Shown in pieces: positions 1-64,000 of a stretch of 64,000 nt of DNA. The DNA is taken from contig CM054060.1 in NCBI GenBank assembly GCA_028641055.1, positions 205,182,445 to 205,246,444 of the forward strand, written 5' to 3'. The notes under the pieces are model-generated. The model saw only the letters and a program-made list of their open reading frames with translations, made no database searches and was not told where the DNA came from. How positions within the stretch are numbered: the first letter of the stretch is position 1; the number at the start of each line of letters is the position of its first letter. The position numbers were made by a program, and so were the translations under genes. Origin of the DNA: Alopecurus myosuroides. Taxonomy: Eukaryota > Streptophyta > Magnoliopsida > Poales > Poaceae.

Positions 1-3000
1 AATTCGACAGAAGAAGACGGAAGGCTATAGGCAAGGAAATAATCTGGCTTTTAGCAGCTAATTTTATCCAGGAAGTTATTCATACCGATTGGTCTGCTAA
101 TGCGGTATTAGTCCCGAAGAAATACGCTATCGTCCTTAGGATGTGTTTAGATTATACTGATTTGAAAAAATTATGCCCAAAAGATAGGTTCGCCTTACCA
201 AGAATCGATCAAATAATAGATGACACTGCTGGCTCTGAGCTTATATATTTTTTGGATGCTTATTCGAATATCATCAAATCCGCATGAAGGAAGAGGACCA
301 AATAAAAACCTCTTTCATAACACCCTATTGAACGTACTATTATATAACCATGCCTTTTGGCTTGAAGAACGCCGGAGCTACATACCAGCGTTCCATTCAA
401 AGATGCTTGCACGATTAAATAGGCAAAAACATCCATGTCTACGTGGATGATATTGCCGTTGTTTCCAAGGAAAATCATACGCTCCTTGAAGATCTACGAG
501 AAACTTTCGATAGTTTGCGCACTTACACAATAATTTTGAATCCATTAAAGTGCATATTTGGGGTTCCCTCAAGAAAACTTCTGGGTTTCATCGTTTCTCA
601 TAGAGGAGTCGAAGTAAACACGGAAAAGATAAAATCAATCCTGAACATCAAAAGTCCTACATGCCTAAAAGACGTCCAGAGATTAACGAGTTCTGCAGCC
701 TCCGTAAGAAGCTTCATAAGCCGGCTTGGCGACGAAGCTCTTCCATTATAAAAATTGTTGAAGTAATCCGACAAATTTGTGTGGACAGAAGAAGCAGACA
801 AAGCGCTAATCCAGCTAAAGGAAACTTTAACGAAAGCCCCGATTTTGGCATCCCCAAAGGAGGAAGAACAAATGTTACTGTATTTAACAGGAACAAACAG
901 GGTCATCATCGCGGTGATAATTGTGGAAAGGAAGAAATAATAACAGAGTATTCCAGACCAACATCCGATATATTACATATGTGAAGTATTCTCGTATTCA
1001 AAGCAAAGGTATCCACATTATCAAAAACTAGCATATGGCGTATTTTTGGCATCACGAAAACTCCGTCATTATTTCCAAGGGCATTCCATAACAGTGGTAA
1101 GCAAAGCACCACTAGAGGATATCATAAACAATGCGGACGCTACAGGTAGAGTCGCCAAATGGGGCATTGAGCTTGCTGCATTCGACATTAAGTACCAACC
1201 CCAGACGACAATCAAATTCTAGGTGTTGGCAGACTTTGTAACCAATTGGACAAAAGCCACGGACATGCCAATGCAGAGTCAGAATATTAGATAATGCATT
1301 TTGACGGATCCAAAATGAAAGAAGGTGTTGGTGCAGGTGTGGTGCTCAAATCTCCAAAGGGCGAAAAAATGGAGTACGTGCTTCAAATTTACTTCAATGC
1401 CAGTAATAATGTGGCAGAGTATGATGCACTACTTCGCGTCTTGCATATTTCAAAGGAAATATGCCTCAAATGCATACTATGCCATGGGACTCGGATTTAG
1501 TACATCACGAGCTTAACCAGACATGGGATGCAAAAAGCCCCATAATGGCGGAATATCGGAGAACTATCGACGAATTCGCCATATGCTTTCTAGAATTTGC
1601 GGTAAACCATGTAAAGAGGGAAGAAAACTGGAATGCAGATACTTTAACCCGAATGGGCTCGGAGAGGGTAAAAACATTACCACCTGGTGTTTTCGACCAG
1701 CATTTGTACGAACCATCAATAAAAGGTGGAGATGTATCCTTAATTTCCGAGTCAATTGAGGCCCCGCTCGTAATCCCGGATTGGACGGTACCATACCTGA
1801 ATTTCTTAGTTAATCAGAAATTCCCGGACGAAGCAGACGAGGTCTTGCAAAGACAGATAAAGCGCCGATGAAAGGGACACATGGTAATTAATGGTTACCT
1901 ATATAAACGCAACACATCCGGAATTTTACAGCGTTGTGTTTCGCCGGAAGAAGGACGACAAATCCTACAAGAAATCCATGCCGGAGATTGCGAACATCAT
2001 GCTCAATCAAAAAGCATAGTCAAGAAAGCATTCCAAGCAGGGTTTTTCCGACTTACAACCAAGACAGGCACGAAGCACATAGTTAATACATGTGTCGGAT
2101 GCCAGTATTACGCCAAGCAGACAAATATGTCGGCCCAAGCACTCAAAACTATTCCCATTACATCGCCGTTTGCGGTCTGGGGGCTAGATATGATGGGGCC
2201 ATTCAAAACTGCAATAGGCGGAGTTACACATCTACTCGTTGTAGTGGATAAGTATACCAAGTGGGTGGAAGCTAAACCCATCAAAAAGCTTGAAGGTGTG
2301 ACTGCCAGAAATTTTGTCATAGACATTGTCATGAGATAGGGCGTTCCATATAGTATAATCACGGATAACGGGACAAATTTCGCAATTGGAGAGTTAGCAA
2401 AATATTACCGGCAAACTGGAATTCGCATTGATTTAGCATCAGTGGGACATCCACGGTCCAATGGCCAGGTTGAGCGTATGAATAGCTCAATCTTGCAAGG
2501 AATACACCCAAGACCCGAAACACCTCTTCACAGAGCAACTGGAGCATGGGTAGAATAATTTCCTTCCGTGCTTTGGAGCATACGCAGAACACCGAATAGA
2601 TCAATGGGGCAGGCGCCCTTTTTTCCTGATTTATGGAGCAGAAGCAGTGCTCCCTACGGACATGATCTATGATAGCGCTGAGTGCAAGATTATAATGAGG
2701 CGGATGCCGAAACTGCATGTCAGGACGCCATCGATCTTTTTAGAAGAAGAACGAGAACTTGTGTTACAAAGATCCGCCATTTATCAGCAAGGTTTATGGC
2801 GATATCACAGGTAGAAAATCAAGCATCATTCTTTCAAAGAAGGTGACTTAGTGCTAAGACGGGTGCATGAAAGGAAACACAAGTTAGCCCCAGTATGGGA
2901 GGGACCTTTCGTCATTAGCAAAGCTATGAAAAATGGACCATACTACCTTGTACATATTCGGGATGATGAAGATGACCCAAAATATAGCAGTTGCAAGAGG

Positions 3001-3078
3001 AAAAGACACATAGATGTAGAGCTAGGAGAGACAAAATGGTCTTGGAGCATCCAGCAGTTACGTCCTTTCTGTACCTAG
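1..3078 (+). pseudogene. Element A pol remnant: reverse transcriptase, RNase H, integrase
   Basis: This is a decayed gypsy-type pol read on the plus strand. The RT active site YVDD is at 440-451, in a context matching the RT of element B almost word for word (LLGFIVSHRG, PTC.KDVQRLT). A tether region and RNase H start (HFDGSKMKEG, 1294-1500) follow, then a frameshift near 1470. The integrase has an HHCC-type zinc finger (1960-2120, CVGCQYYAK at its end), a catalytic core (GLDMMGPF at about 2185, SDNGTNF-like ITDNGTNF at about 2358, GQVERMN at about 2465) and a C-terminal domain (2851-3078, LAPVWEGPF). At least ten in-frame stops and several frameshifts rule out function. Position 1 corresponds to about 10813 in B, so the part B has lost survives here. 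Confidence 0.9.
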
Positions 3079-3691
3079 TCCAATTCTATGTAAACATTAT
3101 GGAGATCATGAAATAAAATTGTCGGAAATCCATGCACTTTCGTTTTCTGTCATTTACCAATAAAGCCTGTTCCAGCTTTTCTATTTCCCAATGATCTTTC
3201 AATTTGCTTCAATGTTAACCCGAAATTTTCCTTCATGCTCGGAGTTAAAAAAACTGAATGCTTTTAAGCCTAACCAAAAGTTAGCAGAACACCAGATTGT
3301 GCCTTCGTGCCTAGAGTTCATACTTTTTAGCTCCTTATTTTCTTGAGTATTATCTGATTGTTTGTTTCCTGGGTCACTAAATTAATAAGTTAAAGTGCCA
3401 AAGTGTGGCTCATGATTCCGAGTTTAGACTGATCGGTTTCTTAACCCGGTTGCTCGGCGTGAAGATTTAATACTTTTGGAATCACTTAAACACTAAGAAA
3501 GGTTAAAGCATACAAACCAGAGAACTTAAAAAGAAAAGGAGAGAAATTAACCTGGAAGAATAATTTTTAAAAAAGTGCAAAAGGCTAAATTGTTCATACA
3601 AAAGCAGGCATTTAGAATGCATTACATTGTTAAATTTTACAATGAAAAATAGTAATGCATTCTTCCTCCTTTGGTAGGTGCAGAGCTATGA
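3079..3691. other. Spacer of element A between pol and the antisense gene
   Basis: No open frame of note. It is alignable by eye with 11646-12270 of element B (shared GATCATGAAATAAA near the start, TTCCCAATGATCTT, AACCCGAA and TGATTGTT-like blocks). It is therefore the 3' end of two convergent transcription units: pol on plus and the antisense gene on minus. The AATAAA at about 3112 could be a poly(A) signal of the plus-strand unit. Confidence 0.6.
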
Positions 3692-6439
3692 TCACTCTTC
3701 GACATCCGCATACTCGTCGTCGTCCTTGCTATCACTCGGATTCTCCGGAGTTGATGGAATTTCTTCCTTCACGTAGAATGTGGTGGTGGAGACCATCTGA
3801 CTGATCTTGGAGGTATATACCTTGACAGAATTGAAAATGTCCGCCCTTTGAGCTTCGGTGTAGTCTTGGGGGATGCTGGTTGCGACGCGCCATGTTTTCG
3901 CGGAGGGGTATTGCATAAGCATGAGCCCAAGGGCCATGCGCACTCTACCGCGTGCTGCTGACTTCATCCAGGATTCCCGCTACAAGATAACTTCATTGAA
4001 GGCATCGGGAAGTCCCCAATGTCGGAGTAGTCATCCTTCTTATCTGGGAGGCACTTGCTAACAAGCTTCCTGCCAGATTTTTTCATGCTTTCGGCGAAGC
4101 CACCGAAAGCTCAGATGTTCTCTTTCCGAGAAAAAGAAGGATTGCCTTCCGCTAAAAGAAGGAATAGATAAATGTTAGTATAACTCAGAGAAGAACAATA
4201 CCAGTTCTAAACTGAAAGAAAACCGGTAAAATTAAAAGCATACCGAGAATATGTTTGTCTATCTCCGCGATCTCCTCGAGGCGATCGTGAAGAGAAGACT
4301 CCAGAACCCGGATGGTGGAGCTGTCTTTTTTGCTCTAAGCTTTTAGCCGAGCCTCGAAAGTTTCCAAGTTCTTTCGGCTTTCAGCCAGCTCCTTCTGGAT
4401 CTTCAAGTTTTCCTTGCGAATTTCCAGGTATTCGTTTTGGAGCTGCTGAGCATTGCCAGAATCGGCAGCTATCTGCTGCGCTTCAGCAGTCAAGGCTATA
4501 AAGACGGAAAAAATAGTTAGCGCGAAAGCATACAAACTCGCAAGGCAAAAAATCATATAATGAAAAAGTATACTTACAAGCATTCTCCTTGAATTGCTTT
4601 TGAACCTCCGCAAGATCTGTCTCCTTTTCCTCCGTGATTTGGAGGAAGGAGCGCACCTCCTTATTTTTCATGGAAAGCTTTTCGAGCACTTCCATGTTAA
4701 TGCTTTCGGCGGTTTGCTAAAAGAGAGCAGACGAGAGAAATCGGTGAATCCAAAAGAAGAAGATTGTATCCTAAAAAGTATTAATACAAAAAGAATGCTT
4801 TTGTATTAATGCTTGAGGGCTGGAAGTATGCCTGGCTCATCTTTTGGATCCCTGAAAGCATATCGGTGAAATCCTTGCTCGAACCTGCGAAGAAAATCCC
4901 TAGATGGCAAATGTCGTCTTGAATGACCTGCCGATGGGAGAAAGTGTAGTTATGCCGGATAATTAAACCTCCTTGCTTCCAAGGACGGATCAGGGGGCCT
5001 TTGACAAATTCTTTTATAGCCCATTGGTGCATATAGTCATTCTTGTCACAACATGCTTCCTGTTTTACCTTGAACTTGTGGTCAAAAGACGAAGCGTCTC
5101 GTCGAGATTGACGAAGGACGACTCTCCTTGCTCTGGCTGTGCCGCCCTTTCCCGCACATCTGGGAAGGATGTATCAGGATGGCTGGGCTGGTTGGAAGGT
5201 GGAAGATCTTCGTCTTGAACAGGGGCGGGATGCTGTCCCAAAACATCCGCCACTAGTGTGTCCGAGGCGACGGAGGGAGAAAGCTTTGGTTCACGGTGTG
5301 CGATAACTTTCCGCCTTTTCACTTTTGTCCCCTTTAGAGGGACGGGAGATAGACTGGAAAGGAGGAAAATAATACTATTGATTAAACCGGTGAAACTTGT
5401 GAATGCAAAAATAAAGGTATGATAAATACCTGGAAGTATAGACGGCTACGCCATCTAGGTTGATGGCCTCTGAGGTGGAAAAAGCCTGCTTCGTTTCCTG
5501 CCTTTCGAAGTTGCAAACCTGGACTTCACGGCCGCGTCTTCCTCGGCAGACACAAGTTGGTCTTCCGACAGGGTCTCAAGCTGCAAAAACATGAAAAGAT
5601 GTTAGTATACTTTCGTATGTGCAAAGAATAAAAATCCTTCCTAAAAGTCAAAAGCATGAAAAGTACCTCGAGAGGAGGGTTTTCTGCAGTGTACATGGCC
5701 AGGCTCTCCACGTACTGGGTGCGGGTAGATACCAAATGATTCACCCTTTTCTGACATGTTTAGTAGGACATTCCGGAGCTGGTCACCCGCATGGTATCCT
5801 CTAGGACTTGGTAGGTGCAGAGAAGATGGCCGGCGCGGTGAGAGAGTGGTTGGATCCATCGACCCAGCCATCATAAGACAGTGTCCATCCCCGTAAGAGG
5901 TGGGGGAGGACACGACCAACTTGGAAATCTGCCTCTTGATCCTTAGTAGACCTGGCCGCAGTTCCTGGACGATGTCTAGTGCCCAGTTATCCCTGGGATA
6001 GGTGGAGTAATTTTCGAAAGGTGGAATCCCTGTATCCTTTCTAGGATAAGGGGTATCCAAATAATAAAAGAAGGAACCCGTCCAGTGTTCGACAGATTGT
6101 GATGTTTTGATCTGTAGGAACCATTCCTCTCTGCCACGACGCAGATTCAAGGTTATGGTCCCGTAGATAGGAGGAAGGCCATCAGAAGTGTTTCGCTTCA
6201 CATAGAAGCAATATTGGAAAAAATCTAACCTAGGAGCTATTCCTAGGTAGCCCTCGAATAAGGCTTGAAAGTCAGAAAGCTAGATGATGGAGTTGGGAAA
6301 AAGATTATGCGGCTGGACACCGTAATGGTGGAGAATCTAAAGTAAAAGGCGGAAGGGGGGAAACCCATAACTCAGAGAGCGTGCGTGGCTGGCACGACCC
6401 TTTCTCCGTCTTCTGACTTGGGTTCTTCGTCTTCCTCCT
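3692..6439 (-). pseudogene. Element A antisense gene, 3' part (last exons and most of exon 1), decayed
   Basis: Homologous to the intact antisense gene of element B (12271-15215). Readable pieces on the minus strand are: end of exon 1 at 5667-6201 (RREEWFLQIKTS, WTGSFFYYLDTPYPR, PRDNWALDIVQ), matching the family annotated as putative gypsy type transposon domain (PF04195); a middle exon at 5065-5322; coiled-coil exons at 4335-4695; and the acidic C-terminal exon at 3692-3967 (MALGLMLMQYPSAKTWRVA, then many D and E). Intron boundaries fall where they do in B, for example after PPLE at about 5667. Stops and frameshifts are scattered through exon 1. Element B is inserted just after the codons for RIEE, so exon 1 resumes at 16307. 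Confidence 0.82.
6435..6439. repeat. Target site duplication of element B, left copy (CTCCT)
   Basis: CTCCT directly precedes the TGTCGG start of the 5' LTR. The same five bases follow the 3' LTR at 16307-16311. A perfect 5-bp duplication is standard for Ty3/gypsy integration and fixes the element ends. Confidence 0.95.
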
Positions 6440-6991
6440 TGTCGGATATATACCAAATAGGGGTATAGAAGATGGTAGACAAAGTGCCGGATTACCAGGG
6501 TGGCCTAAGTGGTAGTGGGCTTAGGTCCATTAGGCGGCCCAGTAATCCGACGCACAGAAGCCGGATTCTAGAAGAACCCGGATCACGGCCCATGTGATCT
6601 GGCTTGGAGGAGAAGACGGATTCCTTGCTTTCCAAGTTACAAGTTACCGTAGTCTTCTAGGTTTCCTATTCTGTAAGCCCTAATCCGGCTATTATATAAA
6701 GCCGGACGGGAGATAGATAGAGAGAACGAATAACAGAGAAGCTCTACGCCAACTCGCCGAGAAGCTCATCCTCGTCGAGTAGATTATATCTAAACCCTCA
6801 CATTGTATCCCTGTTTACGGGCTTTAGTCCCGATTAGTGAGAAGTGCAGGAGTAGGCACGTCGTACTGTCGCGACGTACCGAACCTGGGTAAATCCTGTG
6901 TTCTGTGTTTACTACGCGATCCCGTTACCCCACGTCTCTACCGTAGTCTCATGGCACCCCCGTCTATGAAAACTACTACGATGTCTCGACA
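6440..6991 (+). repeat. Element B 5' LTR
   Basis: Starts TGTCGGATATATACC and ends ATGTCTCGACA. It is near-identical to 15755-16306. The visible differences are AGACGG versus AGAAGG near 6617 and two bases in AGATTATATC versus AGCTTAGATC near 6783. It carries the sense promoter (TATA at 6693-6700). The downstream 270 bases become the R/U5 leader and contain start codons in frame with gag. Confidence 0.95.
6693..6700 (+). promoter_or_regulatory. LTR TATA box driving element B gag-pol
   Basis: TATATAAA in the context GGCTATTATATAAAGCC. Transcription would start roughly 25-35 bases downstream, near 6725-6735, leaving R/U5 between there and 6991. The same motif occurs in A's 3' LTR (CTATCTATATAAAGCC near 17537). 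Confidence 0.75.
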
Positions 6992-9900
6992 GTTGGCGCC
7001 CACCGTGGGGCAAACGACGTCAGGCGTAAAATTCCGATCTGGGATACTTGGCGGAATCGGAAGATCAATCACTGTCGGAAGCTTGGAGTTCGACAACGAC
7101 GTCGGGCGCTTCCTCGACAACGGATCCTACATACCGGCGCAAAACCACCTGGTAAGTGCCTGCGTGTTACCGATAGGATCTGCTAACATCTTTATCGGAC
7201 TAACTGCAGAAGCAATGGGGTTTTGCGGTGGAAGCAAATTTATCCCACCCGCCCTATACCCAGTCGAAGATGACTATGATGCCGGATTCTGCTCAGATCG
7301 CCGACAAAAAAGTGATACACACTTTATCGGCATGGTGCAATCCGAAATCGCCGAAAACACGGATGACGGAAATCCCGTGCAAGAGGCAGACAACAACGCA
7401 CCCGTCATGGAGACGGAAGATCAAACACCCGTCACAGAGGCGGAAGATCCGACATCCGTCAACAAGACGATGAACTCGGAAGCAGAATCCGTGCTTGCCG
7501 CCATTGAGGCGAGGTTGGAGTCGGAAACCGGATCGGATAACTTCGACTCCGAAGACGAAGATGAGGACGCCTTCGTAAGAAAGGTTAAGTCCTTTCAAGA
7601 GGGATTCCATGAAATTCTAATGGCGAAACCGGCTGATACCACGGACGCCGGCAGCCAGGAAAGCCCTAAAACCCCTCCGCCAGAGGAAGAGAGAGAAGAC
7701 GGAGAAACTTCTCCGATATTCCCCAATGTCAAGGAGATGACAGAAGATGAACCTGTCAAAAAACCTCCCTCTTCCAAGAAAAAGCACCGTGCTGCTAAAA
7801 AACTCCAATACAAAATCCGGAAGAAAAAATCAGCTGATCTCGCTGATGAAAACCTGGAAGTAGGAGATGTTAGCGGAACAAAGCCTGCGGAGAAGAAATC
7901 CAAAGAAATCACTGCTCCGCCAATGACGGAACAGGAAGAGCAAGAGCTATTGCAAACACCAGTGGGACCAGATGAACCCCCTGAGATGCTGGAAGCCAGG
8001 AGACAAGCTTTCCAACGGCAACAGCAACATCTACTCAGATCTCGGCAACATCTCCAACAAACCCATAATGACATCAAGGTCATGAAGGAAGAAATAGAGG
8101 AGTACGAGAGAAAGAATAGATCCGCGTTAAAACCTACTAGGTTACCCGGAATCGCAAGACCGGAAGAACTGCTGCCAAAAGAAAGGTTCCATAACCCATC
8201 TTGGGAAAAGCAGGTAAACGGCAAAGATGCCAAGGGCGAACCAATATACAAGACCGCAGCAGAAAACGCGGAAGCAGCGTTCGCGATTCTTAACAACGAT
8301 CTGTATTCCAACGGGGAAAAACTCCAAGGGGTGTATGCTTTCCTAGGAAACGCATTGCAACAACAACAGCGCGCCCAAGAGCGATCAGGGAGGCTGCATG
8401 ATAACTCCGCCCTATGCAAAACAGCTACTTGCGCTGCTGGAGCACCTGGACCGGAAGAACCCGGGGATTCAGACAACTCAAAAGATAAAAAAGAGGATCC
8501 GAGAAAAGACAAGAAAAACCCCGACAACCGGGATGCAGCGTCTAGGACCGGATCCCATCTCCCGAAAGATGGACATAAACCCCGTGATCGGGAAGACAAA
8601 CACTGGAACGACGGCAAAATAATGCCACCTCCGAGAAACCCAGCTGAGAAAGCTGGAAGATACGATATACCTCACAGGCGTGAGAGATCCCGGACACCTC
8701 CTAAGGACAAAGAAAGGCACAGGAGTAGAACTCCGCCTAATCCGAAAGGGCGTGATCACGGAAGAGATAGAAACAATCCCGGAAAAGCGCGTTCGCGCAA
8801 CAATGGAAGAGAAAGGAGCAGATCCCCTTCCGTCCATTCAGCCGGAAGATATTTTGCACACATTGACAGAGCAGAAAAGGATGATCTATACTTTGGTCCT
8901 AAGTGTTTTACTGACAGGATCCGAAGAATAACGCTGCATTCTGGCTTTGCCAAGGTCGGTCCAACGTACCAGAAATACACCGGTAGCACAAACCCGGATA
9001 CCTGGCTCTCGGATTACTATACAACCGTCCAGATCAACAATGGGACAGACTTGGAAGCTGTCAAGTTTCTTCCCCTAATGTTGCTGGACGGAGCCAGAGA
9101 TTGGATCAATGGATTACCATCAAGAACAGTCGACAGCTGGGATGATATGGCTAGAGTATTCACTCAGCATTTCCGGGGAACGTACAAACGCCCGAACAGC
9201 ATCAACCAGCTAAACCGTTGCACGCAATTCGAAGATGAACCATACGTGGATTTCATCTCCAGATGGACAACAATGAAGAATAGTTGCTCTGGAGTAACTG
9301 ACGTACAAGCAATGCATGCTTTCGTCAATGGCCTAAAACCCGGACTCGTACCGTTCATGGTTGGTTCCAAAAAGCACAAAGATCTTGGATCTATGCTTAC
9401 AACCGCCAATGAGCACGCTGCAGCCGAAAACGACATCAGAGCAAGAGGAGGCAATATCGAATCACTGATACTTGCCAAGAAAACCCCTCGTTCTGACAAA
9501 AAAGGAACTCCAGAAACAACGACGAAACCCAAAGAGGTCAACATAGCATTTGGAGGAGAAAAGGGAAACAAGTGGAAAGGACGCAACCCAGATCCAATCA
9601 ACTACACTCCAGAGGAGTGGGAAAGGATTAAGTCGGAACCTTGTGTTCACCACTCGCAATTTGGGAAACCCACCCATACAAACGCGCAATGCCGGCTAAA
9701 TAAGCACATGAAAGGCAGTGCAGGAGCCGGAAGTAAGGGGAAGGGTTCCAAAAGGAAACCCGCCAAACAAAAGCCAGAAGCTGACAAAGAAGACAGCGAA
9801 TCGGACACTGACGAAAAAATCCAGGAACAACAGCGTAAAAGCGAACCCAAGTTTCCAAGAATTCATGGAGAAGCAATGCTAACTTTCTTAGCAACCCCGT

Positions 9901-9995
9901 CAGCAAAGGTGGCCAAAAGAACACTTCGAGAAATAAACGCGGTTGTTCCGGCAACCCCGAAATTCTTGAAGTACTCCAACACACCGATAATCTAG
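6837..9995 (+). CDS. gag: Element B Gag polyprotein, reading frame starting inside the LTR
   Basis: This is an open frame of 1,052 codons. In-frame ATGs lie in U5 at 6837 and, last before the LTR end, at 6981 (MSRQLAPTVG), which would give about 1,004 residues. The N-terminal third is acidic and low-complexity (many E, D, P). There is a coiled-coil Gln/Arg-rich stretch at about 7940-8130 and an Arg/Asp/Lys-rich stretch at 8480-8840. The retrotransposon gag domain is at about 8970-9450 (TNPDTWLSDYY, WDDMARVFTQHFRGTYKRP). Near the C terminus the zinc-knuckle-like CVHHSQFGKPTHTNAQC (from 9642) fits the plant Tat Gag. The frame stops at TAG 9993-9995, but the same frame continues into protease, so the stop is probably a mutation. 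Gag packages the element RNA in cytoplasmic particles. Confidence 0.85.
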   Translation: MRSAGVGTSYCRDVPNLGKSCVLCLLRDPVTPRLYRSLMAPPSMKTTTMSRQLAPTVGQTTSGVKFRSGILGGIGRSITVGSLEFDNDVGRFLDNGSYIPAQNHLVSACVLPIGSANIFIGLTAEAMGFCGGSKFIPPALYPVEDDYDAGFCSDRRQKSDTHFIGMVQSEIAENTDDGNPVQEADNNAPVMETEDQTPVTEAEDPTSVNKTMNSEAESVLAAIEARLESETGSDNFDSEDEDEDAFVRKVKSFQEGFHEILMAKPADTTDAGSQESPKTPPPEEEREDGETSPIFPNVKEMTEDEPVKKPPSSKKKHRAAKKLQYKIRKKKSADLADENLEVGDVSGTKPAEKKSKEITAPPMTEQEEQELLQTPVGPDEPPEMLEARRQAFQRQQQHLLRSRQHLQQTHNDIKVMKEEIEEYERKNRSALKPTRLPGIARPEELLPKERFHNPSWEKQVNGKDAKGEPIYKTAAENAEAAFAILNNDLYSNGEKLQGVYAFLGNALQQQQRAQERSGRLHDNSALCKTATCAAGAPGPEEPGDSDNSKDKKEDPRKDKKNPDNRDAASRTGSHLPKDGHKPRDREDKHWNDGKIMPPPRNPAEKAGRYDIPHRRERSRTPPKDKERHRSRTPPNPKGRDHGRDRNNPGKARSRNNGRERSRSPSVHSAGRYFAHIDRAEKDDLYFGPKCFTDRIRRITLHSGFAKVGPTYQKYTGSTNPDTWLSDYYTTVQINNGTDLEAVKFLPLMLLDGARDWINGLPSRTVDSWDDMARVFTQHFRGTYKRPNSINQLNRCTQFEDEPYVDFISRWTTMKNSCSGVTDVQAMHAFVNGLKPGLVPFMVGSKKHKDLGSMLTTANEHAAAENDIRARGGNIESLILAKKTPRSDKKGTPETTTKPKEVNIAFGGEKGNKWKGRNPDPINYTPEEWERIKSEPCVHHSQFGKPTHTNAQCRLNKHMKGSAGAGSKGKGSKRKPAKQKPEADKEDSESDTDEKIQEQQRKSEPKFPRIHGEAMLTFLATPSAKVAKRTLREINAVVPATPKFLKYSNTPII
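6994..7011 (+). other. Element B primer binding site
   Basis: TGGCGCCCACCGTGGGGC begins two bases after the LTR end. It starts TGG, complementary to a tRNA CCA tail. Element C has the same site with one change (TGGCACCCACCGTGGGGC), so the primer is shared. I do not assign the tRNA species from memory. The gag reading frame runs straight through this site (LAPTVG). Confidence 0.88.
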
Positions 9996-11645
9996 GATCA
10001 GTCTGATCATCCCGGAAATATCCCTGAACCCGGCACACAAGCTCTTGTTGTAAGCCCTATTGTTTAAAACACTAGGCTAAGAAGAGTGTTGATGGATGGA
10101 GGATCCAGCATTAATATAATGTACCTGGATACACTGAAGCATCTGAAGATTTCCGAGTCTCAGCTCAACTACAGCAATATACGTTTCCATGGCATTGTCC
10201 CTGGCAGGCAAGCACGATCCCTAGGAGAAATTTCCCTAGATGTCACCTTCGGAGATAAAGATCACTTCCGACAGGAAAAAGTATCCTTCGAAGTAGTGCC
10301 GTTCGAAAGCGTGTATCACGCAATACTCGGACGTCCAGCTTTCGCCAAATTCATGGCAAGATCTTGTTATATCTATAACAAGCTGAAGATGCCAGGACCC
10401 AAGGGAGGAGTAATCACTATAGCCGGTGATTTCAAGCTGGCAAACGAGTTGGAGAAAGAAAACGCCCTTTGCGCTCAGAGAGTCATAGCAAAGGAAGAAC
10501 TGAAGGAATTAGCCAAGGAGGTATCGCCGTCAGAAATGCCGGCAGGAAAAGAAACCCGGAAGCCAACAGACAGCTTCAAGGCGTCCGAAAATACAAGACA
10601 GGTAATCCTAGATCCCAAAGATCCGACAAAATTTGTCGTCGTAGGGACTGGGATGACTGACAAATAGGAAGGCGAGCTCATCAAGTTCCTCCGTGAGAAC
10701 TGGGATATTTTTGCCTGGTGTCCAGCTGACATGCCAGGTTTACCCAGGGAACTTGCTGAGCACCAACTCAAGGTTATTCCTGGATCAAAACCCGTCAAAC
10801 AAGGTCTCCGTCGATTTGACGGAAGAAGACGGAAGGCTATTGGCAAGGAAATTATCCGGCTTTTAGCAGCGGATTTCATCAAGGAAGTAATCCATACTGA
10901 CTGGTCCGCAAATCCGGTATTAGTACCGAAGAAAGACACTACTGCTCTTAGAATGTGTATAGATTACACAGGCTTGAACAAATTGTGTCCGAAAGATAGG
11001 TTTGCATTACCGCGAATCGATCAAATAATAGATGCCACCGCAGGCTCTGAGCTTTTGTGCTTTTTGGATGCATACTCCGGGTACCACCAAATACGCATGA
11101 AAAAGGAAGATCAAATTAAGACTTCTTTCATCTCCCCATACGGGACGTATTACTACGTAACCATGCCGTTTGGCCTGAAGAACGCAGGTGCAACCTACCA
11201 GCATTGCATGCAACGTTGTTTGCATAGTCAGATTGGAAAAAATGTCCATGTTTATGTGGACGATATTGCTGTCGTAACCAAGGAAAAAGATACACTCCTT
11301 GAGGATTTGCGAGAAACTTACGAAAACTTACGCACCTACAAGATGAAGTTGAATCCATCTAAATGCGTATTCGGGGTTCCCTCAGGAAAACTTCTGGGTT
11401 TTATCGTTTCTCACAGAGGAATAGAAGTTAACCCGGAAAAGATCAAGGCAATCTTGAACATCACAAAACCTACCTGCGTCAAAGATGTCCAAAGATTGAC
11501 GGGTTCTGTTGCAGCCGTCAGCAGATTTATTAGTCGGCTGGGGGCTAAAACCCTAACACTATACAAGTTGTTGAAGAAATCCGACAAAGTCAAGTGGATA
11601 GCAAAGCTTTGGAATACATAGCAGTTATGTCTCTTCCATACTTAG
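9996..11645 (+). pseudogene. pol: Element B protease and reverse transcriptase, with in-frame stops and RNase H/integrase deleted
   Basis: Continues the gag frame. An aspartic protease with active site DGGSS (10095-10109) and ILGRPAFAKF (about 10325) is followed by RT with the motifs MCIDYTGLNKLCPKD, PFGLKNAGATYQ and YVDD (11253-11264). Stops in the same frame are TAG 9993, TAA 10065 and TAG 10665. After the RT thumb/connection (LLKKSDKVKW, about 11595) the sequence jumps to the last residues of the integrase gene (WNT-stop-QL, compare WSIQQL in A at about 3043). An internal deletion of roughly 2.2 kb therefore removed RNase H and integrase while keeping the frame. TAG 11619-11621 lies in that remnant. 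The copy cannot transpose on its own. Confidence 0.88.
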
Positions 11646-12270
11646 TTCAATATCTATGTAAACATCTTTTGAGATCATGAAATAAAGTTGTTGGATTTCT
11701 GGTATCCATGTTTTTTACAAGTTTATTATAGTAAAAGCATGTTTCCACCTTCTCTATTTCCCAATGATCTTACAAAATACTCAATGTTAACCCGAATTGT
11801 GCCTGCATACTCGGCGTTAAGAAACTGAATGTTTTTTCAGCCTGTTAACGGCTAAAGGAAACTTGAATTGCCTGCGTGCCCAAGTTTCGGTCAAAAAATT
11901 CCTTGTTTCTCTAAACATTATCTGATTGCGTATGTGTTGGGTTACTGGAGCTAGTTAGTAAAAATGCCTTTAGCATGATCCATGTTTCCGAGTTTAAACT
12001 GATTGGTTACACCCAGTTACTCGGCATGATGATTCATATTGCTATTTGAGCCATTTCAAACACTAAGGACAGTTAAAACATATATGCCAGAGAACTTAGA
12101 AGATAAAGGAATAGTAACATCCGAAAAACCTTGCAAATTTTTTCATAATTAAGACTGCAAAAGGCGGAATTTTTCACTAATACAAATAGAAGCATTACAT
12201 TTTGGATTACATTGAAATAACAGTAATGCTCCTATTGTTTACTTTTACTATCCAGGTCCAAGGTAGCCCT
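11646..12270. other. Element B spacer between convergent pol and antisense gene
   Basis: No coding frame. Homologous to 3079-3691 of A. AATAAAG at about 11681 is a candidate poly(A) signal for a plus-strand transcript. The antisense gene ends at 12271 on the other strand, so transcripts from the two units would converge or overlap here. Confidence 0.6.
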
Positions 12271-15215
12271 TCAAGCATCTGATTCCTCCTCGCTGCTGTC
12301 GTCCTCGGGGATTGGAGGGATCTCCTCTTCTGGATAATTGACGGAAATATTTACCATGGAGGCGATCTGGGTGGCGTGGCCTTTGATTTCATCAAAGATG
12401 GTATTTCGCTGAGTATCCGTGTATCCTTGAGGGACACCGGACGCCACGCGCCAAGATTTAGCACCAGGGTAGTGCATGCGCATAAGGCCGAGTGCCATGC
12501 ACGCACCACCCCGTGCAGCGGAACGCAGGATGGAATCCCTGGATTCCGCCACCTCCATGATGGCTCCCGGAAGTTTTTCAACCTCCGAGAACTCCCCAGT
12601 CCTTGCGGGAAGGAACTTGTTCACCAGCTGCATTCCAGCAGCACGGATCGAAGTCCACATCTTCCCAAAGGCCTGGATCCCTTCAAGCCGGGTACCATCT
12701 GGGGTATCTCCTGTTTTTTCCGACAAAACAACCAAAAGTGTTAGGTGAAAAACAGAGAAGAAAAACAAGATATGGAAAAATAAAGAAGGTAACAGAAAAT
12801 TACCGATAAGCTTGTCGATCTCGGAGATTTCCTCCAGGCGAAGATTCAGATCATTTTCTAAATCCTGAATGGTGGATTTATCCTTCTCCGCTTGCTCGCA
12901 AGCCTTGGAGTTGGCAACTCCAAGGGCCAAGTTGCTGGCCTCCAGATCCTTTTGAGCCTTCACAAGATGCTTGTGAAGCTCCAAATTCTCCTTTCGGAGA
13001 TTCTCGGCATTGCCGGCATCTTCAGCTATCTGCTTGGCCTTGGCCAAAGCAGCTGGAAAGCAAAGAAAATTCCGAGTTTAGAAAATTTCCGGAATAAATA
13101 CTTAGACAAAAAATTGAATCGCAAACTTTAGAGAAAAAATGTTTACCTATTGTTTCCGACAAAGCGAGCTGAGACGATGCCAGTTCCGTCTCTCTCTCCT
13201 CAAGAATAGAAAGAAGATTTCTAACCTCTTTATTCTTGATGGAGAGTTTGTTGAAAACTTCCATGTTAATGGCTTCGGCGGTTTGCTGGAACATAGCAAG
13301 GAAAAGAATGGTTACAAAAAGCATCAAAGCAAAAAAGGCATGCAGTTTTGTTTAATGCTTGGGGGCTAGAGTTACATACCTGACTCATTCGTTGCAAACC
13401 CGCCAAGTTTTCTTTGAACTCTTTTGCGTATTCCGCAAAAAGGGTTCCGGCCGCGCTTAGGCCGTCATTGATAATCTTGAAGTCCTTGTCAAAGGTGGGA
13501 ATTTCTTCGTCGAAAGTTCGAGGAAATTTTCCCACCTCTGGAGCCGCCCTTTCCCTCGTGTCCGTGTCCGACACAACAGGCTGGCTGGGCTCCAACGGCT
13601 TGGTCGTGGGGGCTGTAGCGTGCTCTTCCGCCATCGTGGACGGTGTGTCCGGGGCGACGGTGGGAGAAGGTTGACCGCCTCGGCTGGAAACAACTTTGTG
13701 TTTCTTGAGCTTCTTCGGCTTTAGGTTGGAGGGAGGCAGGCTAAAAACAAAAAACCCGGAAAAGTTAAAACACGGAAGATGGATGAAAAGTTCCCATGAA
13801 AGAAAAAGAACCCAGAAGAAAGAACCTGGAAGTGGCGACGGGGATTCCGTCAAGGTCGATAACTTCCTCAGAGGAAGAAATCTTCTTGCGCTTGCGTCCA
13901 CCTATAGCAGCGGTGCGCAGCGCGTCCAGCTCAGCCTCGGAGGCCAACTCCGAGTCTGGAAGATCCGCGAACTGTTGGAAAAACAAATCGGAATCAGAAG
14001 CTAGAAAATCCGAGAAAGAATGCTGAAACTATACCCAAATGACTGAAAAGTTACCTTGGGGACTGGATTGTCGGCTGTATACATTGGCCGACTCGCTTCG
14101 TATTGGTCGCGTGATGCGACCAACTGGTTGATGCGCCGTCGAAGCTCCTTTGCGGGCCAATCTTTGTTGGTTGTCCGCATTGGATCCTTGGCTCCCGTGT
14201 ATTCGCACAGGAGGCGACCACCGTGGTTGGCCAATGGCTGAATCCGTCTATTCAACCAGCAAAAGACCGTGTCCATACCGGTCAAAGGTGGAGTGGAGGA
14301 GGTGAGCTTAGCGATGCGCCGCTTGATCCTTAGTAGATCAGGCGGCAGAACCTGGACGGCTTCCGTTCCCCAGTTGTCTTGGGGAACTGCGGCAGAGTTC
14401 GAGAAAGGAGGAACCCCGATGGCTTCCTTAGGGAAAGGCACATCGGGATGGTAAAAGAAGGAACCCGTCCAAAATTTGACGGATTCCGACGTTTTGATCT
14501 TGGAGAACCAATCTTCTCGAAATCTCCGAAGAGTGAAAGAGATGGTTCCGCAAGTCGGGAGTGCGCCCTCCGAAGAGTTCCGCTTAACCCCGAAGCAATA
14601 CGTCCAAAAGTCTAACCTAGCTTCTAGCCCTAAGTAGCCCTCGAACAAAGCCTGAAAGCCGGCCATGTAGAGGATGGAATTGGGTGGCAGGTTGTGGGGC
14701 TGGATGTTGTAATGGGAAAGAACTTGGAGGAAGAAGGCGGAAGGTGGAAGGCCCATACCTCGAAGAAGATGGGAGGAGAGGAGAACCCTTTCGCCGTCTT
14801 TCGGCGTTGGTTCATTCTCGTCCTCAGGAAGACGCCACTTCCCCTTAAGGACCAAGCCCTCTTTCTCCATGTTTGGAAGAAGAGCCGGGGGAATGCTGCA
14901 GGCAATCCAGTTGCCTGCAGCTTCCGTCTCTTCATCCGCTCCGGTGGCGGCGGTGGTGGCAGCTTTCGCGGCGGCGAGCTCGTCACCGACGAGCTGGATC
15001 TTCTCCTCCGCCGTTTTAGGAGCAAACGGCGGGGAAGCGGCAGAGCTCGCGCCCGCAACGTCCGCGGCGGCGGAAAGGTTTTCTCCGCCCGCCGCGGAGG
15101 CCGCGGTTTTCTCCGGCTCGTCGCCGGCGTGCTTGGGTGACCCAAGTTGTGGATCTAGGTCGCCGATGAGGTCGTCGATGGAGGCGCGAGTAGGCGAGGA
15201 CGGTGAGGTTGCCAT
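12271..15215 (-). CDS. Element B antisense gene: six exons, 831-residue protein with PF04195-like domain and coiled coil
   Basis: Exons on the minus strand: 15215-14055, 13971-13826, 13740-13380, 13285-13147, 13052-12804 and 12710-12271. All five introns are GT-AG and 82-99 bases long. Exons sum to 2,496 bases, exactly 832 codons, with the frame open across every junction. The N-terminal 120 residues are Ala/Glu-rich. Residues about 125-330 match the family annotated as putative gypsy type transposon (PF04195): LPPNSILYMAGFQALFEGYL, FREDWFSKIKTSESVKFWTG. Exon 3 is Pro/Thr-rich. Exons 4-5 are heptad-like (NMEVFNKLSIKNKEVRNLL, LRKENLELHKHLVKAQKDLE). Exon 6 ends in an acidic tail. A TATA box lies 136 bases upstream. 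Extra antisense ORFs next to the 3' LTR are known in Tat elements such as maize Grande. The function is unknown. The exon-intron model is my inference from frame and splice sites. Confidence 0.82.
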
Positions 15216-15350
15216 TTCCTGGCAGCGCGATTCGTTTCCGGTGTGCTTGGAGGCAAGGTGCGCTCGGGGCAGTGCTTTGCTTGAGAGCTCGTGCGCGTCA
15301 ATGGCAAGTGCGGTGAGGGTGCGGAAGGTTTTCGTTGAGGACGAGGATGG

Positions 15351-15360
15351 CTATTTATAG
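15351..15360 (-). promoter_or_regulatory. TATA box of element B antisense gene
   Basis: CTATAAATAG on the minus strand, 136-145 bases before the ATG at 15215. Equivalent motifs precede the antisense gene in A (16898-16906), C (TTAAATA, 27740-27746) and D (TATAAATAG, 63142-63150). This supports a real second promoter that is independent of the LTR. Confidence 0.72.
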
Positions 15361-15740
15361 CTAAAAATCCGTCAAGATACGTGCCAACGGCTATTTTGAC
15401 CGTTGGATGTTTGCCGCGTGTCACTCGCCGGAAAATCCGGGAAATGAAACGACAGGGTAATGATGGTTATCTCTTCGTTTCCCGCGAGAATCTGTCAGAG
15501 ATATGTTTCTGGGTTTTCCGAGTAAAACCCAAACGTCACTTACGTCAGCATGGTTAAGTGCGCTGACGTAAGAAGTTTCTTCTCCGCGAAGGATCGTGAG
15601 AGAAAAGCCGGATTTTCAGGATTTCGAGTTTCATGTTACCATCTTTTTCAAAAGAAGAATAAGAAGAATCAAGACTGCTGAATCAATATTTCTCGGACAA
15701 AGTATATTTGGCGAAAGACGGAGAATCAGAGTTTCGATCC
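15361..15740. other. Upstream region of element B antisense gene / 3' untranslated region of gag-pol
   Basis: There is no coding frame. Short repeats occur (CGTCACTTACGTCAGC near 15532, TGACGTAAG near 15565). The TGACGT cores are typical bZIP binding motifs and lie upstream of the antisense TATA box on its strand. That they regulate the gene is only a suggestion. Confidence 0.4.
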
Positions 15741-15754
15741 TTCTTGGGGGCTAC
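15741..15754 (+). other. Element B polypurine tract
   Basis: TTCTTGGGGGCTAC immediately before the 3' LTR start TGTCGG. Element A has CTTGGGGGATCA at the same place (17270-17281). It primes plus-strand DNA synthesis. The run of purines is short, as is usual for this group. Confidence 0.75.
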
Positions 15755-16306
15755 TGTCGGATATATACCAAATAGGGGTATAGAAGATGGTAGACAAAGT
15801 GCCGGATTACCAGGGTGGCCTAAGTGGTAGTGGGCTTAGGTCCATTAGGCGGCCCAGTAATCCGACGCACAGAAGCCGGATTCTAGAAGAACCCGGATCA
15901 CGGCCCATGTGATCTGGCTTGGAGGAGAAGAAGGATTCCTTGCTTTCCAAGTTACAAGTTACCGTAGTCTTCTAGGTTTCCTATTCTGTAAGCCCTAATC
16001 CGGCTATTATATAAAGCCGGACGGGAGATAGATAGAGAGAACGAATAACAGAGAAGCTCTACGCCAACTCGCCGAGAAGCTCATCCTCGTCGAGTAGCTT
16101 AGATCTAAACCCTCACATTGTATCCCTGTTTACGGGCTTTAGTCCCGATTAGTGAGAAGTGCAGGAGTAGGCACGTCGTACTGTCGCGACGTACCGAACC
16201 TGGGTAAATCCTGTGTTCTGTGTTTACTACGCGATCCCGTTACCCCACGTCTCTACCGTAGTCTCATGGCACCCCCGTCTATGAAAACTACTACGATGTC
16301 TCGACA
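15755..16306 (+). repeat. Element B 3' LTR
   Basis: 552 bp, TGTCGG to CTCGACA, a near-perfect copy of 6440-6991. The long open frame crossing its right end into A sequence (16152-16760) is a by-product of the LTR-encoded gag start and is not a gene. Confidence 0.95.
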
Positions 16307-16311
16307 CTCCT
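16307..16311. repeat. Target site duplication of element B, right copy (CTCCT)
   Basis: Identical to 6435-6439. Joining the two flanks restores the exon 1 frame of A's antisense gene across the site. Confidence 0.95.
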
Positions 16312-16751
16312 CGATCCGCCACTTATTTTTAAGGATAAAGCCATCCTTCTCCAAACTCCAGAGAAGGGTCGATGTGATCGAGAAGAGTATCCAGTTGTCG
16401 GCTTCTGGCCCTCGTCCCCCTTCTTCCTCAGCTCTGGCAGCCACCTCGCCCGCTGTATCTTCTCTGGCGTGGGGATTGTTTCCATCACCCATCGACTCCG
16501 CCATTGGGGGCTGCAGAGGAATAGATGGAGGGGGCATAGAAGAGCCCGCGGGGGTGCTAGGGTTGCCCACCGCCGATGAGCTTGCCGCGTGTTCTCCGGT
16601 GGCCGTGGAGGCCCCGGGGACTGCGGTGGAAGAGCTCGCCACCGTTGATGGAGATCTTGTTGCGGTGGGAGTAGGTGTGGCAGTAGGATTTGCAGCTGAT
16701 GCGGCCGTGTGCACAGTCTCTTTCTCCGGCCATCTTGGTGCAGAAGGTCAC
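16307..16751 (-). pseudogene. Element A antisense gene, 5' end of exon 1 (separated by element B)
   Basis: The minus-strand frame from about 16714 to 16307 has an Ala/Thr/Pro-rich start, then NWILFSITSTLLWSLEKDG and LKNKWRIEE. This matches NWIACSIPPALLPNMEKEG and LKGKWRLPED in B, and the next residues are found at 6439 downward. The probable ATG (ATGGCCGGAG, 16751) is one frame away from the rest, so a small indel near 16735 has broken the start. Confidence 0.75.
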
Positions 16752-16897
16752 CGGACGTGAGCCGGATCCGCCGATGATGTATGTTCTCCGGGGAAGTTCT
16801 TGCCCTCGTGCTTTTCTCTCTCAGAGTGAAGCTCTTGGGGAATTGTCTCGAATGAATCACGGTGGGGAAGGAAAATGGAACAAAAGAGGCGATGAGG

Positions 16898-16906
16898 TAT
16901 TTATAG
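16898..16906 (-). promoter_or_regulatory. TATA box of element A antisense gene
   Basis: CTATAAATA on the minus strand, about 150 bases upstream of the start region of the antisense gene. It corresponds in position to 15351-15360 in B. Confidence 0.6.
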
Positions 16907-17269
16907 CCAATTAGGCTGAGATTGACCCAACGGCTAGTTTAGCCGTTTGATGCATGCCGCGTGTCTCGCTGTAAATCTAGGATACGGATAGCTGGCGTAA
17001 TGATGATAAACCTCCTTGTTTTCTCGCGCCAAATCTGGCAGGGATTCATTTTCAGATTTTGACTGAAACCATGCGGTCGTGACATAAGCATGATTTCTTT
17101 GCTTATGTCACAGGTTCCTTCTGAACGAAGATTCATGAAAGAAATGCCGGATTCCGGAAAGCCGGGTCTAGCATAAGAATTGTTTTGAGAAGAAGATTCA
17201 AGACTGAAAGCCGGTTTTTTCTGAAGAGTTAACTCTAGGAAAAGACGAAGAATGAAGGTCTTGACTTTC
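16907..17269. other. Element A region between antisense promoter and 3' LTR
   Basis: Non-coding. Parallels 15361-15740 in B, including the GACGGCTA-like and CGTGTCTCGC blocks (about 16930-16970). No gene seen. Confidence 0.5.
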
Positions 17270-17281
17270 CTTGGGGGATCA

Positions 17282-17795
17282 TGTCTGATATATGCCAAAT
17301 GTGGGTATATCCAGCATTGGTCAAAGTCCGAATTACCAGTGGCCCACATGTAATGGAGCAAGATCCATTGGGCGGCCCAGTAAGCCGACACACAGCAAGG
17401 CGGATACGAGAATAATCCGGATCACGACCCAATACGTGATCCGGCTTGAAGAAGAAGTCGGATATCTTACTTTCCAAGAATATGAATACTTTCCGTATAC
17501 TTGAAGGTTTCCTTCCTGTAAGCCCTAGCCCGGCTATCTATATAAAGCCAGACGAGAGCAAACGTAAAGGCAGAACTCTACAAGTTAGAAGTTAGAAGCC
17601 TGATAACCGAGAGCACATCCTCGCCAATATAACGAAACCCTACTTACGTTGTAGTTTTTATACTTTCGGCTTTAGCCCTGATTTAGTGAGATTGCAGGAG
17701 TAGGAACGTCTTCTTAGTTGCGACGTACCGAACCTCGGTAAATTATGTCTTCACCTCCGACTCTCCCATGTTTCCTCCCACGACTCTACCAACAG
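17282..17795 (+). repeat. Element A 3' LTR, main part
   Basis: Starts TGTCTGATATATGCC after a polypurine tract. It aligns through its length with the LTR of B (GGCGGCCCAGTAA, CTGTAAGCCCTA, ATATAAAGCC, GCAGGAGTAGG, CGACGTACCGAACCT). The match breaks at 17795 (CTCTACCAACAG), where a solo LTR begins. The missing end (45 bases) is found after that insertion at 21283-21327. Confidence 0.88.
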
Positions 17796-20700
17796 TGTGA
17801 CACCCCTGGATTGGGTACTATGGGGATTTCAGCGTTCCCGCCAGAATCCACATAATATCTGATCCTGGGTTGTCATTTCTGATACCATTACAACAGTTCA
17901 CGAATAATCTGCAACAACAACAGAAGATATATACAACACGACTCCAACGAGTCAAGAATACAACTAATACAATTCAAAGATCCAAAGAACAGCGGAAAAC
18001 AAAATAGTATCCGACTACGGATAAGATACAGATTGGACTAAGAGTCCTGAAGATAATCGATGGCGTCCAATCCCTGCCCAGGCCAAGCCGGAGGGATTCC
18101 CAAGCTAACGTCGTTCAACTTCAAACCTTTCGATTGCATTGTGAATACAGCCCCGAATCATGGGGTCAGTACTTTGAATGTACGAACAAGCGGCAAGCAA
18201 TACTCACAAGATACCAATGCAACCAGTCATCACAAGATACAAATACTTTGGGTACAAAAGAAGAGGTTATTGTAATGAAGCGGTAGCGGGCGGCACTAAG
18301 CAGTCCATGGAGACACGCTACAACTCTCGTCTATTAGAAAGGGATGAGAAAGCGCGACAAAACCAACTACAACAACTCACCAAAGCAAACCCATCCAGGA
18401 TTTACCCCCCATCAACCAATGTCAGGAGGTAACCCGAGGAAAAACGCACACATGTTGAAATAGTAACCTCGTTATCGCACAGGTTAACAAATATCATTAG
18501 GTGTAAGTTATCTGACTCTTGTAAGCCAACACTTTCTCCAATCGTCACATAAGCGCGGACGATACGCCTTCTGGAAAATATTTAACCCTGTAGGGATGCA
18601 CTACCGTAGCCACACGCACCGAGACTTTCGCGAGACTGTCGGCACAACACTTCACCTCACCACAAACAAGTCCAGGGAGCCACCTAGCTAGGTTGATCCG
18701 CGTCGAGAGTCCGGCCGATGCTTCGAAGCGGACTCAGCCGTTTGCGTCTACGCGCGAAGCGGATCAAACCTGTCCGTAACTGTCCGATTCACGTCATACC
18801 GCGGAAACCTATATAATTGGACGCACATCGGTAACATACCATCATCATCCTCGACGTCGTTGCCGTCATACCTGCAGAACTGGTGATGTGCGTACCCAAA
18901 TGGAAAACCCGAACTAAGTTGTGGCATCCTGGACAATAGTGCAGCGGGGCTAATAGGTTGCAAGGAGTCCCATTCCTCCCACGATGTGGTTAGTGCGCTC
19001 ATTCTTGGATCAGCGGACAAGAACCTTTTACTAAGGCGACACCAGAGGGACCAAAAGTCTCGACGGGCCTCCCGCCGGTGTCTTAACTCGAATTAAAAAT
19101 TTATTATTACCCCAAGCGTTAATATCATTTTAAAATAAGTTGAACCAACCTATCATACTAGTTAGGTGATAAAGAACCAAACTCGCCAAGAACCTAAGCA
19201 TGCGCTACAACTCGCAAGGCAAACAAGAAAACAAACATGTCATAGGAGGTGGGGGATGAGGCTATATCATGGCTGCAAGGTAAACATATTATAGGATCGA
19301 GACACAAGCATCGAATCATAAGGCTAGAATAAAGACAATGGAAAGCATCCATAACAAGTGAGGAACGACTGCCAGAGGTAGAAACTGAGTAAAGTTTGCC
19401 TGAAACCTAGCTTGTAGAGGTAGCAGAACTCGTCGTTGCTCACATCGTCTCAACGTCCTATCCGAGAAGAAGCAAGTGCTAGAATAAACATCTGATGCAA
19501 CAATTACTACTACGGCAAGGATCCAACATGGTCTTAATTTTATATGCATGACATGCGAGATGCAACTTAATCAATTTAAGTGGAATAGGAATCCCAACAA
19601 TTAATTAGGCGGTTCAAATTAGTTTAGCTACCCATCAAGATTAAATGTTGAGTTAATATGGCGAGACAAGATATAGATGAGTTCACAATTTAAATGGAAC
19701 CGGGACAACAAATGGAAACATCCCGACACCTTCCATATTTAGTTATTAGGTGACAGCTAATTAACCATAACCCACAATGTGCAAAGCAGCATGATGAATG
19801 ATTTAATATGAAAAGATAGATGACACTTTATAGAAATAGGGCATATAGGTTATAGGGCGGGGTTTGGGTTCGCACGTTGGAAAGAGAGTCTTCGGATAAC
19901 ACTAGTGTCTTCGGTGTAGAGGAAGTAGTTGTTCACGTGATGTAGAAGGAGTAGTCGACGTAGTGGAAGTAGTGGTTCATATTCCGTAGTCGAAGTAGTC
20001 ATGGTGGAACCGCAACGTTTCCGTCTTGGGGGTCGGTGGCGAACTTGGCGGGTTCCTATCTTCCGAGGGGCCGAAGTCAATGCATGAATCTTGGCAACGA
20101 GGTGCGGGGGGAACGTAGCGGTAGTTGGCGGCTCCAATCGAAGGTGAACTTGTCGTTCCGATGACGGAGTCCCATGAACGCGCACGAAGGCGGCCAACAC
20201 AAAATGGACACGGCTCGGGTAGATCTCGTCGATGGTTGTGGTCAGGATCGGTCTTCGGACTTGCCAAATTCGTGGCGCGGTAGACATTCATGTTGCGGTT
20301 CTTGTCGGGAAGGTCATGGCGATGCACGGGTCGTGGAGGATCTTGGCAGCGTCACGATGACGAAGAGCTGGTCACGACCGACGTTCACGGCTGAAGGTGA
20401 CAACGGGAACGGTCCTAGAGGTTGGGAAGGCACGCCTCGTTGCGGGGCCATGAGATTCGCGACATGAACGGCAGGAGGCGGCGCCCTGTGGCCGAAAATC
20501 GACCGGCCAGAGAAGGCCTCAACGACGACGAGCTCGGCTCGGGCGTGAGGAAGGTCGAAGCCCACGTACTTGGCAAAAATCACGTCGGCCGATGCGGGGT
20601 CAGGCTTGAGGTGGCGGAGCCATGGCCGTCACGGGTTGGAGCTCGCACGGACAGGGAATAGAGATGGCATCCATGGCGGCACCGGTAATGGAGCGGGAGG

Positions 20701-21277
20701 TAGATGGAGCTGTGGGCTAAGAGGAGGGCGAGGGGATTGGCGGGGTCGGGTCTCCAGCGAGTACCAAAGTCGGTGGCGTTCGATGCAGAGGAGGACAGCG
20801 GGCAGGGGATCGAGCGCCGCCATGCTCGGGAGCGAGCAGAGGGAGCGAAGGAGAAGGGGATTTCTCTCGTGTGGTGTGCGTGTGTCGCATGGGTGTTTGG
20901 TTAGTGCGAGGACCCGATCGCGAAAAGAAAAAAAGGGGCAGGGGTGGCGGCTGCAAAAATGACTAGGGGAGTAGGAAATGCCAGGAGGGCATCTAGGGTT
21001 TGAGGGGGGCTGGTTCGGCTGGGCCATGGGCCGGAAATGGCCTGGCTGTAGCCTGATCTCTCTCTTCTCTCAATTTTTTTTTAACTTTCAGAAACTGTTT
21101 TTGCACTATTAAAAGTACATTTATGCATCAAATAAATCCCATGAATTTTTAGAAAAGATGATTTGATGAATTTAAAATAGTTAGTAATTTTTAAATGCAT
21201 GATGATACATGATATGAGATGCAAAAGAAAAGCAAGCAACACAAATTTTTATTGGGGAAAAATCCCCGACCGTTACA
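17796..21277 (-). mobile_element. Solo LTR (3,482 bp) of a long-LTR retrotransposon inserted in element A's LTR
   Basis: On the minus strand it begins TGTAACGGTCGGGGA and ends CCAGGGGTGTCACA. Flanks are AACAG (17791-17795) and AGCAG (21278-21282), a 5-bp duplication with one change. Joining the flanks restores A's LTR. No gag, pol or second LTR is present, so it is a solo LTR or an equivalent deletion product. Its minus strand reads like a gene start: a GC-rich leader near 20,600-21,030 with AACCCTAG. Its end, near 17,800-18,000, is T-rich in the way common for grass LTR 3' ends. The apparent open frames at 19,850-21,030 are GC-rich and overlap in several frames, so I do not call genes. Confidence 0.78.
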
Positions 21278-21282
21278 AGCAG
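21278..21282. repeat. Right copy of solo-LTR target duplication (AGCAG; left copy AACAG at 17791-17795)
   Basis: Four of five bases match. Position and reconstruction of A's LTR support it despite the mismatch. Confidence 0.6.
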
Positions 21283-21327
21283 GCTTATGACACCCCTTGC
21301 CATGAACCTAACTAAGAACACTCGACA
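21283..21327 (+). repeat. Element A 3' LTR, displaced terminal 45 bases
   Basis: GCTTATGACACCCCTTGCC...CACTCGACA aligns with the end of B's LTR (GTCTCATGGCACCCCCGTC...TCTCGACA). The ATG at 21302 gives MNLTKNTR and then CA. It is in frame with the codons that would follow from the LTR end into the primer site, as in B and C. Confidence 0.78.
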
Positions 21328-21332
21328 AATAT

Positions 21333-24060
21333 GTTAGTTCACCTTTACATATGCCGACTGATAGAGATATTGGACATGCTACAACTAGCTATTTGGCCAA
21401 TTATCCTCAACTATCATATGCTACACCTTATGTTACTAATGTTTCATCTGCATGTGCAACTGGTGAGATTCATAATTCGGCTCCACGCTTTCATAGTGAC
21501 CATGGCCAAATAAGTGAAAAATTAAAGGAATACATGTGCCTTCATCTATTGTTGTCGCATATGGATTGGATAGTTTCAAGGAAAAACTTAAAGATGAATT
21601 CAAAAAGATCAATGCTATTCATTTGAAGGAAGCCGAAAATCCCCAGGATCCCGCTGCAATACAAGTTTTAAAGGCGCTTAAGAAGAGGCTTGAAGAGGAG
21701 CGTAAACAATTTCAGCTCAAATGTTATCCTTCACAGCCACGAAGTTTCGGTAACGCATTGCCGAAAGAAGCTAAAAGTTTCAAGGAGGGGAGGGGAATCT
21801 CGCCATGGAAAGCATAGCACTAACGAATTCACCAATCCAACTTGGGAGGAATTATCGGATGAACAACATCAAGGCTATGAGATAATCAAGAGGAAGCGCC
21901 TTGAGGAATTTGAAGTGCTTATGAAGAAAGATATGGAGAAGTGTGATGAAGATTGTATGCAGGAGGTTCTTGCGATACTCAAGAAATCTACTCCTCCATG
22001 TGACAACCAAGTTGAACCCTTTGAAACGTCTACACAAGAAGAAGCTTTGCAAATTGATAGGATCCATGGAGAAAGTAAGAATGGTTCTAAGAGTATGGTT
22101 GCTTAGGTTAGTAGAAAAGCCGAATCAAATATTACATGTGCCGAATCTATTGAATCAAAAGAAGCAAGATTCATTGATGAAGAGCATGGAAATCTTAGCA
22201 GAACAACCATGCCTGATTTTTATGGAAATAAGGCAGCTTGCATGTTGCCCTATAAGTTTCGTTCCAAAGAGATAAATGAACTTTAAGTGCAAGAAAGCAT
22301 AGCTGAACCAAGTTCGGTTGACATTCAGCATCAGAGTATTGAGGTACGAGACCCATAAAATGAAGAAAACACAGCGTTGGAAAATAATCTAGAGGTGGGG
22401 CAAGATATTGCGCGGGTCATGCAACCATCATGTTCTCTCAACGTCTTCGAAGAGGTATATCCAGCAAATAATTTACTTATTTTACGATTTGATAAAAACT
22501 ATGATATTGATGCATCTATTAGCAAGATTTTGATAAGAAATATTGAACAACCAATCGTGAAGGGTAATTTATTTGTTAGCAATAAAATTGATACAAAAAT
22601 TATCGGTCAACATATTACACAAGTAACAAATTATACAGCTAAAGCTTTCCTTGTTGTTTAATATAAAGTTTACATATACATGGGTGGCTTTGCTTATTTC
22701 ATCCATGGCCAACATTTGGTCTCGAGTGAGACATGTTTGTTCTAACTAATTTGATTTCAGAAAAATAAGGCCAAGCCTAGAATCTACTGAGGGAGCTGAT
22801 GCTAGTATGAGGGCTTATCAAAAGGCATCGGAGAAACATTGCAAAAATCAAAGCATAGACGAATAGGGTGAAACTAAACCATTTGGTTACTTAACTCAAA
22901 GGCTGTTCTCACAACATGATCAACTACTTAATAAAAAGTGTACCTTCAGTTTGAGCACCTGTGATCGCGTTCTTGATATGTTGCTTAATAATGATTACAT
23001 TATAATTCTTGATCACCATGTAGAGCCATCAATGCGAGTACGAACATATTGCAAGTTGCATGATTCATTTAAGCATAGTATTTAGAATTGCGATATGTTT
23101 CATCAAATAGAGCAATCGGCCGTTGATGAAGGACGTTTGAATTTCGGAGAGACACATATAGATGATCAAGCTATTTTAATTGGTCAAGATGGAAAAACTC
23201 TATTACATTGGCTACCTCAATTCGATTCATCCAAAGATGAGCATGCACACACTAAAGGTGATGGGATTGAGTCTTCAAGAAAAGAAATTGTTCAGGAGCA
23301 CAAATAAGATATTCTTGAAGACGGGAATTCCGTTGATGCTCACCGATAACATGAAGTATTGGGGGGGCAACAAGAAGGTTCAAAGATCGATGTGTGCGAA
23401 ACGAGAAGAACAAGAGTTGTTATAAGCGCAAGGGTAAAAAATCTAATTTACTTTCGAAGAGTTATTGGAAAAATATCAAAAGGAGAGTGAAGCAAAGAGT
23501 TCCTACCGGACAAGTGGTGCAAAGGTATCAAGATCACCCCAAGGCGCAAGTATAACAACCGGTATTGGCAAAAATAAAAATTCAATGAAGTAGGTTCATA
23601 TCCTCTTTTTGGGACGCAAATTCAAAGGTCATGGACACCTTCCTATGATAAATCTTGTCCATATTCGTCATGGGACATGTATGATTCATGGGCACATTAT
23701 CCATATTATTCTATACTTTCTAACCTAGATTATGGAGCTCCAAATATACCATCACTGGATCAACAATCGAATGCCAAAGACCGTTTCAATAAAAAAGAAT
23801 TGGTTCAGAGCTCAAGGGAAAAGAAGGAGGTGGTCAAGAAAGTTTACCAAGTGAAAAAGGATGGTCGCAAATGTGTTACTTCACATTTAGTTTCAGACAA
23901 CACAAAGACGGTCCAGTTGACCTTGGGTACTAAAGGCAAAGAGGTGAAACAATTAGTTGATGAAGATCAAAGTGCCAAATTTGAAAGAAACCAAGTTCAA
24001 GGAAGAGTTTCCAAGGCGGAAACAAAATCATAGCCGGGATGCCCACTCAGCTTATCAAGC
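21333..24060 (+). pseudogene. Decayed Gag-like coding region of unidentified Ty3/gypsy-type element
   Basis: Many short frames can be chained on the plus strand with frameshifts: 21351-21626, 21536-21817, 21690-22106, 22377-22661, 23095-23307 and 23677-24033. The clearest signal is YCKLHDSFKHSI-stop-NC at about 23048-23090, followed by QIEQSAVDEGRLNF. This has the C-x2-H-x4-H-type knuckle and following helix seen in many plant gypsy Gags. The upstream part is Lys/Glu-rich (EEERKQFQLK, KRKRLEEFEVLMKKD). No protease, RT or LTR could be identified, so the family is not named. It is the sequence into which A's right end is joined. Confidence 0.4.
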
Positions 24061-24228
24061 TGGCAAAAATTGAAATTACAAAGGCTTAGCGCCAAAGAGT
24101 TAAAAACAAGAAAATGGCATGGATTCATAAAGAGAGCTGCTATAACAATAATGACGTGCACGCTTCTAATGCAGAAAATCCACATGGATAAAGAAAGAGA
24201 AGAATGAAGCTAACAAGAAGTTACGCCA

Positions 24229-25459
24229 AATGTTTCAAGCCCCCAAGCAAAATCACCGCCCGATTGATATTATGGTACATCTGTTGATCCATATCGTGGA
24301 TGATATCACCAATCTCGGGCCGACATTCTTGCACAACATGATGGCGTTATAAAGAATGAACATGATCATCAAATCATTCGTTCGTAACAGGGCACATCCG
24401 GATGCAAGCACCGTATAGGGCTTTCTTGCCGAAGAATGCATCTATTTCTGCAAGAATTTTCTAGACGAGAAGAGGCCAGCTATTGGTTTGCCCGCAAACA
24501 AGCACCTTGGCAGGTTCATGGGAGTAGGCCACAACACTGGCAAGAGGTTAATGGACGTGGACTCCAATGGCCAGAGATCCAACTTGGATAGGGCCCACTT
24601 AGTAGTGCTATGGCACATTGACAATATCGATTCTTCGATAGAAGAGCACAATACCATGATAAAAAACAATGCTCGCAAGCCGATGACGGAATAAGAGATA
24701 TTTAGAGAGCACAACTCCTCTTTCGCGCCCTAGTTCAAAAAGCGGATTTATGCTGATCCCCCAATGACATCTGATAAAGATAAAAAATTAGTGGCCTTCT
24801 CATATGGCCCCGCGCCCAATCTGATAACTTATCAAGCATACGCCATCAATGGGTACACATTCTACACGCATGAAAGAGACAAAAGTAGCGACTATCAGAA
24901 CTCATCTGTAACGATGGAATCTTACACATGCGAAGAGATTAGAAGATACTACAGAAATATCGAGGAAATCTAGGATCTTGACTACATTGGGGAGAAGGTT
25001 CCCATGTTCCGTGTCAGATGAGCTACGAATGTCACGAAAGAATATGAATATTTCACCACTATGTGTATGTCCGAAGCCAACAAACCCAAGTCCAAGAACC
25101 CCACCGCGCAAAATGAGCCATGGGTATTGGCTAAGCACGTGGAGCAATGCTTCTTCATAACCGGCACGACCCAAGCCTAACCGTGTTGTCGTAAGGAGAG
25201 GAAAAGGGCCCTCGTCAGAATGGATGGAGTCACTGATGAGAACGACTTCGACGGCCTCGTGAGAGACCTAATGATGGAAGAACCCAGTGAATACGATGCA
25301 CCATACACCACAAGAACAAGAAGGACAACGCTACCTAAGTCAGGTCTTCTATTCACAAAAATAAGTCATGATATGGCGGCCACGTATCCAACATCGACCA
25401 AGAAAGTCAAGAATAAGATTGTGACAAAACATTGGGAGAAACACTCACGATATGTGTGA
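24229..25459 (+). pseudogene. CACTA (En/Spm) transposase TNP2, C-terminal fragment
   Basis: Chained plus-strand frames show the two domains that end plant TNP2 transposases. The DUF4218-type stretch (24259-24720) has DIMVHLLIHIVDDITNLGPT, FVRNRAHPDAS, ECISFCKNFLDEKRPAIGLP and IEEHN. The DUF4216-type stretch (24815-25160) has YQAYAINGYTFYTHERDKSS, YYRNIEEI, LDYIGEKVPMFRVR and EPWVLAKHVEQCFFI. It closes with a short acidic tail (DGVTDENDFDGL). Several stops and frameshifts make it inactive. The N-terminal catalytic part is absent. In CACTA elements this enzyme binds subterminal repeats and cuts the ends; repeats of that kind follow at 25,600. Confidence 0.85.
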
Positions 25460-25559
25460 TAAAGCTAATAGCGATGTAGAATGTTTGAGAATTGTCTTGC
25501 TAAATCAATATATGTACAATTAATGTGCTATTTTTTGAGATATGTAAACTTAATGGGCT

Positions 25560-25875
25560 ATAACCTAAACCCTAAACCCAAGTCCAACATATTCAAACTC
25601 TAGCGCCGGGGGCTGCCCTTCTAAATCAACTCAACTGTGCACACCCTAGCCCCCCCTAAACTCCGGCTAGTGAGCGACACTTAACACCGGCGCCTAGTGT
25701 AGAATAAGCGCCAGGGGTAGCGGATATCACATGCACGTAATGTTCGATAAGCGCCGGGGGTAACTAGACGCTACCCAGACACTATCAAACTATAACACCG
25801 GCGCATAGCGTACAAAATGTGCCAGGGGTAACCCAACAAGGCCCGCCTGCAGAATACCCCAGACGCATTTGATTT
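25560..25875. repeat. CACTA-type subterminal repeat region
   Basis: Short GC-rich motifs recur in both orientations: GCGCCGGGGGTAAC, GCGCCAGGGGTAGC, GTGCCAGGGGTAACC and ACACCGGCGC (twice). A 40-base unit starting AACACCGGCGC occurs at about 25683 and again, with a few changes, at about 25795. Arrays of short direct and inverted motifs are the transposase-binding region of CACTA elements, and this one lies next to a TNP2 fragment. The terminal CACTA inverted repeat itself is not seen, so the end of the element is not placed. Confidence 0.6.
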
Positions 25876-26294
25876 AACCGCCAGTGCTAAGTGTTGCTCA
25901 CGGGCTGGTGGGCCCATCCTCTCTTTCCCCCTTGTCTCTTTTCTTTCCCCTCAGTTTCTCTTCGGCCGGCACGAAGACACATCTCCCCTCTCTCACCGCA
26001 CGGCCGTCACCAGCGCCTCCAATCCTATCTCTCCCTGCACCGCCATCTTCCAGGTCACCGTCACAAGCACCTCCCTCCGCGCGCCACCCGATGCAGATAG
26101 GAAATCACCGACAAGGAGGAGAAGGAGGAGACCCCCGACGCCGTCGCTCACGCTTACGTCGATGTCGTCGCCACCCATTTTGTTACCAGCACCTCCCTCC
26201 CTGCACCACCCGATGTAGAGAGGAGATCACCGACAAGGAGCAGAAGGAGGAGGAGATCCCCCACGCCGTCACCCACGCCCGCGTCGAGGTCGTC
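25876..26294 (+). repeat. GC-rich leader with a tandem duplication of about 125 bp, split by element C
   Basis: Unit 1 (about 26066-26190) and unit 2 (about 26191-26294, continuing at 55411) share ACCTCCCTCC...CACCCGATG.AGA, ATCACCGACAAGGAG.AGAAGGAGGAG and CACGCC.CGTCGA.GTCGTCGCCACCCA. Element C cut unit 2 at TCGTC. The region has the look of a GC-rich exon or 5' leader of the CACTA-associated gene resumed right of C. No single frame is convincing. Confidence 0.5.
26290..26294. repeat. Target site duplication of element C, left copy (TCGTC)
   Basis: TCGTC before TGTAGTGG. The partner is at 55406-55410. Removing C rejoins a tandem-repeat unit (GTCGTCGCCACCCA), which independently confirms the insertion. 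Confidence 0.92.
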
Positions 26295-27196
26295 TGTAGT
26301 GGATGTGAAAAGACAGATGCCATAGGATGGCTAAAGTTGGAGCCGATGGACGCTGTAGGTATCCGGGGAGGGATCGCACGCCTAGATGGCGCGCTCAGAA
26401 CACTACAAACACAACAGTCTACCCAGGTCCGGGGCCCTCGTGTGGAGGTAACACCCCTACTCCTTCCTTTCTCTCTGTATTAAGCTCTGTCGAGTACACG
26501 AGTTCCTCTATCTCTTTCTATCTCTCTCTCTGTGAGTAGAAAGCCTCGTAATAAATGAGCAAGTGAGCAACGTCGTGCCACATCCCTCGCGCAAGAGGGG
26601 GTAGGCCACCTTATATACCGGTGGACAACCACTATTCTATGAATAAAAGGACATAGTAGACAACTCCAATGTGCCTCCGCGCACGCATCCGCGCACACCT
26701 CCGTGTCTCCGCTGAAAGCGTCGCCGAAAGTCTCTGCGGTAGACCGCTGACATGTCTTGTCCACCTTGTCAGTCTCTTACGGTAGGCCACTGACATGTCA
26801 TGTCCCCCTTGTCAGTGACAAGATGTGACAGCTCCCATACCGTACTGTGCCCACGTCTGGATACAGATAATCACGCACCTAGTATGTTCAACCGCACGCC
26901 GGTATGGCCCCTGGATACGCGGGATTCACCTCAACGGCTCCATTGACTTTGTGCCCGAGTAGAACAGCTTATCGTCTATCCGGATCACCCGAGCGCTACC
27001 CGGCTGATCCAGACTGACACTTGAATCTTCCCTTGGCCTCTTGTTCTTCCTGCCGAATAGCCCCAACTGGGTACCATCCTACCGGGTATCACCTCTATCC
27101 GGCACGTACCAACTCGGTACGGCCGAACTCGGTGAATGATGCCTCGAACTCCATTCTTCACTTATCTTACCCCTACTCGGGGGTAGCCCCCCGACA
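26295..27196 (-). repeat. Element C 3' LTR
   Basis: Plus strand reads TGTAGTGGATGTGAAAAG to GGGGGTAGCCCCCCGACA. It matches 54503-55405. The short inverted motif CTACTCGGGGGTAGCC lies at the inner end. A TATATA motif (CTTATATACCGG, about 26610) is the promoter position in the minus-strand LTR. The following bases TTAGTCCCCGAAGC (27197-27210) are the polypurine tract read on minus. Confidence 0.93.
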
Positions 27197-27212
27197 TTAG
27201 TCCCCGAAGCTG

Positions 27213-27828
27213 GTAGTGTCCGGTGGACTTGGACATTGGGCCATGCCAGCTTTAAACCAACATAACCTCTGTGATGAATTTCAGCCGAGTTGCACCTCAA
27301 CTCGGTTGTTCACAATCTGAACTCGGACCTTCTCCATTATGGTCTATGGAGTTTTCTTCATTGTGCCGGGTAGACCAAGCTGCTCTGGATTCAACCGAGA
27401 TCCCAACACTTAGCCAAATTTCCAAAACTTTGCCGCTCGAACTAGAGCGTTCCTATCTTCGCGTGTTAAGGCTTTGCACGTGTCATGCAACCGCAGCCCA
27501 CGACGCCTCGGGTCTGATGCGGTTGCACGGCACGCGCCTGCCACTGCACGCCGGGCCCACGGGTCGTTGCGTCGCTTCGCACATGTACTCAAGTACTTCG
27601 TCTGTGAGACGTGGGATTTACTGCGCCCGTTACGTGCGAATCATTCGCTATGTGAGTTTCTAACCGGGCGTGGTAACCCCCCACGTCGCACGATCTTCTC
27701 CACACTTAATCACAGGCCATAACTGCACTTGGGGAGGCTTAAATACCCCCACACCGCCCATTGTTTTAGCTTCCTTCGCCAATTTCTCGCATCGCCTTCT
27801 CCTTTCCTTCGCCGAACGCACAGAGAGC
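27213..27828 (+). promoter_or_regulatory. Element C region between 3' LTR and antisense gene, including its promoter
   Basis: Non-coding upstream region. CTTAAATACC at about 27738-27747 is the TATA-position motif, about 85 bases before the likely ATG at 27829. It corresponds to the TATAAATAG motifs in A, B and D. No other gene seen. Confidence 0.5.
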
Positions 27829-30800
27829 ATGCCGCCCAACTGCGAACCACCAGATTCCGCTGCACGCCGCAGTTCTGCACGCAGAGAGGAGAGAGATCCA
27901 TCTCCGCGCGCCGCCGTTCGCCGAAGAGCACCCGAGAGCGACAAGATCTTCATCGCGCGGCGCCGTCGTCCTCGACCCTGCGCCGCTGTCGCCGTTCGAC
28001 CACAACGCGCCTCCATCTCCATCTCCGTCAAGGTCTTCCTCACCGGAGAATCCCTGATGGAGCTCGAGCCCTCCGCAGAGCTCCCGGAGGGCCCTTCCTC
28101 GATGTGCGCCCACTAGGAAGGCTCGGATGTTAAGGCCAGCGACTGTTAGTGGCTGGTCAACACCCGCCGGGTGCCTCCCGGCGTCATCTGCAGGCCTCCC
28201 GGCAACGAGCTAGAGCCAACTCGTGGCCCTGGTGAGTATGTCGTATTCTTGAGCCACTTTAAACGCGGCTTCGGCCTTCCTGTATCCAAATTCATGCAAG
28301 ACTTCTTCCGCCATTTTGGCCTTCAACCCCACCATCTCCCGACCAACACCATTGCCATGTTATCCACCTACGTTACCTACTACGAGGCGTTCCTCGGTGT
28401 CTACCCCACGGTAGACATTTGGGCGAAGTATTTTTCCTTCCGCCAACAAGTTCTTCCCAACAAGGCCAACCGGACTCCCGCCAAGGGCATGACTCAGACG
28501 GGGACAACCATGATCATTCAGCGGACTCCGAGTACCCACCCGCGAATACTGGATTGGACACCTGCCGGAAGTGGCAGAGAGGCTTCTTGTATGTCAAGAA
28601 CCCCACTCCGGCTGAAGGTGAGCCACAGGTCGACCTCATCAAGCTGCCGGAGTTCAGGAATGTGCCCCCCACCGAGATGAGGAATTGGGGATATCACCCC
28701 AAGAACATTGTGGCAAATGTGAACCATGCTGCCGACCGGCTAAAGCAGCTGATTGAGCAGGGACTCCGAAAGGACGATCTGATCGCCGCCTGGGTGGAGC
28801 GCCAGGTTCCTCCTCTCCAAGAACGAGCGCACAAGGTGTTCTTCATGGGTGGAGCCCGTGACTGCACCCGGACGACCACCTTCGAGCTCACCAAGGAAGA
28901 GGTGGCGATCTGGGCCCGGTCCATCCTCAAGGCCACGCTCTCGGACACCTGGTTCTACGGCTTTGCGCCGTATAGCCGAGACCGACCAGCCCCCAAGGTG
29001 AGTTCCCTTCTGTATGCTCTTAGTTGCTTTTGTTTTTTGTTTCTCCTACCTCATTGAGTAGGTTGCACCTTGGATTCTCTGCCTTAGGCTTAGCCCAATA
29101 TGCTTTGTGTTTGCATGCTATGCTGAGTAGAACTCTCCCGATAGGACTTTAGCTTAGTATGCTTTATGCTTGCATGCTACACCGAGTAGGACTTTCAACC
29201 TGGTAGAACTTAGCTTACTATGATTTACGTTTGCATGCTACATCGGGTAGGGATCTCCAGATAGGACTTAGCTTAATATGCTTCATGCCTGCATGCTACA
29301 CCGAGTAGGACTCTCAACCTGGTTCCCTTTATAGGACTTAGCTTCGTATGCTTCGTGTTTGCATGCTAGGCCGAGTAGATCCTTAACTTGGTTACCTTGA
29401 GTGTAATCTATTCCTTATGCTATGTGTTTGCATCCTTAGGTTATTTCTCGCCAGAAGACAGAGGATAATGCCGTCAATGAGCGCGACTGGCAGCTGGATC
29501 GGACTGAGGACGACACAGAGGCGTTTGATGTTCAGGATACGCTCTGCATCCCGCTCGCCGACCAAGATGGTAAGTCCCGAGTCTCCACCTCAATTCGGGA
29601 CTGGTCCGAGGACGATGAAGGTGACCGAGTCCACTATTGGCTGCCCTTCAATTTACTCTGGTTTCCCCTCTTACTTGTATTGGCATTTGCTCTTCTTGCT
29701 CGCAGATGAGGTGGAGGAGGAAGAAACGATTGACGCACAACCTGTGTCAATGGCCGCCCCCACCGGAACGAAGGGTAGACCGGGCAGCATAGCAGTTGAA
29801 CCCCCTGCCAAGAAGACGAAGAAGACCACCAAGCGTACCACTGGGCGCAATAAGCGCCCTATCGCGGACGGGTAAGTCCAACCGAGAAGCTTTATGCTTT
29901 GCTTTGTGTTTTCATCTCTCAGTCTTCTCTGTCTTTCTCTGTCCTTGTGCTTTGTGTTTGCACCATTCTCATTCTTCATTTCTTTCTTCTCAGTGACACA
30001 CTTGATGCTGATGCTACTAATGCGCCACCCAAGCCGAGTGCGCCCCAAAACATCGTGGACCTTGATCCCGATGAAGGAGAATAACAACCGGAGGAGAGGA
30101 CCAAGAAGCCTCCTCCCGTCAAGGAAGAGCAAGACCTCGGTGCCGACAACACTGGCACCGAGATGGAGACTGATCGAGTTCCGGTGCAACCGGAGCCCAA
30201 CATTGAGCAGCTAGCAATGGAGCCCCCTGCCGAGACGCGACAGCCCACGCCAGAACCTGCCTCTGAGCCGCAGCAGCCCACACCGCCAGCACCAAAGCCG
30301 AGTGAGCGACAGCCTACACCACCAGCACCACAACCAACTCCGCAACAACAACCTCCAAAACCTGCCACCGAGAAGCAACCAACACCGCCAGCAGCAAGAC
30401 CAATTCCGCAGCAGCAACCGCCCAAAGAACAACCCAAGCGAGCCACATGGCAAGCCGGGCAGCAGCAACCGGAGGAGAAGCGGAGGCTAGCGCGATCTTC
30501 CGAGTACCCGCTACCAAGTGCCAAGGAGGCCGGGCAGCCACAGTAGCAGCCACAGCAGCAGCAGCCCTCAGCCAAGAAACAAGCTCCTCCGCCGGTACCA
30601 AAGACGACATGGCCACTCAACAAGCCCAAAGCACCTAGGCCCTTGGATACTGCGGCCGCAGCCGAGAAGGCCACCACCAAGACCACCGCGACTGCCCAAA
30701 ATGGCTCTATCACTTGCAGCACCATGTTGGTGCAGCACAAGATCAAGTTCGGACGCAAGGATCAACAAGCTGCAGGAGCGGGTATCAGCAGAACCGCTTC

Positions 30801-33125
30801 CCCTGCAAGCTTCCCGGATCACTGGCGCGAACTGCAGGAGGAGCACAAGCAGCGGCAGGAGCGTGAAGCTGAGCAGCGAGAGGAGCTGAAGAGGAGGAAG
30901 AAGCTCGCCGCCACCAGATCCAAAGGCAAGGAGGGTACTCTGACCATCCAATATGCCGTCCCAATAACGGAGCTTGCCCATGAGCTCCGAGAGGACATAG
31001 AGACTGTCCTGGATCGGATAGGCCACATCGAGTCAGACTGGGACAACAAGAAGCTTGGCCGTCCGGAATGGTACGGCCTAAGACTTAGAAGTCTGGACAA
31101 CTAACGGCAGGCCTGGAACAAAGCAGATGCTGGCCCTGTCTCGATGGCCGTAGCCGCGTCCAGCAGCACCTTAGCGCACAAGATGTACTGTCTGCGCAAA
31201 GCTACTGAGAATGCCGATAACACCAACCGGTTAAGTACATTTCTCAGCTATCCGGATTTCTGAGTTGCAACCGTTTCCATCTGTCTTCTATCTGTTTTCT
31301 ATCCACCATCCAGTCCCCGAGATTTGGGCCGAGTAGGCAAGACTCGACCGAGTTGCAGTCTACTCAGGCTGAATCTTCCCACTCACACTTTCTCATTTTT
31401 TCTTCTTCAGGAATGCACCATAGCCCGCACCAGGCTATCAAGGCAAAGAACCGGGCACCGGCATCAGTTTTCTAACTTGGTTCCTACTTCCCAACTCACA
31501 GCTGTCCTGTAGCAAGGCATTGTAGATGCTACCACCAAGATCTCCTCTTTAGAGAGTGAGTGCCAGTACTTTGGTTTGTGCGTTTTGTGTCTACGCCCAT
31601 TTTTTATCTCTGCTCAATTTCTACTTCTCTGCAGGTTAGTATAAAGCCCTTGCTGACAAGCACCAGGACTGTGAAGTCATGGCTGAATCAGCACAGAGCA
31701 AGATCACTTCTTTGGAGAGTAACTGATCGGGTTTCTCTCTTTATAGATGCGCACAAAGCCTTCCTCGAGAAGCACCAAGGGTGTGTTACCCCAGCCGAGG
31801 TGCAGCAGCAAGTGCAAGCCAGGAAGGCCAAGCTAGAGAAGGATCTTGCCGCCGAGAAGGAGGAGGTGCTCAAGCTCAAACGTGAGCTCGCTGAATCCCT
31901 CAAGTCGGCACTGCAAGCTGAGACCGTCAATAACGAGGCGCTGAACCGGGCAGCTGTTGATAAGGTGGAGCTGGAAAGGGAGATTGATTCCCTCAGAGCC
32001 TGGAACAATGACCTTGACACCATGCTGGTCAGCTCCCGAAGCTTGCTGGATAAGGAGCATGCTCTTGCAGAAGGGTGGTCTGGCCGGCTTAAAGATCTCA
32101 TCACTGATCTGCGCTGTAAGTTACCGTTCCTATCTGACTTATTCCATCCGGCTTCTTCTACTCAGTTTCTCTTCTTCAGTTCTTCTTATCTGGTTTCCTT
32201 AGTCTACCCAGCATCACCTCTATCAGGGACCTTCCCGGATCTCAATGCCCCTGCTGAGGAAGCTATGGCCAAGGCCAGGGTGTTGCGGAAGGATCTTGGT
32301 CATGATGTTACCAACTCGGTTTTCATCGATGACCAGATTGAGAATATCAAGACCCGGGTTCATCTCCTCAAGGGCCTGGGCACCACTCTGGTTTCCACTG
32401 GGATGCGCCTCCACAAAGTCTTATGGCCTGACACCAAGCTCCCGACTACCATCTCCAATCTGGCCTCCGACTTGGACTACGCCAAGGTGGAGCTAAAGAA
32501 ATGGCGTGCCACAGCGGCCCGAGCTGGCGCAGATGAAGCACTCCTCTTCGTGCTGTCCTGGTACGAGAACTTGGACCTCGACAGGCTAAGGAGCTCCGGA
32601 ACAAGTCAAAGTGGACCCACCAAGATGAATATATCCAGCGCCGCAAGGAGACCGCCTACCGGCTTTCCTCTTATGCCGATATTGCCGAGTTCATCGACGG
32701 TCCCACGGAGCCGGACACGGACATCGAAGGCGATGAGGATGAAGATGATGATGATGAAGCCGGCGAGGAAGGAAGCATTGGCGATGAGGAGGAGGAGCAG
32801 GGGCGACGAAGGAGTCGAGCAGAACAATGCCGAGGAGGAGGCCGAGATGGGCGGCGATCAGGCGGCGACTGAGCCAGGAGGTGGCTCGGAAGAAGCCCGG
32901 ACTGACCCGCAGCCCACTGCCCCCTCCGGAGCTGTTACCACCGAGATGGTGATTGCCACTCCTGCTCCCGAGTTAGGCGCAACGGGGGCCGCAATCGAGG
33001 ACGTTGCATCTGGGTCCACTCCTCCAACCTCAACTGCTACCTCCGAGCCCATCTCCGTGCTCGCCTTCGAGTCTTCGGATCTATCCAGTACAGAAGCCAA
33101 TTCCACTCCCTCGACAATATCTTAA
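27829..33125 (+). pseudogene. Element C antisense gene, multi-exon, decayed
   Basis: Runs opposite to element C's gag-pol. Exon 1 (about 27829-28997) carries the PF04195-like part: GFGLPVSKFMQDFFRHFGLQ, LGVYPTVDIWAKYF, PPTEMRNWGYHPKNIV and WVERQVPPLQERAHKV. It ends APK|GT, the same intron position as in B. Further exons are 29440-29569, 29706-29871 and 29994-about 31240 (Pro/Gln-rich, then a Lys/Glu-rich coiled coil), about 31412-31510 and about 31747-32114 (coiled coil, AEVQQQVQARKAKLEKDLAA). The last is 32227-33125 (ARVLRKDLGHDV, then an acidic tail). Donors GTGAGT, GTAAGT and GTAAGT are canonical. Stops (TAA 30082, TAG 30544) and frameshifts (about 28150, 28480, 32590) make this copy non-functional. 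Confidence 0.75.
29083..29439 (+). repeat. Minisatellite of about 60-70 bp units in intron 1 of element C's antisense gene
   Basis: Five diverged units, and part of a sixth, share TAGGACTTAGCTTAxTATGC, TTTGCATGCTA and CCGAGTAGGACTCTC. They fill most of the intron between donor 28998 and acceptor 29439. The intron is 442 bases, versus 83 bases at the homologous place in B, so repeat expansion explains its size. Confidence 0.8.
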
Positions 33126-33754
33126 GTTCCCGCTCTTAATTTAACTCCAAACTTTTTATTAGATCCCCAGTATGTCGGGTGCAGATGTATCCAACAAATT
33201 ATTGTTTCAAGTGCTACTCTGTTTTATTAAGTTTCTTAGAAAGACTGGCTCAATGCCGGATTACGTTGAATGCAAGTCCCCGAGTTGCTTTTCTTATCCG
33301 CCCAGTTATTTTGTCTTTGGTCTTACCTGCAACTTGTTGGTTTTTGGTAGTCGAGTCACAAGATTTCAAAAACCGAGTTTCTAATACTTAACGACTTTGA
33401 GATTTGAACTTAAAACTGCCCAACACTTAGCTGAAAACACCGAAAGAAAAAACACCCTACTCGGTTGATACACTCCTCTTTTCCTTAGCAATTTTTCGTG
33501 TGTTCATTGACCTTTGGCTTGTTCTCTTGCTTGCCATGAAGCCGGGTTGCGGACAGCAGCAAAGTCGAAGAGTTGGCCCTTAGGTTTAAACACATTACTA
33601 GACATGCGCGTGAAATTTTGAGTAGACTAACCGAGTAGGCAAAGTAAAGACAATAAATAACACAGAGCAAGTTTGGCACATGCATTCCCCGAGTTCAAAT
33701 TCGGAGTGCCGACTTGGAATTTAACTCGGTTAAGGAGATAAATACAATGTTTAT
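33126..33754. other. Element C spacer between convergent antisense gene and pol
   Basis: AT-rich, with no coding frame of substance. It corresponds to the spacers at 3079-3691 and 11646-12270 in A and B. Confidence 0.5.
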
Positions 33755-34852
33755 TCACGAATGAAAACGACGGAGTAGATCTACATTCCAGGGACGCTTG
33801 GATTCCTCTCCGGATTTATCCGCCCTGTTCTTCTGCGGTGCCTGTGCGTCGATGAGGTAATACGCATAATTGTGTAGAGCCTTGCTCACAATGAAAGGAC
33901 CTTCCCATGGAGGGGAAAGTTTGTGCATCCCGTCCATGCGTTGCACAAGTCTCAGCACCATGTCTCCTTCTCGGAAAACCCTTGGGTTTACTTTCCGGCT
34001 ATGATAGCGTCTCAGATTCTGTTGATATACAGCTGAGCGCGACAGAGTTAATTCTCTTGCTTCTTCGAGCAGATCAACATCATCTTCTCGGGCTTCTCTT
34101 GCCTCTGCCTCAGTATATAGGGTTATTCTGGGTGAGTCATGCTCAAGGTCAGTGGGCAACATGACCTCTACTCCATATACCAGGAAGAATGGTGTGTATC
34201 CGGTTGATCGGTTAGGGGTAGTCCTTAGACTCCACAACACCGCCAACAACTCATCTAGCCAATATCCAGGTGTTTTCAGCAACGGCTCAATCAGCCTTGG
34301 CTTTATTCCGGATAGGACCATGCCATTTGCTCTTTCAACTTGTCCATTTGAAGTAGGATGGGCTACTGATGCAATGTCTATCCGGATATTCTTCTCCTTA
34401 CAGAACCGAGCAAAAGCTCCTTCAGGAAAGTTTGTCCCATTATCCGAGATAATCCCATGCGGGTAGCCGTACCTCAGAATGATATCCTTCAAGAAGCTCA
34501 CTGTTGTGTTTCCATCACACTTCCAGATTGGCTTCACTTCAATCCATTTTGGTAAACTTATCAACCATGACCAAGATGTGAGTCATATTGCCCCGAGCTG
34601 GCTTGAAAGGACCCACCATATCCAAACACCAGACAACGAATGGCCAAGTAATGGGGATTGTCTTCAACTCGGAATCTGGCATATGAATCTTGCTTGCAAA
34701 CCTCTGGCACCCATTGCACTTTTTCACTAAATCTTCTGCTTGTTGTAAGGCGGTGAGCCAAAAGAATCCATGCCGGAATGCTTTCTTGACATCCCGAGAT
34801 GAGGCATGGTTCCCACATTCTCCTTGGTGTATCTCTCTGAGAATTTCTTCTC
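33755..34852 (-). pseudogene. Element C integrase, C-terminal three quarters
   Basis: On the minus strand from 34857 downward: the rest of the HHCC zinc finger (EIHQGECGNHASSRD, KKCNGCQRFASK) and catalytic core residues in CLDMVGPF (about 34640), ISDNGTNF (about 34435) and GQVERANG (about 34335). The core continues as VLWSLRTTPNRSTGYTPF, followed by the C-terminal domain (KLSPPWEGPFIVSKAL) and stop at 33755. One frameshift lies at about 34550 (FTKMD-stop versus PKWIEVKP). The first part of the finger is at 48766 upward, separated by the CRM insertion. Integrase joins the DNA copy to the chromosome. Confidence 0.9.
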
Positions 34853-34857
34853 CTTCT
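34853..34857. repeat. Target site duplication of CRM element, left copy (CTTCT; right copy 48766-48770)
   Basis: CTTCT flanks both ends exactly (34853-34857 and 48766-48770). The reading frame of C's integrase joins across the site. Confidence 0.95.
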
Positions 34858-35774
34858 TGATAAGGGGTTGCCCGATCTTCTCGATGAACTCACACGATAA
34901 CTAGGATCTGATAAATTGTGTCTCTCCACGAACTCTCCGGCTAATTCCTGATGCCAATTGCAGCAGCAACCAATCCCTTGGATATTCATAAATCCACACA
35001 CTTGCACGAGCATCCACTGACTACTAGTGGTCCTGTATCAACTGATTCCCAGTGGAATAGCAGATAACACACAAAACTTGCAATATGATCAATTCCTGAT
35101 GAATGCTTCAAGCAGTCAACAATGGAGTCTAGGGTTTATGATTAAAATTAGTCTGAACCTCTCACACACAGGTGAAGAGGTATATACGAGAGGAGGGGGT
35201 GCGGCCACAACTAGCCTTGCGCAAGCACCAGCCCCTAACCTGACTAGGGACTCGAACCTAAAGTGGTTTGGACTCGGACTAGGGATACAAACCGACCCAA
35301 TACAAGGGGGTGCGGCCAACTAGGCATACAAGCCTTTATTCACCACGCATGGGACACCCTAGGACATGTCCTTGGTGCCCCCATAAGCATAATGCGCATC
35401 ACACAATAATAATTGATGAAAACACCCAAAGACATGTCCTTGGTGCTCCCATCTCCATCATGTTTAACTCCTGGCTTCTCCTCCTTGTGTGTGCTGCCAT
35501 GATCATCTCTCTCCTTGTATTCTCCCATTTTTGGCTCCATGGCTCCATGCTCCTTGCCTCCAATAATGCTTGTGTTATCAATAACCTGAATCATACATAA
35601 AAATTCTCATAAGAACAAACATCATAATTTAATAGGAGTGAGTTCACCTGTTGTTCTATTAGTTTTGTTCCTGATCTAGTCATTGGACCAATCCTCACTT
35701 CATCTTGTTTCTCTTGAACAACAACATCATCATCAATAGGAGGAATAACAAATGTACTAGGGATGTCCTCATCA
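34858..35774 (-). repeat. CRM 3' LTR, containing the C-terminal end of pol
   Basis: Matches 47830-48765 apart from about 20 substitutions and a gap of about 18 bases near 35600 (present at about 48573-48590). The pol stop codon at 35591 lies 184 bases inside it. On plus, the adjoining CCTCCCCCCCTTGAA (35776-35790) is the polypurine tract on minus. Confidence 0.92.
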
Positions 35775-37504
35775 TCCTCCCCCCCTTGAAAAGGCGTCGA
35801 CCTCGTTGCATCAAGGTCCTCTCCATGGTATGGTGATAGATCAACAACATAGAACGAATTACTCACACCAAACTCATCACGAGGAAGATCAATCATATAT
35901 GCATTATCATTAATCTTGTGAAGCACTTTATATGGACCAGCACCTCGTGGCATCAACTTGGACTTGCGCAATGTGGGAAATCTGTCCTTACGAAAATGTA
36001 CCCACACCAAATCATCTGGCCAAAAAAGTACCTCCTTCCTCTTCTTGTTAATCCTCTCAGCAACGTGTTTTCCTGTCTGCTCAATTGCTTCCTTGGTCTT
36101 CTCATGGATCTTCCTCACATAATCAGCTCGTTTTGAAGCCTCCATATTAACTCTCTCTTGTACAGGAAGTGACAATAAATCAAGTGGTGTTATGGGTTTG
36201 AAACCATACACCACCTCAAACGGGCATAGCTGAGTAGTAGAATGTACAACCCTGTTGTATGCAGACTCAACATGAGGCAAACACTCCTCCCACTCCCGTA
36301 GGTTCTTTTTAATCATGGCTCGCAGCAATATGGATAATGTGCGATTCACCACCTCCGTTTGTCCATCAATTTGGGGGTGACAAGTAGTAGAAAACAACAG
36401 CTTTGTCCCCAGCTTCCCCCATAGTGTCTTCCATAAATAGCTCATGAACTTGACATCACAATCAGAAACAATAGTCTTGGGTACTCCATGTAATCTCACT
36501 ATGTCCCTGAAAAACAGATTAGCAATGTGCGACGCATCTTCGCTCTTGTGGCATGCAATAAAATGTGACATTTTAGAGAATCTATCAACTACCACAAATA
36601 TTGAATCATGTCCTCTTTTAGTCCTCGGCAAACCTAACACAAAATCCATACTAATGTCTTGCCAAGGTGTAGTAGGTGCAGGAAGAGGAGTATATAAACC
36701 ATGAGGTTTCAGTTTAGACTTAGCCTTGTTGCAAGTGATGCAACGTCTCACAAACCTCTCCACATCTCTTCTCACACATGGCCAATAGAAGTGATCAGCC
36801 AACATCATCAATGTTTTCTCCCTCCCAAAGTGTCCCATCAAACCACCACTGTGTGATTCCTGCAACAATAACAAACGCAAGGACGACTCGGGCACACATA
36901 ATTTGTTAGCTCTAAACAAATATCCATCATGCAAATGAAATTTATCCCATGCTTTCACAGTAGTACAATTTGCATATGCATTTTTAAAATCATTATCTTG
37001 AGCATACAAATCTTTTACACTCTCCAAACCAGGAATTTTCACATCCAATTGAGTTAAAAGCATACTTTTCCTAGAGAGAGCATCAGCAACAACATTATCT
37101 TTGCCTTTCTTATATTTAATGATGTATGGGAATGACTCAATGAATTCAACCCACTTAGCATGTCTTTTATTAAGGCTAGATTGACTCTTTAAAAATCTCA
37201 ATGCTTCATGATCAGAATGTATGATATATTCTTTTGGCCACAAATAATGTTTCCAAACCTCAAGAACTCTAACAAGTGCATACAATTCTTTATCATAAAC
37301 ATAATAGTTCAATAGGGCACCATGCAATTTCTCAGAAAAATAAGCAACAGGTTTATTTTCTTGCATAAGCACACCACCAATACCAATACCACTTGCATCA
37401 CACTCAATTTCGAATTGTTTGTTGAAATTAGGCAAGATTAACAATGGGGCCGAAATCAGCTTGTTCTTTATTTCATCAAAAGCAATATCTTGCTCTACCC
37501 CCAT
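35591..37504 (-). CDS. pol: CRM pol: RNase H, integrase, C-terminal CR-type extension overlapping the LTR
   Basis: This is a 637-codon open segment. RNase H ([37 protein letters not shown]) is followed by the integrase zinc finger ([26 protein letters not shown]). The catalytic core has [16 protein letters not shown] (canonical second-D region) and [10 protein letters not shown] with the catalytic E. The C-terminal domain and tail ([26 protein letters not shown]) are typical of CRM elements, which lack a chromodomain and carry a CR motif instead. The last 61 codons lie in the 3' LTR. It joins upstream RT by a one-base loss in a G run at about 37500 (TTTACATGGGG then stop), so it is not part of an intact polyprotein. 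Confidence 0.9.
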
Positions 37505-38961
37505 GTAAAATCGACACCCTTCTTAGTTAAATCATTTAATGGTGCAGCAAGAGTACTAAAATCCTTGACAAATCTTCTATAGAAACCAGCCAATACATTA
37601 AAACTTCTCACTTGACTAACATTAGTTGGAATAGGCCAATTTTTAATAGCTTCAATTTTAGATTCATCAACCTCAATGCGATGTTTGGAGACAACATATC
37701 CCAGAAAAATGACCTTGTCTTTGCAAAAAGAACATTTAGCAAGATTACCATATAATTGATTTTCTCTTAAAACATGCAAGACTTGTCTAATGTGATCAAC
37801 ATGCTCATTTTCATTGTGGCTATATATGAGAATATCATCAAAATAAACTGCCACAAATTTTCCAATAAACTCTCTCAAAACATGGTTCATAAGTCTCATG
37901 AAAGTACTAGGTGCATTAGTTAAACCAAAAGGCATCACTAACCATTCATATAAACCAAATTTAGTTTTGAAAGCAGTTTTCCATTCATCCCCTTCCTTCA
38001 TTCTTATTTGATGGTAACCACTACGCAAATCAATTTTAGAGAAAACAGCAACACCACTTAATTCATCTAACATGTCCTCCAAACGAGGTATAGGATGACA
38101 ATAACGAATAGTGATGTTGTTAATTTCTCTACAATCTACACACATGCGCCAAGTACCATCTTTCTTAGGCACTAAAATAACAGGAACAACACATGGAGAT
38201 AAGCTAATTCGAATATAACCTTTGTCGAGTAGCTCCTGAAATTGTTTCTGAATTTCCTTGGTTTTTTGGGGATTAGTCCTATAAGGGGATCGGTTTGGTA
38301 ATGTTGCTCCAGGGATCAAATCAATCTGATGCTCAATGCCACGCAATGGTGGCAGCCCTGCTGGTACCTCCTCTGAAAAAACATAATCAAAATCCTGTAA
38401 TACATGAGAAACACCAAGAGGAATAGGGGTCATGTCAGAAGAAACCAAAATCTCTCCCTTGTGCATAAGCACTATAGGAATCATACTAGGGTCCTCACTA
38501 AATTCTCTCAAATCCTCTTTGGTGGCTAGCATACATAAAAGGCTCACTCCCTCACTTTTATTTTTACCACTCAGCTTATTTTTTTCACTCATAGAAGGAT
38601 TACTCTCTTGTTTTGCTTTCTCACCATCCCTCTCTAAATTCACTTCAGTTTTTTGACGAGACTCATTTACAATTTTCTGTGGTGTCATAGGTCTCAAAAT
38701 AATATCCTTCCCATGCCAATTCAACTGGTATGTGTTAGCTCTCCCATTATGTGTAACATTCCTGTCAAACTGCCATGGTCTTCCAAGCAACATGTGACAA
38801 ACAGACATGGGCACAACATCACACTCAATGGTATCAGTACATGGCCCAATTTGGAACTCCACTCTCACCATGTAGCTCACCCTCATCTCTCCTTTATCAC
38901 TCACCATTGAATATAATAAGGATGAGGGTGTGGAATATATTTCAGCTTCAGTTTTGCACAT
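37495..38961 (-). pseudogene. pol: CRM pol: protease end and reverse transcriptase
   Basis: 488 codons are open. Protease C-terminal part ([20 protein letters not shown]) at about 38800, then a Lys/Glu-rich linker, then RT with [50 protein letters not shown] and the active site YFDD (37834-37845), then LGYVVS and [10 protein letters not shown]. Frameshifts at both ends (about 38,930 and 37,500) split the polyprotein into three frames. Confidence 0.9.
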
Positions 38962-39412
38962 AGCTCTTTACTAGCAAGATTTCTGCAACTCCCTCCATCA
39001 ATAATAACTTTGCAAGCCATTTTAGGACCTACAATTGCTTTTGTTTGGAAAAGATTGCACCTATGATTTTCTGGAGAAGGAATAACACTCAAAGCAGTAG
39101 CATTTGGGGAACAAACAATAGTGGGATAATGTGTGGCATAAGCATCAAGTGGACCTCCTTGCTCATCACAATCATCCTCCTCATTAGGATCAGCATCATC
39201 TCCAGTCTCATACTCATTATCCTCATGAATGAGCATGGTCTTTTTATTGGGGCATTCCCTCTTAAAGTGGCCTCTTCCACCACATGTGTGACATAACATA
39301 TCTCTATTGCATGCTGCGGAAGAAGTGGATCCACTGGCACTTGCTGCTGGTTGCACTTGCCTCCTAGAAGGGGAGGGGGTTCTCTCGGCCTTGGGTGTAG
39401 AAACCCCACGGC
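38901..39412 (-). pseudogene. CRM Gag C-terminus (zinc knuckle) and protease start
   Basis: The minus-strand frame enters from the insertion point at 39412. A Ser/Pro/Ala-rich linker leads to the CCHC knuckle CHTCGGRGHFKREC (about 39252-39297), an acidic linker (EYETGDDADPNEEDDCDE), and the aspartic protease active site VIIDGGSCRNLAS at about 38990. The frame is lost near 38,930. The first half of Gag lies beyond the 6.1-kb insertion at 45514-46542. Confidence 0.88.
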
Positions 39413-39417
39413 TAGGT
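39413..39417. repeat. Target site duplication of the 6.1-kb element, left copy (CTAGG; right copy 45509-45513)
   Basis: CTAGG abuts the TGTCACATCC start and the GGCCTTACA end exactly. Confidence 0.93.
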
Positions 39418-42400
39418 GTCACATCCCAATTTTGGAATACCTGATAACACAGTTGTTTTGCTAATTGCTTGACTAATACAATTTGGTTGTGTTTGTTTAA
39501 GTGCAACTAAACAAACTAATTATATAATCTTACATGGCTAAGAAATGGAAAGCAAACTTAAAAAGATAGCAAAGCAGTGAACTAAAAATATTCAACATAT
39601 TGTTCCAATGACCTTGACAATATTTTCGAAAGTAAATATTGATCAAAGGGTTTTCCAAAACTATCTTATGAATCTAATACTTGTTGAATATTATTCCAAG
39701 GCCTAAATTAAGAAATAGGAAACACTTAATAAATTTCCCTAAAAGATTATCAGGGAAAAAAGGCATTCTTAGATGCTTCACCAAAATCTTACCAAATGTT
39801 TTTCCAACCTTGCAAGCTTAAAAACAAAAGTATTGGAGAGCATTGACTTGCTATCCCTAGTCACATAAATATTTTGGCAAAGCATTGCTAAAGAAAAGCC
39901 AAGTGCTTTATTAAATAGAATTTCCAATATTTCCAGAAACAGAAAACTAAAACAAGTTACCAAATATTAATACCATTGCTTCCTTATATCAAATAAGGAA
40001 CACACACAAGAGGAGACCAAAAATTGAATCCATTAAAGTCCTGAAAACATGGTTTTTCTCCACAGCAACATTTGGGATTTTGAACAAGTTTGTTCTTCAA
40101 TTTTTTTCCAAATGCCATGAAATAAATACCACATACTCTATATCATAGATAAGGATGAAAACCAAAAGGGCACAAGTTTTTGAATTGTTTAAGTTGCCAA
40201 AAACCCCTGTTTTCTTGACAGCACCTTTTAGAAATTTGAACAAGTTTGTTCTATGAAGTAACTCAAAATGACTTGAATTTTCTACCACATAAGGAACACA
40301 TCAAATAAGGAATGTGTGCGAAAAATTATCATTTTTGGAAGCTCCTAAGTAGGTTAATAAATTCAATGTCCATTTATGTAAGAATTCAAATTTGAACAAC
40401 TTTGAATTATCAAGTTTCTCCAATTGAGCCAATTTTCACATATGTTGTGCAACTCAACTAATAAGAATTTTGGGCAAAAGGATTTTGAATTTTGACTTTG
40501 TTTTCTTAGTGAAAACATCAATTTTCAGAGAGAAAAGGGCCTATATGAAAATAGTCAGGGACCTAGTTGTGAGCTGAGTCACCTCTTCTTCTTCTTCTTC
40601 TTCCTGTAGCTGCAAGTTGAGGCATGGAAGCCCATGCTCCATAGCTTCGATTGGAAGCAATCTTGGTGTTTAAAACCCCTCCCATGTGCTGCTACCTGCC
40701 CCCTCTCTCTCCCTCTCAAGTTTTCCTCTCTCTCTCTCTAGTTCATCTCAACCCGAAACCCTAGTCTTTGAGGTCGTCGTCGATTTGGCCGCAGGAGAGC
40801 TCGCCGCCGGCCGCCGTGGTCCCCATCATCTCCCCCTCGTCGTGCTGAGCGTCCTGGCCAAAGGAATCGCGGCGGGAGCCCGCGTGGTGGCCGCGCCATC
40901 GCTTTCCTCTCCGAGCCCGGCGGAGCTCCAGCGAGGCATTGCCACCGCCTCGCTCCTCCTCCTCCTTCTCCGAGCCCTCCATCGCGCCTAGGGTGAGCAC
41001 ACGGACCCCGCCGTCCACTTTCCCCCCTCCCTCTCGCGATAGAACGACGCCGCGCCGTCTTCGCCGTCCGGCCACCGTGAGTCTCCGTCGCCGCCTCCCT
41101 CCGGTTGATCCCAGGAAACGGCGCAGACCCTAGGTGGTTCCCCGCAACGAGTACAACACGTAGATGCCCTCGAATCGCAAAACGGTGCCCGGTTTCGCTC
41201 GATTTGGCTCGCCGGAATCATTCCCGCCGGCGGGATGACGCACGCTCGCGTCATGCGGGCGTCAGCAGCCCCTTGACCCCGCGCAGCGGAGTCAAACCTG
41301 CTGGTGGCCCCTGCGCTCGCCTGCGTGGCAGCCCCGTGGCGCCCTGGCCCGTGAGTCAGCGGCTCGGGCTAGATCCCACCGCGGTGGATCTATATCTGGC
41401 CGGCCCACTGTTGGATCTGGCCCATGTCTAGTTTATTTTCCATTTTAATTTTTGCAGATTGATACATGTTTACTTTTGGACTTAAAAGGCAACCAAAAAA
41501 TGAATTTGACCAAACAAAAATTCACAATTGTACATAAACAAAATCTAAACCATCTCCACTTTGTAGATATACATTTGGATGATTAGTTTTGAAATGAAAA
41601 ATGATTTGGCAACAGGTACCAGAAACACCAAAATGAGCACCATTTGTATTTCACAACTCAGAATGAAGTGAGGCCAACTGAATTGGAAAGCCCTTGAAAT
41701 TTCCTAACAGGATCAATTAACCTTGCTTCCAAATTCCTAACATTTTTGAAATGGCATGCAATTTGGTAAAACACCAGAGAGCACTTTGGTGATTTTTATA
41801 AAATTATTAAAAATGAATTTTTATGCAAACTCAATTGGATGGTCTTGTACATGTTTATAGCTATCCAAAACTAGATGGGTTTAATTTTTAGAGCATCCTA
41901 GGAAATTTGGTGGACAGATCTTTAAATTGCTTGTTTATGCCATTTTGGCATTTTAGGTAATTAATTTGTGTGAGTTATTTTTGTGTTGCAATATTGTTTT
42001 CTAGCATGTAAAAGTTGTGTGAACTTGTTTTCTAAGTGTTACTTAGCTATTTTAGCATGTTAGATTGGGTGGACTTGAGTTGAGAAGAAATATGATTTAT
42101 GGTTATAGCATATGTTTTATCTCTAGTTATTACTTTCATAGAATTTTTGATTGATTAATTTGTGTGCAAGCAATTGGATTGTTGTGTTGAGATATTAGAT
42201 ACAGCAGCATGTTGATACTTATATTTTTTTAGTATCACCTCTGCTAGCTTGCATTTGATTTGGTAGAAAAGCATGAGTAGCTTTGTCATGACTATGAGAA
42301 TGTTATGGAAAAATTCCCTCATGTGTGGAATTTTTGACATAATAATTTGTGGTTGTGTAGCCACATAATTTTGTGTTGTATTCATAGGACCAGTAGCACT

Positions 42401-45400
42401 TTGATGATGTTGTTATGAGTACTTGACCCCTAGAGTTTTAACTTTTGTGAAAACAATAGCATGAGTAGTATTACCTTGCTTGTTTTAGCATCCTATTATT
42501 TTCTACTAGTATGGTTAATGCACTAGATGCTAGATTAGTTTTTTGTTAATTTTTATCAAGTGTGACCAGAGGAATTGTGACCTCTTAATGCTTTGATATG
42601 CTAGTGGAACACCCACTGGTGTCATTGCATTTTTGGTGGAAACATTATTTCCCCCCACACTAGATGTGTTTCTTTTCTATAGTTCTATAACTAATGAGTG
42701 CCTAGTATTTTTGCTTTGGGAATTTTTGTGCTAAATGAAAATGTGTATGCTTCTGTTTGTAAGTGGTTGTAATGATGTGTGGCTTGCTAGGAAAAATGCA
42801 TCTTTGGAGTGTTGTTTGATTCCTCTAGTAATGCCCCTTTTATTACCACTAGTATGTAGGAGTTGCCCTGCAAATTGATGCATTGTTTTGCTAAATGGGA
42901 TATTTTTGTTATAGAAAGTATAGATGTTTTTCACTCCTGTTTTTATGACATGGACCCTCTGGTTGTATTTCAATTACTTGATTGAAATGCATCCATTGAT
43001 TCTTCATGATTGAGTAGTACTAGTTTCCTTAGCAGTTTTTGTATTGAATTATTTTTCCTGCCAACTTGTGTTTGGTAGATATTTGTGTATCCTTGCATGA
43101 GGACATGTTTTCATTCCCATTATGATAACATGGTTCCTTGTTTTCATTTTAGTACTTTACTTGTTATGCATGCTTGCATAGCAAACCCTTAGTAGAAGCA
43201 TGTCAATAGGATTCCTCCTTTTTAGTCATTGTTTCTATTGTTCTCACTATGAGAAATTGTGTGTTTTGTGATAAGTCTATTGCCTTGTTACACTTGTGTA
43301 GGCTCACTGATTTGCACAAGTAACTTTTGCAAATCATGTGCCTTATTTATTCTTGATGTGAATGTAGGCTTAGCAGATTAGCTACCTTGTTCTTTTTGTG
43401 GTGTGGTTGATAGACCCCTTTGCCATGATTATTATTGTGCATGTTTTATACACTTTTAGTAGTCTCACCCTTGTGAAACTAAGTGTATTTTGGGTTTATT
43501 AATATCTTGGTATGAGAGTGGCACACCCACTGAATCCATGATATTAAGGTTGTGAGATATGTTCCTCCAACCTTAAGCTGTCTTATTAAATGGCATTTCT
43601 GCCAAGTGTGCTTGTTTGATTGTTTGCCTCAATTAATAATTGGGTGATAGGTTATTATTAGTTTCCTTGCTGTATGTATTGTTACGTATGGTTGCTTGCC
43701 TTGATTGGTTCTGAATGTGTGTCCTTTATTCTCTTTACGACGTTAGAAAACGAAGAGGAAGGAAGTGTCGTGAAGCTCTGTTTCAAGTTCCAGTCACTCC
43801 AAAACCAGGGACACAAGGAGATACCAGGCAAGCCATCCTGATGCTTGCTGATACAATACTTATCATTATCTATCATGCATGTTTTACCTCTGAAGTTTTA
43901 CCAAAACTTGATTATCAAAACTATTTTTGATGTGGAAATTACTACTATACTATATTATAGGTTACTATCATGCCAGTAGTTAAACTTGGTAATACCAAGC
44001 CCATAAGCCACCATATGGTATTTATTACCATCAAATATACTAGTCCCTAAGTGGACACCCTAAAATTGTGAATCTACAAAACAAAGGCTTTACGGAAAAA
44101 CCCGGAGAAAAGGCGGATCCTTGTTCTCCGGAGGAATGTGGAAGTGGTCATTTTTGAGAAAGTGGTGTTTTCAAAAATGACACATAACCTAGTCTTCGCC
44201 GGACAACCTTTACCGTACTGCCACCCTACCCCAACATGGGCACGGGGCTTAACTTGAAGTTTGTTCTTATTAGTGTGTGCTATGTCACTTGCTATAAGGG
44301 GCGTCGTACCCTCGAACCGAATGTCGTCAAAACTCCCAATGTTGAGGCATATAAAGTGTGGGATTAATTTTCCCTCCGGATGCATTCATTGAGGCTCCCG
44401 GCTAGGCAGGGTGGGACTTGCTGCCGGGGAGAACAAAACTCAATCGAGAGATAGACATATACTAGCTTGAACATAGTGGATGGTTATGATCAGATACCTG
44501 ATGTTTGCATACTGTTGTTACAGTCCGTGATTGTTCACGGTAGGTGTACTGGATCTGGTGGATGAGTACACCTCTGCAGAGTACAACTTTTTCGAAGAAG
44601 CCGCGTCCTCGGATATGGACAGTTGAATGGCCATGTAGCTAGCATTGTGTCAATGTTTTCAAAAGAGGAAGTTTTTGAAAAGGAATTTTGGAAAGGAAGT
44701 GTTGAACTTGTGAAGTTCGGAAAGGAATGGAAACTTATACCGTGGAGGTATCGTCTATGATGAAAAGCCAGATGTTGTTATACAAAACAAAATGTTTTGC
44801 AAAGAAAACCTTTTCTACTCTAAGCAAGAATTCTGGAAACTGATTCCAAGAAGTTTTGCAAAGAGAAAATATTCTTTAACAAAGCTTTACAAAACCTCTT
44901 GTACATGTGATATCTACAAGAGAAATAAAACTATATTATTTTATTTTCTTCTGAAGTATCTTCTTCAACGAAGATACAGATTAACCTGACTGCAACTGTG
45001 GTGTCATCATATATGAACACCATTGGTAGTGAACCCTATTTATAGCCTACCTATTCCACCATATAAGCATATTTGCATGTTTGGTAAGTGACATGATGGA
45101 TGTCTTGCTGAGTACATTCAAATGTACTCATTATGGTTTCGCCCCTGGTATCTACTTGCCAGACTTTGAGAAGGAGCCTCCGAAGGAGATCTATGAAGAG
45201 AAGTACGGAGTTGACGGCTTTGCGAACTAGGATCGTCTCCGGGTCAGCAGCCTGTAGGTTAAGGCGTGACTTGGGCTCATCTACGTTGTGTTTTATTTGT
45301 CTTCCGCTGTGTTTGATAAGTTGCCTGCCCTATGTGGCAGTTGCGTTAAACTTGATCATGTGATCTTTTATGTAATACCTTTATGTATTCGTGTAATGGA

Positions 45401-45508
45401 TGATGTATTTCTGTGTGCCCACTTTGTATGTTGTTCACGACTGATCTTTCTGGGATCGTGAATGTATGCATACGGAGGGTTTCAGACTACCGGTCTGGGG
45501 GCCTTACA
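39418..45508 (+). mobile_element. 6,091-bp LTR-like element (giant solo LTR or LARD-type) in CRM gag
   Basis: Begins TGTCACATCCCAATTTT and ends TCTGGGGGCCTTACA, with TG...CA ends and a perfect CTAGG duplication. No protein-coding similarity and no internal pair of repeats was found. The plus strand has a gene-like layout. An AT-rich start (39418-40560) is followed by a CT-rich leader at about 40570-40750, then a GC-rich block at 40750-41420 resembling a first exon. The next 2.3 kb is T-rich and intron-like, followed by short blocks and a typical grass LTR 3' end. The best reading is one very long LTR left by recombination, or a non-autonomous element. Confidence 0.72.
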
Positions 45509-45513
45509 CTAGG

Positions 45514-46542
45514 CACTGGTTGTGGTGAAGGAGAAGAAAAATTATTATTTCGAGGTGAAAACATCCTCCTAGCACTCATCTTTGCCTCCTCGGCTAGCTG
45601 TGATTCTGCCTCCCTTGCATGATGTAGCAATTCATTCATATCATTGTATTGGAGGTGCCTCACAATGATTCTTATTTTAAATTGCAAACCTGAGAGAAAA
45701 CGCTGCATAGTATGTTCTGGTTCTTCTCTCACTTTGGCCCTCTGAATAATCAACTCCGTCTCTCTATAATAAGCATCAACAGACAATGTACCTTGCTTCA
45801 ATTGTTGCAATTTATCATAGAATGTTCTCACATAATTCTTTGGCACAAATCTGTTCCTCATGAGTTACTTCAGGATCACCATGTTCTGCCCTCAATTGTG
45901 TAATATTATCCCACGACAATAGAGCATAACCATCAAAACTAGAAGAAGCCAATTTAATCTTCCTATCTTCATTGTAATCATGTAATCTCCATATCTTCTC
46001 AATCTTAAGCTCCCACATCAAATATTCCTCTACATCATCAGTATCAAAAGAGAAAGGAGGAATAGAAAATTTTGGCTTGCCCAAACCATCATCTTCTCTA
46101 TGATTATCATGAGCTTGTATTCTTCTAGCAACAAAACCTCCACGGCCATTATAAGCTTGGACTCGGCCTGGTTCCCAATCATCATCATTACCTCTTTGCT
46201 CTAGTTGAGTAGACAATTGTGCAATTTGCCTAGTCAAATTGGTGAGAGATTCTTGCATAATATCAATAGATTCTTGAGAAGCAGCTTTCTCAATTTTAAT
46301 GTCCATCTGCTGTAAATCCCTCATCAAATTCTCATCATAGGCATCAAGCTTCTTATCAATTCGGGTGGCTACCACTTCATCATACTCATCAAGTTTTTGA
46401 TCAATTCTTGAATTATCATGTCTCTAAATTTGGACAGATCTCCCCATGTGAGAATACCATCAACAGTCTTCTTAGAACTATCCTCAGTAGCTTTCCAAAT
46501 ACTTTTATCCACCTGCGCAACACTAGCCATAGAAGACTCCAT
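45514..46542 (-). pseudogene. gag: CRM Gag, N-terminal and central part
   Basis: The start codon is at 46542 (MESSMASVAQVDKS). The frame is lost near 46430 and resumes from 46375 (IDKKLDAYDENLMRDLQQ, coiled-coil-like, then PKFSIPPFSFDTDDVEEYLM, the usual start of the gag domain). A second frameshift lies at about 45865, after which RNRFVPKNYVRTFYDKLQQL and GTLSVDAYYRETELI continue to the insertion site. Gag forms the particle. The two frameshifts and the 6.1-kb insertion inactivate it. Confidence 0.88.
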
Positions 46543-47808
46543 AGATTAATGTGTTAGTGAAAACAAATATATGGGATGTGGTGTTCTCTCACAACTCACT
46601 CAAAACAGCAAAGCAATGAGGTTAACTTACTGTTCCAAAGTGAATAGCAATACTTACCACAAGTAAACAACACTACTATGACTTGGTGTGAATAAAAGAA
46701 TATCCAGGGATTTTAGCTAACACAAAGCAAAGCAGGATATATAGTGGGGCTTGGTATGGATACCTAACAACACCAATAACAAGTCCTATTTGCTGTTTGT
46801 GATGACAGAAAAGTAGCACCTAGGAAAACACACACCAAAGTGGAGACAAATGTGGCAATGCAATTATATGGATGGAAATATTGCAATGCTCTCGAAAGAC
46901 AATAGCTATGCTCCAAAATATCACAGGCACAAGATTGCTCAATGGAAAGTGTCAATATAGTAGTGATGAAAACAATTCAAATAAAAATATAGCAATGTAT
47001 CTCAAGGCCTTTTTCTCTTTTCACAATTCTCTTTTTCTATTTTCTGTTTTTATCTTTTTTTTTATACTTTTATAACTGGACAAAACTAGCTAGGAGCAAA
47101 AATAAGCACACAATTATCAATGTGACACAATGTATGTGATAATGAGCAGCCTGGAGTGAGCAATAAGTAGCTATTATTTTTGGGAAAGATACCTATATGT
47201 TGCTGTAGAGGGGCTGTGTCTAAGGCTCACAATGATAGGAAAAGAAAACCTAAAGAAAGTGGCAAATAAATCTAAACCGAAAAATAAATAAGGAGAAAAG
47301 AAACACTCACGGCAGAAAAACGTACCACGGCAGAGAAAACAACCGATTCGTTGTCGCGGCAGCGTGCAGGTGCAGCGAACAGGCCACCGCTGAGTGCGCG
47401 CAAAAGACCAGACACTGTCTAGGGTCGGGCGCGAGGCAACAGCTGCGGGTCGCGGCAGGATTTTCGACGCGCGGCAGAGATTCTGTGCGATTCTGTGCCG
47501 CGGCAGGAAACCGAAAGCAACTCAAATTGAGTAGAACTTTGGATCGGAAGGGAGTTTTTGGGTGAAAGTTTGTGGACACGATTGGGATAACTTGAAGAAC
47601 ACTTAGAACCCTAAACCTAGACCAAAAAAAAAGGACTCAAAAGGAGAAAAGGAACACGAAAATCAACCACAAAACAACAACTAAAACTTGATAAAAGTGA
47701 TGATCTAAGGCTATGGCTCGAACTAATCCTATTTTTTGGGGCTTTTTCTGTGGGTAGGTAATGAAAACAAGAACTAATCTACTAGATCACGATAGCTCAC
47801 CGAGTTAA
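46543..47808 (-). other. CRM 5' untranslated leader
   Basis: No coding frame. Between the primer site and the gag ATG, as in other CRM elements with a long leader. Contains GC-rich stretches (about 47300-47510) and A/T-rich ones. Confidence 0.6.
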
Positions 47809-47826
47809 CCTGTAAATTTGATACCA
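47809..47826 (-). other. CRM primer binding site
   Basis: The minus strand reads TGGTATCAAATTTACAGG starting three bases after the LTR end. The first eight bases fit the 3' end of plant initiator-methionine tRNA, the primer of chromoviruses. The remainder has drifted or never matched. Confidence 0.7.
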
Positions 47827-47829
47827 AGA

Positions 47830-48765
47830 TGATAAGGGGTTGCCCGATCTTCTCGATGAACTCACACGATAACTAGGATCTGATAATTGTGTCTCTCCAC
47901 GAACTCTCCGGCTAATTCCTGATGCCAATTGTAGCAGCAACCAATCCCTTGGATATTCGTAAATCCACACACTTGCATGAGCAGCCACTGACTACTAGTG
48001 GTCCTGTATCAACTGATTCCCAGTGGAATAGCAGATAACACGCAAAACTTGCAATATGATCAATTCCTGATGAATGCTTCAAGCAGTCAACAATGGAGTC
48101 TAGGGTTTATGAATAAAATTAGTCTGAACCTCTCACACGCAGGTGAAGAGGTATATATGAGAGGAGGGGGTGCGGCCACAACTAGCCTTGCGCAAGCACC
48201 AACCCGTAACCTGACTAGGACTCGAGCCTAAAGTGGTTTGGACTCGGACTAGGGATACAAACCGACCCAATACAAGGGGGTGCGGCCAACTAGGCATACA
48301 AGCCTTTATTCACCACGCATGGGACACCCTAGGACATGTCCTTGGTGCCCCATAAGCCTAATGCGCATCACACAATAATAATTGATGAAAACACCCTAAG
48401 ACATGTCCTTGGTGCTCCCATCTCCATCATGTTTAACTCCCGGCTTCTCCTCCTTGTGTGTGCTGCCATGATCATATGTCTCCTTGTATTCTCCCATGTT
48501 TGGCTCCATGGCTCCATGCTCCTTGCCTCCAATAATGCTTGTGTTATCAATAACCTGAATCATACACAAATGCAGGGATTTAGGTAGTATAAAATTCTCA
48601 TAAGAACAAACATCATAATTTAATAGGAGTGAGTTCACCTGCTGTTCTATTAGTTTTGTTCCTGATCTAGTCATTGAACCAATCCTCACTTCATCTTGTT
48701 TCTCTTGAACAACAACATCATCATCAATAGGAGGAATAACAAATGTACTAGGGATGTCCTCATCA
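47830..48765 (-). repeat. CRM 5' LTR
   Basis: 936 bp. Plus-strand ends TGATAAGGGG and GATGTCCTCATCA. The tail of the pol frame is present here too (48396-48689) because it is LTR-encoded. That frame is a copy, not a gene. Confidence 0.93.
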
Positions 48766-48770
48766 CTTCT

Positions 48771-49150
48771 TCTGGCTCAACACAGCGTTGGAGTAAACCG
48801 GTAGAACTTCTCTTGTGCAGCTCTTTATTGATGATGGTGTAGCCCTTGGATCTTCTTTGTATCTGCCTGGCTGTGACCTCGTCACTCGGCAAAGTGCCAT
48901 CCATCAGAAAGGATAATATGGGCAAAGCCCAACTTGGTGTCTCCCGAATATGAAACACTGGTTTGTCCACTTCCATTGGATCAGCTGCCATGACTTGCTC
49001 TGAGTTAGAGACGAGTCCCCAAGTACTGATAAATGATCCCTTCGATGAATGTGACAGTCCCCGGGTTTGCCGAGGCAGTCCGCGGGTTGGATGGAGCAGT
49101 CCCCGGGTTCTCCTTAGAGCACTCCCAGTCAATCTCCATGGGAACAACTT
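48771..49150 (-). pseudogene. Element C linker to integrase and first part of the zinc finger
   Basis: The minus-strand frame from about 49010 to 48771 reads PMEVDKPVFHIRETPSWALP, ARQIQRRSKGYTIIN and GLLQRCVEPEE, matching GILQRCVSPEEGRQILQEIH in A at about 1921. It ends at the CRM target site and resumes at 34857. The preceding RNase H frame is shifted relative to it near 49,040. A short repeat (CCCCGGGTTTGCCGAGGCAGTCCGCGGGTT and relatives, 49060-49110) has expanded here. Confidence 0.8.
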
Positions 49151-49850
49151 CTGAGTCCGGCAGATCCGGGATGAATATGGAATCCAAGTTGGGGGATGGC
49201 TTGATAGAGGGCTTCCTAAAATGTTCTAGAGCAATCCCAGGCGGGATAAACTGCCGAGAAGATCCCAACTTGGATAGAGCGTCCGCTGCATCATTCTCAG
49301 CTTGGTGGATGTGATGGAACTCACACCCATCGAAGAATCCGGTCATATTCTGGACGAGGAACCCATAGGATGCCATGTTGGCATCCAACGCATCCCAAGT
49401 CCCCGAGACCTGTTGAACCACCAGGTATGAGTCACCATAGCATACAATCCGCCGGATTCCAATCTCCTTGGATACTTTCAGCCCATGGACCAATGCCTCA
49501 TACTCGGCAACATTATTGGATGCCGGGAAGTGAGTCTGAAGCACATAATTGAGCTGGTCCCGCTTGGGTGAGGTGAGTACAACACCAGCACCGAGTCCGT
49601 CTTTTACCTTGGAGCAATCGAAATGCATTCTCCAGAAATTTGTTTCCGGCAAGGGAGGCTCATATTGCATTTCGGCCCAGTCAACAAAGAAATCCGCCAG
49701 GGCTTGGGATTTGATGGCTTCTCTTCTTGCATACAACAGGGTGTATGCAGCTAGCTCAATTGCCCACTTGGCCACCCGGCCACTTGCATCCTTGTTGCCC
49801 ATGATCTCCGAGATGGGAGCAGTGCTCACCACTGTAATTGGATGCTCCTA
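49005..49850 (-). pseudogene. Element C RNase H
   Basis: The RT-to-RNase H join is broken by TAG (49848-49850) after KKLKHYF. The homologous residue in A is Q (RKLRHYFQGH). RNase H motifs are FDCSKVKDGLGAGVV (the first catalytic D is kept; C replaces the usual G), ASNNVAEYEALVHGLK with the catalytic E, VCYGDSYLVVQQVSG and ENDAADALSKLGSS. The domain is the plant-type archaeal-like copy seen in Tat elements as the functional one. Confidence 0.85.
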
Positions 49851-50996
49851 GAAATAGTGCTTGAGCTTCTTGGTACCCAGGTAAACCCCATAAGTCATCT
49901 TCTGGTAGTGCGGATAGTTTTGCTTGGAGCTGGACAACACTTCACTCAGATAATAGACCGGCTTCTGCACCGACTTGCCTTCTTCTTCTCGCTCCACAAC
50001 CACCACCACGCTCACAACCCGGTTGGGGGCTCCAATATAGAGCAGCATTGGCTCTTTTGGAAGTGGGGATGCTAGGATAGGAGTGCTGCCTAGCATGGTC
50101 TTGAGCTCTTTGAATGCCACATCAGCTTGTGGGGTTGAGACAAACTTGTCACTTTTCTTCATGAGCTGATAGAGAGGCAAGGCCTTCTCGCCCATTCTGC
50201 CCAGGAACCGACTAAGGGACGCCAGGCACCCGATGAACTTCTGCACATCCTTCAATGACCTCGGCAATGACATGCTATCTATAGCTTTTATCTTTGAAGG
50301 ATTTGCCTCAATGCCCCGACTGGATACCAGGAAGCCGAGTAGCTTGCCAGCCGGGACACCAAATGTGCACTTGGTTGGGTTCAACTTCATCCTGTATTTG
50401 CGCAAGCTGGCAAATGTTTCCTCAATATCGCTCAGCAGAGTGTGTTTTTCTATTGTTTTGATGACAATGTCATCCACATACACCTGCAAACTTTTGTCGA
50501 TCTGCTCATGCAGGCATTTCTGCATGCATCTCTGATAAGTGGCCCCAGCATTCCGCAAGCCAAAACACATAAAACGATAGCAATAAGCCCCGTACGGGGT
50601 AATTAAAGCAGTCTTTATTTGATCAGCCGGATTTAAAGGGATCTGGTGAAAACCAGGGTAGACATCAATGAAAGACAAAAGCTCGCACCCGGCAGTGGAA
50701 TCAATCACCTGGTCTATCCGGTGTAGCGGGAACGGGTCCTTGGGGAAGGCCTTGTTTAGGTCGGTGTAGTCCACGCACATGCACCACACCACAACAACCA
50801 TGGGGTCATCCTTCTTCTTCTCCACCATGACCGGATTGGCCAGCCAATCCGGATGCAGCACCTCCATGACAAATCCACTTTCTAACAGCCTTGTGATCTC
50901 ATCACCAATAAATTTCCTCCTTTCAGCCGCAAAGCGGCGCATAGCTTGCTTCACCGGCTTGGCATCCGGCCGCACATGTAAAGAGTGCTCAACCAT
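49851..50996 (-). pseudogene. Element C reverse transcriptase
   Basis: An open stretch read on minus: CVDYTDLNKAFPKDPFPL, FIDVYPGFHQIPLNPADQ, FGLRNAGATYQRCMQKCL, YVDD (50469-50480), LLGFLVSSRGIEANPSKI, and the connection region KPVYYLSEVLSSSKQNYPHY. An insertion of several residues (DDPMVVVVWC) lies before MCVDYTDLN. Bounded by TAG at 51081-51083 upstream and TAG at 49848-49850 downstream, so not functional as it stands. Confidence 0.9.
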
Positions 50997-51080
50997 CTCC
51001 CTCGGGACACCCGACAGGTCCTGATTGGACCATGCAAAGACATCCCGATTCTCATGGAGGAAGTGGATGAGCTCGCTTTC

Positions 51081-51827
51081 CTATTTCTCCTCCAGTCCTG
51101 CGCCAATGATGGCCGCACGCTCCGGGAACTCCGGGTCAATCTGCACCTTCTTGGTCTCTTGGGATGCCTGGAATGTGGCTCCATGCTGAGAGCTCAGCAT
51201 GCCAGGCATACCGAGTTGAGCTGCCTGTGCCAGTGCCACCACCTCATGTATCTTCTTCTTCTCGGCAACAATGACCATGGACTCAGCAAGCCGAGATCCA
51301 ACAGATGCACAGTCCAAGGAGCGCTTGTAATCACCCGAGATGGTGATGATGCCATTGGGACCGGGAAGCTTCATCTTCAGATAGGCCGCATGACTTGAAG
51401 CCATGAACTTGGTCAGAGCAGGTCTACCGAGCAGAGCATGATATGGGCTCTGAAGATCAACCACCTCAAACTGTAGGCACTCGGTCCGACAGTTGTCCCT
51501 CGTGCCGAACAACACATCAATCCATATCCGGCCAATTGGAGCACAAGGCACCCCAAGCACAATGCCATGGAATGTAGTCCGACTGGGTAGCAGCATGTTC
51601 TCGGCAATGCCGAGCTTCTCCATGGTATCTCGGTACATGATGTTGATGCTGCTCCCGTTGTCGATCAGCACCTTGGTGAACTTCACATTCTTCTTGGTCC
51701 CCAAGAAAGTAGGGTCCACCACCAGAGCATATGTACCCGGGTTGGGAATTATCTTGGGATGATCATCTCTGGACCAGACTATGTCCTGGTCACACCAATG
51801 CATGTAATCCGGCACCACCGGCATCAC
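51081..51827 (-). pseudogene. Element C aspartic protease
   Basis: Active-site region VLIDNGSSINIMYRDTMEKL (N at the position normally G; B has VLMDGGSSINI), then TFHGIVLG, YHALLGRPALTKFMASS and LKMKLPGPNGIITI. The frame ends at TAG after GLEEK. Element B has TAG at the same place after MTDK. A one-base shift at about 51830 separates it from Gag. Confidence 0.88.
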
Positions 51828-51830
51828 ATC

Positions 51831-54531
51831 GTTTTACCTCCAATGCGCACCTGCGCTGGCTCTGCTTGTCATCCGGCTCGGTGGTGAACACCATGTAGCT
51901 CTCATGATGCTCTTGGTACTGGTTCTGGTCTCCACCACCACCATTGTTGTTGTTGTTCTGGTTGGCATTGTTGTTGTTGCGATTGTTGTTGCGGTTGTTG
52001 TTGTTGTAGTTGTTTTTGGCTCCCTGCGACACTTGATTCACATGTTCCCTCCTCTGGTTCTCGGCCGGCCTGGGTGCAGCTGCCCGAATAGGCTGCACAC
52101 TGGAGTCCGAGAGCGGAAGAGGAGGAGGAGGCAGCTGACCAAAGCCCTCGCTCTTGATCCGGTCCCACCAGCTGCACTGCCGGGTAGTATGGTTGGCTGG
52201 CCTACTCGAATGCCGAGTATGAAAGCTGCACGGCCCATCCTTCATGTTCTCAAAGACAATCCTCAGAGGATCTCCGGACTCCTGGGGGGCATTGTTCTGC
52301 TGAGGAGCATTGTACTGCTTCTTGAAGTTCTGGCCCTAAGTCTGGTTTTGCCCGTACTGGGCTCCAACAGTTTTTTGCCTCTGGCTGCTCCCGTCAGCAG
52401 CGCGATCCTGAGTAACAGCAGACCCATGGTCTGATCCATAGCAGATATCCGGACGATCTTCTCTTCTCTTGTTGTGGAAATCTTGGCGGTCATTGCGCCG
52501 GGCTCTATCATGGTGTCTTCTCTTCGGCTCAAAAGAATCGAGCAGAGGCTGAGTAGGGTCGCCGAGAGCATACATGTCTGCAATCTTGATTGTCTCGGCG
52601 AGGGTACTCGGCATCTCCCTTTGCAATTTCTGCCACAACATGCTGCCATGTCGGCAGCCTTGAGCAAACCAGGCCATGGCCTGTGACTCATTCACACCCT
52701 CACAGGTGTTCCTCAGAGTGCTCCACCGAGTAAGATACTCGCGGTCAGTCTCCTCTTCTCTATGCTTGCACGCCGAGAGCTGTTGTGGCCGGTTTGGCCT
52801 CTTGTAAGTGCTGGTGAAGTTGATGATGAAGGCTTCCGAGAAGTCAAGCGAGCAGTTGACACTATCTGGGGCACGTACCTCACAGCCCATTTCCGGTTAC
52901 CGCCGGCTAATACACAGCAGTGACATAATCATTCAGCCAGTCCTCTGGCTTGGTGCTTCCATCATATGTCTTGGTCCCCCTGTCCAACTGGAACTTGGCC
53001 ACTGCCGGCTCCCCATGATCCTGGGACCAAAACAACTTGGCCTGGGTGGGCCCCTTGCTTCTATCTCTTCGGACCGGTAGATCCGGTCCAGCTTGTACCT
53101 TGCATCGCTTGGCTCCAACATCCTTGATCCCAATCGAGCAGCGAGATCTCTTGGGTCGGCGTACCCGGCTTGCTCCATTGCCGAGTACCCGTCATTGTAG
53201 CGGTCTTGGTACACAAGACCGGGTTGAACAATCGGGTTGACCACCGCAGCAACTGCTCGTGGCTGAGCAACCTGCTGAACCGGGTTGACAACATGATGCC
53301 GAGATGGACCATCTCGGTTTCCTCCTTGCCCTTCTTGGTGAACTCGCGCGGCCTGGTGGCCAGTACGTGTGGCATTGTGTTTCTGACCGGGCTACCGCTC
53401 TATAGCGTGCTGTTTTCCAGCGACAGCCGGATCGTACACCTGCATCTGTTTGATCTTCCCAGAGTTTACACTTGGGGCCCTCTCACCACCGGGAAGCGGT
53501 GAAGAAGCCTGCTTTCCGGATCTTTCCCCATGCGACTGAACAACATGGGACGCACCAGCTCCCGGATTAGCTTTCCGGAAAGCCTCATTCTGCCTACCAG
53601 CTTCCAGAACAAGCTCATTGAGCCGGTCCTGCTGCCTATCACGAGCCTCGCCAGTCAAGTTCGGCAACTCGGCAGCAACTGCCTCTGCAGCTTTAAGTGT
53701 TTTGGTAGGGGAGCTATATTTTGGCCTACCAGCAGAAGTCATACTACCATATTTGCTAGCGGCTTTACCATCTCTAGCTAGCTCAGCACGTAGGTTGCGA
53801 CGAATAATTCCTATCTTTCTTGGATTTCTAGATAAAGGAGTAAAACCATGGGATCTATTGTACTCATTTTGATCCAGGTTGAGCTCAAGCCTAACCTTTT
53901 CCAGCTCCTGGGCCTCCTGAAGCAAGGCCTGGCGCTGCTGCTCGAGCTGCGCCCTCACCACCGCCAGATCTGCGTCCGCAGCAAGAGGCATGCCCAGATG
54001 CTCGACGACACCGGAACGAGCCGCCGGTATCACAGTTGATGTAGAAGGGTCCTTGTAGCCCGGCTGGTTCTGAGGCCGGTCGTAGGGCTTGTGGCTCGGG
54101 CGAGCAGCCAGCTCGTCGACGACTTTGGGCGCAGAGGGCGCGCCTTTCCCGGCATCAATAGCCGGGCCAGTCATCATCACCTCCACGCTGCCCGCAGAGC
54201 GGCCGGATGGCTGCCCGCGGACGGCGATAACGGCAGGAGGGTACTCAGCAACGAGCACCACCTCTGGGTACTCGCGGATGACGGTGGTCGCGACGTACAC
54301 CAAATGTGCATCGAAGGAGATGATGGAGCCGCCTGCAGGCACGGGCCTGCCGCCGAAGTCACCAGCTTTGTCGGAGATGAAGTCGAGGGAGCCGAATCCG
54401 TGGAAAAGGCCACAGACCACGCGCGACCCCAAACGAGAAACGGGTCCCGTCCGGATAGAAACCCCAGCCAGCGCCGCTGCTGGCCCCACGGTGGGTGCCA
54501 ACTGTCGTGGATGTGAAAAGATAGATGCCAT
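51831..54531 (-). pseudogene. Element C Gag, starting in the LTR
   Basis: The frame from ATG 54531, inside the LTR end, is MASIFSHPRQLAPTVGP, passing through the primer site. The N-terminal region is followed by a coiled coil (ADLAVVRAQLEQQRQALLQE), a Lys/Arg-rich part, then stops at 53392 and near 52930. The gag domain is at 52600-52850 (FSEAFIINFTSTYKRP, REYLTRWSTLRNTC, AMAWFAQGCRHGSMLW). A knuckle-like CSFHTRHSSRPANHTTRQC is at about 52180. An Asn-rich tract (51950-52015, AAC repeats) follows, and then the frame shifts into protease. Stops make it inactive. Confidence 0.85.
54483..54500 (-). other. Element C primer binding site
   Basis: Minus strand TGGCACCCACCGTGGGGC, two bases inside the LTR end. 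One base differs from B's site (TGGCGCCCACCGTGGGGC). Confidence 0.88.
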
Positions 54532-55405
54532 AGGATGGCTAAAGTTGGGGCCGATGGACGCTGTAGGTATCCGGGGAGGGATCACACGCCTAGATGGCGC
54601 TCTCAGAACACTGCAAAGACAACAATCTACCCAGGTTCGGGACCCTCGTGTGGAGGTAACACCCCTACTCCTGCCTTTCTCTCTGTATTAAGCTCTGCCG
54701 AGTACATGAGTTCCTCTATCTCTTTCTATCTGTCTCTCTCTGTGAGTAGCAAGCCTCGTAATAAATGAGCAAGTGAGCAACGTCGTGCCGCGTCCCTCGC
54801 GTAGGAGAGGGTAGGCCACCTTATATACCGGTGGCCAACCACTATTCTATGAATAAAAGGAAAGAGTAGACAACTCCACTGTGCCGCTGTGCACGCATCT
54901 GCGCACGCCTCCGTGTCTCCGCTGACAGCGTCGCCGAAAGTCTCCGCGGTAGGCCGCTGACATGTCTTGTCCACCTTGTCAGTCTCTTACGGTAGGCCAC
55001 TGACATGTCCTGTCCCCCTTGTCAGTGATAGGACTTGACAGCTTCCATACCGCACTGTGCCCACGTCTGGATACAGATAACCACGCACCTAGTAAGTTGA
55101 ACCGCATGCCGGTACGTCCCCTGGATACGCGGGATTCACCTCAACGGCTCCATTGACTTTGTGCCCGAGTAGAACAACTTCTCGTCTATTCGGATCACCC
55201 GAGCACTACCCGGCTGATCCAGACCGACACTTGAATCTTCCCTTGGCCTCTTGTGCTTCCTGCCGAATAACCCCAACGGGTACTATCCTACCGGGTAGCA
55301 CCTCTATCCGGCACGTACCAACTCGGTACAGCCTAACTCGGTGAATGATGCCTTGAACTCCATTCTTCACTTATCTTACCCCTACTCGGGGGTAGCCCCC
55401 CGACA
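54503..55405 (-). repeat. Element C 5' LTR
   Basis: 903 bp, plus strand TGTCGTGGATGTGAAAAG to GGGGGTAGCCCCCCGACA. Minus-strand TATA at about 54821-54828 (GGTATATAAGG). The gag start codon lies in its last 30 bases (54529-54531). Confidence 0.93.
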
Positions 55406-55410
55406 TCGTC
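55406..55410. repeat. Target site duplication of element C, right copy (TCGTC)
   Basis: Identical to 26290-26294. Confidence 0.92.
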
Positions 55411-56516
55411 GCCACCCACTCCGTCGACCGTGCTGTCGTCTTCTCCGGGTCAGCCCCCTCCCCTGTCCCGTGTGTTGGTTACATAAATGATTGCAAGTTT
55501 CTGAATATTAGAATGGTTACAGAAATGATTGCAAGTTATGGAAATTATTTTCTATGGTTGCAATATAAAGTGGTTTGAATATATAGTTTTAGATGAAATT
55601 GTAGATGAAATGAATTGCTAGCATGGTGATACACTAGTGTTCTCAGGGTTACACTTGTGTTCTCTGGTTACACTAAATTTAGCATCGTGATAACCCACAT
55701 GTGTTGTTTATCTGAAGCTAGCACCAGTGAATTGCTAGCAGCAGCAAGATCATCTAGTGAAGACCAAATATTGTTTTTTGCTTGCACACAAGTTTTACTT
55801 TCTTGAAATTCTTTGTGCCTCATGTTGTTCAACTGAAGCTAGCAGCAGCAAGACCAAATACTCTTTTTGGTTGTAGAAATACTTCATAGCAGTGTGGCAC
55901 TCTTTCAATCAAAAGTCTTTTTTCTAGATTTCTTTTCACTCATAATTGAAACCAGCACATTACCAACACTGGTAATGATGGATGATCAATTTGTAAGGCA
56001 CACAAATACACATTTTTCTGTACTTGTTAAGCATTGGGCCTGTTGCTAGAATTTTCTTTTTACTGCTGCTCTGTAACTTGCTAGAATTATGTGTTTACTT
56101 GATAATGATGGATGATTAATTATTTGTACTCTTTAACTTGCTAGAATACTATTTTCCACAGCGGTTGACCAGAATTGGGCCCATTGCCCGCTGATGCAGA
56201 TTATTGTTGTTTTTTTAGTGCTGCTGTTGGCTAGAACTGGGCCAGAATCAATGCTGTTGTTGGCAAGAATTGGGCCTGTTATATACTGTTGGCACTCATT
56301 TTTTACTGCTCCCACTGTTAGCCAGAATCAAAACATAATGTGGGTTGGTGTTTTGGGTTTTTTTTGCAAGTACATTGAGTGCCAATGTTTTGCTGGAACG
56401 TTGATTCATTTCTGTTCCAGCAAATTTCTTGCACTCCGACATGACCATTTCTAGGGAAAGGTCATGCCAATTTTTCCTGTGACTAACCTAGATATTTTCT
56501 TTACTGCTAGCTAGGC
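55411..56516. other. Continuation of the element C target: end of GC-rich repeat, then AT-rich non-coding stretch
   Basis: The first 60 bases finish the interrupted tandem unit. The rest is AT-rich with short repeated phrases (GAAGCTAGCAGCAGCAAGACCAAATA and variants at about 55720-55865, GCTAGAATTxxxT and CAGAATTGGGCC variants at 56040-56290). It has the character of an intron or leader of the following CACTA-associated gene. Confidence 0.4.
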
Positions 56517-57945
56517 ATGTTGTCTTTTACGAATCCGACATTATTGGAGCACTACCAACTTATGGCTAGAGAGTCGCATGAGGAGCAGAGGGACAACGAT
56601 GGTGATGATGATAGGAGTGAGCCCCACGATGGTGAGCCCCACGATGATGGGGATGATAGGGGCATCCTCGGCGAGGAAACCACTGATAGTGGCGCCAGGG
56701 ATCTCTCCAAGAGTAGAAACCAGGCAAAAAAAAGCATCGGAAGCGATCTTCGAATAAGGTCGGCACCGTCCAACAAAAAATCACTAAGGTTGACCCTTCT
56801 AATGAAACACTTCTGATGCCTAAGGATCTTGCAAATAGGATTCCTGCAAGTTGCTGCAATCCTTCTGGACATCGTGAATATCAGCGAGCCAACTCTCAAG
56901 AAGAAGCAAAATATGCGCGCCCGATTCATCTCAGGGCTGCACGCACGTACGAGTTCTCTCCTGACTACAACAACAAGAATCTCAAGGGAAACATGGTGAA
57001 CAAACTCGCCCTCACTAGGTCAACCAAAGCCCTGAGCATTTATAAGACTATGGTGAGGGCGATAATTAGGGAAAACACACCGTTTGAAGAGATCCAGCGC
57101 CACTTCCCGCAGATTACACTAGAGGACTTCCGGGTTTCCTAGATAAGGAATCCCTTAAGTTCACTAAGAATCAAACGACCCGGGCGAAGGACCTTGCGTC
57201 GTTAAACATAGGTCACCACAATCTCGCTTTCCATGGTTATGAAAACAAGGAGGATGTTTGGAATCGTGAGGACCAGGCTTATATAGAGAATGGCCTTGAG
57301 AACCCTTATGCCAAGTACACCCATTACCCGGAGTTTTAGAAATTTATGAGGTCCAGGTACAAAAATGAAACACCGACCGTGGAACTTGTCATGGACTCCA
57401 AGGTGATGCAGAATGTTGTTTTGGTCACGGGCGATAGGGTGAAGGATGTTGAGAGACTAGTGGTAAGGACTTTACCATTTCATGCTACTCATCAAGTCCA
57501 TTACAATCTAGTAGCAACCATTTATAAATCGTTCACATTACTTCTGTAGCTAGAAGAACAAAAACTTGAATCTGACTCGTCGCAGGCGTCGACTCCCAAA
57601 GTCCCGTGGGACAAGCCTTTTATCAGGGGGTACAGCAAGGAAAAGAACCAGGATTCGCGGAAAAGGCCGTACTTAGGCCGTATCACCAGCGACAGACCAA
57701 ATAAGAAGCATGCTAAGTATAGCTTGGCTGAGACCAACACTAAGGAGTCGCGAGAGGCGAAGAAGAGCTAGGCGAGGCAGGAGGCGGAGTTTCTCAGGCA
57801 GACGGTAGCGCACTTAGAAGCAACCATGAAGAAGCGGATCGATGAAAGGGTCAGTGCACAAGTCGGGGAAAAGATGAATGCACTCATACCTACCACGGCG
57901 GATAAAACCTATGGTTACTTTGGAGAGGCCGACAGGGGCTGATGC
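56517..57945 (+). pseudogene. CACTA-associated TNPA-like gene, decayed
   Basis: Chained plus-strand frames. An acidic, Asp/His-rich start (56517-56816) is followed by a basic region (RAARTYEFSPDYNNKNLKGN, 56930-57000). A helical segment follows (ALTRSTKALSIYKTMVRAII, EEIQRHFPQITLEDF), then GHHNLAFHGYENKEDVWNRE (about 57215) and YAKYTHYPEF. A Lys/Arg-rich tail with a coiled coil (RQEAEFLRQTVAHLEA) ends near 57945. I recognise the general style of the second gene in grass CACTA elements but no catalytic motif, so the assignment is tentative. Stops at 57144, 57339, 57547 and 57770. Confidence 0.45.
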
Positions 57946-58097
57946 CCACAATCAACATAGATGCCAGCAACATGACCAACATGGTGGCACAGGCTGCAGG
58001 TATGTTGGTGCCTCCGCACACCAGCAATGGAAGTGGTAGGGACGATTCACCGGCAGTGGTGGCTAGCAGCCCCTTTGTCACTATCACGCCCGCCCCC

Positions 58098-58260
58098 GGT
58101 GGACCGTCGATGTTAGTTCTGCCCGCCGCGGCCGGCTCCGGTGGTCCTTAGATGTTAGCCGTGCCTGGCGCGGCCGCCGCTGGTGGTCCTTGACATTAGA
58201 CGTGCTCGATACGCTCGTCTCCTATGGTCTGTCGACGTTAGCCAAGCTCGACGCCCTCAC
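58098..58260 (+). repeat. Degenerate tandem repeat of about 40-45 bp
   Basis: Units begin GGTGGACCGTCGATGTTAG, GGTGGTCCTTAGATGTTAG, GGTGGTCCTTGACATTAG and TATGGTCTGTCGACGTTAG. In the first unit the frame reads GGPSMLVLPAAAGS, so it began as a coding repeat. Confidence 0.65.
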
Positions 58261-58454
58261 GGTAATTAATTTATTGTCTCAAGTCGTAGCAAGTTAATTA
58301 GTTCAATATCGCCCCTCCTCTCTGACCTAGCCATGTTTTTGCAGACTGATGCGACAGGATGACCTTCATGCTAAAAGTGGGCAACAAGTTGAAGGATGTT
58401 CAGAAGGGGAGCATCCTGCAACCACTCTTCTATAACTACCATTTCAGAGATATA

Positions 58455-58535
58455 ATCCCTCCGTTCCACAATGTAAGTCTTTTTAGCAAGCTAGTTTAGC
58501 TTGCTCGAAAGGCTTACATTATGGAACGGAGGTAG
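58455..58535. mobile_element. Stowaway MITE (81 bp) with TA target duplication
   Basis: Ends ATCCCTCCGTTCCACAATGT and, inverted, ACTACCTCCGTTCCATAATG, the Stowaway CTCCCTCCGTTCC signature. TA lies at 58453-58454 and 58536-58537. The centre is a near-perfect palindrome (GCAAGCTAGTTTAGCTTGC), so the whole element can fold into one hairpin. Confidence 0.9.
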
Positions 58536-58567
58536 TACAAGATAGCGAGCATCGAGTTTAGGTCGAT

Positions 58568-60366
58568 ATGGTGTTATTGGGATGCCAGGACTTGTATCCT
58601 CCAGATCAACCATCGGATGCCGATAACGAGCTAAATCTAGGACGACTCAACAACCATATCTTGCTATGGCCAAAAGCACTTATTCGGCTGAAGACCACCT
58701 CCGGGTCGGTGGCAAGCAAAGGCAAGGTCACTCCACCGGTTGCTCCTGCAGCAAGCCAACAAGACAGGCTTGTCCCTCCACTGGTTGCACCTCGGTAAGC
58801 GACCATGACAGGGTCCTCCCTCCACCGGTTGCGCCTACATCAAGCTATCAAGAAGGTTCCTCCCTCCACCGGTTGATGATCCTCCTCCCGAGCCCGAGAC
58901 ACATGACAAATACATGTATTTGAATATTGATCTGACTCCCATCGATGATTTCATCAATAAGTTAGACGGAGAAGATTCTCCTCATGAATTACCCACCAGA
59001 AACCTTAATATCCTGAAGAAGAAGCTGGCATTTTCCCAATAAACTCTTGAGGAGGACACAACTACCGCAATTACTGCTCCTCCACAAGATATGGTTACCC
59101 CGAATACACTCCGTGCTACAGCCGAGGAGGCGATAATACAACGCAGCACTCCCGTGTGCTTGAGAAAGAAGAGGAATCGGAAGAGGCTGGCCAACAAGAA
59201 GAAGAAAAGGGGTGCCTCTTCCTCTAATAGCCAGCCATCGGCCGCTCGGGTTCTGGACATGTTGCCGCCCGCCGTCCCGTGGAGGAAGCTATATTAGATA
59301 GGTAAGATGATTCTGCCGCCACGGGTTGTCAATGTCATCGGTGGTGACATGACGAGCATCCATGACGGAAATTTGAGGCTGGAGACGAAACTTCTCTCAA
59401 TGAGACATCCCTCGTACCCGATCTATGTGGTCAAGGTGCCATGATCCTTGGAATTTGTGGATACAAACCCCGCGGAGGTGTTCTTCATTAGATATGAAGA
59501 CATATTTAGGTTCTTCCACTTGGGAGTGCTCGACCCAAGCATTGTCTGCCTGATATCACTCAGCATGGTGCACGATATCTCCATGGAGAATACCCCGAGC
59601 GTCACCATAATGGACCCCTTCTACATGGTTGAGGACTTCTTGGTGCCACCCGGGGACCAGATTATTTTCACAAAGTATATCAGGGAATTTTGATAGACAA
59701 TAAGCATAAGAACGGTGTTCTCATGCCATACTCTCGCCAGTAAGTATTTCTTCGCTACCCAACATTAAATTATTTCCAAAATCTCCTTAATATCCGAGGA
59801 TGATGGTTTGTTCGAAATGTTTTGCGTAGAGGAGGAGGCTGCACCATCATCGCCATGGAACCGCATTGGTCGCAATTGATTTATCTCGATGCGGGTAGGG
59901 CGGTGCCAAAATACTACAGCAACATCAAGGCTATTCTTAATAGTGCCCTCAATGGCTTCGCCTCCGAGTTAGGACAGCCCCTCAAAAAATAAAAAAATAG
60001 TCTGAGGCGCCTACGCGTGCAACCACCTAATCTGTGGGAGAAAGTGGGTTGGAAGCTTGGTATGCCATCCTTCAGATGAGGGAGTACGTAAGGGATGCAC
60101 CAGACCTATTGTTGCCAACTGGTCTTCAAAACAAGAACACAAACATGGCGGACACCACCGAGGAAAATGTGAGAGATGAGTTCAATCGCATGTAGCGGAG
60201 GATCTGCATGATACTCAAGTCGGATGTCATCACTCGGGGTGGCTTGTGCTTCTACGGCCACGCACCACAGAGTAAACGTGAAATCGAAACCCGCCTACTT
60301 GCGCAACATGACATCAGTACATTTAACACACTCGAGGGCATTCATCCCTCCCCGCCGAAACCCTAG
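58568..60366 (+). pseudogene. CACTA-associated gene with Ulp1-like cysteine protease domain, decayed
   Basis: Chained plus-strand frames with stops. The N-terminal Pro-rich repeat (58730-58870) is followed by an Arg/Lys-rich stretch (59155-59215). The part known from grass CACTA-linked Ulp1-like proteins then runs: LEFVDTNPAEVFFIRYEDIF (59448), SIVCLISLSMVHDIS, VTIMDPFYMVEDFLVP, DQIIFTKYIREF, GGCTIIAMEPHWSQLIYLD (59835, the His and Asp expected for a Ulp1 catalytic pair), then MREYVRDAPDLLLPTG (60077) and GLCFYGHAPQSKREIETRLL (60242). The catalytic Cys region near 60010-60060 is damaged. The family is thought to act on SUMO- or ubiquitin-like tags. This copy cannot. Confidence 0.7.
58730..58875 (+). 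repeat. Tandem repeat, about 45 bp, 3.3 units, coding for a Pro-rich motif
   Basis: CTCCACCGGTTGCTCCTGCA, CTCCACTGGTTGCACCTCGG, CTCCACCGGTTGCGCCTACA and CTCCACCGGTTGATG start the successive units. The reading is PPVAPAxSQQ-like. Confidence 0.75.
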
Positions 60367-60479
60367 GGTGGATAGAATGTTAGTCTAAAACTAATGCTTT
60401 TCTTTCCAATGCATGTTATCTAATGAACTTGCTCTCGAAGAGTGGTATGAGGTTCTAACACTGGGGGCTAACCACACTT
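60367..60479. other. Junction between the CACTA gene and the LTR-like fragment
   Basis: Short AT-rich stretch with nothing recognised. The boundary of the following LTR-like sequence is not defined. Confidence 0.3.
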
Positions 60480-60850
60480 CCTACACCTATCGAGAGGCTT
60501 CGCGAGGAAAGCTTGGGATCGGCAACAATGGCGACATAGGGAGTTTACCTAGGTTCAGGCCACCTTGTGGTGTAAAACCCTACTCCTGCTTGTGTGATGG
60601 ATTGCACTGCTGTAGTTACATTAAAAGATGCAAGCTTGTGCTTGGGTCATACTAGGAGGGCTCGGAATGAATTGAGCTCTCCCTTCTACGGGGGCCAAGG
60701 GGCTCCCCTTATACCGGTGTTTGGACCTCCTTCCCGCTCATTATGGGCGGGAAAGGGCTACCACAAGTTGCCAAAGTGGAGACAATGCATGCATCCATGA
60801 CAGAGTAGTGGGGACATCCGATGACGTTCCCTCCGTCTTGTGGCGCCATC
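60480..60850 (-). repeat. Fragment resembling the LTR of a Tat-type element (E)
   Basis: The order of phrases parallels the start of element C's LTR on plus: GGCGACATAGGGAGTTTACC, CCAGG-like TAGGTTCAGGCC, TGTAAAACCCTACTCCTG (C has AACACCCCTACTCCT), and CCCCTTATACCGGTG (C has CCTTATATACCGGTG at the TATA position). No clean TG start, PPT or target duplication is seen, so it is probably truncated. Confidence 0.45.
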
Positions 60851-60884
60851 TTGGTCTCCTTGCACAAAAGAGGAAGTCCTAGGA

Positions 60885-61869
60885 TGGCGCTTTGGTGCGG
60901 ACAGCTGTCGCCCTCGCTTTATACATGGAAACGGCAACTGCCGCCAAAGCGACTCTGCGGCTCTGCGCCTTCTCCGTCAGCGCAGAGCGGGAGCGCCTTG
61001 AGACCATGGAATCGGGAGTGTAGGAAGTGTAGGAACGCACCCAATGCAACATTGATGCCTGCAACACCTGACTTGCCGTGAAAAATGCCGAGCGGGAGGA
61101 AGGGATCAAGAAACAGGTCGATGCTGGCCGCACGACCATCCGCAAGGAGCTCCTCAAGGAGTTTGACCAGAAAACCAAGAATCAAGAGGCTAAGTTTGTC
61201 CAGCAGCAAGGGGAGATGGATAAGAAGATTGATGGCCTCGAGAAGGATTTATGCCGGATCCGCCGGGAGCATGACGGTGAGAGGAGAGCAAAGGAGAGTG
61301 CGGACAAAGAGACTGCGGGCTACCAAGCTAACCTACTCGCCCTGTAGGGATAGATCGCTCCGCTCGTCGAGGAAGGCGAGGTGCTCCGGGCCTCCGCCAG
61401 GCAGGCACGGGTACTAACATGCCAGTTTGAGGGGTTGTTTCGCCAAGCGGTTCGCAGCGCCCACGCTATCGCTGACCGCCTGCACGTCGAAATGCCGGAA
61501 CTCCCGCTCGAGTACGATGGCGCTGGCCGCGTCCACTACTTCTCGCAATTCCATACCACGTACAAGGAGAAGGTCCATGATTTGAATGGCGTCCTAAACG
61601 AGAAGAACCGCTAGCTTCCGTTGGTGGCTGTCACCCATGACTTCTCCCAACTTCTCTGCGCTGATCTCCTCTTCAACTTCAGCAAGCTGTCGGTGCCGAT
61701 CCCTCATGATCTCCAGGAAACTCTCCGATGTAGGGTGCACGCGGATGTGATTTCCTTCAACGAGGCATTCAACCCTCTGAAAGTCCCGAAGCAGCCCGCT
61801 GGTGCGGGCGAAGCAGGAGCATCTGGTGGTGATGTAGAAGACTCCGAGGGCCACCATTCTTCTGCTTGA
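60885..61869 (+). pseudogene. Element E antisense-gene fragment: coiled-coil C-terminal exons
   Basis: Plus-strand frames with stops: ATAAKATLRLCAFSVSAERE and KNAEREEGIKKQVDAGRTTI (60940-61140), strongly heptad-like (FDQKTKNQEAKFVQQQGEMD), then ASARQARVLTCQFEGLFRQA, DRLHVEMPELPLEYDGAGRV, and a tail VHADVISFNEAFNPL ending at 61869 in an Asp/Glu/Ser-rich stretch. The architecture (coiled coil, then a conserved helical block, then an acidic end) is that of the C-terminal half of the antisense genes of A-C. The N-terminal PF04195-like part is missing. Confidence 0.5.
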
Positions 61870-62294
61870 GTGGTAGCTTCGTGTTACTAGTGTCCATGGC
61901 AGAAAATAGGTGAACAATTATAAATGTTATGAGTAGGCTGTTATGGGATCTTCATTATTATGTTTTTGTATGTGTTTCTGGATATTATTTTGTGGGAGGG
62001 ACTTAGCTTTTGTGTGGTGGATTCCTTTGTCGAGGTAGTTCCTAAGCGGGATCCTTCGAGAGACCTCACTTGCGTCCCTTGTGAAGGACTTCTTGTTTTT
62101 ACCCCTTACGGGGATATCTTCAGGCTCCTTATAACGGGCTGCACACTTGCTCCCAGTGAATGTGACTACCTGAAATCATTTGTGTTTTTGACAGGGGTGC
62201 ACGTTTGGCTGATCCTTCGTGAGCATCTCGCAAGGAAAATTGTGGCAAAAAACTTGGCGAGGTGTTGTGTACAGTAGCGCGCCGTGCACATACA
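61870..62294. other. Sequence downstream of the E antisense fragment
   Basis: AT-rich, with no convincing coding frame. By analogy with A-C it would be the spacer toward pol of E, which is cut by the LTR of element D at 62300. Confidence 0.35.
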
Positions 62295-62299
62295 CCGTC

Positions 62300-62776
62300 T
62301 GTCGTGGGATTATCACGGCAGACGTTACCGGGGGTAACGGATCTTGGGGCAAGACGACACAGGTGTTTGGGAGAGGGTTTAGCTCAGAGGAAAACATGGT
62401 GGAAATCGATCTGGTAGCCGGCAATCAAATTCGCCGAGTCTCCGATCTTGATATAATAACTCAACTCTGGGGTTACACTGGATGCTCGATATCAAGCGAT
62501 ATTGCTAGGGTTCTTGGATCTCTCCAAACTAGACGTAGGGGTCGGTTTATAAAGCATCGTACCCTACTGACTTGCCCTCCAAGGCGCACCCTGAATCCTA
62601 CCCGAACACTGCTTACAAACCCTAGCTTTCCTTATCGCAACCCACAATCCGGGTTGCGAGGCCTACAAACTTTGGGCCTTCCAGAAGTTTCATTATCCTT
62701 AGCCGGATCCTGCGCCGTGTCCCTTGGGCCGGGTTACACCTTGGAGTTGGCCTACCGGGTTATTATCCCCCCATCA
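62300..62776 (-). repeat. Element D 3' LTR (Tat-lineage, minus strand, runs off the right edge)
   Basis: 477 bp. Plus strand TGTCGTGGGATTATCACGG to TTATTATCCCCCCATCA. The next bases GTAGTCCCCAGAATAGC are a polypurine tract on minus, compared with TTAGTCCCCGAAGC beside C's LTR. Minus-strand TATA at about 62546-62553 (CTTTATAAACC). An ATG at 62397 (MFSSELNPLP) stays open to the LTR end (IIPRQ), as in A, B and C. Flanking CCGTC (62295-62299) may be the left target duplication. The partner is outside the window. Confidence 0.78.
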
Positions 62777-63140
62777 GTAGTCCCCAGAATAGCTTGGGCT
62801 TCACGGATCCTTCCTTGAAGCACTGGCTATTCCCTGCAAAAATATCAAACGCACAAGTGTAGGAAGGCTGGGTTAAAGCGCTTTGTTGTGTAGCTAGGCT
62901 TAACTCCATGGCAGCCATATAGTAACCCGGTTTTCCCTCCAGATACTTTGCTTAACTTTCCCGGTTTTAATCTTTGATAAAATGCCAAAACTCCATACTT
63001 TGCTCGATAGTTGATCCTGATACCCCGGAGAGGATCTCTTGCTCAGTGTTTGAAGCGCATCTCGCAAACTTCGAACAGGTAGCTGCTACCCCGTAATTTC
63101 CGGGTCCCGCCCGTTGGACTGAGTTTTTCCACCCGAGCCA
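62777..63140. other. Element D region between 3' LTR and antisense promoter
   Basis: Non-coding. Polypurine tract at its left end. No gene seen. Confidence 0.45.
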
Positions 63141-63141
63141 T

Positions 63142-63150
63142 TATAAATAG
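63142..63150 (+). promoter_or_regulatory. TATA box of element D antisense gene
   Basis: TATAAATAG in GAGCCATTATAAATAGACCC. The same nonamer is found at the equivalent place in B (15352-15360) and, with one change, in A. Confidence 0.7.
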
Positions 63151-63174
63151 ACCCTTAGGGATAACCCTAACCCC

Positions 63175-64000
63175 AACGGCTCACTTTCCCCCATTTCTCT
63201 TCCTTCCTCCGTGCGCAAGCCCACAGAGCGCCATTACGGAAACCTCACGCGCATCACCGGAGCCCATCTGTCGCCGGCTGCGCTCCGCCACTGCGCGCTC
63301 CGCCCCACTGCCAAGATCCGCCGCCAGGCCTCCGACCTGCCCGCCGGGAATCGCGAAGGGACACCAGGATTGCGCCATCTGCCTCCGCAAAGCTTCACTC
63401 AGATCTCCTCCAGTAAGTCTCTTGCATCCATTAATTTGCCCTTGCAATTTCTTGATTTCACCTCAGATTAGATCTAAATCGACCCGCCAATGACTTCTCG
63501 GCCACGCCGAATTAGGTTGCTAGTATTCTTTCTAGCTCGCCCAATAGATAAGATATAGACTTCAATTCACTCTCCTACTACCTGCAATCATTAATTTCGC
63601 CACAAATCTGAAAATGGAATTTCCAATCCGGGCTCTGGCCGTCCAAATTTTCCGCCCTTGCTTCTATCAGCCGGAAGAATCCTCCTTTTCCGGTTCTTTT
63701 GCTCGTGATAGACGTACGGGCAACCATCCATCATCCCCAGATGTTTATTAATACATAAACCTCCATAGCTTTTATAACAATACATGATACCCGGATAGTT
63801 TGTACCTCATTCCGCAAAGTGATACCCGGATAATATCCAGCTTCCATGTTGTCTTGATATCGCTTATCAGTACTCGACCGACTGACAGCTTCCGAGTCTC
63901 ATTCCTCATGTTCTTCTACTTGATGCTTTACAGGTTAACCCCATGGCACCCAAGAAGCAGGGGAAGCAGCTGACCAAGGTCAAGACTACAAACTCCATAT
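63175..64000 (+). CDS. Element D antisense gene, 5' end (partial; cut by window edge)
   Basis: A non-coding first exon (about 63175-63412) with a GC-rich CT-containing leader ends CCA|GTAAGTC. An intron of 521 bases ends TTTACAG at 63933. The second exon begins with a short leader and ATG at 63943 (MAPKKQGKQLTKVKTTNS), open to the window end. The position, own TATA box and strand match the antisense genes of A-C. The PF04195-like part would lie beyond the window. The exon model is inferred from splice consensus only. Confidence 0.5.

Follow-up and report, generated by a model that had tools for sequence, protein, structure and literature searches.

An antisense gene of six exons within element B

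The window analyzed in the current study, a stretch of 64,000 nucleotides from Alopecurus myosuroides, contains an LTR retrotransposon (element B) whose minus strand carries a gene of six exons and five GT-AG introns. The element spans 6440-16306 and is bounded by 552-bp LTRs that differ from each other at 3 of 552 positions as well as by the target repeat CTCCT. At an LTR substitution rate of 1.3e-8 per site and year, this divergence corresponds to an insertion age of approximately 0.2 million years. The features of the element are:

6440..6991, plus strand: 5' LTR, 552 bp; target repeat CTCCT at 6435-6439
6837..11619, plus strand: gag-pol frame with gag (PF03732) and RT (PF00078) domains
11601..11620, plus strand: junction where RNase H and integrase are absent (about 2.2 kb in element A)
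12271..12710, minus strand: exon 6, C-terminal part with acidic tail and stop codon
12711..12803, minus strand: intron 5, 93 bp, GT-AG, 52% T
12804..13052, minus strand: exon 5, remainder of the charged stretch
13053..13146, minus strand: intron 4, 94 bp, GT-AG
13147..13285, minus strand: exon 4, part of a charged, proline-free stretch
13286..13379, minus strand: intron 3, 94 bp, GT-AG
13380..13740, minus strand: exon 3, basic cluster KPKKLKKHK at residues 443-451
13741..13825, minus strand: intron 2, 85 bp, GT-AG, 55% T
13826..13971, minus strand: exon 2, basic cluster RKRKK at residues 413-417
13972..14054, minus strand: intron 1, 83 bp, GT-AG, 46% T
14055..15215, minus strand: exon 1, 387 codons, PF04195/TRP28 at residues 144-211
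15351..15359, minus strand: TATA box TATAAATAG, exact in 28 of the 30 genomic copies listed
15755..16306, plus strand: 3' LTR; target repeat CTCCT at 16307-16311

A sequence-only reading of this DNA had proposed the six exons, the five GT-AG introns, a total of 2,496 bases open across the junctions, and a TATA box 136 bases upstream of the ATG. This model was reproduced exactly, with the exons encoding 831 amino acids plus a stop codon and TATAAATAG located at 15359-15351, which confirms the six-exon antisense frame in B. Exon 1 terminates with the residues ...NPVPK, immediately followed by a conserved donor. When read unspliced from the ATG, the same stretch contains 15 stop codons. Intron 5 is in frame and free of stops, so its retention would keep the antisense frame open. 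The introns of B contain 39-55% T, and five of its six exons contain 17-24% T (maximum 24%).

The openness of the frame was also compared with 40 Markov shuffles in a free search allowing as many as five GT-AG introns, each 80-100 bp long. The longest spliced ORF measured 2,604 nt in the genuine DNA versus at most 1,953 nt in the shuffles (mean 1,137), and the longest unspliced ORF 1,215 nt versus at most 726 nt. The former value exceeds the 2,496 nt of our model, which indicates that a slightly longer alternative model exists. By itself, openness relative to shuffled sequence is suggestive, not decisive; conservation provides the stronger evidence for an antisense gene.

On the plus strand, the first in-frame ATGs of gag-pol fall within the LTR. 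The frame has in-frame stops at 9993, 10065, 10665 and 11619. The damage previously ascribed to this gag-pol is therefore genuine, consisting of the first three of these stops and a large deletion that has removed RNase H and integrase.

Homologous antisense genes in the window and in databases

Homologous genes had also been reported in four further elements of the window, A, C, D and E; for the last three, coordinates were assigned in the present analysis. B is inserted in exon 1 of the homologous gene of A, which is thereby split. The features concerned are:

3716..6437, minus strand: A's antisense gene, decayed, downstream part; the upstream part is found past the opposite end of B
16307..16905, minus strand: A's antisense gene, upstream part, comprising TATAAATA (16905-16898) and the 5' portion of exon 1
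26294-27197 and 54502-55406: LTRs of element C, whose gag-pol is on the minus strand
27739..33125 (far end approximate), plus strand: antisense gene of C, with TTAAATA at 27739, TRP28 at 28192-28449 and an intron-1 donor at 28998
63142..64000, plus strand: first portion of a fourth antisense gene, that of D, with TATAAATAG at 63142 and an ATG at 63943; exon 1 runs beyond the window

The reported homology holds to differing degrees. In A, decayed and split as it is, exon identity to B amounts to 53-64% (exon 1 compared in part), the TATA box is conserved, and all five intron positions remain recognizable, with splice dinucleotides at, or no more than 3 columns from, those of B, apart from one donor that reads GC. 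The compositional pattern recurs as well, with 42-50% T in the introns of A and 19-26% in its exons. The gene of C retains an antisense TRP28 domain, the intron-1 donor of B, and TTAAATA at 27739, but its frame is broken and the comparison covered intron 1 only. For D, the TATA box TATAAATAG lies within the window, and following the gene 2 kb across the window end revealed a 343-aa ORF with PF04195 (E 7.5e-20) and B's intron-1 donor. The proposed gene fragment in E was not supported: the region taken to correspond to it, 61072-61866, holds charged, coiled-coil-like ORF pieces, and the searches returned no convincing relative and no homology to B or C for it.

Several minor features accompany these genes. 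By eye, the gene of C exhibits more intron-like gaps, and tandem repeats of ~60 bp occupy 29090-29436 within its first intron. A chromovirus-like Ty3/gypsy element with RNase H, integrase, SH3 and LTRs of 95% identity is nested in C's integrase region at 34858-48765. About 800 bases separate the TATA box of D from its ATG (63142-63943), and by eye this interval contains intron-like borders, suggesting that the 5' UTR of D may hold an extra intron.

Beyond the window, 13 of the 35 database proteins found extend to the end of exon 1, and 12 of these have a valine exactly at the start of B's intron 1, which implies a GTN codon at that position. Past the valine, the 12 proteins show no mutual resemblance as a group (by eye). 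The exception is a 738-aa Lolium protein (P0024), which continues differently and without the donor. For introns 2-5, the comparison comprised A and B's own family.

Copies of element B across the genome

The 3.567-Gb genome was searched at the DNA level with the antisense gene. The best 40 of 13,912 first-look candidates, B included, yielded 30 loci, all of which were analyzed. Since these copies are ranked by their similarity to the antisense gene, well-kept, intron-bearing copies are favored among them. With this qualification, the five introns are kept in 30 of the 30 listed copies, and every one of them is GT-AG in 27. An open antisense frame is found in 12 of the 30, and frame, splice sites and the exact TATA box occur together in 10; two of the 30 (L030 and L033) are cut off inside exon 6. 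None of the splice-site changes among the 30 is common to several copies, single-copy changes being found at three sites.

Retroelements normally lose introns by passage through RNA, and the persistence of introns through retrotransposition, as had been supposed from B, is now evident from the listed copies. It can be attributed to the fact that the RNA which is reverse transcribed is the sense genomic RNA, where the introns are present as their complement and remain unspliced.

The deletion junction that removes RNase H and integrase is common to 27 of the 30 listed copies, B included, which indicates that B's family is non-autonomous as a group. Of the remaining three, two lack a match at this site and one (L016) contains sequence from the integrase side in place of the deletion. 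The LTR and antisense gene of L016 match at about 98%, and this copy may be related to the autonomous partner. The stop at 10665 is present in all 7 relatives examined, the stop at 9993 in 0 of the 15 examined there, and that at 10065 in 0 of 7.

Seven copies (L031, L032 and L034-L038) carry an exon-1 block of ~800 bp, at 14180-14990, derived from a diverged lineage. Such an imported block points to template switching among related elements.

Selection on the antisense gene and on gag-pol

Substitutions were counted in the 28 full-length copies, leaving out L030 and L033, by a simple nonsynonymous/synonymous (N/S) count with kappa 2 and CpG decay uncorrected. Changes private to one copy have an N/S of 260/135 (omega 0.69) plus 15 stops, whereas changes shared among copies have an N/S of 51/107 (omega 0.17) with one stop common to two copies (Fisher p 1e-12). 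The dN/dS of the young copies, which had been suggested as a check, is thus of two kinds, with private changes under weak constraint and shared changes under strong constraint. A low omega for shared changes and a much higher one for private changes suggest that selection operates at the level of the spreading lineage rather than of individual insertions. Among the 21 closest copies, the contrast across the whole gene is 27/27 shared versus 212/104 private (omega 0.357 versus 0.728, p 0.02).

Most of this contrast is due to the imported block. Across all exons, the near-fixed differences between the 7- and 21-copy subgroups number 15 N and 69 S, and 78 of the 87 near-fixed subgroup differences, mostly silent, lie at 14180-14999. 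Outside of it, omega is 0.38 shared versus 0.66 private in the 28 copies (p 0.071) and 0.38 versus 0.70 in the 21 closest (p 0.13). The weakness of the contrast outside the block suggests that a large share of the selection may have occurred before B's family arose. The gene is kept across copies with selection at the protein level, the p value of 0.071 outside the block being the reservation.

These results also bear upon the possibility that the frame is an old relic, now functionless, which is open in B simply through B's youth. Such a reading would accommodate the private omega of 0.69, the few differences between B's LTRs, the 18 of 30 listed copies without an open frame (2 of them cut off in exon 6), and the nonsignificant contrast outside the imported block. 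However, shared changes are constrained even in the 21 closest copies and the listed copies have no splice-site change in common, only the three found in single copies. We consider a functionless relic unlikely.

It is also conceivable that the antisense transcript acts as an RNA, either by giving rise to dsRNA or small RNAs that target the sense RNA or via transcriptional interference, with its coding capacity being incidental. The gene is exactly antisense to the genomic RNA, and dsRNA roles of antisense transcripts have been discussed (PMC7264820). An RNA role need not preserve a frame or splice sites, however, whereas the shared omega points to selection on amino acids, the substitutions between A and B fall at 37, 30 and 56% for codon positions 1, 2 and 3, respectively, and the sequence is kept in distant relatives. 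With these observations on the opposing side, a purely RNA-based role seems improbable.

The antisense frame had been described as better preserved than pol. The present data do not show this, as gag is equally constrained, the pol deletion of B belongs to most of the listed copies, and the distribution of stops is at chance level. For gag, 17 gag-side stretches were fetched, of which 2 without gag and 3 with partial gag were dropped, and the count region was 6951-9992, the first 41 bases of which are within the LTR. In the 13 matched copies (B plus 12), omega is 0.185 shared versus 0.68 private. A wrong-frame control on gag gave a shared omega of 1.9, which rests on 26 changes (22 N and 4 S, in addition to 2 stops). 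The RT remnant yields 0.286 shared versus 0.516 private in 27 copies (p 0.19). The two gag-pol stops particular to B, compared with none in its antisense gene, are expected by chance from the respective lengths (p 0.43). Of the 12 relatives that have gag in full, all 12 carry it in broken form and 9 have an open antisense frame, although 7 of the 12 had been picked for an open antisense frame; among the five relatives not picked by frame, a small sample, the antisense frame is open in 2 and gag in 0.

An open antisense frame beside a broken gag-pol might also be taken to mean that the host has domesticated B's gene and retains it for a function of its own. The open frames are, however, scattered over 12 of the 30 listed copies, and constraint on private changes is weak overall. 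Furthermore, the private changes in B's own antisense gene comprise 7 at the amino-acid level and 1 that is silent, which speaks for no copy-specific constraint and thus against domestication. We regard domestication as highly improbable.

The predicted protein

The search for PF04195 that had been proposed for the 831-aa product found this domain (Transposase_28/TRP28) at residues 144-211 with an E value of 1.3e-15 and 57.8 bits, above the curated cut-off of 26.2; no other Pfam domain had an E value of 0.1 or less. Residues 531-680 are charged and devoid of proline, and the stretch looks coiled-coil-like. A structure model of exon 1 has a mean pLDDT of 64, with most of residues 111-320 at 80-94 and arranged in two blocks (72 and 58). 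A fold search with this model in PDB, VIA-align and BFVD returned no significant match, which leaves the basic clusters and the literature as the grounds for a nuclear role. From these, the product would probably be a nuclear regulator.

A search with the full-length protein found one relative, an exon-1 protein, and none of 18 pattern matches in IMG/VR was confirmed as a relative. A relationship by descent between TRP28 and the plant mobile domain (PMD, PF10536), which would have been a possible link to anti-silencing, was considered as well and found unsupported, as comparing profiles against three PMD loci from this genome gave a probability of 0.04%.

Discussion

Among plant retroelements, the closest parallels to the gene of B are the antisense TRP28 ORFs, a hallmark of Retand-lineage elements that is found in 97% of clusters (Vicient 2025, PMC11963269); a separate survey gives PF04195 in 23% of Retand elements (PMC6317226). 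Like the gene of B, the ORFs of PMC11963269 are antisense to gag-pol, lie between pol and the 3' LTR, and encode PF04195. Table 1 of PMC11963269 includes Alopecurus myosuroides clusters 2 and 3b, with LTRs of 564/577, an internal region of 8,734, and a pol-to-3'LTR distance of 4,102/4,079, in which RNase H and integrase are absent and TRP28 is present. The corresponding values of B are 552, 8,763 and about 4,135, a match by size and content. Layout, TRP28 and these sizes together suggest that B belongs to the Retand lineage. What differs is the unit described: PMC11963269 counts separate ORFs of at least 600 bp, whereas the antisense ORFs of B belong together as the six exons of a single gene preceded by a TATA box. 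The word "intron" is absent from the main text of that paper.

A second parallel is gene23 of the maize element Grande, an antisense accessory gene located before the 3' LTR with its own upstream promoter and a nuclear protein (PMC7264820). B's gene resembles it in position and strand, and a promoter and a nuclear product are predicted for B as well. The comparison is by description only, and introns are not mentioned for gene23 in the parts of that review covered here, which do urge looking for spliced antisense transcripts. Ogre elements, with their PMD (PF10536) ORFs, likewise encode an extra protein in a related element group (PMC6317226). Outside of plants, HBZ of HTLV-1 is similarly an antisense gene of a retroelement with a spliced form and a nuclear protein (PMC10186651, PMC7264820). 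HBZ has its promoter in the 3' LTR and is a different protein; the analogy is functional and no homology is claimed.

Based upon these features, it is likely that B is a young non-autonomous Ty3/gypsy copy of Retand type, and that its antisense gene is a spliced accessory gene of the element, selected in the spreading lineage, with a product that would act as a nuclear regulator. Host RNA polymerase II would transcribe the gene from its own promoter, for which the TATA box, a consensus match that is also conserved, is the candidate element. The spliceosome would then remove the five introns, and a protein of roughly 831 residues could enter the nucleus by means of its two basic clusters. There, it might regulate the element's transcription, its chromatin state or a pre-integration step, much as HBZ does for HTLV-1. 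In comparison with the sequence-only reading, an intact, intron-rich antisense gene with a conserved TATA box, apparently of the Tat/Retand extra-ORF type with PF04195, stands, and a special preservation of its frame relative to gag-pol is not shown.

Within the open-access literature searched, B's gene would thus appear to be an accessory gene of a known Retand/Grande type, its conserved six-exon form presumably being the new part; if the introns are already in print, the finding is a well-documented new member. The chances seem about even that the Retand antisense ORFs reported separately (TRP28, SMC-like) together make up the exons of one ancient gene with multiple introns, whose introns reverse transcription cannot strip and which element-level selection maintains even without RNase H and integrase. 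If so, the annotation of extra ORFs in an abundant plant element group would change from separate ORFs to one spliced gene. The gene of B also illustrates how a retroelement can harbor and retain a gene dependent on the host spliceosome, and it provides a concrete full-length protein for the question of what antisense TRP28 proteins do.

PF04195 is also encountered elsewhere in the genome. On contig 1 of the genome (G000), several of the top PF04195 loci (L002, L003, L005, L006 and L007) are located within 2 Mb, at about 541.7-543.7 Mb. Their open frames span 326-543 aa, and where aligned they are approximately 70-78% identical. These loci represent a diverged local family that perhaps lies outside retrotransposons.
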